This document shows positions 1-64,000 of a stretch of DNA of 64,000 nt, one piece after another (positions within the stretch are counted from its first letter, which is position 1; every line of letters begins with the position of its first letter). The notes under the pieces are model-generated. The model was not told the origin of the DNA. It ran no database searches and saw only the letters and a program-made list of their open reading frames with translations. Source of the DNA: Notolepis coatsorum (taxonomy: Eukaryota; Chordata; Actinopteri; Aulopiformes; Paralepididae); contig OZ020592.1 of the NCBI GenBank assembly GCA_963971535.1, forward strand, positions 127,906,166-127,970,165. Direction: 5' to 3'. Made by a program: the position numbers and the translations under genes.

Positions 1-121
1 CTTCAATAGTCTTCCTTGTTGAAGCAAAACTGTGCTTTTTCTCGCCTCAGGCAGTGTTCTGACAGGGTCGGTCTACCCACGCCGAGCCCACCGGCAATCA
101 CCCGGCGTCACGACGAGCCCG

Positions 122-390
122 ATGGACGTGGCGGTGCCGGTGGAAATAATCAACCTGGAGACACTGTGGAGGGCTATTCAGGGATTCAGCACTAAATTGG
201 ATTCTAAGGTGGACCCCCATATACAACAACCTGGATGTAATCCAGACAAAACTGGACACTTTGGGGGGGATCACGTTTCCGAGCTGGAGACACGGGTCAG
301 TGCCACTGAAGATAATACACAGGATCAAATGAAGCGCATAAAACAGCTCGAAAAAAACGTGGATTATCTGCTCACAGAGAGAGAGAACGC
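122..390 (+). pseudogene. L1-type LINE ORF1, N-terminal coiled-coil fragment
   Basis: An ATG at 122 opens a frame of about 90 codons, rich in heptad-like spacing (SELETRVSATEDNTQDQMKR, then [12 protein letters not shown]). This looks like the coiled coil of an L1-type ORF1 protein, the RNA-binding trimer-forming chaperone of L1/Tx1 LINEs. The reading frame is open further upstream, but without an ATG. Directly after the coiled coil the gene runs into the 9-bp minisatellite. The C-terminal part of the same protein family resumes only at 5276, so the expected linker and most of the RRM-like domain are missing or replaced. Assignment comes from the coiled coil plus the matching C-terminal half on the other side. 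On its own this N-terminal piece would be hard to place. Confidence 0.55.
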
Positions 391-3300
391 ACCAGAGGCA
401 CCAGAGGGACCAGAGGCACCAGAGGGACCAGAGGGACCAGAGGCACCAGAGGCACCAGAGGGACCAGAGGGACCAGAGGCACCAGAGGGACCAGAGGGAC
501 CAGAGGGACCAGAGGGACCAGAGGGACCAGAGGCACCAGAGGGACCAGAGGCACCAGAGGGACCAGAGGGACCAGAGGGACCAGAGGGACCAGAGGGACC
601 AGAGGCACCAGAGGGACCAGAGGGACCAGAGGGACCAGAGGGACCAGAGGCACCAGAGGGACCAGAGGCACCAGAGGGACCAGAGGGACCAGAGGCACCA
701 GAGGCACCAGAGGGACCAGAGGGACCAGAGGGACCAGAGGCACCAGAGGGACCAGAGGGACCAGAGGGACCAGCCAGAGGGACCAGAGGGACCAGAGGGA
801 CCAGAGGGACCAGAGGCACCAGAGGGACCAGAGGCACCAGAGGCACCAGAGGGACCAGAGGCACCAGAGGCACCAGAGGGACCAGAGGGACCAGAGGGAC
901 CAGAGGCACCAGAGGGACCAGAGGCACCAGAGGCACCAGAGGGACCAGAGGCACCAGAGGCACCAGAGGCACCAGAGGGACCAGAGGGACCAGAGGCACC
1001 AGAGGGACCAGAGGCACCAGAGGGACCAGAGGGACCAGAGGGACCAGAGGGACCAGAGGGACCAGAGGGACCAGAGGGACCAGAGGGACCAGAGGGACCA
1101 GAGGGACCAGAGGCACCAGAGGCACCAGAGGCACCAGAGGGACCAGAGGGACCAGAGGGACCAGAGGGACCAGAGGCACCAGAGGGACCAGAGGGACCAG
1201 AGGGACCAGAGGCACCAGAGGGACCAGAGGGACCAGCCAGAGGGACCAGAGGGACCAGAGGCACCAGAGGGACCAGAGGGACCAGCCAGAGGGACCAGAG
1301 GCACCAGAGGGACCAGAGGGACCAGAGGGACCGGACCAGAGGCACCAGAGGAACCAGAGGGACCGGACCAGAGGGACCAGAGGGACCAGAGGGACCAGAG
1401 GCACCAGAGGCACCAGAGGGACCAGAGGCACCAGAGGGACCAGAGGGACCAGAGGGACCAGAGGCACCAGAGGGACCAGAGGCACCAGAGGGACCAGAGG
1501 GACCAGAGGGACCAGAGGGACCAGAGGGACCAGAGGGACCAGAGGGACCAGAGGCACCAGAGGCACCAGAGGGACCAGAGGGACCAGAGGGACCAGAGGC
1601 ACCAGAGGGACCAGAGGGACCAGCCAGAGGGACCAGAGGCACCAGAGGGACCAGAGGGACCAGAGGCACCAGAGGGACCAGAGGGACCAGAGGGACCAGC
1701 CAGAGGGACCAGAGGGACCAGAGGGACCAGAGGGACCAGAGGCACCAGAGGGACCAGAGGGACCAGAGGGACCAGAGGCACCAGAGGGACCAGAGGGACC
1801 AGAGGCACCAGAGGCACCAGAGGCACCAGAGGGACCGGACCAGAGGGACCAGAGGGACCAGAGGGACCAGAGGGACCAGAGGCACCAGAGGCACCAGAGG
1901 AACCAGAGGGACCGGACCAGAGGGACCAGAGGGACCAGAGGGACCAGAGACACCAGAGGGACCAGAGGGACCAGAGGGACCAGAGGGACCAGAGGGACCA
2001 GAGGGACCAGAGGGACCAGAGGGACCAGAGGGACCAGAGGGACCAGAGGGACCAGAGGGACCAGAGGGACCAGAGGGACCAGAGGGACCAGAGGAACCAG
2101 AGGGACCGGAGGGACCGGAGGGACCAGAGGGACCAGAGGCACCAGATGCACCAGAGGGACCAGAGGGACCAGAGGCACCAGATGCACCAGAGGGACCAGA
2201 GGGACCAGAGGGACCAGAGGCACCAGATGCACCAGAGGGACCAGAGGGACCAGAGGGACCAGAGGCACCAGAGGGACCAGAGGGACCAGAGGGACCAGAG
2301 GGACCAGAGGGACCAGAGGGACCAGAGGCACCAGAGGGACCAGAGGGACCGGACCAGAGGGACCAGAGGGACCAGAGGGACCAGAGGGACCAGAGGGACC
2401 AGAGGGACCAGAGGGACCAGAGGCACCAGAGGGACCAGAGGCACCAGAGGGACCAGAGGGACCAGAGGGACCAGAGGGACCAGAGGGACCAGAGGGACCA
2501 GAGGGACCAGAGGGACCAGAGGGACCAGAGGCACCAGAGGGACCAGAGGGACCAGAGGGACCAGAGGGACCAGAGGCACCAGAGGGACCAGAGGGACCAG
2601 AGGGACCAGAGGCACCAGAGGCACCAGAGGCACCAGAGGGACCAGAGGCACCAGAGGGACCAGAGGGACCAGAGGCACCAGAGGCACCAGAGGGACCAGA
2701 GGGACCAGAGGCACCAGAGGGACCAGAGGGACCAGAGGGACCAGAGGGACCAGAGGCACCAGAGGGACCAGAGGCACCAGAGGGACCAGAGGGACCAGAG
2801 GCACCAGAGGCACCAGAGGGACCAGAGGGACCAGAGGGACCAGAGGCACCAGAGGCACCAGAGGGACCAGAGGCACCAGAGGCACCAGAGGGACCAGAGG
2901 GACCAGAGGGACCAGAGGCACCAGAGGGACCAGAGGCACCAGAGGGACCAGAGGGACCAGAGGGACCAGAGGCACCAGAGGCACCAGAGGGACCAGAGGC
3001 ACCAGAGGCACCAGAGGCACCAGAGGCACCAGAGGGACCAGAGGCACCAGAGGCACCAGAGGCACCAGAGGGACCAGAGGGACCAGAGGCACCAGAGGGA
3101 CCAGAGGCACCAGAGGGACCAGAGGGACCAGAGGGACCAGAGGGACCAGAGGGACCAGAGGGACCAGAGGGACCAGAGGGACCAGAGGGACCAGAGGGAC
3201 CAGAGGGACCAGAGGGACCAGAGGCACCAGAGGCACCAGAGGCACCAGAGGGACCAGAGGGACCGGACCAGAGGGACCAGAGGGACCAGAGGGACCAGAG

Positions 3301-5275
3301 GGACCAGAGGGACCAGAGGGACCAGAGGGACCAGAGGCACCAGAGGGACCAGAGGGACCAGAGGGACCAGAGGCACCAGAGGCACCAGAGGCACCAGAGG
3401 GACCAGAGGGACCAGCCAGAGGGACCAGAGGGACCAGAGGCACCAGAGGGACCAGAGGGACCAGCCAGAGGGACCAGAGGCACCAGAGGGACCAGAGGGA
3501 CCAGAGGGACCGGACCAGAGGCACCAGAGGAACCAGAGGGACCGGACCAGAGGGACCAGAGGGACCAGAGGGACCAGAGGCACCAGAGGCACCAGAGGGA
3601 CCAGAGGGACCAGAGGCACCAGAGGGACCAGAGGGACCAGAGGGACCAGAGGCACCAGAGGGACCAGAGGCACCAGAGGGACCAGAGGGACCAGAGGGAC
3701 CAGAGGGACCAGAGGGACCAGAGGGACCAGAGGGACCAGAGGCACCAGAGGCACCAGAGGGACCAGAGGGACCAGAGGGACCAGAGGCACCAGAGGGACC
3801 AGAGGGACCAGCCAGAGGGACCAGAGGCACCAGAGGGACCAGAGGGACCAGAGGCACCAGAGGGACCAGAGGGACCAGAGGGACCAGCCAGAGGGACCAG
3901 AGGGACCAGAGGGACCAGAGGGACCAGAGGGACCAGAGGGACCAGAGGGACCAGAGGGACCAGCCAGAGGGACCAGAGGGACCAGAGGGACCAGAGGGAC
4001 CAGAGGCACCAGAGGGACCAGAGGGACCAGAGGGACCAGAGGCACCAGAGGGACCAGAGGGACCAGAGGCACCAGAGGCACCAGAGGAACCAGAGGGACC
4101 GGACCAGAGGGACCAGAGGGACCAGAGGGACCAGAGACACCAGAGGGACCAGAGGGACCAGAGGGACCAGAGGGACCAGAGGGACCAGAGGGACCAGAGG
4201 GACCAGAGGGACCAGAGGGACCAGAGGGACCAGAGGGACCAGAGGCACCAGAGGGACCAGAGGGACCAGAGGGACCAGAGGAACCAGAGGGACCGGAGGG
4301 ACCGGAGGGACCAGAGGGACCAGAGGCACCAGATGCACCAGAGGGACCAGAGGGACCAGAGGCACCAGATGCACCAGAGGGACCAGAGGGACCAGAGGGA
4401 CCAGAGGCACCAGATGCACCAGAGGGACCAGAGGGACCAGAGGGACCAGAGGCACCAGAGGGACCAGAGGGACCAGAGGGACCAGAGGGACCAGAGGGAC
4501 CAGAGGGACCAGAGGCACCAGAGGGACCAGAGGGACCGGACCAGAGGGACCAGAGGGACCAGAGGGACCAGAGGGACCAGAGGGACCAGAGGGACCAGAG
4601 GGACCAGAGGCACCAGAGGGACCAGAGGCACCAGAGGGACCAGAGGGACCAGAGGGACCAGAGGGACCAGAGGGACCAGAGGGACCAGAGGGACCAGAGG
4701 GACCAGAGGGACCAGAGGCACCAGAGGGACCAGAGGGACCAGAGGGACCAGAGGGACCAGAGGCACCAGAGGGACCAGAGGGACCAGAGGGACCAGAGGC
4801 ACCAGAGGCACCAGAGGGACCAGAGGGACCAGAGGCACCAGAGGCACCAGAGGGACCAGAGGGACCAGAGGGACCAGAGGGACCAGAGGCACCAGAGGGA
4901 CCAGAGGCACCAGAGGGACCAGAGGGACCAGAGGCACCAGAGGGACCAGAGGGACCAGAGGGACCAGAGGGACCAGAGGCACCAGAGGCACCAGAGGCAC
5001 CAGAGGGACCAGAGGGACCAGAGGGACCAGAGGGACCAGAGGGACCAGAGGGACCAGAGGCACCAGAGGGACCAGAGGCACCAGAGGGACCAGAGGGACC
5101 AGAGGCACCAGAGGGACCAGAGGGACCAGAGGGACCAGAGGGACCAGAGGGACCAGAGGGACCAGAGGGACCAGAGGGACCAGAGGGACCAGAGGGACCA
5201 GAGGGACCAGCCAGAGGCACCAGAGGGACCAGAGGGACCAGAGGGACCAGAGGGACCAGAGGCACCAGAGGCACC
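391..5275 (+). repeat. 4.9-kb minisatellite, 9-bp unit ACCAGAGGG/ACCAGAGGC
   Basis: About 540 tandem copies of a 9-bp unit alternate between ACCAGAGGG and ACCAGAGGC, with rarer variants (ACCAGAGGA, ACCAGATGC, ACCAGAGAC). The plus strand is almost free of T: the T's I noticed lie in ATGC variants near 2147-2228 and their counterparts near 4334-4416. Since 9 is a multiple of 3, long frames stay open on both strands (PEG/PEA, RGT and DQR repeats, and antisense equivalents). Junctions of 13 nt (ACCAGCCAGAGGG) and 5 nt (ACCGG) shift the frame by 4, so these frames are by-products and not evidence of a protein. Internal blocks repeat at an offset of 2179-2187 bp. Confidence 0.97.
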
Positions 5276-5629
5276 GCAAGAGAGACACCAACCCCAGACA
5301 TCGGCACATCCTCATTAAATTCTACAGGTACCAGGATAGAGCCAGGATCATGAGTCTTGCTAGAGAAAAGAAGGACTTGCTTTACATGGGAAATCGTGTC
5401 TATATTTTCCCCCGACTACAGTGAGGCAATGCATGACAAACGCCGAAGTTTCATCACCACCGTAAAGAAGAAGAAACTGCGGGAAATGGGGTTGGAGTAC
5501 GCCCCCCTGCGTGGCAGTACACTTGGAGTGAAGATGGATGGCAAATGGAAGAAGTTCAACTCTCACGAGGAGGCAGAGGCCGTCTTGCTGCCATCATCGG
5601 TGAACTCTTCCCTGAATTCGACAGGATAA
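5276..5629 (+). pseudogene. L1-type LINE ORF1, C-terminal fragment (frameshifted)
   Basis: After the minisatellite, one frame reads [20 protein letters not shown] then KKDLLYMGNRVYIF. This is the end of the RRM-like domain and the start of the C-terminal domain of L1 ORF1 proteins (Transposase_22 type). The match moves to another frame at a C run near 5408-5414 and continues as FSPDYSEAMHDKRRSF, KKKKLREMGLEYAPLRGSTL and KWKKFNSHEEAEAVL to a stop at 5627-5629. ORF1 of this family binds LINE RNA and assists target-primed reverse transcription. The frameshift and the loss of the middle of the protein make this a dead copy. No ORF2 follows; a Rex1-like 3' tail begins about 130 bp later. Confidence 0.8.
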
Positions 5630-5756
5630 ACAAACCAGAGAACTGAGTGAGTGTTTACTAAAGTGTCCCTTCAATGTGGAGACATCGTTTGTCAGTCCTT
5701 GATTTATTGTCAAATCTGTAAATGACAGTCCTTGTCCCGAACTCTCAAAGCTGTAT

Positions 5757-6159
5757 ATGAGCTCAGCCTATAAAGGGGCGATTAATATATATTATATATA
5801 TATATATATTCTCTCCCCGCCGTATGTATATTTCTCTCCCACCCACCCACCCCCTCCTAATGTAACAGTCCCCTCCCGATCATATGTATATATATATACT
5901 CTGTCAGGATCTATGGGTAACAGTACTGTATATTTGAATATGTCACAAATGTATCAGGTATACTAAATACCTGTATGTCCCTATGCCATAAATGTCATGT
6001 ATGTTGAGTATGTCATAAATGTCACTATGAGTGGAAAATGGTGGACCCTGATGTAAACAAGACAAATGTCTTTCTCAGGTCTGCATCCCCTTATTAACAA
6101 TTGTGTGTATTGAGCCGTACTGTATTGTACCCATTCTGCAATCTGTTAAATAAAGTTTT
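5757..6159 (+). mobile_element. Rex1/CR1-like LINE 3' UTR and tail (copy 1 of 9)
   Basis: The last ~140 bp match other copies in the window, sharing GGACCCTGATGTAAACAAGA, CTGCATCCCCTTA, ACCCATTCTGCAATCTGTTA and AATAAAGTTTTCA. Upstream lies a C-rich stretch (CCCACCCACC) also present in the copy at 57020-57612. There a coding C-terminus precedes it. No coding sequence remains here. The element ends in a tetranucleotide array, as CR1/Rex1-type LINEs end in short tandem repeats and not poly(A). The 5' boundary is approximate. Confidence 0.7.
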
Positions 6160-6254
6160 CATTCATTCATTCATTCATTCATTCATTCATTCATTCATTC
6201 ATTCATTCATTCATTCATTCATTCATTCATTCATTCATTCATTCATTCATTCAT
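6160..6254 (+). repeat. (ATTC)n microsatellite, LINE 3' terminus
   Basis: About 23-24 uninterrupted copies of ATTC directly follow the Rex1-like tail. Other copies end in (AATC)n or, on the minus strand, (GAAT)n, so the array is the expanded 3' terminus of the element. Confidence 0.95.
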
Positions 6255-6519
6255 ACATCTGTGTCTCTCTACCTACAGTATCTGTCTCTGCCTCTTTGTC
6301 TCTATACCTCTGTTTCTCTACATCTGTGTCTCTCTACCTATCTGTCTCTATATATGTGTTTCTCTACATCTGTGTCTCTACCTATCTGTCTCTATATATG
6401 TGTTTCTCTACATCTGTATCTCTCTACCTATCTGTCTCTATATATGTGTTTCTCTACATCTGTGTCTCTCTACCTATCTGTCTCTCCTTTTTTCTCTACT
6501 CCTGTCTCTCCTCTCTCTC

Positions 6520-6593
<74 letters not shown>

Positions 6594-6606
6594 CCTCTCC
6601 TACCTT
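6255..6606 (+). repeat. ~45-bp pyrimidine-rich minisatellite grading into (CT)n
   Basis: Roughly four imperfect units of about 45 bp (CTCTACATCTGTGTCTCTCT, ACCTATCTGTCTCTATATAT) span 6255-6490. They lead into a nearly pure CT tract at about 6520-6598. The serine/leucine frames across it are low-complexity by-products. Confidence 0.85.
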
Positions 6607-6708
6607 TCCTGTGTCCTCATCCTCCCTCTGTCCTCATCCTCCCTCTTGCCTCCTTGTGCCTTTCCGGTAAATTAGACCAACGCAGTCTCCCCCTCCATTT
6701 CCTATTTG

Positions 6709-6908
6709 NNNNNNNNNNNNNNNNNNNNNNNNNNNNNNNNNNNNNNNNNNNNNNNNNNNNNNNNNNNNNNNNNNNNNNNNNNNNNNNNNNNNNNNNNNNN
6801 NNNNNNNNNNNNNNNNNNNNNNNNNNNNNNNNNNNNNNNNNNNNNNNNNNNNNNNNNNNNNNNNNNNNNNNNNNNNNNNNNNNNNNNNNNNNNNNNNNNN
6901 NNNNNNNN
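6709..6908. other. assembly gap, exactly 200 N
   Basis: A run of 200 N. The round length suggests a scaffolding placeholder of unknown true size. It directly follows the CT-rich repeat, a common place for assemblies to break. Confidence 1.
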
Positions 6909-7789
6909 CACCCATGCAGATGGACAGGCCGGCATGGGGATTGGAACTGAGGCAACAATATGGAGCAGTTTAATGGACAGACTGAACTGGGGGATGGAGA
7001 GGGATCCAATGGCTGCACTGTATACTGTCACTCTTAGTCAATAGATCCCTGCAACAATGCTTAGTCCAATCCTAGCCTATAGAGCTCTGCTATCTGCAGG
7101 GCCTGGCATTGGTACTGCCACCACTGCAGTGCACATTCCCTTAGTAGGCCATGCCTGAAGCCAGTGGAGTGCCCTAGTTGGGGAAACCCAAATATTTGTG
7201 GTTGTTAAATTCCTTCTCTGCGCAGTTGTGAGGAAACATGTGGGAGATAACGTTTCTGTGTTGCAACTGTAACAGGCTGTAAAACCTCTGTAGCTCACTG
7301 CTACCGCTAGCCATTGGTTTAGATGAGGAATGTCATGGGGCTATCCCATGCACTATAATGGTTGCCTGAGTCTTAATTGGTTTAGCCATGGTCCCCACAT
7401 GTGGTCCTGCTACCAAACATTTAGCTTAGGCTTTTTGGCATTGTTTGTTTTGTAGGTAGGTACTGGTAAAAACCCAGGCACAGAAGACAAACACCTTCTG
7501 TTAAATCATAATGTGTTATATAAACTGTTAACAAATACCCTTTGTCTGATGCTCCCACTTGGTTCCTTGTAGAATCTCTGGCTGCCCAACCAGAACTGGG
7601 AGAGGCCAAAGCCTTTTCTGAAGGGGAGATTTGGAAGGAACCAAGTGTGGTAGAGTACAGGGGGGGGGGGGGGTAAATGATAGAAAGGGAATAGACTTTA
7701 AAAGTGCCCTAAACACTATTTGGTGTTTGTAATGATAGGTCGGTATGAAATAATGTATCCAATGTGTACAGAATTATTAAAATTGAGAA
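6909..7789. other. no gene recognised
   Basis: Only short unremarkable frames are present and no domain was recognised. There is a 14-G run at 7660-7673. Nothing else is supported. Confidence 0.6.
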
Positions 7790-8120
7790 GTAATGTCTGT
7801 GCTCCTTGATTGATTGTATGTGATTTGGGTTTGTCCCTGTAGGAGGAGCTTCCAGGATAAAGCCTGGGATAGAAGCTCCTCTGGAAAGAGAAGTAGAAGC
7901 AGGCTTGGAAGAGAGACACAGCCGTGCTGGAGCTAGTTCCCATAGCCAAGGGCCTAGTTGTTGCGTGATATTTAGTTTGTATGAAAAGTTGTATAGTTTG
8001 GTATTTTTTGCTCGCATTTCCAAATGGCATTTATTTATATGTAAATGCTACGTTTTGTAATTAGTTGTGCTGCAGCCTGTTTTTTCACTGGTGAATAAAA
8101 GAGAAGAATAAAAACCAACC
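7790..8120 (+). repeat. unclassified repeat-like segment with poly(A) signals
   Basis: An imperfect hairpin (AGGAGCTTCCAGG with CCTGGGATAGAAGCTCCT, about 7840-7882) is followed by AT-rich DNA. Two AATAAA hexamers follow near 8094 and 8107. This could be the end of an LTR or another retroelement, but no partner copy or TSD is visible. Confidence 0.25.
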
Positions 8121-8175
8121 ACCGGGTGATGACAACCTGCCACTGACTATGTTTTTCCACTGCTTGGCCACATCC

Positions 8176-8460
8176 TCACAACCAACTATCTCTATACCAT
8201 CTATATCTACACCACCTATCTATATACCATATATCTCTATACCATCTATCTCTACGCCATCTATCTCTACACCATCTATCTCTACGCCATCTATCTCTAC
8301 ACCATCTATCTCTACGCCATCTATCTCTACACCATCTATCTCTACACAATCTATCTCTACACCATCTATCTCTACACAATCTATCTCTACACCATCTATC
8401 ACTACACCATCTATCTCTACACCATCTATCTCTACACCATCTATGCCTACACCACATACT
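8176..8460 (+). repeat. 15-bp minisatellite (CTATCTCTACACCAT)n
   Basis: About 18 copies of CTATCTCTACACCAT with ACG, ACA and CAC variants. Because 15 is divisible by 3 the array is open in several frames (PSIST repeats). The frame has no homology outside the array and is judged non-coding. Confidence 0.95.
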
Positions 8461-8933
8461 GTATCTCCATACCGTGTATCTCCATACCATCTGGCTGCAC
8501 AGTATACTTCAGTGTGTCCTACAGTGCAGGTTCTTGGGTTCATTGTCGCTGGAGCAGCCTTGGGGCAGGCGAGGGACATAGAGCTAAGTAGCGGAAAGAA
8601 GTGTTGCATGCAAAATGCATGCAGTCATTCTGCGGAGCGTCCTCTCATCCGGGCCCTGTGAGTGTGATACTGCGCTGAGGCCAGACAGTCACGCTTCACT
8701 GCTTCTCGCTAAGCAACGTGATTTGTTACTGCAATTTGACTACTAATTCACTTATGTAGCGATGTGCCGTCATATTGAAGTATTTTTCTTCATGACGTGT
8801 ACCATCGTAAAATACTACTACAGCGATGTGCTGGAGGACGACGCAAGCGGATGGCATGGGGTGTCACGTCTACTCTCCTCTCAAGGCTGCAACCGACAAC
8901 GAGGATCCGGAATGATTCGGCAAAGAGAGGACG
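8461..8933. other. no gene recognised
   Basis: Low-copy-looking sequence between two minisatellites. There is a small palindrome TGCATGCAAAATGCATGCA at about 8605-8623. No coding or mobile-element signature was found. Confidence 0.55.
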
Positions 8934-10745
8934 GGAGAGACGAATAAACAGAGAGGACAGGAGAGACGAATAAAGAGAGGACGGGAGAGACGAATAAACA
9001 GAGAGGACAGGAGAGACGAATAAAGAGAGGACAGGAGAGACAAATAAACAGAGAGGACGGGAGAGACGAATAAACAGAGAGGACAGGAGAGACGAATAAA
9101 GAGAGGACGGGAGAGACGAATAAACAGAGAGGACAGGAGAGACGAATAAAGAGAGGACAGGAGAGACAAATAAACAGAGAGGACGGGAGAGACAAATAAA
9201 CAGAGAGGCGGGAGAGACAAATAAACAGAGGACGGGAGAGAAGAATAAACAGAGAGGACAGGAGAGACGAATAAACAGAGAAGACGGGAGAGAAGAATAA
9301 ACAGAGAGGACGGGAGAGAAGAATAAACAGAGAAGACGGGAGAGAAGAATAAACAGAGAGGACGGGAGAGAAGAATAAACAGAGAGGATGGGAGAGACAA
9401 ATAAACAGAGGACGGGAGAGACAAATAAACAGAGAGGACGGGAGAGAAGAATAAACAGAGGAGGGGAGAGATGAATAAACAGAGAGGACAGGAGAGAAGA
9501 ATAAACAGAGAGGACGGGAGAGACAAATAAACAGAGAGGACAGGAGAGAAGAATAAACAGAGAGGACGGGAGAGAAGAATAAACAGAGAGGACGGGAGAG
9601 TAGAATAAACAGAGAGGACGGGAGAGAAGAATAAACAGAGAGGACAGGAGAGACGAATAAACAGAGAGGACGGGAGAGAAGAATAAACAGAGAGGACAGG
9701 AGAGACGAATAAACAGAGAGGACGGGAGAGACAAATAAACAGAGAGGACGGGAGAGATGAATAAACAGAGAGGAGGGGAGAGACGAATAAACAGAGAGGA
9801 GGGGAGAGAAGAATAAAAGGAGAGGACAGGAGAGACGAATAAACAGAGAGGACATGAGAGAAGAATAAACAGAGAGGACAGGAGAGACAAATAAACAGAG
9901 AGGACAGGAGAGATGAATAAACAGAGAGGAGGGGAGAGAAGAATAAACAGAGAGGACGGGAGAGACGAATAAACAGAGAGGACGGGAGAGACGAATAAAC
10001 AGAGAGGCGGGAGAGACAAATAAACAGAGAGGACAGGAGAGATGAATAAACAGAGAGGACAGGAGAGACGAATAAAGAGAGAGGACAGGAGAGAAGAATA
10101 AACAGAGAGGACAGGAGAGAAGAATAAACAGAGAGGACAGGAGAGATGAATAAACAGAGAGGACGGGAGAGACGAATAAACAGAGAGGACAGGAGAGACA
10201 AATAAACAGAGAGGACGGGAGAGACAAATAAACAGAGAGGACGGGAGAGAAGAATAAACAGAGAGGACGGGAGAGATGAATAAACAGAGAGGACAGGAGA
10301 GACAAATAAACAGAGAGGACAGGAGAGACAAATAAACAGAGAGGACGGGAGAGACAAATAAACAGAGAGGACAGGAGAGACGAATAAACAGAGAGGACAG
10401 GAGAGACAAATAAACAGAGAGGACAGGAGAGACAAATAAACAGAGAGGACAGGAGAGACAAATAAACAGAGAGGACAGGAGAGAAGAATAAACAGAGAGG
10501 ACAGGAGAGACAAATAAACAGAGAGGACGGGAGAGATTATTAAAAGGAGAGGACGGGAGAGATTATTAAAAGGAGAGGAGGGGAGAGACAAATAAACAGA
10601 GAGGACAGGAGAGACAAATAAACAAAGAGGACAGGAGAGACAAATAAACAGAGAGGACGGGAGAGAAGAATAAAAGGAGAGGACAGGAGAGACAAATAAA
10701 AAGAGAGGACAGGAGAGATGCATAAAAGGAGAGGACAGGAGAGAT
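8934..10745 (+). repeat. 26-bp minisatellite with an AATAAA in most units
   Basis: About 70 copies of a 26-bp unit of the form AGAGAGGACGGGAGAGACGA followed by ATAAAC. Point variants include GAC/GAA/CAA/TGA and GGACGGG/GGACAGG/GGAGGGG. Some units lack AC and are 24 bp. Most units contain the canonical polyadenylation hexamer AATAAA on the plus strand. Long leucine/serine frames on the minus strand are repeat artefacts, since the unit is not a multiple of 3 and all three frames are equally open. Confidence 0.97.
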
Positions 10746-11062
10746 TATTAAAAGGAGGCCAAGAAAAGACGGGAGAGACAAATAAAAGGAGATCAAGAAA
10801 AGACGGGATACGAATAAAAGGAGGGCAAGAAAGGATGGGAGATATGAATAAAAGGAGGGCAAGAGAGGACAGGAGAGATTAATAAAAGGAGGGCAAGAAA
10901 AGACAATTGAGATGAATAAAAGGAGGGCAAGAAAAGACAATAGATGAATAAAAGGAGGACAAGAAAAGATGGGAGAGACAAATAAAAGGAGGGCAAGAGA
11001 GGACAGGAGAGACAAATAAAAGGAGGGCAAGAAAAGACAGGAGAGAGGAATAAAAGAAGACA
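10746..11062 (+). repeat. degenerate extension of the 26-bp array, longer units
   Basis: About nine longer, diverged units (roughly 30-38 bp) combine AATAAAAGGAGGGCAAGAAA with GACGGGAGAGAC-like pieces. They are clearly related to the neighbouring array and probably mark its older edge. Confidence 0.85.
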
Positions 11063-12672
11063 AAAAAGAAAGAGCATCCAGGGGGACGGATGAGCGACGG
11101 GGAGATGTGAGACTATCTTATCGTGGGTCAGCACAGGGTCAAAAAGGCGGGATGGTTAGAGAATCCGAAGAGAGAGAGTTTGTAAGAAGAATGGGATGTT
11201 TTCATACAGGAGAAATATACCTGAAGAATATATATCGCACACAACCTTTGAAATAGTTCTATTATTTATTCGTACCATCACTGGAGCTTGTGAATGTGAA
11301 CAGAATGACATGTAGCGACTTTCCTCTATGACCCTCCAAACGTCTCAGTGGGCATCCATGATGACCTGTGACCTCTGCTAACTCTCTGCACTGTGTTTCT
11401 ATTCCTCTGTGTGTTATCGTTACCTCTGCTAACTCTCTGCACTCATCTGACTTTTATTTAGATTATTATTTTTTTCTAAATGTGGCACCGGTGGATCTCA
11501 CGTGAATGGGTACTCGGTAGTACCGACGTCATTCGGTCGATACCCTTAAAGTACCGGATTCGGTACCCATCCCTACACTCCATGTATCGTCATTAAGCTC
11601 TGCTTAATTGCTGCACTCTATTTATATGTCTGCATGTATTATATCTATATTTATCCATGTATTATTGCTAACGATCGGTTGCCCACCTCGGGGGGGGGGC
11701 TCTTTGAATTGTCCTTCTAAAGTTTATTTCTTTATTCTTCCTATTACGGTTTTGTGTAGGCGTTTTTCCCTTGTCTTCAGGGTCAAGGTCAGGGGCTGTT
11801 GTCTCACTGTAATGCGGGCCTCTGAAGCCCACTCAGCCAACTAATAATGAGCTACGCAAAAAAAAATTCTATAAGAAAAAAAGGCTCCCTTGGATGTGTA
11901 AGCTTGGCAAAGTTATTTAAAAATGTAAGCAATTGTTCCCTAATTTTTGGGATATCTATAATTTTGTTCTAAACATCTTTCTTTCTTTTTCTCGGTTTTC
12001 TGAAATGTTCCAACCTATACATGTTAGTAGAAGGTTCAAATGAGTATACTAATTGAGGCATTTTATTTTAATTTTTTTTGTATTACATTAACGGGAGAGT
12101 GGCTAGGCCACGGGTGACATTCTATTAAATTAGAATTTAAGTTTTAGATCCTATGGCAATTTCCATAGGAAAGTTAAGGATAAATGGCTCATTCTGGGCT
12201 AACCGGTGGTGTAAGGGAGGGTGGAGTTGTACGAGAAGGGGGTGTCAAAGGAACACAGGTACCTTGTACGGCTCTTTGAGGGAGGGGGGTTTAGGGGATT
12301 ATTTGTATATATGTATGTTTTTAACACTTTAATCGCCATGGGTTAAATTCATAATTTACCATCTTTCGCCAGCTCTATTTGTCTATGGAGAAGTTCCCCT
12401 TCTTTGCAGGGCTATAACTTTTTAAATTCTATTGCTAAATTGCCATTATTATGGCCCATTCAATGTCCTATATGTATTGTTCAGGGTGTAGCAACGTTAA
12501 ACTTTTTCATTCACATATTCATACTAAAATATGGTCTAAGTATAATATATGGTCTAAGTATAAGTATGTTTTTATCGTTTTCTGCAGCTTTCTTCAGAAC
12601 GTGATTTATAGCCCTAAATGCATTATATTGATGATCAAATACAGTTTGGTAGGAATCTGTGCGAGATAAAAA
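11063..12672. other. no gene recognised; short hAT-like end at 11490-11577
   Basis: AT-rich sequence without convincing frames. On the minus strand, 11577 back to about 11490 reads GTAGGGATGGGTACCGAATC and continues with further GGTAC motifs. This resembles the ends of non-autonomous hAT elements in fish, but no second end or TSD was found. A G run lies at about 11691-11699. Confidence 0.4.
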
Positions 12673-13021
12673 ATGTCAACTGGACGTGGTTCTAGAAGTT
12701 TCTACTCATCATCTGATGATGACCGGATGGGCGGGGGATCGTTTATAATTCCGTGGGCAGCGTTAGATGATTCATCTAGTGTGGGTCATATGTTCATCAA
12801 ATCAGTTAGTATAGAAGACGTTAGAATATAACGCTGAATCTTACCGTGGCTTCCTCGCTCCGCTGGCAGATGAGCGTGGAACAGAATTTTTTCTATTATG
12901 GGATGGAGAAATGCCCGATCCATTTCCAGGTTGTATAATAGTATATACGTCCAAATCATGTTGTTTTTTCGAGTTATTTGCACCGATCGATGTTCACTGT
13001 GTCAATACGGAGTCTCTCTAA
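12673..13021 (+). pseudogene. possible broken ORF upstream of LINE ORF2
   Basis: An ATG at 12670 starts MSTGRGSRSFYSSSDDDRMG and runs to a stop near 12830. The neighbouring frame then stays open to about 13020 (SYRGFLAPLADERGTEFFLL, WDGEMPDPFPG). The composition looks coding and the position, just 5' of an EN-RT ORF, suits an ORF1. However, I recognise no zinc knuckle, RRM or coiled coil. It could equally be an unrelated broken gene or chance. The next ~370 bp up to the ORF2 start contain only short frames. Confidence 0.25.
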
Positions 13022-13395
13022 CGATAGCGAGTGCCCGGACCACATATGGATGAGCACTACCGGTTCAAAGGTTAATTTCCGGCTGGCGATCTGCCGATCG
13101 GCCACCAGATGGCGCTCTTGAACCGCTAGAAAGTTGAGTGGGGCTTTGCAGTGTGTCTCAGGGCTCCGGAAAGGAAATATGATTTCGATGACAGATTTTT
13201 GAAATATTGACATCAAAGACGAGTTACGGCGTCTTCGGCAGAATGAGCATGGCTAGGAATGACGTGTAAACTCGTCCACGGCGATCATAGTGTTAAGCTC
13301 GGCTCTCAACGGGACCTCAATAATTGGATATGTATCCATTGTGAATTCGTACTCCAGACGCATTACTAACAAGTACACAACAACTTGCATAGATT

Positions 13396-15904
13396 ATGGC
13401 TAGTTTGAATATAATGATTTGGAATACTGGGGGAATAAATAAACAACATAAACGCAAAAGCGTGCTCACACTGATGAAAAACAAACAGGTTGATGTGGCT
13501 CTTCTAAGCGAAACGCACCTTTTAGTGGAAGACAAAGTAATGCTAGCGGACAACATATATCATAACATTAGCCACTCTTCCTTTGGAACGAGATCCCGTG
13601 GAGTTGCTATAGTCGCGAAACGGAAGTTGAATATTGAATTGCAGGACGTATGGTCTGATACGGATGGTCGGATAACCTTAGCTAAAATTGTATACAGTAA
13701 CAGGAAAATAGCGTTGGTAGCGGCATATGCCCCAAATCTTTACGAGGCTAACTTCTACGCTACACTTACCAGAACAATGTTAAACTTTCCTGAATAATCA
13801 TTTATGATTGGCGCGGATTTTAATGCCATTTGGGATCCCGGGATGGATAAATCTTATCACACCTTTTCCAATGATCAGAAAAATTCATCTAATGCACTAA
13901 AGGATTGGTCTAAGAATACAGGTGTAAATGACCTATGGCGATCACTCAACCCAACGGCCCGAAAGTACTCTTGTCAATCTGCAAGACACAATACATTCTC
14001 CAGAATAGATTATGTTTTCGCAGATCACTGTTATTTAATCCTAAAAGGTTCATTTGGTATACTGTCATCCCGAGCCCCAATATGGCGATTTAACTTGATA
14101 TTGCTGAAAAACAAGGAATTCAATACACAATTTAAAGAAGCTTTTGTTGAATTTCTGCTGGAGAATGCGCAATCGGTACAGGACCCCAGAATATTATGGA
14201 TGGCGGTAAAGGGATTTATCAAGGATTTCACTATGGTCTTTGCCTCCAAACTACGCAAGAATCGTTGTTCAAAACTGGCAGAGCTGGAAACGCTTTACTC
14301 TACGTTATTTTCCTCTTTACAATACAACTACTCGGTTCGATTGGAATCTCAAATTAATGTGTTAAAAAAAAAGATTAATGCCATTTTAAAACAACAATCT
14401 GAAGTTCAAATACGTAGCACAAGACAACAGTATTACTTTCATGGTTCTAAACCAAGTCACCTACTAGCTATGCAGATACGAGCCAATGCAAACTTTGCAG
14501 ATATCCCTACTATTAAGGCACAGCAAGGACTTGTTACAGACCCTAAAAAAATCAATGAGACATTCAAAAAGTTTTACTCCAACTTGTACAAATCAGAAAT
14601 GGCCTTCGATCAAAACAAAATGGACATATATCTTAATCAAATTAACCTTCCTAAACTATCAGAGGATGACGCTAAACAGTTAGAAACACCCATCACACTA
14701 GATGAACTTAGGGAGGCTATATCTGAAATGCAAAGTGGTAAGGCTCCTGGAAGGGACGGTATCCCACCAGAAATGTACCTCTCATGCTGGGATGTAATTG
14801 GACCCCTATTACTTAATATGATTTTATACTCAATCAAGGAGGGGAATTTTCATAAGATCGACAATATTGCACTCATAACAGTCCTCCTTAAAAAGGACAA
14901 AGACCCCACCGATTGCGGTAGTTATAGACCCTTGAGCCTCCTCGGAACCGATATCAAGCTGTATTCCAAGGTATTAGCCATCAGACTTCAAAAGCATATG
15001 ACGTCTTTAGTTCATCCTGATCAGACTGGTTTCATAAGAGGCCGCTTGATCACGGATAATATAAGACGGTTATTACATGTGCTAGATGCCAGCAAGGATG
15101 ACACCCCACTTATAGCGATGCTGTCCCTGGATGCGATGAAAGCCTTTGATAGGTTGGAATGGTCTTATTTATGGGCAGTACTAGAAAGGATGGGGTTAGG
15201 AAAAGGATTCATTGATATGATAAAAGTATTATACAAAGACCCATCGACCATGATTACAACAGGTATAATCACCTCCGAAATCTTTCCGGTATCGCACTCT
15301 TCCAGACAGGGTTGCCCTCTTAGTCCCGGACTATTCGCTTTATCATTAGAGCCTTTAGCACAATATATAAGACAATCCCAATCCATAGAACCAATCGCAA
15401 TTAAGGGCACACAACATCATATTAGTTTATATGCGGACGACGTAATATTGTTCATGCAAAACCCTACCACCTCAATGCCTCATCTTCTAAAGTTGATTGA
15501 TGACTTTGGCAATCTATCGGGATTTAGGATAAATTGGCCAAAGTCGGCCTTCCTACCACTTAATGCCCCTGCAAAGAATATACTCCTTCCAGAAAAAATA
15601 CCAATGGTAAAACACTTCAGATGTTTAGGAGTTGAGGTATTCCCTACTATAAGCCAAACGGTGAAGTACAATTACACAAAATTCCAAGATAAGATCAAAT
15701 ACGACTTTGATAGGTGGTCCAAACTTAAAAACTCAGTACAGGCACGAGTATCAATAGTTAAGATGGATGTTTTACCTAGAATCAACTTCATTAGCTCAAT
15801 GTTACCGTTACCCCCTCCTGATGGTTACTGGAAAAAATTACACTCCATCGCATATACATTTATTTGGAATAACAAACCTCCACGAATAAAAAGATACACC
15901 GCAC
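13396..15904 (+). pseudogene. Tx1/L1-like LINE ORF2: endonuclease and reverse transcriptase
   Basis: ORF2 of this family nicks DNA with an APE-type endonuclease and copies LINE RNA from the nick. The start at 13396 gives MASLNIMIWNTGGINKQHKR. Endonuclease motifs follow: SETH, then after an in-frame TAA at 13795-13797 MIGADFN and FSRIDYVFA. The final SDH-type motif is degraded to SSRAP, so the nuclease is probably dead. RT motifs are PGRDGIPPEMY, YRPLSLL, LIAMLSLDAMKAFDRLEW, SSRQGCPLSP and the catalytic YADD at 15430-15441. The thumb region continues to YTFIWNNKPPRIKRYT, where a hAT element interrupts the gene. The LINE continues at 16634. One stop, the degraded motif and the insertion make it non-functional. 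Confidence 0.93.
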
Positions 15905-16625
15905 CAGGCCATGTGAGCGGATCGGAGCGTGAGCGGCGCGGGGCGCGGAGCGGGCGGTTTTGACGTGAGCGAGGAGTGGGTTTTAAAATGGGTCGGCGCG
16001 ACGTCCGGAGCGAGAGTTCTCCTCCGCTCCAATCCACTCCAGGTCGCTCACAGTGGTTTAACACTGTTGATGTAATATACATGCAGTACAATGCCAAAGC
16101 AACAGATGGCGATGTACAAACATGAAGGCCATTTTCAACCAATGAGAAGGGTGAACCTGTGATATCCGGTTCAGGCTTTGTCACTGTAGAGACGCCCACA
16201 CTCACTCCTGTTAGAAAACGTATCGACGCCATTGTTGTTGACGTTAGCTTACATGCTAACGTTAATGGCAGCGACCATAGCATTGTGGCTCGGCTAGCCT
16301 ATCATCGCTTAATAGAGCTAGTGGATGGATAAACAACGTTATTTAACATTGCAGAATGGGTACAATTACAATGCGGCTCAATACAAACAATTGTTAAGGG
16401 GCCCAGGGGGTGTAGACTGTTGTAGTTTGAGCTGATTTACACCATGCTCCAAAAAAAAAAAAAAAATCTGGCGAGCGATCTGGCGCGGGGCTCGATTCAA
16501 GGTGAGCGGGGAGCTAGCGGAGAGCGACTTGGGGGCGGGGTCAACATGTCGATTAGCGGAGCGGACCAAGCTTTAAAGAGCGAAGAGCGGATTTCTCGGC
16601 CGCGCCGATCCGCTCACGTGGCCTG
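15905..16625. mobile_element. non-autonomous hAT element in LINE ORF2 (TSD CACCGCAC)
   Basis: A 721-bp element begins CAGGCCATGTGAGCGGATCG and ends in the inverted complement (CCGATCCGCTCACGTGGCC, then TG), with one mismatch in 21 terminal bases. Identical 8-bp direct repeats CACCGCAC flank it at 15897-15904 and 16626-16633. CAGG-type ends plus an 8-bp TSD fit the hAT superfamily. It is GC-rich with GAGCGG motifs near both ends and carries no transposase. A Rex1-like tail is nested inside. Removing it rejoins the LINE ORF2 reading. Confidence 0.93.
16330..16415 (-). mobile_element. Rex1-like LINE tail fragment (copy 2 of 9)
   Basis: TTTAACATTGCAGAATGGGT and CAATTGTTAAGGGG are the reverse complement of the Rex1-like 3' end seen elsewhere. 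It is diverged and short, and lies wholly within the hAT element. Confidence 0.75.
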
Positions 16626-16633
16626 CACCGCAC

Positions 16634-17817
16634 AGAGAAACAAAGCCGAGGTTTAGCATTTCCAGACTTTTACCACTACTTTAAAGCGTACTCTTTAAGA
16701 CCACTGACAACCTGGTTTGACTCCCAAGCATCTGTATCCTGGAGAAACTTAGAAGAAAATATAGTAGCACCACATAGACTGCAGGACATAGTATACACCA
16801 TGTTATCAATTAAGCAATGCGAATTTAAATTTGGCCCCCTTATTACACATGTGATCCGGATATGGCGTGAAACACAAAAAAAATATTCTAATCAACATAA
16901 ATGGCATAGCCATACTCCCCTATTCAATAACAATGCACTCCTTATTGGAAAACGACCTATCAGATATCCCAAATGGGAAAAGCAGGGCATACACACATTG
17001 GGAGATGTTCTCAACAAACAGGGTTTTTGTAGCTATCAAGATATACATAACAAATTTAACCTCACCAGTTCCACATATTATTTTTACGCACAGTTATTGG
17101 ATTGTTTGAAGGCTCATGGAGTCCCATTAAGGATACCAATTTAGCACCACAGATATCACAAATTCTTCTATGAAAGAGAGACATCGAGAGGATTCGTATC
17201 TGATTTTTATCATCACTTACTAACGTCTTCGTATGGAATCCTTCCCCTAGACTCAGTCTGGAGGAGGGATATACCAGACTTGGAAATAGATTTTGATTGG
17301 CAAGAAGTCTGGGCAAACGTTCGAATTGCGTCACGCAACCCGGACCATCAACAAATTAATCTTAATTATATTCATAGGACATACCTGACTCCTATAAGAT
17401 TGAACAGAATGGGACTCTCTATGTTCCTTATGTTCAAATGGGGATGAGGGTACATTTATGCACATGTATTGGGATTGCCCACCGGTTAAAATATTCTGGG
17501 AAGAAGTGACCCAGCAATTATCAGAATTCTTATTTCTGAACATACCTGTACATCCCTCTGTATTGCTGTTGAATGATATTTTTCAGTTTGCAGCCCCTAT
17601 ACAGCTAAAGAGACTAGTTTTATCCGGTCTCACAGCTGCTAAAAAGTTGATAGCATCACGATGGATTCAACCGGAAAAAATGTGCCGGAAGGTATGGGTT
17701 ATTACCTATCTCGATGTGATTTATCTAGAGATATCTACAGCAAGAATGTTAGGTGTCAGTGAAACCAACATTGCAATCTGGTTAGAAGTGGTGGAGAGAA
17801 TAAAAGCTAGCATATGA
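16634..17817 (+). pseudogene. Tx1/L1-like LINE ORF2, C-terminal part
   Basis: Downstream of the hAT insertion the ORF2 product continues as LAFPDFYHYFKAYSLRPLTT and further to RIPI, reaching a stop at 17142-17144. Later frames carry LDSVWRRDIPDLEIDFDW and HRTYLTPIRLNRMGL. The C-terminal block (GDEGTFMHMYWDCPPV to LEVVERIKASI, stop at 17815-17817) includes the Cys/His-rich segment typical of L1-like ORF2 ends. At least three frame breaks or stops (near 16651, 17142 and 17410-17440) show decay. The same C-terminal block occurs on the minus strand at 25311-25754, which helped define it. Confidence 0.88.
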
Positions 17818-18054
17818 ATTGTAATGCCTGGTTAGAAGCGAATGAAAATGGATGGATTATCCAAGTGGGGGTCCAGGGGGGGGAGAGCGAGCAAGAGCAT
17901 ATGTATGTATTGTATTAGATAGCAAGTATTAGGTGTATATCTCGTAAACTACATTTATATTGATTCAAATGGTGATTTACATTGGATGTTTACTGTTAAT
18001 GCTTGTGTGTCTAATTTTTTGTTATGTTTTAAAAAAATTAAAAAAAAAAAAAAA
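17818..18054 (+). repeat. LINE 3' UTR and A-rich tail
   Basis: About 240 bp of non-coding sequence ends in an A-rich tract at 18031-18054, the expected 3' end of an L1-like LINE. A GGGGGTCCAGGGGGGG segment here corresponds to the G/C-rich segment in the 3' UTR of the 25-kb copy. I could not find the matching 5' TSD. Confidence 0.7.
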
Positions 18055-18176
18055 TCCCAGACAGCTGAGGAAGTGTAGAAGGAACAAAACACAAGTGATC
18101 CGAATGAGTCACGATGCCCCAATGACTAACACACTGAGAACCATACCATCTGTTCCAGAAAGGTCTAGGGGTCATT

Positions 18177-18260
18177 TAGGGCTGTGCAATTAGTCATACA
18201 TTAATCGCGATCACGATTCCGACCTCCGCGATTAATTAAACGCGATCGTCGTATTGCACG
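18177..18260 (+). mobile_element. hAT-like terminal fragment
   Basis: TAGGGCTGTGCAATTAGTCA followed by TTAATCGCGATCACGATT resembles the ends of fish hAT elements that begin TAGGGCTG, including the complete one at 24213-24693. No opposite end was found, so it is probably a truncated copy. Confidence 0.55.
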
Positions 18261-18914
18261 TATTGGTGCTTTCCATTTTGACAGCCTGCTCCTCTATATG
18301 TAAAATCAAGCGCTCCCTGTTCCTCAGCTACTCTGTCTGACCAATCACGGGTGTTCTTGTGTGCCGTGAACAACACCGCCCTCCTGTTTACGTCGGTAGC
18401 CTCAGACAAAGAAATGAAAAGCTCAAAATGAAAATGATGTAAGATGAGGTGTTGATGCTTTTAAAGAAGAGCACTGTTTGTCGTTTGGAATCATTAACAC
18501 ACACGTCCCACTACACTCAGGGCGGCCGAAACCTGCCCAATGTTTTGCCGTTGACTAAAAACACACTTCTTCAATCAATATCTGAAATGAAGAAGTGAAA
18601 GAAATTAAAAATACTAACCTTCATATACTGTCTTTTACTAGTATGCACTCTGCTACTAAGGAACCTACCTTTCCTATACTACTACCTACTATGCTAATTA
18701 TGTCTATACTACTCCACTCAAGACTGTAGCACTCAAGTTCGACACTGTTTGATGAACAATCAATTAAAAACATGTACAACTTCATTGACAAAGGTTGGAG
18801 ATCAAGGTTTTCAACTCTGCAATGTTTTATTCTATTAAAACTAATTATTGGACTGAAAGTCCCTACTGCATACTACACAGCTTGTAAAGGCAGTAAGGCA
18901 CATTCAAAAGGGTC
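18261..18914. other. no gene recognised
   Basis: AT-rich sequence with only short frames. Its first part may be the interior of the truncated hAT-like element. Nothing else is supported. Confidence 0.5.
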
Positions 18915-19092
18915 AATGATGATTAACCCTTTCACTACCGCACTACCAAATGGTTAACCCTTTAACTGCGACAATACAGCAGGTTAACCCTTTCACTGCC
19001 AAACGACAAATGGTTAACCCTTTCACTACCACACTACATAAGGTTAACCATTTACTATCACACTACAGTAGTGTGATAGTAAAGGGTTAACC
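18915..19092. repeat. TTAACC-type ~37-bp repeats ending in a hairpin
   Basis: Roughly four copies of a ~37-bp unit (GGTTAACCCTTTCACTACCA plus a CACTAC-like segment) run from 18920 to 19041. They end in a hairpin at 19042-19092 with two 25-bp arms, one mismatch and a 1-nt spacer. The unit TTAACCCTTTCACTGCC resembles the ends of TTAA-targeting DNA elements, such as the one at 31309. Confidence 0.8.
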
Positions 19093-19323
19093 TTCTGTAG
19101 TGTGGCAGTGAAAGTGTTATCTGGCCATGGAAAGGTTTCTGCACTAAATATACCAGATTTGACACAATGTGAACTCCTTCTATTTCATGCACTTTTAAAT
19201 AAAGGTTGTAATTGTTACGGACCCTGTCCGTATGTATGTATATAGAGGGAGTAGTGTGTGTTATCTGTTGTGTGTGTGTATATAGGCATGTTTTGGTTGT
19301 TCTGTTTTTGTCTCCCTCCTATG

Positions 19324-20836
19324 CAGTGTTGGGACTAACGCGTTACAAAGTAACGCGTTACAGAAACGAAGTTACTTTTTGCCGCAACTAGTACTCTAAC
19401 GCATTACTTTTGAAATTCAGTAACGCTACTTACGTTACTGAATGGTTCGTCACTGCGTTATTTGCGTTATATACGGCGTAGATTGATAGCGAGCGGTAGT
19501 GATTATTATTATTATTATTATCCTCATCCCCACCCGCGTAGAATGATACGAGGCGAGTCTGGCCACTGGCCAATCAGAAGTGCGCAAGAAATGCGGCTAC
19601 GGAAAGAAATAGACCCTCTCTATTGTAAACAAAACAAACGCTCGCTATGAATCTATATAAAAAGAACGCAGTAACAAACTAACAAACCATTTAGCAACTA
19701 CTTGGAGAGATAATTAATATACAACATGGAAACGAGATAAAGAACATGTTTGAGGCGCTGCTGGAGTCAACTGGACTAACGTAACGTTACTACATCTCAA
19801 CCACCGCAGACTTTGGTGAGTCAGTGCAATGTGTTCACTGAAACTCAAGTTGATCAACGGATTTTGACTGTACGAAATCTGCCAGGGAATCTCATAATAC
19901 TAATCAAACAATATAAATATAGTCCTTTCATGCACAATTGATATCCTAACTATTCTAACGTTGCAATGCTTTGATTGATATCTTAAACAACGTTGCAACT
20001 TGCAAGATGGTGAATGAATGAATGAATGAAAACTTTATTTAACAGATTGCAGAATGGGTACAATACAGTACGACTCAATACATACAATTGTTAAGGGGAT
20101 GCAGACCTGAGAAAGACGTTTGTCTTGTTTCCATCAGGGTCCCCCATTTTCAATTCATATAGACATTTATGACATACACAACATACATGACATTTATGGC
20201 ATAGGGACATATAGGTATTTATGTACATGGGTACCCCGGTCGTATAGTGTATTTGTAGACCAGGCCCATTGCAAGTTGCTGTACTCTGTCGTCTACTCTA
20301 AGCCATCCTAGGTTGTCAAAGTGGGCAGGGGTGAGGTGGGTTCTGGGGTTCAGGTCAAGTAGTAGTCTGACCAGTTTGTTTTGTGATGTTTGTAATTTTG
20401 TTTTAAGCGCCTTTGAGGTGCTTTGGTACCATGAGGTGCACGCATAGTCGTAGTACCCTTGAATTATAATGGTTATAATGAAACGCTCCGGCGACATCAA
20501 GGCTGTTCCTTCAACCGGCGCACTTCTTATTATATGACTCGGGACAACATTTGTTTGTGTCAGATTTGTGTTTGTATCTAGACCACATTGCTTAGCAGAG
20601 TTCGGTGATGTGAATGGAAACTGTCAAGTTGATCAACCGATTTTGAGTACTATAGGGCATGGGACTCGGGAGCAATCTTTTTTTTTTATCTTTTTTTTAA
20701 ATAACTAAATAGTTACTTTTCACAGTAACTCATTACTTTTGGGTGTAAGTAACTAGTACAGTAACGAAGTTACTTTGAAATGAAGTAACTAGTAAAGTAA
20801 CTGAGTTACTATTTTTCAGTAACTAGCACAACACTG
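19324..20836. mobile_element. hAT element inside the LTR (TSD CTCCTATG)
   Basis: This 1513-bp element begins CAGTGTTGGGACTAACGCG and ends CTAGCACAACACTG. Identical 8-bp repeats CTCCTATG flank it at 19316-19323 and 20837-20844. Ends and TSD fit hAT. Subterminal regions are rich in GTAAC/AGTAAC motifs in both orientations. No transposase remains. A minus-strand Rex1-like fragment occupies about a third of the interior, and a short imperfect direct repeat (AAGTTGATCAACGGATTTTG and its partner) lies near 19848 and 20628. Confidence 0.95.
20012..20505 (-). mobile_element. Rex1/CR1-like LINE 3' fragment with RT C-terminus (copy 3 of 9)
   Basis: Read on the minus strand, a frame from 20500 to 20219 encodes YYDYACTSWYQSTSKALKTK, NKLVRLLLDLNPRTHLTP and WLRVDDRVQQLAMGLVYKY. 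This is the conserved region after the RT fingers/palm of Rex1/CR1-type LINEs (the NLRTH and DRV blocks). It runs into the shared 3' tail and ends in (GAAT)n at 20012. This fragment links the short tails elsewhere to a LINE. It is 5'-truncated, lacks the last coding part present at 57020-57160, and cannot move by itself. Confidence 0.85.
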
Positions 20837-21122
20837 CTCCTATGTAACATATCCCATTCTCAGGTGTCTCCCAGTTGCAGCACCAGCAGCCAGCTGGTCA
20901 ATCAGCAACTCACCCCAGTGCAACGGCAGGTGAAGCTGATCTGCAATCAACATCCACTCTCCCTTTATATATCCCATTTTGTGGAGTGTTAGTTAGCTCT
21001 CTGGTTCATTGGTTGTGGTAACTATAATCTGTGTCTTTGTGGTAGAGCTCTCTCTGTCGTTTGCTATAGAGCCGTGGCTCTTTGTGTGTTTTGGTATAGA
21101 GCTGAGGCTCTTAGGTCGTTGT

Positions 21123-21300
21123 GTGTGAGAGCTAGTCAAAGCTCTGTGTGAGCTGGTTTTGTGTGAGAGCTAGTCAAAGCTCTGTGTGAGCTGGTTTTGT
21201 GTGAGAGCTAGTCAAAGCTCTGTGTGGGCTGGTTTTGTGTGAGAGCTAGTCAAAGCTCTGTGTGAGCTGGTATTGTGTGAGAGCTGGTCAAAGCTCTGGT
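21123..21300 (+). promoter_or_regulatory. LTR tandem repeats, 38 bp x ~4.7, enhancer-like
   Basis: Starts at 21123, 21161, 21199, 21237 and 21275 define an exact 38-bp period (GTGTGAGAGCTAGTCAAAGC, then TCTGTGTGAGCTGGTTTT). Each unit contains the small inverted repeat AGAGCT...AGCTCT. Tandem repeats in LTRs are often enhancers, but that role is inferred. Confidence 0.85.
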
Positions 21301-21774
21301 TGTCTATACTATACCATAGTATCTTTTGTGTTCCTTATTGTTGCACATTTCTGTTAACCTTAACCTTTGGATATTTGTTTATTCCCTGTTCACCCATCCT
21401 ATGGTGGTTGTCTTTCTTTTGTATTAATCTTTTGTTTTCGCACACAGGGACATTGAGGACAGGAAGATACCCTGGGGTCTACATTTTAGCATCACGTAGG
21501 TGACCTGCTATTAAAGACACCAGCCTTAGAAGTGAGCACCGCCACCTGTACTTTTGGGCGTCCGTGCCTTTAAGGGGGGGTGGGATTTAATTTCCTTTTA
21601 TATTTAATTTGGTGCCACTGGTAGTCCTCCTTGCTCTCTGTGTTGCTGAGTTTTTGTGTTTATAAATAATAAATACTATTTTGCTAATTGTTTCCATGGT
21701 TTTTTGTCACTGCACCCTCACCTACCCTGTCTGTGGCCTTGTGTTGCGTCTCCTTACTGGGGTACATAACATAA

Positions 21775-21785
21775 ATGGGGGCTCG
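21775..21785 (+). other. primer-binding-site-like sequence
   Basis: TGGGGGCTCGT starts four bases after the 5' LTR. It matches the first 11 bases of the tRNA-Pro-type primer-binding site used by many retroelements. The match then fades. Confidence 0.6.
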
Positions 21786-21883
21786 TTAGTTGGCAACAGG
21801 CAGTTGGTGTTGGTGTGCGGTGGGCACGTTAGATAGGCTGGTATTTGGTTGGTGTATGTTTGCGCTGGTGTCTCTTTGTGATT

Positions 21884-23121
21884 ATTGCGTCTTTTAGTGT
21901 GGAGGACTTTTTACGTGATCCTTCGGTTGAGGGTTTGGATCAGTGTAGGAAGGAGGATCTGTGTGCTATCGCCTCACATTTTCAGGTCAGCCTTGCTAAA
22001 AGTTTGGCGAAGGCTGACCTGAGAGAAGAGGTGGTACGTATTTTGGTGTATAAGAAGGTGCTCGGTGTAGGTGAGGGAGCATCTTTTATTTCTTCCCCTC
22101 AGTCTAACTCAGACACGGAGCATGAGGGTGAAGAGGGGGCTGTGGTGGACCCGGTTACAGATGGGGTAGAGGAGGATAAGCCTCCCCTTTCGGGTGTCAC
22201 GTCTCAAGTACCCAGACATGCTTCACCCTTCCCTGGTGGGAGTACTGAAGAGGCCAGTCTTAAATTAAGTTTGGCACGGTTGCAATTCAAGGCACAGAAG
22301 GAGGAGAGGGAATCAGTTCATAGTCACAGGTTAGCTATTAGGAGAATGGAGCTGGAGATGGAGACTGAGAACCGCCGGGTGGATGCTGAGAAGGAGGTTA
22401 AGATGAAGCAACTGGAGCTAGAAGCTGCTAAAACTAGGAGTCCTGCTCAGCCCTCTTCCATGGATGTGGGGGCTTACGATGTGAGTAGACTTATATCTCT
22501 TGTACCTCAATTTCGTGAGGCGGAGGTAGACTCCTATTTTAATACTTTTGAGCGAGTTGCTACCTCTTTAAAGTGGCCTAAAGAGGTCTGGGCTCTCTTG
22601 CTCCAGTGTAAGCTGACTGGGAAAGCCCAGGAGATTTTGTCTGCCCTCCCTCTGACTGACAGTTTGTCTTATGACATAATCAAGACGGCTGTACTTAGAG
22701 CCTATGAGCTAGTGCCAGAGGCGTACAGACAAAGGTTTCGAGCTCACAAAAAGTTGCCTGGCAGGACTTTTGTGGAGTTCACTCATGAGAAGGAGTCTCT
22801 ATTTTTTCGGTGGTGTAAGGCGAGTGACATGTCTGATTTCGATTCACTGTCTGAATTACTGTTACTGGAGGAATTTAAATGTAGTCTGTCTGACTGTTTG
22901 GCGGCGTATTTGAGTGAGCAAAAAGTTGGTTCGTTGGCTCAGGCTGCAGTGCTCGCTGACGAGTTTGTGCTGACTATGTTGGACAGACTAGTCCGCCCCG
23001 CTCAGTGTCTCCCCGCTACAGGGAGGTGCAAGAGTGTTTTTATTGTCATCAAGTGGGCCACGTAATAAGTAACTGTTATTTTGAAGCGCATGGAGCAGTC
23101 ACAGGCAGATGGACGACCTAA
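21884..23121 (+). pseudogene. Gypsy gag-like pseudogene, frameshifted before the zinc knuckle
   Basis: The open frame starts VEDFLRDPSVEGLDQCRK, the N-terminal block of a large family of vertebrate Gypsy Gag proteins. A charged coiled-coil-like region follows (RLAIRRMELEMETENRR, EKEVKMKQLELEAAKTR). Next is a capsid-like domain (LVPQFREAEVDSYFNTFERV, ALLLQCKLTGKAQEILSAL). No ATG lies at the expected start; an ATT at 21884 sits where the start codon would be. A CCHC zinc-knuckle spacing (C-x2-C-x4-H-x4-C, from 23035) is present but in another frame, with the break near 23005-23015. Translation of that frame ends at 23119-23121. No pol follows. Confidence 0.85.
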
Positions 23122-23214
23122 GAGGTTGGTTTAGTCCAGACAGTGTTGGCTCCGATGTCAGTGATCTCGCCCTACTATTTTGCACCGTAATGTGTTGGCT
23201 CCATTGCTCGCGCC

Positions 23215-23418
23215 TGTAAGGGGGGGTGGGATTTAATTTCCTTTTATATTTCATTTGGTGCCACTGGTAGTCCTCCTTGCTCTCTGTGTTGCTGAGTTTG
23301 TGTTTATAAATAATAAATACAATTATTTTGTTAATTGTTTCCCTGGTTTTGTGTCACTGCACCCTCACCTACCCTGTCTGTGGCCTTGTGTTGCGTGTCC
23401 TTACTGGGGTACGTAACA
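23215..23418 (+). repeat. 3' LTR, 5'-shortened
   Basis: The segment repeats the last ~200 bp of the 5' LTR, from GGGTGGGATTTAATTTCC through to GTAACA, including AATAAA near 23310. Its upstream two thirds are absent, so a deletion joined gag-adjacent sequence to the middle of the LTR. Confidence 0.85.
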
Positions 23419-23423
23419 GTAAT

Positions 23424-24204
23424 CTGTAAATGTATTTGATTTTACTGTAATTTGACAGTAAGTATAAAGAAACCGTTGCTGCCAGACATTTACCGTTATT
23501 TTACAGTCTTCTGAGCACAGCTCTGTTAACAGTGTGGAGTGACCACGACCAGTTATCCATCATTGACCCAAAAACATTGCAATAGCCGGTGAAAGCATTT
23601 TAATTATCTTATTCATCTTAGTGCCTAATGCAACATGCAAGCTACCATCAGCCAAATTTAGATTCCAGTTTAAAACACAACCTGGCACAACCAACAGGTA
23701 CAGCACTTAACAGCTGCAGGACGAGGATGATTAACGTCCCCGCAGACAAAGACTAATAGACCACAGGATTACAGCATCAACATGCCGTTAACACACTATT
23801 AACATCAAGATGCATTTAAGATGCATGCGAGCACACCCCACGTTAGCGCGGGGTAGGAAATAGGTTTGTACGGGGCAGCTGTGTATAGACGACGATGAGT
23901 CAGAGTGTTCCAGCCATGACTAATGTACTACTGGATTATACAGGATCAGACACCCCACAGTACAACATAATGAACAGGATGGTTGTGGGTCCATCTATGC
24001 AATTTCCTCCCTCTCTTCAGAATGTATTATTGCAGAAAACCTGCGGTGAACTAACTAGTGAGCTGATATTCATCACAGAAGCCGCCGCTCCAACTGATGT
24101 CATGGTCTCAGCGGGTCCTGTTCATTCTGGGAGCCGTTCTGGTGCTGTGTAGAGGGGATGCCCTCTGCATAATCACAAGCTTGTAACAACAACTGTTGTC
24201 GAGG
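23424..24204. other. no gene recognised
   Basis: Contains an 85-codon frame at 23895-24152 (MSQSVPAMTNVLLDYTGSDT at its start) with no recognised domain or neighbour. CAGGATTACAGCATCAACAT at about 23764 resembles a stretch near 26570, so the region may be an unclassified repeat. Confidence 0.5.
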
Positions 24205-24212
24205 CCGGGAAA

Positions 24213-24693
24213 TAGGGCTGAACGATTAATCGATTTTAAATCGAAATCGCGATTTGAAATGATGCAATTAGCAAATCGCCAACCATTTTAAATCGCATTT
24301 TTTTTTTTTTTTTTTTTTTTTTTTACCAGGGAGTCGCATTGAGATACAAGATCTCCTTTGCAAATTGTTGTTATTGTTGTAGGAACGGTTTGGGAGAGGG
24401 AGGTAAGGGGTTTTAGATTTGTGTGTTGTAAAGTTTAGACTTCAGAGAGGGAGAGTAAAGTACAGAAAAAAAGGTACCGTTTGGTACCGGTATCGATTCC
24501 CAGGTAAAAAGAAACATTTTCAGGCTCGGTGTCCCGAACAGACCCACCGCGTAGGCCAGATGCAAGCCGCATTTTACAATAAACCTCTGTGGGGCTGCTT
24601 AAAAATAATTATTATAATCGCAAATTTAATCGCAATCGCAATATCTGTCAGAAAAATCGCAATTAGATTATTTCCCAAAATCATGCAGCCCTA
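24213..24693. mobile_element. hAT MITE (TSD CCGGGAAA)
   Basis: A 481-bp element begins TAGGGCTGAACGATTAATCG and ends ATCATGCAGCCCTA. Its ends share TAGGGCTG and an AATCGC-rich subterminal region. CCGGGAAA flanks it at 24205-24212 and 24694-24701. No coding capacity. It contains a T run of about 24 at 24301 and a short piece (GAGATACAAGATCTCCTTTG) related to the repeat at 34780-34830. Confidence 0.94.
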
Positions 24694-25052
24694 CCGGGAA
24701 ATATGTCGATATATATATATAGAATATAGTCTCACTGTATATGTCGTATCGTGGATTCCTTTTTATATCGAGAATTGTTGTTGTGAAATTAGGGATAGAC
24801 AAATATGTTATATTGTAAAGGTACATGTATCCGTACCGAACCGTTTCAGTACTGGACCTTAGGTTCAGTACGGCTGTGTACCGAATGAATACAACGGTAT
24901 GTTAACCACTAACGACCACAACTTTTTTTTGCATGCAGAATTGTATTCAAAACTCCAAGTTCACCCATTCCCAAAATATAATTTGCGCAAAGGTCCGGGT
25001 GTTTGTTCAACCCACACACAACACTGAGAGATTACCTGTAATCTATCTTTTT

Positions 25053-25800
25053 TTGTATTTTATTTTTTTATTATTTTTTAAACAAACATATAAACAAACA
25101 TGACAACACACGATAAGATATACAAGCTTTAATTGTCAGGGCACATCCAATGAGATCACCTTTTAGTTAGTTGTTTTATATAAGATATACCCATAATACC
25201 TGTTATCTAAAAAAATACCCTACACACATATGCTCAGCTCGAACCCCCCCCTCCCGGACCCCACCTTGAGAAGTACCTCCACTATCCCTCGCCCTAACCA
25301 GACACTACCATTATAAGCTAGCTTTTATTCTCTCCACCACTTCTAACCACATTGACATTTTGGATTCATTGAGACCCAGAATTCTTGCTGTAGATATTTC
25401 ATGGTAAATTACATCGAGATATGTAAGAAACCAAACTTTACGGCACATTTTTTCCGGTTGAAACCAGCGTGATGCGATCAGCTTTTTGGCTACTGTGATA
25501 CCCGATAAAACCAATCTCTTTAGCTGTGGATTCACTGCAAACTCAAAAACATCATTCAACAGCAATACCGAGGGGTGTACAGGTATATTCCAAGATACGA
25601 GTTTTGATATTTGTTGGGTCACATCTTTCCAGAATGCCTTAACTGGTGAGCAGTCCCAATACATGTGCATAAATGTCCCTTCGTCCCCATTTGTACATTG
25701 GGTGCATTTGGAATCTTGTTTGAGCCCCATTCGGCACAGTCTTATAGGAGTCAAGTATGTCCTGTGAATATAGTTAAGATTGATTTGTTGATGATGTAAT
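25053..25800 (-). mobile_element. 5'-truncated Tx1/L1-like LINE with 17-bp TSD
   Basis: The minus-strand frame 25754-25311 encodes IRLCRMGLKQDSKCTQCTNG, GTFMHMYWDCSPVKAFWKD and a terminal LEVVERIKASL. It is the same ORF2 C-terminus as at about 17400-17817, with an intact C-x2-C...H...C segment. A 3' UTR and A-rich end (T-rich on the plus strand near 25053-25080) follow. CTGTAATCTATCTTTTT at 25036-25052 and 25801-25817 is a perfect 17-bp TSD, so this is a genuine target-primed insertion. Confidence 0.93.
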
Positions 25801-25964
25801 CTGTAATCTATCTTTTTATATTTTTTTTACAAGTATATTTTCCCCAACAGAGTTTCATTTCCGCGTTCCGGGTTACTAATATACGCGTGAGCGAACCTCC
25901 CCTTACTTCCGTATATGGAACACGGGTCGCACGCAGCACGTAACACAACAACAACAGAGCAAGC

Positions 25965-26345
25965 ATGGCTACCGGTACTAAACAGAGACGAAAGTTTGAC
26001 GTTAAGTTTAAAGAGGACGTTTTGAGGTATGCGGCGGAGCATTCGGGAGAGAAAGCAGCAAAGCACGTTAACATTGATTCCAGAGCTGACGGTAAAAGAG
26101 CCTGCATAACTGGAGGAGGGAGAAAAAAAGTGAGCGAGGAGATGGAGACACTACTTTCCGAGTGGATTCATGCATTGCGCGACAAACACAACCGTGTGTC
26201 GCGCAAAATGATACAAAGAAAAGCAATGGAAATCTACCCAACAGTGAGTGATGGAGGCAAGGCGTTTGTGGCCAGTAAAGGTTGGCTAGAGAAGTATTTT
26301 ACTCTGGTAAAGTTACTTGATTTCACTTTGAAAACGTTGAAATGA
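25965..26345 (+). pseudogene. Brinker/CENP-B-type DNA-binding domain of a pogo-like transposase
   Basis: The ATG at 25965 opens 126 codons. The first ~35 residues (KQRRKFDVKFKEDVLRYAAE, HSGEKAAKHVNI) resemble a Brinker-type helix-turn-helix. Residues about 45-110 (GGGRKKVSEEMETLLSEWIH, NRVSRKMIQRKAMEIYP, FVASKGWLEKYF) resemble a CENP-B/Tc5-type DNA-binding domain. This pair is typical of the N-terminus of pogo-like transposases and derived host proteins. The segment between the two helices is shorter than usual and there is no DDE catalytic domain. It is therefore a truncated transposase or a small DNA-binding remnant. The LINE at 25053-25800 inserted about 150 bp upstream of its start. Confidence 0.6.
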
Positions 26346-27359
26346 CCAGTGACCACCTGTAATTGCACTGTTTACTATTTCATACAGTACTTGGTTTCAA
26401 TAAATGAACCCAGTACATTTTACTGGGTTAGAACTGACACAAAATGTTGATTTATTCATTATGATCTGTTTGAAAATTTGAAATATAGGCCTCTCTCTTA
26501 TACATGCCTCCTTTCAATAAAAGCCTGGTACCCGCTACAGTTGAAACAAATACAAGCCCGGGAGTGGATTACACAGGATCAGAGACAGCATTAACATGCT
26601 ATTAACATGGACAATGAGGGGGCCCATAATCCACCCCCATTCAACCTGAGACCCTGTCTCTCTCCTTCACTCTAATAGCCATTCATAATTCAAGAGGTTG
26701 ATTCATGTCTAACTCCCAACTGAATCCTCTTAATATGAGTGATTTATCAAGGGGTCGGATATGTTGCCACAGCGTTGGGCCTTGTGTTGAAGTAAATGGC
26801 TTCATTCATTCCATAATGCTCTGCATCCACTCTAGACACATGTTGCCACGTGGACTCTGTCAAACACACACGTGGATTTATACTCTATAAAACAGCTGTA
26901 TATTGACAATGAATCAGACAATGTTGGGATTATACAGGAGCGTGCTTGAAAGTATAACACAGGTTGCACATCTTAATAATTCATAACGTCCAATAGTTGG
27001 AGTAAATTATTATGTAATAATCTATAATTATACATATTAATAATTTCGTCGAATACTAATATGGGTGTAGTCTGACTACTGGTGTAGTCTGGGACGGTAC
27101 TGGTTTAGTCAGGGATGGCACAGGTTTAGTCAGGGATGTAGTAGTGGAGGGTCAACTCAGTTATGAATATATATATATATGAATATATATGTATTCATGA
27201 AATAATAGTGTATCCACCTTTTAAAGCGGATATACAGTAGCTAGGTTACATCTTTATAACGGAAATGCATAATATATCGTAATGAAGTGGAGTCCATAGT
27301 TCACCTTTTATTTTTCCAATGCATACTCCAATATTGGAATAGGTTATTATTTACATGAT
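26346..27359. other. no gene recognised
   Basis: An AATAAA follows the transposase remnant at about 26399. The rest is AT-rich with small repeats such as (AT)n near 27170. No coding or mobile-element signature was recognised. Confidence 0.5.
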
Positions 27360-27559
27360 NNNNNNNNNNNNNNNNNNNNNNNNNNNNNNNNNNNNNNNNN
27401 NNNNNNNNNNNNNNNNNNNNNNNNNNNNNNNNNNNNNNNNNNNNNNNNNNNNNNNNNNNNNNNNNNNNNNNNNNNNNNNNNNNNNNNNNNNNNNNNNNNN
27501 NNNNNNNNNNNNNNNNNNNNNNNNNNNNNNNNNNNNNNNNNNNNNNNNNNNNNNNNNNN
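27360..27559. other. assembly gap, exactly 200 N
   Basis: A run of 200 N, the same fixed size as the first gap. It is followed at once by (GA)n, a G run and the first copy of a tandem duplication. Confidence 1.
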
Positions 27560-27981
27560 AGAGAGAGGAGGGGGGGGGGGGGGAGAATTTGTGCTTCTGC
27601 CTGGTTGTAAAGTACGCTGACTTTGTGGGAGCGTGAGATGTTGTGTTCAGTGCTCACACCCTAGTGTTGTTAACGGGCCGGAACCAGAATTTTGAGCTAA
27701 TTTGGGTGTAATCGCTCACACAAACGTTTTATGGGCTGACAATGTCACATTCATTGTCTACGGAGCAGCTCCCAGATGTTACAACCAGGTGACGTCATAC
27801 TTCAAGGCTACTCCTCTGGTTCTAGCTTTAGGAGACAGGACTGGGCTGTCCTGAGGAACTGTTCCTCTTTCTCCCTTTCTCCCATCCATCTACCTCATTC
27901 CCCTCCCTAACCCCCCCCCCCTCTCTTCTGAGCCCATCATCCTGTCCTCACTTCTTCACTCAGCTCCTTCTGTCTCTCTAC

Positions 27982-28047
<66 letters not shown>

Positions 28048-28226
28048 TCTTTCACTCTCTCTACCTCTCTTGTTCTACATGCTCGCCCGCCCATTTCCAG
28101 AATTTACATGTGGCCCCTGGCAGCTCAGTCGATATTGAAACTGACTTGTACTTGTAAGGTGTTAGGAAATGGATGTAAGTCAATGCAATGTCTCCTCAAG
28201 CCAGAAATCAGAGAGAGAGAGAAGAG

Positions 28227-28276
<50 letters not shown>

Positions 28277-28681
28277 GGGGGGGGGGGAATTTGTGCTTCT
28301 GCCTGGTTGTTAAGTACGCTGACTTTGTGGAGCGATGAGATGTTGTGTTCAGTGCTCACACCCTAGTGTTGTTAACGGGCCGGAACCAGAATTTTGAGCT
28401 ATTTGGGTGTAATCGCTCACACAAACGTTTATGGGCTGACAATGTCACATTCATTGTCTACGGAGCAGCTCCCAGATGTTACAACCAGGTGACGTCATAC
28501 ATTCAAGGCTACTCCCTCTGGGTTCTAGCTTTAGGAGACAGGACTGGGCTGTCCTGAGGAACTGTTCCTCTTTCTCCCTTTCTCTCCATCCATCTACCTC
28601 ATTCCCCTCCCTAACCCCCCCCCTCTCTTCTGAGCCCCATCATCCTGTCCTCACTTCTTCACTCAGCTCCTTCTGTCTCTC

Positions 28682-28745
<64 letters not shown>
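27560..28745. repeat. tandem duplication, ~702-bp period, beside the gap
   Basis: The block from (GA)n/poly-G through (CT)n at about 27560-28035 recurs at about 28230-28745, offset near 702 bp. The copies are almost identical except for many 1-nt length differences (for example GTGGGAGCGTGAG versus GTGGAGCGATGAG, and CTACTCCTCTGG versus CTACTCCCTCTGGG). Both contain GA, G, C and CT simple repeats. No gene is supported within it. Confidence 0.9.
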
Positions 28746-28747
<2 letters not shown>

Positions 28748-28816
28748 CCTCTCCTCTCTCTCTCTCCTCTTTCCTTTCTCCTTCATTTAGTATTTTCTTT
28801 CCTGTCTCCTTCTTTC

Positions 28817-28819
<3 letters not shown>

Positions 28820-28910
<91 letters not shown>
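28820..28910 (+). repeat. (CT)n microsatellite, ~45 units
   Basis: An uninterrupted CT tract, followed by CTCCTCAG. Confidence 0.98.
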
Positions 28911-28913
<3 letters not shown>

Positions 28914-30084
28914 CTCAGATCCTGTCTTGTCAGACAGCGTGTCTGTATCAGGCTAATGAGAGATGAATATTCCCTGCAGGGTGTGTTTATAAGTGATGGG
29001 GTAAACATGTTAGTTCCCCTCACCTGGCCTTCTATGGGAGTGTGTCTCTGGGGCTGTCTGTTTGATGTGACATGTGCACACAGATATAAACATCAAGGAG
29101 CAGCGTTTGGCCCGGAGCAGCAGGTTGGAGACGAGAGCCCAACCGTACCTGTCTGGGACTGAATGTGGGCGGACTTAAAAAAAAAAGAAGATGTACCGAT
29201 GGAACAGACAGATCTGTCAACCGCTCTACCGTCAGTAATAGGCGGCACCGACGCGGTTGATTTTAATGTCATTTTAAGTAATTTCTCGATGACGTGCTGT
29301 TCTGTTATGTGCCACCAGGAGGCGCAAAGCCTGACAGAATGCCGTGATGTCGTGTTCCCGAAATAAGCTGCAATTAGTGTACAAAACACATTTACTAGAC
29401 ATGTAATCCTTATTATTATAATTATTGTATCTTGTGTCATTATGAATCAGAACAAAATCATTTTGAGGCGCCATGAACCAAACGTAAGCCGTTTTGAATG
29501 TTTGTAAACAAAATTGTGAAAATGGCAACTTTTCAGGCAGATTTCTAGTTTCAGTGTTTCCAGTTTTCCTCCGAGGACAGTTTGTTTATAATTATTTTTT
29601 TACAAGTTTCAAATGTCTGTCCCAAAGCTCCATGGACCTTTACGACTAATGTTTTGCCGTCATATTCAGTACTGCAACTCCTCGTTTCATAGACACAGAC
29701 AATCAGTGAAACGTGATGTGTTGAAAGTAGGACGTCCTTGATGCTTATTCAAGTGCAGGAATATAATTTAACCCTTGAAGAACCATATAACTCCTCGAGA
29801 CAAACCAAGGCCTTCTGCTTTTAGTGAAAAAAGATACAATGCCTTAATTTCATTGGCTACTATAGACAGAACGTGATTAAAAAGATCCACTTAATGGCAC
29901 TTTCCGGCGCCTAGGCTTCTCCGGTAACGGCGAGAAGTCAACATTAGACCGGTATGGTCCTTTAATCACCACAGCTGGGAGAACGTTGAGAGCAGCTGGC
30001 CTCCTTTCCACCGGCTACTGCAGTCAGTGTTGCTGTTACTTAGAAAACAGTTAATGTCCCATTGTCTCAGGAAAAGAACAGCCC
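28911..30084. other. no gene recognised; weak exon-like segment at 28919-29160
   Basis: The CT tract and CTCCTCAG resemble a splice acceptor. A frame then stays open for about 81 codons to a stop at 29159-29161. No domain was recognised and no donor site stands out, so coding is doubtful. The remaining ~900 bp show only short frames. Confidence 0.35.
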
Positions 30085-30922
30085 TACCACCCTACATTCA
30101 GAACAGCCCTGCCACGCTACATTCAGAACAGCCCTGCCACGCTACATTCAGAACAGCCCTGCCACGCTACATTCAGAACAGCCCTGCCACCCTACATTCA
30201 GAACAGCCCTGCCACCCTACATTCAGAACAGCCAGCCACGCTACATTCAGAACAGCCCTGCCACGCTACATTCAGAACAGCCCTGCCACGCTACATTCAG
30301 AACAGCCCTGCCACCCTACATTCAGAACAGCCCTGCCACCCTACATTCAGAACAGCCCTGCCACCCTACATTCAGAACAGCCCTGCCACCCTACATTCAG
30401 AACAGCCCTGCCACGCTACATTCAGAACAGCCCTGCCACCCTACATTCAGAACAGCCCTGCCACCCTACATTCAGAACAGCCCTGCCACGCTACATTCAG
30501 AACAGCACTACATTCAGAACAGCCCTGCCACCCTACATTCAGAACAGCCCTGCCACCCTACATTCAGAACAGCCCTGCCACCCTACATTCAGAACAGCCC
30601 TGCCACGCTACATTCAGAACAGCCCTGCCACGCTACATTCAGAACAGCACTACATTCAGAACAGCCCTGCCACGCTACATTCAGAACAGCCCTGCAGCGC
30701 TACATTCAGAACAGCCCTGCCACGCTACATTCAGAACAGCCCTGCCACGCTACATTCAGAACAGCCCTGCAGCGCTACATTCAGAACAGCCCTGCCACGC
30801 TACATTCAGAACAGCCCTGCCACCCTACATTCAGAACAGCCCTGCCACGCTACATTCAGAACAGCCCTGCCACGCTACATTCAGAACAGCCCTGCCACGC
30901 TACATTCAGAACAGCCCTGCCA
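30085..30922 (+). repeat. 25-bp minisatellite (CAGAACAGCCCTGCCACSCTACATT)
   Basis: About 33 copies of a 25-bp unit, CAGAACAGCCCTGCCACGCT followed by ACATT, with CAC-CC and CAG-CG variants. Shortened units of 17 bp lie near 30502 and 30646 and a slightly shortened one near 30230. Because 25 is not a multiple of 3, three units give a 25-residue repeat in every frame, which explains the long frames here. It is judged non-coding. Confidence 0.97.
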
Positions 30923-31095
30923 GTCCTCCTCTCCACCTGTTGCTGTTTGCTATAATATTAACCGATCAGAGAGAAGAAGAAGATTGTTTTGTATTATTTT
31001 ATTTGACAATGTCAATGTTGTCAACGGTTCGATAGAACAACCTGCTCTTGACAAAAGCTTTTCTGCATTTAAATCCGGGATTCAGCTGTTTTAAC

Positions 31096-31262
31096 TATCT
31101 CTCTCTCTTTCTCCCTCCTCTCTGTCCTCTCTTTCTCTCCCCCCACTCTCTCTCCCTCTCCCCCCCTCCCTCTCTCCCCCTCTCTCTCTCCCCCTATCTC
31201 CCTCTCTCCCCCTCTCTCTCCCCCCCACTCTCTCTCCCCCTCTCTCCCCCCCTCTTTCTCTG
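31096..31262 (+). repeat. pyrimidine-rich CT/C simple repeat
   Basis: Almost pure C and T (CTCTCTCCCCC-type) on the plus strand. Confidence 0.9.
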
Positions 31263-31308
31263 TGGCCCTGATCAAAACGGAAACACACCCAAGAAAAATA
31301 GGTATTAA

Positions 31309-32327
<1,019 letters not shown>

Positions 32328-32331
32328 TTAA

Positions 32332-33395
32332 TGTGTTTTTCCCCATGTAGACACCAGTGGTAAGATGAATTATAGGCCGACAATATACTGTATGTCACAT
32401 ATGGATGGATGGAAGAGACAGTGGTCCGATTGGCGTTTTGTTTTATGAGTAAATAGCAAATTCATGGAATGAATCAGAATCTAATCACAACGCTGGAAAA
32501 CAATAATCCGCCCTTGGTCCACAGGACTCCATTTCCCATAATTTTTATCTCCATGCTGTCACCTTCAAGACACTTAAGTCACTTTTTAGCAAATGTATTT
32601 ATTTGTTTGCCTTATTTTTATTTATTGTCATGGAAACGGGTTCCCCAAAGTGTCTTAGCACTAAGGTCAAATCTTTGTAACTTTCTTTTTTTCTTTTACA
32701 AATATATTATTATGATGATTATTATTATTATTTACTTCCCGTGGACCAAAGATGAACTTAGTGCTAAAATAGTTGTGGGAAACGTAGTTGTTTGTTTTTG
32801 AAGGAGTTTGATCAATCAATCACAGATTTACATTTTATCTAAGTTCTTTAATATCTGGGATTTAAATTGTTCTCTTTTGTCTTTGAACTGGTGAAATAAT
32901 GATGTTGGGCTGTATAATTGTACATATAATTAAATGATGAAAAACCTGTCAATATTCATAATTATGTTTATTTAAGGTTATTTTTTAAGTTATAGTTAAA
33001 AAAGAAATGTTATGACAGGGTTCACATTGTAGGCATATGAGCTTTTTAAAAAGAGACAGGTTTGGTTTCACAGACAAGTTGGGTTTCTCAAAATCATTTA
33101 CTGTACCTCAGAAACAGACGGACGGAAAAATATCTGATTGATGACCCTGATCTGATCGCTTTCTGATGACAATCAATGAGAAACCCTGGGTTTAACGTGG
33201 CGTAAAAAAAAATAACGTTTTCTTTCCCATGTAAACCCGGTCTCTGTGACGAGAGCCTTTGTTCCAACGTAAAGCAACTTTCAAACATGACGCCAGTTGA
33301 CGCTGGTCGATGGTTTTGGGAAACCTGGATTTTGGGGGAATACCAGCAGAGCCCATAACAAGTCCTTGAACTAAATCATATTTTCAGTGGAGACG
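32332..33395. other. no gene recognised
   Basis: AT-rich DNA with an ATT/TAT simple stretch near 32705-32735. No domain, TIR or LINE tail was recognised. Confidence 0.5.
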
Positions 33396-34535
33396 GTTTC
33401 CACTGAAGCTGCTTTTTCAGTCCAGGACAAAGTTTGGGTCTCAGTCTAGGAAGCCCCGCCCACAAGAGTGGATGCACACCACATGGCTCATGTATTTTAT
33501 TTAGTATTTCTTTAAAAGAAATTTACCAGAAACTGCCCTAATCCTTTTTAGGCGACTGTAACACTGTAAAACTTCTCATAGTCGCGCAGGTGTTTATTTT
33601 CTGGTACAACAATCCCAGAACATAAGGCTGTGATCACATTGGATGCCTTTTCAAAATGTGCCTGCCCCTAATTTCCTATTGTTTTCAATGGTTTTCTCAC
33701 GACAGGCAACAACAAAACCAAACTACGCCTCGCGCTTTTGAAGCTACGCTTTTTCGGGCGGCGCTCTCAGTTGAAAAAGTTTCGACGTCGCCAGGGGGAG
33801 GGATTACAAATCTAAGGTATCTGAAGAGAAATCGACAGCTGTCGATGTTGAAAACGTATCGACAGTCGCCAACATTGGTCAGCATTAGCTATCAATGCTA
33901 AAGTTAGTAATATATTTAACTTATGGAACATTAGCTGAGGTAGCAACGGTATTCAGTGATATCGCTGAAGGAGGCGTCCAATCTGATCACAGCCTAAGAG
34001 GCATGCTGTTATTTGAGACCAGGCATTTTAGAAGTTTTACGGTGTCGGTCACAAACGTCCCTACTTGCCACTTCTCCTCCAAATACACTGTTCCTGGGAA
34101 TTGGTCTTTAACCTTGGCACTTACTGATCCCAGACATGTTTTCTAGTGTGCGTTCACTCCAAGTCTGCTCCTGCTGAGGGTTCTACTGCTGTTTATCACT
34201 CTCGCCATGTTTGTTTCTCGCAGAGAAAACGATTTAATGATTGATTTTCATCTACTGTATTATATTATTATTATTTACTCCTAATAAAATGGATGAAAAT
34301 GTGTGGTTGCTGTTTGGATTTTTGTTAGCTCACACACACAGCCTATATGTATGCATATACTGTAGTTTCAAGTTTCAAGTTTTGTTTTATTTGTCACATA
34401 TAAGGTACATGTACATTATAGTGAAATGCTTGGTTCAGTATGAGCCTCCGGAAACTGTGCTTCAGTAAAAAAAAAGTAAGAGTAAAAGACCAAACACTAT
34501 ACAACATATACAATATACAAAACTAAAATCTACTA

Positions 34536-34763
34536 AATGCAAAACAAAATGCAAAAATGAGGTAGAAGAGGTAGTGTAAATCTTTTGGGAATAAATAGAT
34601 AAAATACGGTGTACTGTAATGTTTAGAAAGTGTTTAAACATTCACCTTTAACATTCACTCCTTAAACACTTTTTAAACATTACAGTACACCATATTTTAT
34701 CTATTTATTCCTAAAACATTTACACTACCTCTTCTACCTAATTTTAGCATTTTGTTTTGCATT
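34536..34763. repeat. 228-bp imperfect hairpin
   Basis: The left arm AATGCAAAACAAAATGC through GTAGAAGAGGTAGTGTAAA mirrors the right arm TTTACACTACCTCTTCTACC through GCATTTTGTTTTGCATT. Arms are about 100 bp with a ~25-bp centre. In copy B the same hairpin is split in its left arm by the hAT at 50777-52450. Confidence 0.88.
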
Positions 34764-35289
34764 GAAAAATTATTTAACCTTTATTTAACCAGGAAGTCCC
34801 ATTGAGATACAATATCTCTTTTGCAAGGGAGACCTGGGACTGCGGTCAAGTGAGCCGTCTTTTGCTTTTGCGTGGTCAAGTGAGCCGCTCTTGTTTTTCG
34901 AGTGCGCGATTAGTTCCAGGTTTACGGTAATGCATTCAAACAACCCTGGGAGGCTGTTGTAATGAACCGACGTGACTTTTGAACACAGTCTCGCAAGTAG
35001 ATCTTACAGAAATACTTAATATGACATTGAATGCGCATCGAATCAATAGGACGTTTAGTCTAATCAATAGGACGTTTCGTATGTGCAGTATTATTGAACA
35101 TCGAATCAATAGGACGCGCAGTATATTCGACCACTAAACAAAAGCTACAGACAATTCCACAGAGGAACACTTCCGGTGAGGATTTCAAAGTAAAGGATGG
35201 CATGTGGTTCATTTCTATTATTTCATAAGTAGTTTATTACACTGCCATGTTTGTACTTAATACTTCTCAAGACTACTTGCACAAATAAT

Positions 35290-38200
35290 ATTAACTACTT
35301 TTACTGTGTACTTTGAGTAATTTGAGTTTCAAAGTCCTTTTTATAGAACAATGAGTATTTTCGACTAACTTTGATGTGGGATAAAAAAAAAGATTTTCCC
35401 ATAAGCACTTTATGAAACTGCCATGGTTGTACTTAGTACCCCTTAGACTACTTGTACAAATTATATGAAATATTTTTACTGTGTACTTTTTGAGTAATTT
35501 CAGTTTTAAAGTCCTCAGAATCAGCATTTTCGACTAACTTTGATGTGGGATAAAAAAAGATTTTCCCATAAGCACCTTATGAAACTGCCATGGTTGTACT
35601 TAGTACCTCTTAGACTACCTGTACAAATTATATGAAATATTTTTACTGTGTACTTTTTGAGTAATTTCAGTTTCAAAGTCCCCAGAATCAGCATTTTCGA
35701 CTAACTTTGATGTGGGATAAAAAAAGATTTTCCCATAAGCACCTTATGAAACTGCCATGGTTGTACTTAGTACCTCTTAGACTACGTGTACAAATTATAT
35801 GAAATATTTTTACTGTGTACTTTTTGAGTAATTTGAGTTTCAAAGTCCCCAGAATCAGCATTTTCTACTAACTTTGATGTGGGATAAAAAAAGATTTTCC
35901 CATAAGCACCTTATGAAACTGCCATGGTTGTACTTAGTACCTCTTAGACTACCTGTACAAATTATATGAAATATTTTTACTGTGTACTTTTTGAGTAATT
36001 TCAGTTTCAAAGTCCCCAGAATCAGCATTTTCGACTAACTTTGATGTGGGATAAAAAAAGATTTTCCCATAAGCACCTTATGAAACTGCCATGGTTGTAC
36101 TTAGTACCTCTTAGACTACTTGTACAAATTATATGAAATATTTTTACTGTGTACTTTTTGAGTAATTTCAGTTTTAAAGTCCCCAGAATCAGCATTTTCG
36201 ACTAACTTTGATGTGGGATAAAAAAAGATTTTCCCATAAGCACCTTATGAAACTGCCATGGTTGTACTTAGTACCTCTTAGACTACTTGTACAAATTATA
36301 TGAAATATTTTTACTGTGTACTTTTTGAGTAATTTCAGTTTTAAAGTCCCCAGAATCAGCATTTTCGACTAACTTTGATGTGGGATAAAAAAAGATTTTC
36401 CCATAAGCACTTGATGAAACTGCCATGGTTGTACTTAGTACCTCTTAGACTACCTGTACAAATTATATGAAATATTTTTACTGTGTACTTTTTGAGTAAT
36501 TTCAGTTTCAAAGTCCCCAGAATCAGCATTTTCGACTAACTTTGATGTGGGATAAAAAAAGATTTTCCCATAAGCACCTTATGAAACTGCCATGGTTGTA
36601 CTTAGTACCTCTTAGACTACGTGTACAAATTATATGAAATATTTTTACTGTGTACTTTTTGAGTAATTTGAGTTTCAAAGTCCCCAGAATCAGCATTTTC
36701 GACTAACTTTGATGTGGGATAAAAAAAGATTTTCCCATAAGCACCTTATGAAACTGCCATGGTTGTACTTAGTACCTCTTAGACTACCTGTACAAATTAT
36801 ATGAAATATTTTTACTGTGTACTTTTTGAGTAATTTCAGTTTCAAAGTCCCCAGAATCAGCATTTTCGACTAACTTTGATGTGGGATAAAAAAAGATTTT
36901 CCCATAAGCACCTTATGAAACTGCCATGGTTGTACTTAGTACCTCTTAGACTACGTGTACAAATTATATGAAATATTTTTACTGTGTACTTTTTGAGTAA
37001 TTTGAGTTTCAAAGTCCCCAGAATCAGCATTTTCTACTAACTTTGATGTGGGATAAAAAAAGATTTTCCCATAAGCACCTTATGAAACTGCCATGGTTGT
37101 ACTTAGTACCTCTTAGACTACCTGTACAAATTATATGAAATATTTTTACTGTGTACTTTTTGAGTAATTTCAGTTTCAAAGTCCCCAGAATCAGCATTTT
37201 CGACTAACTTTGATGTGGGATAAAAAAAGATTTTCCCATAAGCACCTTATGAAACTGCCATGGTTGTACTTAGTACCTCTTAGACTACTTGTACAAATTA
37301 TATGAAATATTTTTACTGTGTACTTTTTGAGTAATTTCAGTTTTAAAGTCCCCAGAATCAGCATTTTCGACTAACTTTGATGTGGGATAAAAAAAGATTT
37401 TCCCATAAGCACCTTATGAAACTGCCATGGTTGTACTTAGTACCTCTTAGACTACTTGTACAAATTATATGAAATATTTTTACTGTGTACTTTTTGAGTA
37501 ATTTCAGTTTTAAAGTCCCCAGAATCAGCATTTTCGACTAACTTTGATGTGGGATAAAAAAAGATTTTCCCATAAGCACTTGATGAAACTGCCATGGTTG
37601 TACTTAGTACCTCTTAGACTACCTGTACAAATTATATGAAATATTTTTACTGTGTACTTTTTGAGTAATTTCAGTTTCAAAGTCCCCAGAATCAGCATTT
37701 TCGACTAACTTTGATGTGGGATAAAAAAAGATTTTCCCATAAGCACCTTATGAAACTGCCATGGTTGTACTTAGTACCTCTTAGACTACGTGTACAAATT
37801 ATATGAAATATTTTTACTGTGTACTTTTTGAGTAATTTGAGTTTCAAAGTCCCCAGAATCAGCATTTTCGACTAACTTTGATGTGGGATAAAAAAAGATT
37901 TTCCCATAAGCACCTTATGAAACTGCCATGGTTGTACTTAGTACCTCTTAGACTACGTGTACAAATTATATGAAATATTTTTACTGTGTACTTTTTGAGT
38001 AATTTGAGTTTCAAAGTCCCCAGAATCAGCATTTTCGACTAACTTTGATGTGGGATAAAAAAAGATTTTCCCATAAGCACCTTATGAAACTGCCATGGTT
38101 GTACTTAGTACCTCTTAGACTACCTGTACAAATTATATGAAATATTTTTACTGTGTACTTTTTGAGTAATTTCAGTTTCAAAGTCCCCAGAATCAGCATT

Positions 38201-40044
38201 TTCGACTAACTTTGATGTGGGATAAAAAAAGATTTTCCCATAAGCACCTGATGAAACTGCCATGGTTGTACTTAGTACCTCTTAGACTACCTGTACAAAT
38301 TATATGAAATATTTTTACTGTGTACTTTTTGAGTAATTTCAGTTTCAAAGTCCCCAGAATCAGCATTTTCGACTAACTTTGATGTGGGATAAAAAAAGAT
38401 TTTCCCATAAGCACCTTATGAAACTGCCATGGTTGTACTTAGTACCTCTTAGACTACCTGTACAAATTATATGAAATATTTTTACTGTGTACTTTTTGAG
38501 TAATTTCAGTTTCAAAGTCCCCAGAATCAGCATTTTCGACTAACTTTGATGTGGGATAAAAAAAAGATTTTCCCATAAGCACCTTATGAAACTGCCATGG
38601 TTGTACTTAGTACCTCTTAGACTACGTGTACAAATTATATGAAATATTTTTACTGTGTACTTTTTGAGTAATTTCAGTTTCAAAGTCCCCAGAATCAGCA
38701 TTTTCGACTAACTTTGATGTGGGATAAAAAAAGATTTTCCCATAAGCACCTTATGAAACTGCCATGGTTGTACTTAGTACCTCTTAGACTACCTGTACAA
38801 ATTATATGAAATATTTTTACTGTGTACTTTTTGAGTAATTTCAGTTTCAAAGTCCCCAGAATCAGCATTTTCGACTAACTTTGATGTGGGATAAAAAAAG
38901 ATTTTCCCATAAGCACCTTATGAAACTGCCATGGTTGTACTTAGTACCTCTTAGACTACCTGTACAAATTATATGAAATATTTTTACTGTGTACTTTTTG
39001 AGTAATTTGAGTTTCAAAGTCCTCAGAATCAGCATTTTCGACTAACTTTGATGTTGGATAAAAACAATTCTTCCCATAAGCACTTTATGAAACTGCCATG
39101 GTTGTACTTAGTACCTCTTAGACTACCTGTACAAATTATATGAAATATTTTTACTGTGTACTTTTTGAGTAATTTCAGTTTCAAAGTCCCCAGAATCAGC
39201 ATTTTCGACTAACTTTGATGTGGGATAAAAAAAGATTTTCCCATAAGCACCTTATGAAACTGCCATGGTTGTACTTAGTACCTCTTAGACTACCTGTACA
39301 AATTATATGAAATATTTTTACTGTGTACTTTTTGAGTAATTTCAGTTTCAAAGTCCCCAGAATCAGCATTTTCGACTAACTTTGATGTGGGATAAAAAAA
39401 GATTTTCCCATAAGCACCTTATGAAACTGCCATGGTTGTACTTAGTACCTCTTAGACTACCTGTACAAATTATATGAAATATTTTTACTGTGTACTTTTT
39501 GAGTAATTTGAGTTTCAAAGTCCTCAGAATCAGCATTTTCGACTAACTTTGATGTTGGATAAAAACAATTCTTCCCATAAGCACTTTATGAAACTGCCAT
39601 GGTTGTACTTAGTACCTCTTAGACTACCTGTACAAATTATATGAAATATTTTTACTGTGTACTTTTTGAGTAATTTCAGTTTCAAAGTCCCCAGAATCAG
39701 CATTTTCGACTAACTTTGATGTGGGATAAAAAAAGATTTTCCCATAAGCACCTTATGAAACTGCCATGGTTGGACTTAGTACCTCTTAGACTACCTGTAC
39801 AAATTATATGAAATATTTTTACTGTGTACTTTTTGAGTAATTTGAGTTTCAAAGTCCCCAGAATCAGCATTTTCGACTAACTTTGATGTGGGATAAAAAA
39901 AGATTTTCCCATAAGCACCTTATGAAACTGCCATGGTTGTACTTAGTACCTCTTAGACTACGTGTACAAATTATATGAAATATTTTTACTGTGTACTTTT
40001 TGAGTAATTTCAGTTTTAAAGTCCTCAGAATCAGCATTTTCGAC
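35290..40044 (+). repeat. 167-bp satellite array, left arm (~28 units)
   Basis: Successive copies of CGACTAACTTTGATGTGGG start 167 bp apart (35531, 35698, 35865, 36032). Units carry CCATGGTTGTACTTAGTACC and TTTTTACTGTGTACTTTTTG. Rare variants recur 1169 bp apart, that is every seven units: TTCTACTAAC at about 35865 and 37034, and CACTTGATG at 36408 and 37577. This shows a higher-order repeat. The first unit, nearest the element end, is the most diverged. Small frames in it are by-products. Confidence 0.97.
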
Positions 40045-40061
40045 ATCCCACATCAAAGTTA

Positions 40062-43000
40062 GTCGAAAATGCTGATTCTGGGGACTTTGAAACTCAAATT
40101 ACTCAAAAAGTACACAGTAAAAATATTTCATATAATTTGTACACGTAGTCTAAGAGGTACTAAGTACAACCATGGCAGTTTCATAAGGTGCTTATGGGAA
40201 AATCTTTTTTTATCCCACATCAAAGTTAGTCGAAAATGCTGATTCTGGGGACTTTGAAACTCAAATTACTCAAAAAGTACACAGTAAAAATATTTCATAT
40301 AATTTGTACAGGTAGTCTAAGAGGTACTAAGTACAACCATGGCAGTTTCATAAGGTGCTTATGGGAAAATCTTTTTTTATCCCACATCAAAGTTAGTCGA
40401 AAATGCTGATTCTGGGGACTTTGAAACTGAAATTACTCAAAAAGTACACAGTAAAAATATTTCATATAATTTGTACAGGTAGTCTAAGAGGTACTAAGTA
40501 CAACCATGGCAGTTTCATAAAGTGCTTATGGGAAGAATTGTTTTTATCCAACATCAAAGTTAGTCGAAAATGCTGATTCTGAGGACTTTGAAACTCAAAT
40601 TACTCAAAAAGTACACAGTAAAAATATTTCATATAATTTGTACAGGTAGTCTAAGAGGTACTAAGTACAACCATGGCAGTTTCATAAGGTGCTTATGGGA
40701 AAATCTTTTTTTATCCCACATCAAAGTTAGTCGAAAATGCTGATTCTGGGGACTTTGAAACTCAAATTACTCAAAAAGTACACAGTAAAAATATTTCATA
40801 TAATTTGTACACGTAGTCTAAGAGGTACTAAGTACAACCATGGCAGTTTCATAAGGTGCTTATGGGAAAATCTTTTTTTATCCCACATCAAAGTTAGTCG
40901 AAAATGCTGATTCTGGGGACTTTGAAACTCAAATTACTCAAAAAGTACACAGTAAAAATATTTCATATAATTTGTACAGGTAGTCTAAGAGGTACTAAGT
41001 CCAACCATGGCAGTTTCATAAGGTGCTTATGGGAAAATCTTTTTTTATCCCACATCAAAGTTAGTCGAAAATGCTGATTCTGGGGACTTTGAAACTGAAA
41101 TTACTCAAAAAGTACACAGTAAAAATATTTCATATAATTTGTACAGGTAGTCTAAGAGGTACTAAGTACAACCATGGCAGTTTCATAAAGTGCTTATGGG
41201 AAGAATTGTTTTTATCCAACATCAAAGTTAGTCGAAAATGCTGATTCTGAGGACTTTGAAACTCAAATTACTCAAAAAGTACACAGTAAAAATATTTCAT
41301 ATAATTTGTACAGGTAGTCTAAGAGGTACTAAGTACAACCATGGCAGTTTCATAAGGTGCTTATGGGAAAATCTTTTTTTATCCCACATCAAAGTTAGTC
41401 GAAAATGCTGATTCTGGGGACTTTGAAACTCAAATTACTCAAAAAGTACACAGTAAAAATATTTCATATAATTTGTACACGTAGTCTAAGAGGTACTAAG
41501 TACAACCATGGCAGTTTCATAAGGTGCTTATGGGAAAATCTTTTTTTATCCCACATCAAAGTTAGTCGAAAATGCTGATTCTGGGGACTTTGAAACTGAA
41601 ATTACTCAAAAAGTACACAGTAAAAATATTTCATATAATTTGTACAGGTAGTCTAAGAGGTACTAAGTACAACCATGGCAGTTTCATAAGGTGCTTATGG
41701 GAAAATCTTTTTTTATCCCACATCAAAGTTAGTCGAAAATGCTGATTCTGGGGACTTTGAAACTCAAATTACTCAAAAAGTACACAGTAAAAATATTTCA
41801 TATAATTTGTACAGGTAGTCTAAGAGGTACTAAGTCCAACCATGGCAGTTTCATAAGGTGCTTATGGGAAAATCTTTTTTTATCCCACATCAAAGTTAGT
41901 CGAAAATGCTGATTCTGGGGACTTTGAAACTGAAATTACTCAAAAAGTACACAGTAAAAATATTTCATATAATTTGTACAGGTAGTCTAAGAGGTACTAA
42001 GTACAACCATGGCAGTTTCATAAAGTGCTTATGGGAAGAATTGTTTTTATCCAACATCAAAGTTAGTCGAAAATGCTGATTCTGAGGACTTTGAAACTCA
42101 AATTACTCAAAAAGTACACAGTAAAAATATTTCATATAATTTGTACAGGTAGTCTAAGAGGTACTAAGTACAACCATGGCAGTTTCATAAAGTGCTTATG
42201 GGAAGAATTGTTTTTATCCAACATCAAAGTTAGTCGAAAATGCTGATTCTGAGGACTTTGAAACTCAAATTACTCAAAAAGTACACAGTAAAAATATTTC
42301 ATATAATTTGTACAGGTAGTCTAAGAGGTACTAAGTACAACCATGGCAGTTTCATAAGGTGCTTATGGGAAAATCTTTTTTTATCCCACATCAAAGTTAG
42401 TCGAAAATGCTGATTCTGGGGACTTTGAAACTCAAATTACTCAAAAAGTACACAGTAAAAATATTTCATATAATTTGTACACGTAGTCTAAGAGGTACTA
42501 AGTACAACCATGGCAGTTTCATAAGGTGCTTATGGGAAAATCTTTTTTTATCCCACATCAAAGTTAGTCGAAAATGCTGATTCTGGGGACTTTGAAACTG
42601 AAATTACTCAAAAAGTACACAGTAAAAATATTTCATATAATTTGTACAGGTAGTCTAAGAGGTACTAAGTACAACCATGGCAGTTTCATAAGGTGCTTAT
42701 GGGAAAATCTTTTTTTATCCCACATCAAAGTTAGTCGAAAATGCTGATTCTGGGGACTTTGAAACTCAAATTACTCAAAAAGTACACAGTAAAAATATTT
42801 CATATAATTTGTACACGTAGTCTAAGAGGTACTAAGTACAACCATGGCAGTTTCATAAGGTGCTTATGGGAAAATCTTTTTTTATCCCACATCAAAGTTA
42901 GTCGAAAATGCTGATTCTGGGGACTTTGAAACTGAAATTACTCAAAAAGTACACAGTAAAAATATTTCATATAATTTGTACAGGTAGTCTAAGAGGTACT

Positions 43001-45790
43001 AAGTACAACCATGGCAGTTTCATAAGGTGCTTATGGGAAAATCTTTTTTTATCCCACATCAAAGTTAGTCGAAAATGCTGATTCTGGGGACTTTGAAACT
43101 CAAATTACTCAAAAAGTACACAGTAAAAATATTTCATATAATTTGTACACGTAGTCTAAGAGGTACTAAGTACAACCATGGCAGTTTCATAAGGTGCTTA
43201 TGGGAAAATCTTTTTTTATCCCACATCAAAGTTAGTCGAAAATGCTGATTCTGGGGACTTTGAAACTGAAATTACTCAAAAAGTACACAGTAAAAATATT
43301 TCATATAATTTGTACAGGTAGTCTAAGAGGTACTAAGTACAACCATGGCAGTTTCATAAGGTGCTTATGGGAAAATCTTTTTTTATCCCACATCAAAGTT
43401 AGTCGAAAATGCTGATTCTGGGGACTTTGAAACTGAAATTACTCAAAAAGTACACAGTAAAAATATTTCATATAATTTGTACAGGTAGTCTAAGAGGTAC
43501 TAAGTACAACCATGGCAGTTTCATAAAGTGCTTATGGGAAGAATTGTTTTTATCCAACATCAAAGTTAGTCGAAAATGCTGATTCTGAGGACTTTGAAAC
43601 TCAAATTACTCAAAAAGTACACAGTAAAAATATTTCATATAATTTGTACAGGTAGTCTAAGAGGTACTAAGTACAACCATGGCAGTTTCATAAAGTGCTT
43701 ATGGGAAGAATTGTTTTTATCCAACATCAAAGTTAGTCGAAAATGCTGATTCTGAGGACTTTGAAACTCAAATTACTCAAAAAGTACACAGTAAAAATAT
43801 TTCATATAATTTGTACAGGTAGTCTAAGAGGTACTAAGTACAACCATGGCAGTTTCATAAGGTGCTTATGGGAAAATCTTTTTTTATCCCACATCAAAGT
43901 TAGTCGAAAATGCTGATTCTGGGGACTTTGAAACTCAAATTACTCAAAAAGTACACAGTAAAAATATTTCATATAATTTGTACACGTAGTCTAAGAGGTA
44001 CTAAGTACAACCATGGCAGTTTCATAAGGTGCTTATGGGAAAATCTTTTTTTATCCCACATCAAAGTTAGTCGAAAATGCTGATTCTGGGGACTTTGAAA
44101 CTCAAATTACTCAAAAAGTACACAGTAAAAATATTTCATATAATTTGTACAGGTAGTCTAAGAGGTACTAAGTACAACCATGGCAGTTTCATAAGGTGCT
44201 TATGGGAAAATCTTTTTTTATCCCACATCAAAGTTAGTCGAAAATGCTGATTCTGGGGACTTTGAAACTCAAATTACTCAAAAAGTACACAGTAAAAATA
44301 TTTCATATAATTTGTACACGTAGTCTAAGAGGTACTAAGTACAACCATGGCAGTTTCATAAGGTGCTTATGGGAAAATCTTTTTTTATCCCACATCAAAG
44401 TTAGTCGAAAATGCTGATTCTGGGGACTTTGAAACTGAAATTACTCAAAAAGTACACAGTAAAAATATTTCATATAATTTGTACAGGTAGTCTAAGAGGT
44501 ACTAAGTACAACCATGGCAGTTTCATAAGGTGCTTATGGGAAAATCTTTTTTTATCCCACATCAAAGTTAGTCGAAAATGCTGATTCTGGGGACTTTGAA
44601 ACTCAAATTACTCAAAAAGTACACAGTAAAAATATTTCATATAATTTGTACACGTAGTCTAAGAGGTACTAAGTACAACCATGGCAGTTTCATAAGGTGC
44701 TTATGGGAAAATCTTTTTTTATCCCACATCAAAGTTAGTCGAAAATGCTGATTCTGGGGACTTTGAAACTGAAATTACTCAAAAAGTACACAGTAAAAAT
44801 ATTTCATATAATTTGTACAGGTAGTCTAAGAGGTACTAAGTACAACCATGGCAGTTTCATAAGGTGCTTATGGGAAAATCTTTTTTTATCCCACATCAAA
44901 GTTAGTCGAAAATGCTGATTCTGGGGACTTTGAAACTGAAATTACTCAAAAAGTACACAGTAAAAATATTTCATATAATTTGTACAGGTAGTCTAAGAGG
45001 TACTAAGTACAACCATGGCAGTTTCATAAAGTGCTTATGGGAAGAATTGTTTTTATCCAACATCAAAGTTAGTCGAAAATGCTGATTCTGAGGACTTTGA
45101 AACTCAAATTACTCAAAAAGTACACAGTAAAAATATTTCATATAATTTGTACAGGTAGTCTAAGAGGTACTAAGTACAACCATGGCAGTTTCATAAGGTG
45201 CTTATGGGAAAATCTTTTTTTATCCCACATCAAAGTTAGTCGAAAATGCTGATTCTGGGGACTTTGAAACTGAAATTACTCAAAAAGTACACAGTAAAAA
45301 TATTTCATATAATTTGTACAGGTAGTCTAAGAGGTACTAAGTACAACCATGGCAGTTTCATAAAATGCTTATGGGAAGAATTGTTTTTATCCAACATCAA
45401 AGTTAGTCGAAAATGCTGATTCTGAGGACTTTAAAACTGAAATTACTCAAAAAGTACACAGTAAAAATATTTCATATAATTTGTACAAGTAGTCTAAGAG
45501 GTACTAAGTACAACCATGGAAGTTTCATAAAGTGCTTATGGGAAAATCTTTTTTTATACCACATCAAAGTTAGTCGAAAATGCTGATTCTGAGGACTTTG
45601 AAACTCAAATTACTCAAAAAGTACACAGTAAAAATATTTCATATAATTTGTACAAGTAGTCTAAGAGGTACTAAGTACAACCATGGCAGTTTCATAAAGT
45701 GCTTATGGGAAAATCTTTTTTTATCCCACATCAAAGTTAGTCGAAAATACTCATTGTTCTATAAAAAGGACTTTGAAACTCAAATTACTC
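40062..45790 (-). repeat. 167-bp satellite array, right arm (~34 units, inverted)
   Basis: The same satellite in inverse orientation, beginning after a 19-bp hairpin stem (40026-40044 with 40062-40080) and a 17-bp loop. The variant GAAGAATTG lies at 40532, 42035, 43538 and 45041, exactly 1503 bp or nine units apart. A second set at 42202 and 43705 has the same spacing. The right arm is about 1 kb longer than the left and its higher-order period differs, so the two arms have evolved separately. Confidence 0.97.
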
Positions 45791-47314
45791 AAAGTACACA
45801 GTAAAAGTAGTTAATATTATTTGTGCAAGTAGTCTTGAGAAGTATTAAGTACAAACATGGCAGTGTAATAAACTACTTATGAAATAATAGAAATGAACCA
45901 CATGCCATCCTTTACTTTGAAATCCTCACCGGAAGTGTTCCTCTGTGGAATTGTCTGTAGCTTTAGTTTAGTGATCGAATATACTGCGCGTCCTATTGAT
46001 TCGATGTTCAATAATACTGCACATACGAAACGTCCTATTGATTAGACTAAACGTCCTATTGATTCGATGCGCATTCAATGTCATATTAAGTATTTCTGTA
46101 AGATCTACTTGTGAGACTGTGTTCAAAAGTCACGTCGGTTCATTACAACAGCGTCCCAGGCTTGTTTTAATGCATTACCGTAAACCTGGAACTAATCGCG
46201 CACTCGAAAAACAAGAGCGGCTCACTTGACCACGCAAAAGCAAAAGACGGCTCACTTGACCGCAGTGACCTGGGCCCTCATGCATCAACGTGGACTTTGA
46301 ACTTGACCTACTTCCACACGTAAGCACGGAATGTAGAACTAGCGTACGCACAGGGAAGTCGGCATTCATCACACGTGCGTACGCAGGCTCTATGGTCCTC
46401 CGTGTTGATGAATACCACTTTGTTCTACCGTCAATGCTCGTGCATGATTATCCATATATGGTCATGAAAATGAGGAAACACCCCCCATGGGATGTGAAAT
46501 AATGGACCGACCCGAGCGGGACTCCGAGAAACTCCACGGAGAATTCACTGCTGTCGAACCAAGAAGACACTATCGCGTATTATGATTTATGGGATAAATA
46601 AAAGGCGGACTTGTAAACGGTGATGTCAGATATCAACGGCTCCCTAAAACCATTGCTGCAATTCTGCCTGGACAGCTCAAAATACTAATAAAGACCGTTC
46701 GTTGACCACTGTTTGGCGCTGGTTGTGTGTCATTATAACCGTGCTGTATGAATGCCTTTATTAGTTGTGTTCGATTGGCTATATGATTTTTAGAGGCATC
46801 TATTTTGTTGTCGGCTAATAAAGACCGCGCTGGAATATGACTGCCTTTTCCCGTGTTGTTTGATTAATACCCACGGATTAAAGTTCTCCTCAATTCTATT
46901 CCAAATCGCGATGGATCTCCCGTCAATTTTCTACCTGCTGCATATGATTTCTAGAGGCATACTACAATCTATTTTGATGTCAGTATTGGGTAGCCTATAT
47001 AAACAATATAATACGAGAGCATAGAACAATGAATCTCACTGCATGTATGATGTATCCTGCCTTTCAATACATGAACTTGAATCCCATCATATAGTCTGTC
47101 CACTATCTGCATGGTGTCATTGCAATGCGTTTTCTATTCTTTCTTGTACAGTAAAAAGGGGGAAGAACACTATATTCATATGACTTATTCTGCTTACAGC
47201 TTCGAAATTCCACTTGTTTCGTTTAACGTAAAGCCTTTTAAATATAATCAAAACGTTCCCGTGTTTCGGCGGTCTGTGCGCAAAATAATAACGAGTTGAG
47301 CTTTATGATTTATG

Positions 47315-47458
47315 ATGAATTGAAAATGGGGGACCCTGATGTAAACAAGACGAAAGTTGGTCTGCATCCCCAATTAACAATTGTATGTACTGAGCTGTAC
47401 TGTACTGTACCCATTCTGCAATCTGTTAATAAACTTTTCAATCAATCAATCAATCAAG
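47315..47458 (+). mobile_element. Rex1-like LINE tail (copy 4 of 9)
   Basis: AAAATGGGGGACCCTGATGT through CAATCTGTTAATAAAC, ending in (AATC)n. It lies inside the Harbinger-like element, 65 bp from an inverted copy. Confidence 0.88.
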
Positions 47459-47522
47459 CTACGCGGAGCGCAGTCAGTCAGTAGCCTACACCCCGTATAT
47501 TCCGATAACGCTATATAAACCA

Positions 47523-47690
47523 TGAATGAATGAATGAATGAAAACTTTATTAACAGATTGCAGAATGGGTACAGTACAGTACAGCTCAATACATACAATT
47601 GTTAAGGGGATGCAGACCAGAGAAAGACTTTCGTCTTGTTTATATCAGGGTCCCCCATTTTCAATTCATCGTAACATATATGACATGCTG
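47523..47690 (-). mobile_element. Rex1-like LINE tail (copy 5 of 9)
   Basis: (GAAT)n then AAAACTTTATTAACAGATTG through GGTCCCCCATTTTCAATTCA, the reverse complement of the shared 3' end. It lies inside the same TIR element. Confidence 0.88.
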
Positions 47691-48041
47691 CATTCATTCT
47701 GAGAGAAAGATCTATTATTCCAAATGCTATTTATAGGGTTTTGACCATAATTACACTACTGTTGCTATCTTACAATGAACTATAATGAACTACGGTTCAT
47801 ACAGAACATCCAGTGTTATTATGCACAGAAGCTCATTTCCTTGTTGTAATAATATATTCTACCACTGGGAGCTAGGTACGCCAGGTCTGAAATGTGCGTA
47901 GATGTACGCACGAAGTCAAGTTCAAATCGAAATTGATGAATCCCACTCTTTGCTTAGAAATGATCGTACGCACGGGTTACGCACAGATCTGTGCGTAGAA
48001 CACGTTGATGCATGAGGGCCCAGGGCAAGATGACAGCAATA

Positions 48042-48850
48042 ACATTTCAATCAATCAATCAAATCCTTTATTTAACCAGATAAGCATCATTGAGATTAAA
48101 ATCTCTTTTTCAAGAGCGATCTGGCCAAGCAAGGCAGCAGAAAGTTTCAACATAAAAAAGAACATCACAATAAAATACAGATAAAACATTCACAGCAAGC
48201 TCCAATTTCAGGCAAGTTATCAAACAGGCAAATGATCAAACACAGTTGCACTGTCCGAGGGAACTGAGTTCGTAGAATTTTAAAATGGCTTTGAATTCTC
48301 CGAGGGTGACCAGTCCTGGTAATTTTAGGTCCTCCTGTATCTTGTTCCAGGATGAAGGAGCAGCATATTTAAAAGCCCTTTTTAAAAGCCCTTTTTCCCA
48401 ATTCAGTTCTCATATGGGGAACGTCCAGTGTTAGAGCAGCTTGAGAATGAAGGGCATACTTATATTGCTTCGTGCACAGAAGCACACTTAGGTACGAGGG
48501 AACCAGTTTAAGCAGAGCTTTGTGCACAAGAGAGCCATCGAGAAAATCGGCGTATTTGTAGAGATGGGTAACTTGCAATGGTATACAGGGTGCAATGGTG
48601 CACTCGATTTCCACATCCCGTGACAAAGCGTAAGACAGAATGGTACACAGTATCAAGCTTTCTAAGGTACTGATCAGGTGCATACATGTTGAGTAAGTCA
48701 CCATAATCGAGTAGCGGTAAGAAGGTGGACGAGATCAGGTGACTTCTCACTTTAAGTGAAAAACAGGACCTGTTTCTGAAAAAGAAGCTGAGTTTAAGCT
48801 TCAGCTTTGACACAAGTTTGTCTATGTGAGATTTAAACGTAAGGTTTTTG
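48042..48850 (-). mobile_element. L2-like LINE 3' fragment, copy A
   Basis: Two overlapping minus-strand frames (48813-48508 and 48704-48369) carry FRNRSCFSLKVRSHLISSTF, LPLLDYGDLLNMYAPDQYL and LDVPHMRTELGKRAFKKGF. This is the C-terminal part of the reverse transcriptase ORF of a common fish L2/Jockey-type LINE. A frameshift near 48600 separates the two halves. The 3' UTR includes AGAGATTTTAATCTCAATGA and ends in (TTGA)n at about 48042-48058. It is 5'-truncated and inactive. Confidence 0.88.
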
Positions 48851-49309
48851 CAATATATCAGACAGCAATAATACAGTAAAAGTGCATGTATACAATATAC
48901 AATACATCACATGTACACACAAAAACAACACAGAATAGTCTACATTTTAGTTTTGTATATTGTATATGTTTGGTCTTTATTCTTTTTACTTTTTTCACTG
49001 TATGAAGCACAATCTCAGGTGCATAGTAGTATAGACATATTAGCATGATGGGTAGTATAAGTATAGTATAGTAGCATGGTAGTAGTAAGGTACATAGAAG
49101 TAAAATACTGAACATTTTAAATAAAAACATATGTGGTATGTACAGGCCATCAGGATGCTCAATGTGGACTGTAACATTAGCTCATCCATTCTACATTCAC
49201 TGCACACAACATCCACATTCACCTTTAAAGGCCAACTTGCAGGTTGTATTTTTGTTCAATAAACAATGTTTCCACTGAAGCTGCTTTTTCAGTCCAGGAC
49301 ATATTTATG

Positions 49310-49655
49310 GATGAAGGATTGCACTACAACTCGTACACCTTACTGTAAATTGTACCTAAAATTGTACCTCATCCCATTTCTGCTTTGCACTAGATAGTAC
49401 TGTACATTAGTAGACTGCATAGTATTGTGTATTGTATATTATATGGTAACTCAGAACATTGTACATATGTCTATACCGAACACTGTGACCTCATTTTTCT
49501 TCCTCTAAATTCATGCTATATTATGTTATTATGTTATTTGATACTATCTTGTCTAGCACAGTCTCTGGAGCGTAACAGTAAGAAGCATTTTGTATGAAAG
49601 TATTCTGTACTTCTGTATGACAACTATTAAAGAACTTGAACTTGAACTTGAACTT
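49310..49655 (+). mobile_element. LINE 3' tail ending in (AACTTG)n, copy B only
   Basis: Non-coding sequence ending CTATTAAAGAACTTGAACTTG, as a short hexamer array, replaces about 55 bp present in copy A (33430-33484). A hexamer-repeat end suggests an L2/CR1-type tail. Absence from A makes this an insertion with a small deletion in B, or a loss in A. Confidence 0.6.
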
Positions 49656-51284
49656 GGCTCATGTATTTTATTTAGTATTTCTTTAAAAGAAATTTACCAG
49701 AAACTGCCCTAATCCTTTTTAGGCGACTGTAACACTGTAAAACTTCTCATAGTCGCGCAGGTGTTTATTTTCTGGTACAACAATCCCCTTGGCAACCATA
49801 AGGCTGTGATCACATTGGATGCCTTTTCAAAATGTGCCTGCCCCTAATTTCCTATTGTTTTCAATGGTTTTCTCACGACAGGCAACAACAAAACCAAACT
49901 ACGCCTCGCGCTTTTGAAGCTACACTTTTTCGGGCGGCGCTCTCAGTTGAAAAAGTTTCGACGTCGCCAGGGGGAGGGATTACAAATCTAAGGTATCTGA
50001 AGAGAAATCGACAGCTGTCGATGTTGAAAACGTATCGACAGTCGCCAACATTGGTCAGCATTAGCAATCAATGCTAAAGTTAGTAATATATTTAACTTAT
50101 GGAACATTAGCTGAGGTAGCAACGGTATTCAGTGATATCGCTGAAGGAGGCGTCCAATCTGATCACAGCCTAAGAGGCATGCTGTTATTTGAGACCAGGC
50201 ATTTTAGAAGTTTTACGGTGTCGGTCACAAACGTCCCTACTTGCCACTTCTCCTCCAAATACACTGTTCCTGGGAATTGGTCTTTAACCTTGGCACTTAC
50301 TGATCCCAGACATGTTTTCTAGTGTGCGTTCACTCCAAGTCTGCTCCTGCTGAGGGTTCTACTGCTGTTTATCACTCTCGCCATGTTTGTTTCTCGCAGA
50401 GAAAACGATTTAATGATTGATTTTCATCTACTGTATTATATTATTATTATTATTTACTCCTAATAAAATGGATGAAAATGTGTGGTTGCTGTTTGGATTT
50501 TTGTTAGCTCACACACACAGCCTATATGTATGCATATACTGTAGTTTCAAGTTTCAAGTTTTGTTTTATTTGTCACATATAAGGTACATGTACATTATAG
50601 TGAAATGCTTGGTTCAGTATGAGCCTCCGGAAACTGTGCTTCAGTAAAAAAAAAAGTAAGAGTAAAAGACCAAACACTATACAACATATACAATATACAA
50701 AACTAAAATCTACTAAATGCAAAACAAAATGCAAAAATGAGGTAGAAGAGGTAGTGTAAATCTTTTGGGAATAAATTAGAGCTGGGCCGTTAACGGCGTT
50801 AACGTGCTGCGTTATCGCGAGACTAGTATCGCGCGATAATATAATTGACGCCGTTAATCTTTTTCGCAATGTTGGGTCTGTATTGTCCTTAAATACTTGC
50901 CGTAGTTCCCAGCTGTGGTACCAGGAAGTGATTGCACTACCGGAGCTGTAGTCAGAATAATGTGTTAAACTAAAGTAGTGGTCCGGTAATCATTGTTATA
51001 CAGGTGAGGTTAAGAAGTCCTCAGGATATAACACAATTCGGCGATGAGGACGTCTGAATCTGCGCAATGCAAGAAAAAAGAAGTCCGTTGCAAGCTTTGT
51101 TTACATTATTAACGACGCGAGTTAGCATGTTAGCTCACGTTGGATACGGGCGGCACTGGGAAACATCTACAAGAGGAGGAAATCCACTTTACACACTAAA
51201 GGAAGGATCGACTGGACTATCGTGAGTGTTTACAACAGAAATGGCTTGGGTTATTGTAAATATTGGACCGTTTGATGACAATGT

Positions 51285-51747
51285 AGCCCCTTTCGTGACT
51301 GTGATGCATGGAGTGAATCCACAGTCACTTGCTCCTCAATAGGAAACTAACCTAGATTTACCATGAAGGACTGGTTCTGGCTGAACCGTTCGTTATACAA
51401 GAATCACAGAGACGTTTCAAAGGTGCTCACAGTTGCACAAGGGTTTCAGACAGAGATACGGGATGGTTTGAAAGCTCTGCGTTGCTAATAAACATTTTAA
51501 ATAATTTTTATAAACTGCTCAAAACGGCATTATTTCCGCCGTTGGGTGATCACAGCGCATGCGCACCATCCCTTATCTCTGTCCGAAATCCTCGTGCAAC
51601 TGTGAGTACCTTTGTAATTTCTCTGTGATTCTTGTATAACGAACGGTTCGGCCAGAACCAGTCCTTCATGGTAAATCTAGGTTGGTTTCCTATTGAGGAG
51701 CAAGTGACTGTGGATTCACTCAGTGCATCACAGTCACGAAAGGGGCT
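51285..51747. repeat. 182-bp inverted repeat inside the hAT element
   Basis: Arms 51285-51466 and 51566-51747 mirror each other (CCCTTTCGTGACTGTGATGC with GCATCACAGTCACGAAAGG; CAGAGATACGGGATGG with CCATCCCTTATCTCTG) around a ~99-bp centre, with scattered mismatches. Confidence 0.92.
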
Positions 51748-51770
51748 AATGACAATGTGGAGCAAATAAA

Positions 51771-51918
51771 TGAAAATGGGGGACCCTGATGTAAACAAGA
51801 CAAACGTCTTTCTCTGGTCTGCATCCCCTTAACAATTGTATGTATTGAGCCGTACTGTATTGTACCCATTCTGCAATCTGTTAAATAACGTTTTCATTCA
51901 TTCATTCATTCATTCATG
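51771..51918 (+). mobile_element. Rex1-like LINE tail (copy 6 of 9)
   Basis: AAAATGGGGGACCCTGATGT through AATCTGTTAAATAACG, then (ATTC)n. Nested in the hAT element. Confidence 0.9.
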
Positions 51919-52023
51919 GAACTGTTACACTGAGCTTGCACTGAATTTGTTGAGAAACCTGCTTCTGCAGCAGTCTGTGTGTGAGCAACCAGTCAGCAGC
52001 ATTGTGAATTTAGAGATTCACTA

Positions 52024-52300
52024 AAAGACACATTGAGAGACAGGTTTGTGTGTGGATTAAGAAATGAAGGTGCACAGAAGAAACTACTGACAGAGAGTGA
52101 TTTGACACTGGAGAGAGCTGTCAATATCAGTGTAACAATGTTAATGGCATCAAAGGAAGGGCACAGAAAATTACGATAAATCTGGTTTTAAAAGAAACAC
52201 TGGAAATTACAAAAAGAAGAGACATGTTCATGCTGTTGAACAAGGAGATAGAACAGCTAGTGACTCCTCAGATGAAGAGGAGAGGATAAATCTCCTCCTC
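52024..52300 (+). pseudogene. Ty3/Gypsy gag-like fragment captured in a hAT
   Basis: A stretch reading KDTLRDRFVCGLRNEGAQKK and LTESDLTLERAVNISV matches the block near the end of the capsid-like region in many Gypsy Gag proteins (the RDRFVCGL motif). A later frame gives HVHAVEQGDRTASDSSDEE, similar to the Gag-protease linker. The zinc knuckle between them is missing and frames are broken. No LTR is nearby, so only an internal fragment was captured. Confidence 0.7.
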
Positions 52301-52716
52301 TGGTCATTATTTGGGTAGAACACACCTATTTTGAACACCTTCGGCAGACATATTTTTTTTGAGCCATTTTAATCTAGATTAATCTAGATTAATTCCAGGA
52401 TTGCAGGTAGATTAATCTATATTAAAAAAATTAATCTATGCCCAGCTCTAGAATAAATAGATAAAATACGGTGTACTGTAATGTTTAGAAAGTGTTTAAA
52501 CATTCACCTTTAACATTCACTCCTTAAACACTTTTTAAACATTACAGTACACCATATTTTATCTATTTATTCCTAAAACATTTACACTACCTCTTCTACC
52601 TTTTAGCATTTTGTTTTGCATTGAAAAATTATTTAACCTTTATTTAACCAGGAAGTCCCATTGAGATACAATATCTCTTTTGCAAGGGAGACCTGGGCAA
52701 GATGACAGCAATAACA

Positions 52717-53507
52717 TTTCAATCAATCAATCAAATCCTTTATTTAACCAGATAAGCATCATTGAGATTAAAATCTCTTTTTCAAGAGCGATCTGGCCAA
52801 GCAAGGCAGCAGAAAGTTTCAACATAAAAAAGAACATCACAATAAAATACAGATAAAACATTCACAGCAAGCTCCAATTTCAGGCAAGTTATCAAACAGG
52901 CAAATGATCAAACACAGTTGCACTGTCCGAGGGAACTGAGTTCGTAGAATTTTAAAATGGCTTTGAATTCTCCGAGGGTGACCAGTCCTGGTTCCAGGAT
53001 GAAGGAGCAGCATATTTAAAAGCCCTTTTTAAAAGCCCTTTTTCCCAATTCAGTTCTCATATGGGGAACGTCCAGTGTTAGAGCAGCTTGAGAACGAAGG
53101 GCATACTTATATTGCTTCGTGCACAGAAGCACACTTAGGTACGAGGGAACCAGTTTAAGCAGAGCTTTGTGCACAAGAGAGCCATCGAGAAAATCGGCGT
53201 ATTTGTAGAGATGGGTAACTTGCAATGGTATACAGGGTGCAATGGTGCACTCGATTTCCACATCCCGTGACAAAGCGTAAGGCAGAATGGTACACAGTAT
53301 CAAGCTTTCTAAGGTACTGATCAGGTGCATACATGTTGAGTAAGTCACCATAATCGAGTAGCGGTAAGAAGGTGGACGAGATCAGGTGACTTCTCACTTT
53401 AAGTGAAAAACAGGACCTGTTTCTGAAAAAGAAGCTGAGTTTAAGCTTCAGCTTTGACACAAGTTTGTCTATGTGAGATTTAAACGTAAGGTTTTTGCAA
53501 TATATCA
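52717..53507 (-). mobile_element. L2-like LINE 3' fragment, copy B
   Basis: The duplicate of the fragment at 48042-48850, with the same two frames (53460-53155 and 53351-53016) and frameshift. It lacks about 25 bp after GACCAGTCCTGGT that copy A retains, and differs at a few bases. Confidence 0.88.
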
Positions 53508-54375
53508 GACAGCAATAATACAGTAAAAGTGCATGTATACAATATACAATACATCACATGTAAACACAAAAACAACACAGAATAGTCTACATTTTAGTTT
53601 TGTATATTGTATATGTTTGGTCTTTATTCTTTTTACTTTTTTCACTGTATGAAGCACAATCTCAGGTGCATAGTAGTATAGACATATTAGCATGATGGGT
53701 AGTATAAGTATAGTATAGTAGCATGGTAGTAGTAAGGTACATAGAAGTAAAATACTGAACATTTTAAATAAAAACATATGTGGTATGTACAGGCCATCAG
53801 GATGCTCAATGTGGACTGTAACATTAGCTCATCCATTCTACATTCACTGCACACAACATCCACATTCACCTTTAAAGGCCAACTTGCAGGTTGTATTTTT
53901 GTTCAATAAACAATGTGGACTAGGCCAACGGTGACTTTCATGAAGAAGGGGAAAAAAATTATTGAAATTGACCCAGTTTTAGCGTTTTTATCAAACATTT
54001 TGTCTGCCCAACACAATCACCACGCACGTGGATATTTTAATCAATGGTTCATAACGTGCACGTGTAATCGAAATGCTGACGTCACGTGAGGTGCAGGGCA
54101 GCGAGGGGCTCTGAGAGTCACACACAGCTAGTGGCAGGCAAAGAGCCTTGCTACTACTAGCCGAGGAGTAATGAATGAAAATGTATCTGTTTCACGGTCA
54201 CCTAACAACACTATTGCTCCGTGATCATAGCATCCATCTCTAAAGCTAACCACTATTTGTAAAAGCCACAACCACGTTACCATATTTGTAATAATGAAAA
54301 TCATTGTGTCGTTGTACATAGTGTATACACCGTTAGAAGCTAGCTAAGTTAGCTAACGTAGCTTAGATTAGCAGC

Positions 54376-54652
54376 CAGCATTCTCGAAACTCCTATCATC
54401 ACCCGATTTAAAATGGTTCTCTCCTCTTTGTATACCTTTGTCCTCACAAGTATTATGCCAGGGAACTTATGGACACGACAATAGTAGTAGTTATAAGGTG
54501 TTTGAGCTTGTAGCGTTAGTTAGCTCATAGCTATCGTCACTGATGCACCGAGTGGAGCTAAAGGGGCTACTATCGTATCAACATGCCGGGGCGCATAGCT
54601 TGCTAGCCAGCATTCTCGAAACTCCTAACATCACCCGATTTAAAATGGTGTG
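54376..54652 (+). repeat. 45-bp direct repeat, two copies
   Basis: GCCAGCATTCTCGAAACTCC and ATCACCCGATTTAAAATGGT occur at about 54375-54418 and 54606-54650, about 231 bp apart, inside the Kolobok-like element. Confidence 0.85.
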
Positions 54653-54770
54653 TGCAGCAGTGCTTTGCCCCACATGTCTGAGAAGAGGACCTACACATTT
54701 TACTCGTTCCCAAAACTCTTTTACATGCACGACAGTAGACAATGCTAACGTTAGCGGGGTATATAGCCAG
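54645..54770 (+). pseudogene. possible THAP zinc-finger remnant
   Basis: The ATG at 54645 starts MVCAAVLCPTC. An adjacent frame from about 54679 reads SEKRTYTFYSFPKL. Paired cysteines followed by an FYSFPK-like segment is the pattern at the start of THAP DNA-binding domains, which occur in Kolobok and P-type transposases. A frame change separates the two parts and nothing further of the domain is seen. Confidence 0.35.
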
Positions 54771-55242
54771 CTTGATACTATGACCCGGGGATAAGGCGAC
54801 AGCCCACAGACCAGTAGCGCTGCTGTACTGAACAACAGGCTGCCTAGTGGTAAATGTAGTTATTGTTTTACGACATTAAAAACATTATAACTACCTTGTT
54901 TCAACCAGTTGTAGCTGGTCCATCAAAGTCTTCGACGATTAAACCCATTTGCGTCTTGTAAGGCGTCCATTTGGATCAAGGAAATAGCTTTCTGCACTCG
55001 TCAAAACTCCTTGTAGTGGATCAGAAGTAGGGGAAAGATACCCCACGTGACGTCATGGCCCTGATAGCTCTGATAAGCTTTTTAATTTGCTTGTGCATGT
55101 TATTCGTGCGTGGACCTTTTTAACCATTTCTGAGTGGCATTTCCGGCGTCAAAAGGAAAAAAATAAATAATGAAATTATATACCAATGATGTAAACTACC
55201 CATAATTGATCAGTAGGGTTTAACCTGCAAGTTGGGCTTTAA

Positions 55243-56130
55243 CATTCACTTTAAAGTAAGTGTGTGCATGTGGATGTTGTGTGCAGTGAATGCATTGCAA
55301 ATACATGTAGAGATGTAGTGCAAATCTTAGTAATAAATAGATCAAATATGGTGTGTTAAAAAGTGTCCTGCTGACAATCTGTAAGTCGCTTTGGATCAAA
55401 GGGTTCAGCTAAATTACTAAATGTATAAGATGTATAAGAGAAATGTCTTGATAGAAGACATCTTTCAAGACAAATATCTAGTTCTTTATTGTGCTCTATA
55501 TTTTTTTCAATACAATTCTTTGATATATATTTTTATATATATATTTGATATTTATATATAGTGGTGTATAACGCATGTATACCTAGATCTGACTAAACTG
55601 AATCACATATATTGTGATAGCCCAGGTTGTTCTGAAAAGAAAGATGTACATCACTTCATTGTACAATACAGGGTTGGGGTTTTACAAGCAGTTTATAAAA
55701 GTTGACCAGCAAACCTAAAATATCACAAAACAGCTGCAACCTTTGACTGAAAGTTAAGGGGAAAAGGTGTTGCTCTCGACAGCCTCTGCATGGCAACGGC
55801 TGCAGAAAACAAGACACAGACCAGACTCACTAACTAAAACCACATGACTTTTTTAACCTCATGCATAGGGCAAGCATGGGGCTAGTTTTGCATAACATGC
55901 CTGTCGATTCCATACCCAAAGTAATTTGAGATTTATTCTTGAACCACTTATAGCACATGCATGAGTCTGGTCTCTTTTGAAAGGAAATATACATAATTTT
56001 CTTCCACAACAGGAAGAATCACTCTGAGTGCTACTGTAATAGAGTTACGGAGGTTTGAACACACTGAAATAAAAGTTGTGTTTACTTATGTCTTTGAATT
56101 AGTTAGCAAACAGATGCCTGCAAAAGAGTT
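55243..56130. other. no gene recognised; short retroposon-like tail
   Basis: The motif CTGTAAGTCGCTTTGGATCA, then AAATTACTAAATGTATAAG at 55379-55435, resembles the widespread fish retroposon tail with TAAGTCGCT. The rest is AT-rich with no supported gene. Confidence 0.4.
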
Positions 56131-56710
56131 CCAGCTGAGGGGTCATCCCTATGTTCCCCGGGTTCTATGTTCCCCGGGTTCTATGTTCCCCGCTTTTTTC
56201 TTTTCTTTTTTTTAAGGGTTCTATGTTCCCCCATCCGCAAAAGGGTTCTATGTTCCCCGGGTCCTATGTTCCCCCTATGTTTCCCATGTTCCAAAAGGGT
56301 TCTATGTTCCCCGGGTCCTATGTTCCCCCTATGTTTCCCCGGTAGCGATAAAGGCTCGCCCCAGGCTCGCCACAGCAGTGGATTTCAAAGATAGCCACTT
56401 TTATAGATAATTCATTTGTATCGCAACGGAGTCACGGATCTAGTCGGGCCACGTAGCATTATGTCGACAAAAATCAAATACAATAAACAAGTGTAAAATA
56501 AAGAATTTTAAACGAAGTTTAGCCTATTAAATCATTTTATAAGCGTTAGTTTATTTGCGGTCTGTGTGAGAAGCAACCATCTGCAGAACAACAGCCCAGC
56601 TCTCTCTGTCCCCACACTGTCAGGCCGCCACAGGCCCACTCAGCAGCGCCACCCACCCAATGGGCAATGGCTGAATTGCCAATGGCTGAATTGGAGTATT
56701 GCACTGTGCG

Positions 56711-56890
56711 GGATTGATTGATTGATTGAAAACTTTATTAACAGATTGCAGAATGGGTACAGTACAGTTTCGTCTTGTTTACATCAGGGTCCCCCATTTT
56801 CAATTCATAATGACATTTATGACATACTCAATGCAGTACTGTTACATTTGTGACATACAGTAAATATATACAAGGGGGAGGGAACTACAT
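56711..56890 (-). mobile_element. Rex1-like LINE tail (copy 7 of 9)
   Basis: (GATT)n then GAAAACTTTATTAACAGATT through GGTCCCCCATTTTCAATTCA, with a short internal deletion after TACAGTACAG. It lies in the centre of the long-TIR element. Confidence 0.85.
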
Positions 56891-56892
56891 TT

Positions 56893-57018
56893 ATGATGAA
56901 TTGAAAATGGGGGACCCTGATGTAAACAAGACGGAAGTCTTTCTCTGGTCTGCATCCCCTTAACAATTGTGTGTATTGAGCTGTACTGTACCCATTCTGC
57001 AATCTGTTAAATAAAGTA
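56893..57018 (+). mobile_element. Rex1-like LINE tail (copy 8 of 9)
   Basis: GAATTGAAAATGGGGGACCC through CTGCAATCTGTTAAATAAAG, directly followed by copy 9. Confidence 0.85.
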
Positions 57019-57019
57019 T

Positions 57020-57612
57020 AAATAAACGCATCGCGAATCTGCCCGCAGGAACGCCCTACCCAAAGCTGTAAAGGAATGTGAATCACTACCCACTTTCAAA
57101 AACACTCAAAGAACACCTACGGGAAACTGCAATTCGAAACTGGCCCCCACAAATGTCCTAACCCAGTTGTACAGTAAATGACCAAGTATGGCTTTGTCAG
57201 TATTCCACTGTACAGTGAACAGTGTCCCCCACCCACCCCCTACTCAACCCCGCCCCCCCACCCCCACCCACCTCCAATGTACAGTCCCCCCCCCCCACCC
57301 ACCCAACCCCACCCCACCTACCCAACCTCCTCCAATGTACAGTTTCTACGTCAAATGTATACACTCTTTTCTGGACACTTTGTATCACAAACAGTACTGT
57401 ATTTGCAAATCTGGTATGTCATAAATGTATAGATGTAGCAGTACTGTCTATCTGTATGTCATATGATTAATTGAAAATGGGGGACCCTGATGTAAACAAG
57501 ACGAAAGTCTTTCTCTGGTCTGCATCCCCTTAACAATTGTATGTATTGAGCTGTACTGTACTGTACCCATTCTGCAATCTGTTAATAAAGTTTTCAATCA
57601 ATCAATCAAGTG
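57020..57612 (+). mobile_element. Rex1/CR1-like LINE 3' end with ORF C-terminus (copy 9 of 9)
   Basis: The first ~130 bp encode RNALPKAVKECESLPTFKNT and LKEHLRETAIRNWPP before a stop at about 57160. This matches the LP...V...S...FK..L..HL pattern at the very end of CR1/Rex1/Jockey-type ORF2 proteins. A C-rich 3' UTR follows, then the shared tail and (AATC)n. Together with copy 3 it identifies the family and shows where coding sequence ends. Confidence 0.8.
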
Positions 57613-58268
57613 CAATACTCCAATTCAGCCATTGGCAATTCAGCCATTGGGTGGGTGGCGCTGCTGAGCGGGCCTGTGGCGGCCTGACAGTGTGGGGACA
57701 GAGAGAGCTGGGCTGTTGTTCTGCAGATGGTTGCTTCTCACACAAACCGCAAATAAGCTAACGCTTCTAAAATGATTTAATAGGCTAAACTTCGTTTAAA
57801 ATTCTTTATTTTACACTTGTTTATTGTATTTGATTTTTGTCGACATAATGCTACGTGGCCCGACTAGATCCGTGACTCCGTTGCGATACAAATTAATTAT
57901 CTATAAAAGTGGCTATCTTTGAAATCCACTGCTGTGGCGAGCATGGGGCGAGCCTTTATCGCTACCGGGGAAACATAGGGGGAACATAGGACCCGGGGAA
58001 CATAGAACCCTTTTGGAACATGGGAAACATAGGGGGAACATAGGACCCGGGGAACATAGAACCCTTTTGCAGATGGGGGAACATAGAACCCTTTAAAAAA
58101 AATAAAAAAGCGGGGAACATAGAACACGGGGAACATAGACATGTTCCCCCAGCTGAGAGGTATGAGCTGGAAAACACAATGGGTCCATAGCCTGATGTCC
58201 TATCTGGTACAGGTCCAAAGTTGATAACAATTCACGGTCCATTTACCGGGAGGCGAAACCGGGCGTGG

Positions 58269-58631
58269 TGTTATAAGATTATGGTCTGTTCCTTTAAGAG
58301 GGAGGCACCCACGCATACAGGTCAGCTACGCAAGGAGCGAATATGTGATGAGACAGACTGTGTGTACACAGGAAGAACAACAGAAGCAGGTAGCTTGTTG
58401 TGAGATATGTAACGTTAGTCAACAGCATGATATGAAGAATACAATGGAAATAAATGCACAGTCCTGAAGATAACGGTTTCCAGTGGTTTATTGTCACCAC
58501 CACACATCAAGAGGGAATTACCCCGAAGTCCGGACAGTACGTTAATAAGTACGTGACTGTACATGACCACTTCGGCCCTAGAGTGAAGATTCCTGTACTC
58601 TTACTAAGGTTCGAGTTAACAAAAGGTAACA
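58269..58631 (+). repeat. probable LTR of the second Gypsy element
   Basis: TGTTATAAG at 58269 and GGTAACA ending at 58631 give inverted terminal bases TGTTA/TAACA. AATAAA lies at 58449-58454. A primer-binding-site-like sequence follows one base after the end. The start is the least certain part, because no second LTR is in the window for comparison. Confidence 0.5.
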
Positions 58632-58632
58632 T

Positions 58633-58652
58633 TGGGGGCTCGAGTCCGGGAT
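58633..58652 (+). other. primer-binding-site-like sequence
   Basis: TGGGGGCTCGAGTCCGGGAT resembles the tRNA-Pro-type primer-binding site (TGGGGGCTCGTCCGGGAT) with two extra bases. It lies between the probable LTR and gag. Confidence 0.65.
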
Positions 58653-58769
58653 ATGAAAAATCCTGATTTCATCAGTGAGTTGTAAACTATGGACACGTAT
58701 AGTTAGCTCATGCTAACTCATGCTAACGGACGCACAAGGCAATTTCGTCAGTCAATGAACTGAGTTGAG

Positions 58770-60248
58770 ATGATGACGGCCCATGGAAGTAACGTTGACG
58801 GGGAAATGACCAACTATAAAGAGCAAGTGATCAACTACTCTAACCCATTCATGTTAACCCCCACAACTACAACCATGTACTCTCAGTCTGATGTCGCTAA
58901 CCTGAGACGTGAAATTGAGTACCAACATGGACAAAGCCTCAACCCGTTCATAACAGAGGGTCAGCTGCCCCCTACTGGTGCAATGTCAAACCCATTTACT
59001 GCACGTAATAAGCCATTGATAATGGCCAGTGACAATTACCCACATGCTCATCTGTCGTTGTCAAGCACAAACCCCTTTGCTCATATGAATGATCAAAGTA
59101 TGAGAGACAGTGGCATTGAAATGCAGCAAAGTCATTATGGAACTGAGCCTCCCCATATGAATATGTTGTATGGACAAATGCACTCAATGACCATAGGAGA
59201 TGCAGCTACCCATAACATTAACCCCTGCATTGCTGCTAAACCAGCAGCCTTTATGGAGAGCACACCTATGAACAATGTGACAGTCTATTCCCCACATATT
59301 GAACCTGCAACCCTGCTTTCCACCCCTGTGACACCGGGTGTGTGTTCCCGTCAGGTGCAGCCAGAGGGCGCTGTACACCACAGGCAGAGTACACCGGTCC
59401 ATGGAGGTAATGAAGCTGTGACTTATGGCTATGATCAGTCCCATCGCAGGCGAGCAGGCTTTCATCCACGTGGCCAGCTGCCCCGGCGTGTGCAGTACAA
59501 CCTGTCTTCAGACAGCGAGGACGACAGTGTTCAGCGAGAGAGGATTCCTACACTACGACCGGGTCAGTATGATGGCACCACACCATGGAAGGACTTCTTG
59601 CAGCGCTTTGAGAGCTGTGCTGAGGCTAATCGCTGGTCAGAGAACACTATGGCTGTCCAGTTGAGGTTCTGTCTCATAGGTGCAGCAGGAGCAGTGGTCC
59701 ACCGCAACCCAAGGTCAGCACGATGGGACTACAGAGACATTGTTGAGGAGGTGGAGGTTGCTTATGGCCCATCATCAGAGTATGCAGTGGCTGTTGCCAT
59801 CGAGTTAAGGCAACAAATCCGCCTGCCAGGTGAGGCACTACACATCTTGAGGGACGACATATATGAGAAAGTGTCTATTGCATACGCTGACCGTTCTGAA
59901 AAGGAGCAGGATGCAATCAGTGTTGAGGTGTTCACTAATGCTATGGGGGACGCCAACATTATTCAGAAGCTCCTAGAAGACCGACCTCGCACATTAGCCC
60001 AAGCTTACGACATTGCTCGTCGTTATGAAACTACCAGGAGAGCAGCTACCAGCGTTGCACAGCTCATGCAGACTGGAGCACGGAATGTAGCTGAGCGGAG
60101 AACCAGAATGGCTATGGTGCGCGATTATGCCCACTCTGATGAAGCTGAGGGAAATAATGGTGCAGCACCAGCACCCACAAAGCAGAACCAGAACCACCCC
60201 GCGCAATACAAACAAAGGAGACAAAAAGATACAAATTGGGATAGATAA
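58770..60248 (+). CDS. Ty3/Gypsy Gag-like ORF, C-terminus cut off by an insertion
   Basis: The ATG at 58770 opens 492 codons. The first ~250 residues are Asn/Thr/Ser/Pro-rich and low in structure, with a repeated NPF motif (SNPFMLTP, LNPFITEG, TNPFAHMN). Residues about 258-440 form a retrotransposon gag (capsid) domain: LRPGQYDGTTPWKDFLQRFE, NTMAVQLRFCLIGAAGAVV and ARWDYRDIVEEVEVAYG. A basic, Gln-rich linker precedes the stop. The stop is supplied by (GATAA)n repeats belonging to a minus-strand insertion; the zinc knuckle reappears at 61712 beyond it. Gag forms the particle that packages the element RNA. The frame is otherwise open, so the element was probably young when interrupted. Confidence 0.85.
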   Translation: MMTAHGSNVDGEMTNYKEQVINYSNPFMLTPTTTTMYSQSDVANLRREIEYQHGQSLNPFITEGQLPPTGAMSNPFTARNKPLIMASDNYPHAHLSLSSTNPFAHMNDQSMRDSGIEMQQSHYGTEPPHMNMLYGQMHSMTIGDAATHNINPCIAAKPAAFMESTPMNNVTVYSPHIEPATLLSTPVTPGVCSRQVQPEGAVHHRQSTPVHGGNEAVTYGYDQSHRRRAGFHPRGQLPRRVQYNLSSDSEDDSVQRERIPTLRPGQYDGTTPWKDFLQRFESCAEANRWSENTMAVQLRFCLIGAAGAVVHRNPRSARWDYRDIVEEVEVAYGPSSEYAVAVAIELRQQIRLPGEALHILRDDIYEKVSIAYADRSEKEQDAISVEVFTNAMGDANIIQKLLEDRPRTLAQAYDIARRYETTRRAATSVAQLMQTGARNVAERRTRMAMVRDYAHSDEAEGNNGAAPAPTKQNQNHPAQYKQRRQKDTNWDR

Positions 60249-61690
60249 GATAAGATAAGATATTCCTTTATTAATCCCCTTGGGGAAATTCATGACACAC
60301 ACATACAGCTTAACGTCTCATAAATGATATTAACAACAACACAATCATTACATTTTTACAGTAACAATGGCACAGCATAAATTCAACAGACATGTACATT
60401 TGTTGAACATGTCAGCATTACAGGAGGCCTGAGACACTGTATGTGATAGCCGGCCGCCTACGTATGGCTGTGGCGCCTGGTGAACTGGAGGGAGGGCGGA
60501 GTGGGTGGGGGGGGGAGGGCGGTTAAGGAATTTGGTTTGTGGAGCAGTCAAAGGGGGGGGTGGGCCCCCACCGTCGAGCATCATAGGCAGCCTACGTATG
60601 GCTGTGGCGCCAGATGAGTCACAACAGCAGGTGCGGATGGGGTGGAGGGGGGTGGGTGGTGGGGTGGGGGTAGGGGGGGGCCTCATCAATCTTATCGCTT
60701 CCAGCTAGTACAGACCGTCCCCTCTTTCTCAAAACCACGCATCGCCGGCGAGTCAACTCCTCCGCGCTGACCCTGGCCTTGGTCCGTTCCACAGCAGAAA
60801 GGATAAGGAGGGTGTGGGAAGGGGGGAGAGGGGGGGGGGGGGGGGGTGATAACAGATGCAGCTCGAGGCAGATATGCCGCATATAGTTAAAAACAGGTCA
60901 ATTTTGTCTAATCATCGTCACCATCGTCGTATCCCCTATTACGGTACGGTGGCATTTTTATTTTCACGTCCCTGATTTCTGACGTCATGTCCAGTATGGC
61001 CTGTGACCGCGAAAGTTCCTCCACATGGTTAGAAGCAAGTCTCTCAAGAATTGTCTTCAAGCATGACTGTTCGTCTACATGATAGTCCAACATGGTCTTG
61101 GAGCTCAATTGTTCATCACCGCGCAGGGTACTTAGATCAGCGATCTTCTTAAACAGTTCCATCAGGTTATCCTTGATCCCAGCCAGATCCCTGGCCTGGG
61201 AAATCAACTTCTTCCGAATTAGCTTCAGACAGTACCAGATCCAGCAGCTGACGGTGCCCAGGCCGAGCAGCATGACAATTAGAAGATATACGTCCTCAAC
61301 GTCGTTTATCTCCAGTGGGAAAAAGCATATTGCGAGCCAGGTCCCGTAAGAATTTATGGTGTATCCCGCTTGATAGCTCCCAAGAGGGCATAATGGGTCA
61401 TCCGCATTCTGCTTCCTTGTAGAGAATATGCGATCAATCGCTGTAAAAGCCCAGCTTATTAGATCCATATTACGGTCAAAAGTCGAGTTGAGTTGAGGAT
61501 TCTGCTGTAAAAAAGAAGAAGAAAAAGGCCAAAACGTCTGAGCGTTCTCCAGCGAGTGCAGATCTAGGCTCCGGTGAAAACGAGCTGTAAGGGCTGGTAC
61601 GGACGTCTCCAAGCGGATAAGAGAGAGGCCTTGAGGTGTTTTCTCTGGAGGAGGGAGAGGAGATAAAAATGCGACTGCTCCTGGGAAGAG
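60246..61690 (-). mobile_element. minus-strand insertion with LINE/SINE-type 3' tail and a membrane-protein ORF
   Basis: This segment separates gag from the zinc knuckle and protease of the Gypsy element. On the minus strand it comprises a leader, a 186-codon ORF, a C-rich 3' UTR, then GAATTTCCCCAAGGGGATTA, ATAAAGG and (TATCT)n at 60246-60265. The last part is the tail of a common fish LINE/SINE group, so it was probably inserted by target-primed reverse transcription. The 3' UTR repeats GCCTACGTATGGCTGTGGCG (plus-strand reading) at about 60457 and 60590. The far boundary near 61690 is inferred from where gag-like coding resumes. No TSD was identified. Confidence 0.6.
60908..61468 (-). CDS. 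unknown 186-residue membrane protein with coiled coil
   Basis: I do not recognise this family. The frame on the minus strand is open from 61756, but the part above 61700 is antisense to gag. The Met at 61468 is chosen because a clean protein follows: MDLISWAFTAIDRIFSTRKQ, a Cys-containing segment (DDPLCPLGSYQAGYT), then a hydrophobic stretch at residues 60-84 (VYLLIVMLLGLGTVSCWIWY, CLKLI). Positively charged RKK follows, suggesting one membrane span with the C-terminus in the cytosol. Residues 117-166 look like three imperfect ~18-residue repeats beginning DEQL, DEQS and EELS. The C-terminus is acidic (DDGDDD). TTTTTCTTCTTCTTTTTTAC then AG lies just upstream and looks like a splice acceptor, so the start may be spliced. 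It could be a captured host gene or the ORF of an undescribed retroposon. Confidence 0.55.
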   Translation of the reverse strand: MDLISWAFTAIDRIFSTRKQNADDPLCPLGSYQAGYTINSYGTWLAICFFPLEINDVEDVYLLIVMLLGLGTVSCWIWYCLKLIRKKLISQARDLAGIKDNLMELFKKIADLSTLRGDEQLSSKTMLDYHVDEQSCLKTILERLASNHVEELSRSQAILDMTSEIRDVKIKMPPYRNRGYDDGDDD

Positions 61691-61693
61691 TGG

Positions 61694-62689
61694 GAGTGGA
61701 TCTGCATCTGCTGTCACAACTGCTCGGGTATTGGACACATGTGGCGTAATTGCCACTCTCTAACAAACCCAACTAAGCTGCAGGCGGACACAGTTTTGAA
61801 TGTCTCCAAAAACCAAAATGCACGCAGAGGGTCCAGTGGTAAAGGTGAAAGCCCAGAAATGTGTATCCACCTGCTGATGTATGACATGGAGATTTGTGCC
61901 ATCTTAGACTCTGGGGCAGGGAGAAATGTGCTGCCTTTGCGATACTATAATTATATCCACCCGGAGGTCAGACCACCTATCCAGCCATCAACTGTACAGT
62001 CCCTGCATGGCATTGGTCCTGGGAATGTCCCTGCCTTGGGTGAAGCTCACTTACCTGTTCAGATTGGCAGCCAGACTGTGGGTGTAGATTTCATACTTGC
62101 CGACCTGCCAGGCAGTGCTGAGGCCATCCTGGGCCATCCATTCTTAGAGCAGTCAAGAGCACATCTGGACTTTGGCAACCGAAAGATTGTGTTGTTCGGT
62201 GAACAAATACCATACTTCCATCCGGACAACAGGCCGAGAGCACATGCAGTAAGAGTAGCTCGCACCACAGTGCTAGCACCAGGACGTGAGTACATTATAC
62301 CGGGAAATGCTCATTTCCGGACCCCTGTGAAAGGAGAGGTGATGCTATGCCCTACAAAAGGCTTTGTTGAGAAGCACCGATTGCTGGTGGCCCGGGTCTT
62401 AGTAGGAGCCCAGCCCAGTAAGAGTATACCAATCAGAGTATTTAACCCAGGAACCACTGATGTTACCATCAAGAAAGGAGCTGTAGCAGGGTTTCTCCAG
62501 TCTGTTGAGATAATGGAGCCCCCTACCATCATCACTGAATCCCAACAGTCCGACCGTGCCTTCCCCACCGTGCCAGAACATCTCACCACTCTGTACGCCC
62601 AGAGTTCCATTGAGCTAACTACCGGGGAAAAGTGCAGTCTAGCGAAGCTCCTGCAAGACTACGGCGACATCTTCTCTACAGGACCCTAA
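61694..62689 (+). pseudogene. Ty3/Gypsy zinc knuckle and aspartic protease, truncated pol
   Basis: A CCHC knuckle from 61712 (CHNCSGIGHMWRNC) is followed by a linker and an aspartic protease. The catalytic motif LDSGAGRNVLP lies at about residues 56-66 counted from the Met at 61739. A flap-like LHGIG and ILADLPGSAEAILGHPFLEQ follow, matching the conserved ILG of retropepsins. The protease cuts the Gag-Pol precursor. A pre-RT linker follows, ending LAKLLQDYGDIFSTGP, where RT normally begins. A stop at 62687-62689 comes directly after, and no RT is seen in the remaining 1.3 kb. Pol is therefore cut off at the protease/RT boundary. Confidence 0.88.
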
Positions 62690-62830
62690 TGAGTATAGGG
62701 TGTCAATCACACGGCGGCCATTTTAGCTTTCAAACAAGGTGTTAGTTGATCGGCAATAACACAGCCTGCAGCCGACAGAGGGCGGGCCATCCGATACTTT
62801 TGTACAGGTTTGTGTTGCTTCTGTATGAAC
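62690..62830. other. short stretch, nothing recognised
   Basis: About 140 bp between the truncated pol and the hAT end. It begins with GTGTCAATCACACGGCGGCC; no feature assigned. Confidence 0.4.
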
Positions 62831-63560
62831 CAGGGGTCTCAAACTCGCGGCCCGCGGGCCAATTGCGGCCCGAGGGATGATATTTTGCGGACCCTTCTTG
62901 ACATCAAAGTTTAGTGTTAATGCGGCCCGCGCGCAACTGTTTGCCGAGTCGTTGCGCGAGAGTTGGAAGTTTTATTTATTTTATCACTTGTAGGCTACCA
63001 TAGCGCAGGCTCATGACAGCAACGTTATGTTAGTGACTTGGTTGAAACGTGATTCCGGAGTGATATCAAGTAAAGTGGAAGGCAAATGCATCCTCGCTAT
63101 CTCCTCTGACTGCGAGCAGTGCTCTGCATGTCCGGCTGCACTGCCACACTGTCTGTCTGTGTACGGGTCTGGTCCAATCACATTCAGCATCCCGTCAGCG
63201 TTTTCCCCCCTCACCCACAGTCTGCAAATCAGATGCAGAGTAGGGCGGGTCTTCACGGAATGCAAGTCGTCTCTCTCTTTCAGTCAGAGCAGAGTTGACA
63301 GCGCATCTACAGTAAACTCGCTCCCAGTTTTATCTCTGTGAGATAAATGTAGCTACTAGCCTAGTTTCGCCAGCAGGCAGCCAGCAGAAAAATATGGCAT
63401 TTTCAAAGATGGTCAGTAAAAGAAAAGTCGACTGCAATTCAAAGGTGAATGGACTGAAAAATATGCGTTCATCCTGAGTCCCAGCACCAAACCAATGATA
63501 CTATATGCCAAGAAACGGTAGCTCTTGTGAAGGGTGGCAATTTGAAAATAATGTATGACT
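62831..63560 (+). mobile_element. hAT element, left end and transposase start
   Basis: CAGGGGTCTCAAACTCGCGG followed by CCCGCGGGCCAATTGCGGCC is a well-known type of hAT end in vertebrates. The transposase remnant below is about 560 bp inside, the normal order. The expected left TSD would be GTATGAAC (62823-62830). No right end lies in the window, or the element is truncated before the LINE at 63834. Confidence 0.78.
63394..63545 (+). pseudogene. hAT transposase N-terminus, frameshifted
   Basis: An ATG at 63394 gives MAFSKMVSKRKVDCN. After a frame change the similarity continues as GEWTEKYAFILSPSTKPMIL. This resembles the start of GTF2IRD2/ZBED-like hAT transposases: a KRKVD lead, then EWTEKYAFI, before a degenerate zinc-finger stretch. 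Stops follow at once and the catalytic RNase-H-like domain is absent. Confidence 0.68.
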
Positions 63561-63833
63561 GAGTGATGGAGACCATGTTTGAAGGCAAACAAAAGCAAAT
63601 CCCCCTCAGATCACACAGCAACCAGAATAACTGAAATACTGGCTGGTGATTTGATTAAACAGCTTTGTGATAGAAAAACTAAAAATGCACAGTGTATTCT
63701 GATAGAACTAAAAGTACCCCACTCAAAATTATACTTGAGTATCACAGGTAAAGGTACATCATCTGTCTGATCTTGTATTCCAGTGCTTGGGAGCATTTCA
63801 ACCTTTGATTCGTTGACCACTAAAGGTAAAAAG
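63561..63833. other. unassigned sequence
   Basis: About 270 bp with a 63-codon frame and no recognised domain. It may be interior of the hAT element. Confidence 0.35.
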
Positions 63834-64000
63834 AAAATCCACTGGCTCACCGTCAACTACCGAATCCCCTACAAGATCCTCCTCCTCACCTATAAATCCC
63901 TGCATGGGATGGCACCATCCTACCTGACCGACCTACTCCACCCCTATACTCCAGCACGAGGCCTCCGCTCCTCCAACTCTGACCTCCTCACCATCCCCCG
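63834..64000 (+). pseudogene. L2/Jockey-type LINE reverse transcriptase C-terminal region, cut by window end
   Basis: An open frame reads HWLTVNYRIPYKILLLTYKS, LHGMAPSYLTDLLHPYTPAR and GLRSSNSDLLTIP. This is the conserved HWLPV..RI.FKI/APxYL/LRSS block after the RT domain in fish L2-type LINEs. It is 5'-truncated at about 63834 and continues past the window, so whether it is intact downstream cannot be seen. Confidence 0.9.

What the first reader, a model, noticed from the sequence alone, without database searches (positions are those of the whole stretch)
34839..46266. An 11.4-kb foldback element whose arms are higher-order satellite DNA, with an exact TSD and an empty allele nearby
Seen: terminal inverted repeats ACTGCGGTCAAGTGAGCCG, flanking 8-bp repeats GACCTGGG, and the unoccupied GACCTGGG in duplication copy B at 52690. 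So the whole palindrome behaves as one inserted mobile unit, yet its content is about 62 units of a 167-bp satellite and no gene. Known: foldback elements can seed satellites (for example Tetris in Drosophila virilis). Inference: this may be a vehicle that disperses satellite arrays, possibly mobilised by a hAT- or Zisupton-type transposase. I know of no description of such an element in fish.
Basis: partly seen in the sequence, partly recalled or inferred. Interest (0 to 1): 0.92.

Follow-up and report, generated by a model that had tools for sequence, protein, structure and literature searches.

The report
Satellite-carrying foldback transposon family in fish
The window holds one recent copy of a DNA transposon whose two arms are long arrays of a 167-bp satellite in mirror image; related copies are scattered through this large genome, and they look like cut-down versions of a parent element that carried a transposase-like gene.

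Summary
In detail: exact 19-bp ends, exact 8-bp target duplication GACCTGGG, about 63 satellite units in two inverted arms, and an empty site in copy B. Corrections: a second 1.74-kb insertion abuts the right target duplication, and "higher-order" structure is not supported.

The end occurs 325 times exactly. Of 29 end pairs checked, 20 have 7-8 of 8 matching target bases (1 of 756 mispaired controls). Of 22 genome copies read in full, 19 carry inverted satellite arrays, about 1.9-31 kb. Central joins differ in 16 of 16 copies.

Long copies keep a core joined to the satellite at one fixed point. Exons of a gene with an IS256-like DDE fold, Ulp1 protease and PHD finger lie beside core at nine loci, three between exact ends. 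Best reading: satellite foldbacks are internal-deletion derivatives of that element, closed by end joining. An apparent excess of microhomology at the joins failed a like-for-like control.

A kin-like element is in print (Atlantic cod gadMor-hAT-1784, called a hAT MITE), so this is a new variant of a known kind.

The parts
34831..34838 (+). left target-site duplication GACCTGGG
34839..35233 (+). left END, alpha version (395 bp): terminal motif ACTGCGGTCAAGTGAGCCG; GGTCAAGTGAGCCG at 34844-34857 and again at 34874-34887
   Evidence: 8 other ends fetched from the genome are 100% identical to it
35234..40044 (+). left arm, 28.7 units of the 167-bp satellite
40044..40045 (.). central junction: unit phase 125 meets phase 142 in inverse orientation, no overlap and no filler; different from the 15 other junctions compared
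40045..45871 (-). right arm, 34.9 inverted units of the same satellite
45872..46266 (-). right END, beta version (6 substitutions from alpha)
46267..46274 (+). right target-site duplication GACCTGGG
46275..48018 (.). second, unrelated inverted-repeat insertion (1744 bp; 18-bp ends) abutting the target duplication; absent from copy B
52690..52697 (+). single GACCTGGG in duplication copy B: the empty site
33481..34838 (+). copy A, left flank (98.7-98.8% to copy B pieces 49652-50776 and 52451-52697)
48023..49269 (+). copy A, right flank (97.4% to copy B 52681-53916)

Best explanation
The window element is a non-autonomous foldback DNA transposon of a genome-wide family. Its parent has the order END (395 bp) - satellite array - transposase-like gene - core - inverted satellite array - END and makes 8-bp target duplications. 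Satellite foldbacks arise when the middle is lost: after excision or breakage, repair copies inward from each end and the two unfinished satellite strands are joined by end joining, leaving a mirror-image satellite element with a new centre, which the gene product can still move in trans by its ends. Shown: the family, target duplications, fixed satellite-core boundary, gene between ends, and a different centre in each copy compared. Inferred: gap repair as the cause, the joining pathway, mobilisation in trans, and that this gene is the mobilising transposase.
Against: None of the three gene copies bounded by exact ends on both sides has 7 or more of 8 matching target bases (C17 6, C8 4, C6 5); the copy with gene exons and a perfect duplication (E37449) showed N-terminal exons only. 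Gene copies read or scored have frame breaks or stops; no intact one was shown. The junctions show no excess of microhomology when the null is measured the same way (mean overlap 4.75 against 4.30, P 0.37); the excess came from an unequal null. Five of 18 young copies have two beta ends, and E72320 has core on both arms, so deletion of one parent alone is not enough. Beyond about 8 units from the END, arrays in register are no more alike than arrays shifted by one unit, and alpha and beta arrays do not differ. 9 of 29 pairs lack a clear duplication. The best fold match has E 2.2e-3, and none reached 1e-3.
Confidence: 0.72

Rival explanations
1. Small foldback elements inserted first and the satellite arrays then expanded in place, so transposition dispersed single units rather than arrays.
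For: Arms range from about 2 to 86 units, arms of one copy differ in length, and arrays are not collinear beyond about 8 units. Tandem repeats in Galileo arms vary this way (PMC3573991, passages read).
Against: All 12 young alpha/beta copies have satellite next to both ENDs (10 read in full, 2 by their ends only, window); an identical 334-bp dimer occurs in places on several contigs; the three core-bearing copies have 22-40 units on each side.
Confidence: 0.2
2. It is a hAT MITE, as the Atlantic cod kin-like element was annotated.
Confidence: 0.2
3. A host (for example centromeric) 167-bp satellite was captured by the transposon rather than grown inside it.
For: The unit has the length of a nucleosome repeat, common in host satellites (general knowledge); it shows no similarity to END 1-340 beyond shuffled units.
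Against: Of 17 satellite clusters among the listed best matches, 16 lie within about 20 kb of an exact end; the seventeenth (C45) could not be checked. Only 40 of 575 candidate stretches were scored and the list was cut.
Confidence: 0.25
4. Assembly artefact: fold-back reads make false palindromes.
For: The C43 gene palindrome has identical match scores on both sides and could be one.
Against: The window arms differ at 106 bases and by 6 units; many independent loci, most with their own target duplication and each with its own junction.
Confidence: 0.03

Closest known systems
gadMor-hAT-1784 / gadMor-hAT-8043, Atlantic cod (PMC12368964; section 8 and passages read)
   Same: Inverted arms made of 167-169-bp tandem repeats; no ORF in the consensus; internal part lost; fish
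   Different: Arms about 600 bp, copies 1.3-5.8 kb, studied at inversion breakpoints; called a hAT MITE; no hit for target site or TSD in the main text; letters not compared here
Tetris, Drosophila virilis (PMC4079207; passages read)
   Same: Non-autonomous foldback with internal about 220-bp tandem repeats that also form satellite-like arrays; 8-10 bp duplications
   Different: Three structurally complete copies, no transposase copy found; here 325 exact ends, tens of units per arm and gene-bearing long copies
Drosophila FB and FB-NOF foldback (recalled; NOF seen here as a protein name)
   Same: Foldback arms of tandem repeats; a relative of the gene found here is named '120.7 kDa protein in NOF-FB transposable element'
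   Different: 9-bp duplications and short arm repeats (recalled)
Tm1 of root-knot nematodes (PMC3169594; passages read)
   Same: Foldback-like arms with tandem motifs, asymmetric ends, Mutator-type transposase in one group, gene-less groups
   Different: About 14-bp motif repeats, mostly 9-bp duplications
Galileo (PMC3573991; passages read)
   Same: Long arms with tandem repeats of variable number; '2TIR' copies as deletion derivatives of transposase copies
   Different: P superfamily; up to three internal repeats, arms up to about 1.25 kb
Cg_HINE Helentrons of oyster (PMC7492417; abstract read)
   Same: A transposon that carries and spreads satellite-like arrays
   Different: Helentron; arrays central, not foldback arms

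Membership tests
Foldback DNA transposon (structural group) | Long inverted repeats make up most of the element | tested here: met
   Window arms 5.2 and 6.2 kb of 11.4 kb; inverted arrays in 19 of 22 genome copies read in full
Foldback DNA transposon (structural group) | Inverted arms contain tandem repeats | tested here: met
   167-bp arrays
Foldback DNA transposon (structural group) | Fixed-length target-site duplication | tested here: met
   8 bp, 20 of 29 pairs at 7-8 of 8; control 1 of 756
Foldback DNA transposon (structural group) | Moves by a transposase acting on the ends | not testable with these tools
   Needs an excision assay
IS256/Mutator-like (NOF-FB group) | DDE transposase of IS256/MULE type between the ends | tested here: inconclusive
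IS256/Mutator-like (NOF-FB group) | Target duplication of 8-11 bp (range recalled) | tested here: met
   8 bp
hAT | 8-bp duplications with nTnnnnAn preference (pattern recalled) | tested here: not met
   Length fits; pattern does not
hAT | hAT transposase domains | tested here: inconclusive
Zisupton / KDZ | 8-bp duplications | tested here: met
   Zisupton 8 bp in PMC12730594 (passages read)
Zisupton / KDZ | KDZ transposase | tested here: inconclusive
   No KDZ model or among the 25 of 49 Pfam families shown
gadMor-hAT-1784 family | Arms of 167-169-bp tandem repeats | tested here: met
   PMC12368964
gadMor-hAT-1784 family | Sequence identity of the unit | not testable with these tools
   Cod consensus not held; supplements not readable
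Classical satellite DNA | Large free arrays outside transposons | tested here: inconclusive
   16 of 17 listed clusters near an exact end; 40 of 575 candidates scored

The most novel reading that the evidence does not exclude
A live mobile satellite system: a transposon that carries nucleosome-length satellite arrays as mirror-image arms of up to tens of units, re-forms the centre of each copy by end joining, and so scatters new long palindromes through the chromosomes, where they could seed satellites and inversions (as proposed for the cod relative).
Probability: 0.35. Interest if true: 0.8.

Novelty: new variant of a known kind. Interest (0 to 1): 0.6.

Why it matters
How satellites spread and homogenise between chromosomes is an old question. 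Here the carrier, an empty site, a probable parent gene and a series of younger and older copies sit in one genome, so dispersal of arrays by transposition can be tested directly. The many different centres record how cells repair long palindromes. The result also suggests that the hAT label of the cod inversion-breakpoint element deserves a new look.

Tried and rejected
Withdrawn: excess microhomology at the central joins. One search compared overlaps found by alignment with a stricter exact-match null (4.75 against 0.78); with the null measured the same way there is no excess (4.75 against 4.30, P 0.37 for the mean, 0.27 for the median; without the two long overlaps of 15 and 17 bp, 2.5 against 2.52).

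Rejected: the hAT target pattern. Ordered inheritance of the arrays by inward truncation: in register is no better than shifted beyond about 8 units (the top rows had looked favourable). Higher-order repeats in the window. A transposase-site motif inside the satellite: none at up to 4 substitutions. E37449 centre as a plain single host gene: one 566-bp piece has 3 near-identical full copies, with partial ones on C8, C23 and C9, but the two other full copies (both on C6) have no exact end nearby, so capture of part of it stays possible. Pfam on its exon pieces gave only weak matches, the best PHD at E 0.005 (none at 0.1). The two transposase domains listed for relative P0002 (PF21788, PF13359) lie at 954-1139, beyond the part that aligns with the family (1-688), so they belong to something fused to it. 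Of the 5 of 325 ends followed by a base other than T, two go on as END, one shares 52 bp and has other tandem repeats, two are the bare 19 bp. Viral contigs: no exact match to the end or to a 23-bp satellite word. The PDB sequence search gave nothing useful. PADLOC, PHROGs, NCBIfam and Rfam were not used.

Not done: the list of ends preceded by G did not complete and the C list showed 100 of 118, so 109 ends (91 preceded by G by subtraction, 18 by C) are placed only if they are among the first 100. A genome search with the whole END was tried three times without an answer and not repeated. The 57.6-kb end pair on C1 was not tested for a target duplication. The species was not determined.

Full report
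WHAT IS IN THE WINDOW. The ends ACTGCGGTCAAGTGAGCCG lie at 34839 (+) and 46248-46266 (-), GACCTGGG flanks both and stands once, unoccupied, at 52690. Between a 395-bp END on each side lie 28.7 and 34.9 copies of a 167-bp unit in opposite orientation. The arms are 97.9% identical over 5.2 kb, with 106 substitutions, and the right one is six units longer. Copy A and copy B are a tandem duplication, 97.4-98.8% alike in the shared pieces. The site is more complex than described: directly after the right target duplication comes a second inverted-repeat insertion (46275-48018), and copy A resumes at about 48023. Copy B lacks both. Unit order shows no significant higher-order period.

THE FAMILY. 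The window lies in a held, unnamed 3.42-Gb genome. The 19-bp end has 159 + 166 exact matches, the reversed control none. Among the first 100 listed places, 29 neighbouring pairs within 60 kb point towards each other, none point apart and 3 are on the same strand; median length 9.8 kb. I checked flanks for 28 of those 29 pairs plus the window: 16 have identical 8-bp flanks and 4 have 7 of 8, so 20 of 29. Pairing each left flank with the wrong right flank gives 1 of 756 at 7 or more (this control holds the 28 pairs). The pair left out is the 57.6-kb one on C1. Of those 28 genome copies, 22 were read end to end and 6 by their ends only. Of the 22, 19 carry satellite arrays in both orientations; the exceptions are L010, L012 and the 172-bp L019. 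Arms range from about 2 to 86 units. Eight fetched ENDs are 100% identical to the window's left END, which points to recent movement.

TWO ENDS. ENDs come in two versions, alpha and beta. Of 28 elements aligned (27 from the genome and the window), I judged by eye that 18 belong to a young group: 12 have one alpha and one beta end, 5 have two beta, 1 has beta plus a recombinant, none has two alpha; the other 10 are older or damaged. This fits descent from one parent with distinguishable ends plus some exchange between arms. The arrays themselves do not differ by end type: over the first eight units the same type is 97.6% alike, different types 97.4%, and the two arms of one copy 97.7%.

THE CENTRES. 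In the 16 copies whose two arrays meet directly or across a filler of up to 32 bp, all 16 junctions are different; the other four of the 20 copies with both arrays were left out because a core or insert of 1 kb or more lies between the arrays (L017, E37449, E11808, E72320). Twelve have no filler and four have fillers of 1, 5, 22 and 32 bp. The 32-bp filler in L016 equals the first 32 bases of the core found in long copies, which marks it as a deletion derivative. Overlaps at the other joins average 4.75 bp. A first null suggested excess microhomology, but with the null measured by the same alignment there is none (4.30 expected, P 0.37). So the joins show end joining without favouring a pathway.

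THE CORE AND THE GENE. Three long copies keep a core joined to the satellite at exactly the same base, on four arms. A piece of the core matches 27 times and a deeper piece 23 times in the genome. The core begins with what looks like a worn L1 fragment (by eye, no call). In E37449 the middle carries exons homologous to an icefish protein, and in E11808 the deep core codes for the C-terminal PHD exon of the same protein family. That family (74 proteins including the query, from 7,993 scored candidates; the 69 with a name all show a fish, two of them also a ferret) has an Ulp1 protease domain and a PHD finger (each in 14 of 31 members scanned at E up to 1, best 3e-9 and 8e-9), and one member bears the name '120.7 kDa protein in NOF-FB transposable element'. 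Searching the genome with that member gives 67 exon matches in 16 places; 9 of the 16 lie next to deep core, in the same order and orientation. Three of these lie between exact ends on both sides: C17:195792-211805 (16.0 kb), C8 (10.5 kb) and C6 (12.6 kb). None of these three has a target duplication of 7 or more of 8 (6, 4 and 5). C43 shows two such genes tail to tail with identical match scores, which may be a real giant palindrome or an assembly error.

HOW IT PROBABLY WORKS. Shown: dispersed insertions with 8-bp duplications, common ends, a gene-bearing long form, and satellite foldbacks with their own centres. Inferred: cut-and-paste movement in trans; after excision the gap is refilled from both sides, stops within the satellite or core, and is closed by end joining. 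Template switching at stalled forks, proposed for Drosophila FB4 copies that pick up genes (PMC8277862, passages read), is an alternative route to the same joins. Against a pure deletion model, E72320 has core on both arms and five young copies have two beta ends, so exchange between arms also occurs. Beyond eight units from the END, arrays are as alike shifted as in register, so they also turn over in place.

WHERE THE SATELLITE IS. The listed best dimer matches form 17 clusters; 16 lie within about 20 kb of an exact end and one (C45) could not be checked. Only 40 of 575 candidate stretches were scored and the list was cut, so free arrays are not excluded.

PRIOR WORK. Atlantic cod gadMor-hAT-1784 has arms of 167-169-bp tandem repeats, about 600 bp long, no ORF, and lies at inversion breakpoints (PMC12368964, section 8 and passages read; a term search for target site and TSD found none; the finding is cited in an Arctic codfish paper, PMC13011446, passages read). 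The unit length is the same; letters were not compared. Tetris, Tm1 and Galileo (passages read) are foldback systems with tandem-repeat arms; oyster Cg_HINE elements carry satellite-like arrays (abstract read). My nine paper searches listed no description of a gene-bearing parent for such a fish element; most subscription papers are not in that library.

VERDICT. A real, recent and large foldback family with satellite arms: a new variant of a known kind. The parent gene and the series of different centres make it unusually testable.

Noticed in passing
46275-48018: A second insertion with 18-bp inverted ends (CCCTCATGCATCAACGTG) abuts the foldback's right target duplication; an inner repeat of about 150 bp recurs in the window and in several fetched loci.
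   Followed up: partly
34536-34763: Imperfect palindrome (88.6% over 228 bp) just left of the insertion; part of it is also in copy B at 52451-52572.
   Followed up: no
G000:C43:57942926-57983818: Two transposase-like genes tail to tail around about 57963370 with identical match scores on both sides: giant palindrome or assembly error; an exact end lies at 58001597.
   Followed up: partly
L069:201-440: Same 19-bp end followed by tandem repeats containing GGTCAGACCAGCCG: a possible related family with other arm repeats.
   Followed up: no
L071:201-420: An isolated exact end directly upstream of an ATG-led open stretch (by eye): a transposon remnant possibly in a gene's 5' region.
   Followed up: no
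L049:6187-7746: In E37449 the N-terminal coding part carries about 19 copies of an 81-bp (27-aa) repeat; a Betta relative (P0005) has different coding tandem repeats in its N-terminal part.
   Followed up: partly
   Followed up: no
391-5275: 4.9-kb array of a 9-bp unit ACCAGAGGG (552 copies), ending about 1.4 kb before an assembly gap (6709-6908).
   Followed up: no
13393-17814 and 58764-62686: Open stretches that look like a LINE (13393-17814) and a gag/protease-bearing retroelement (58764-62686), judged by eye.
   Followed up: no
G000:C13:82681756-82685176: Four evenly spaced copies, about 1.1 kb apart, of a fragment matching P0004 residues 602-652 at 55-57%.
   Followed up: no
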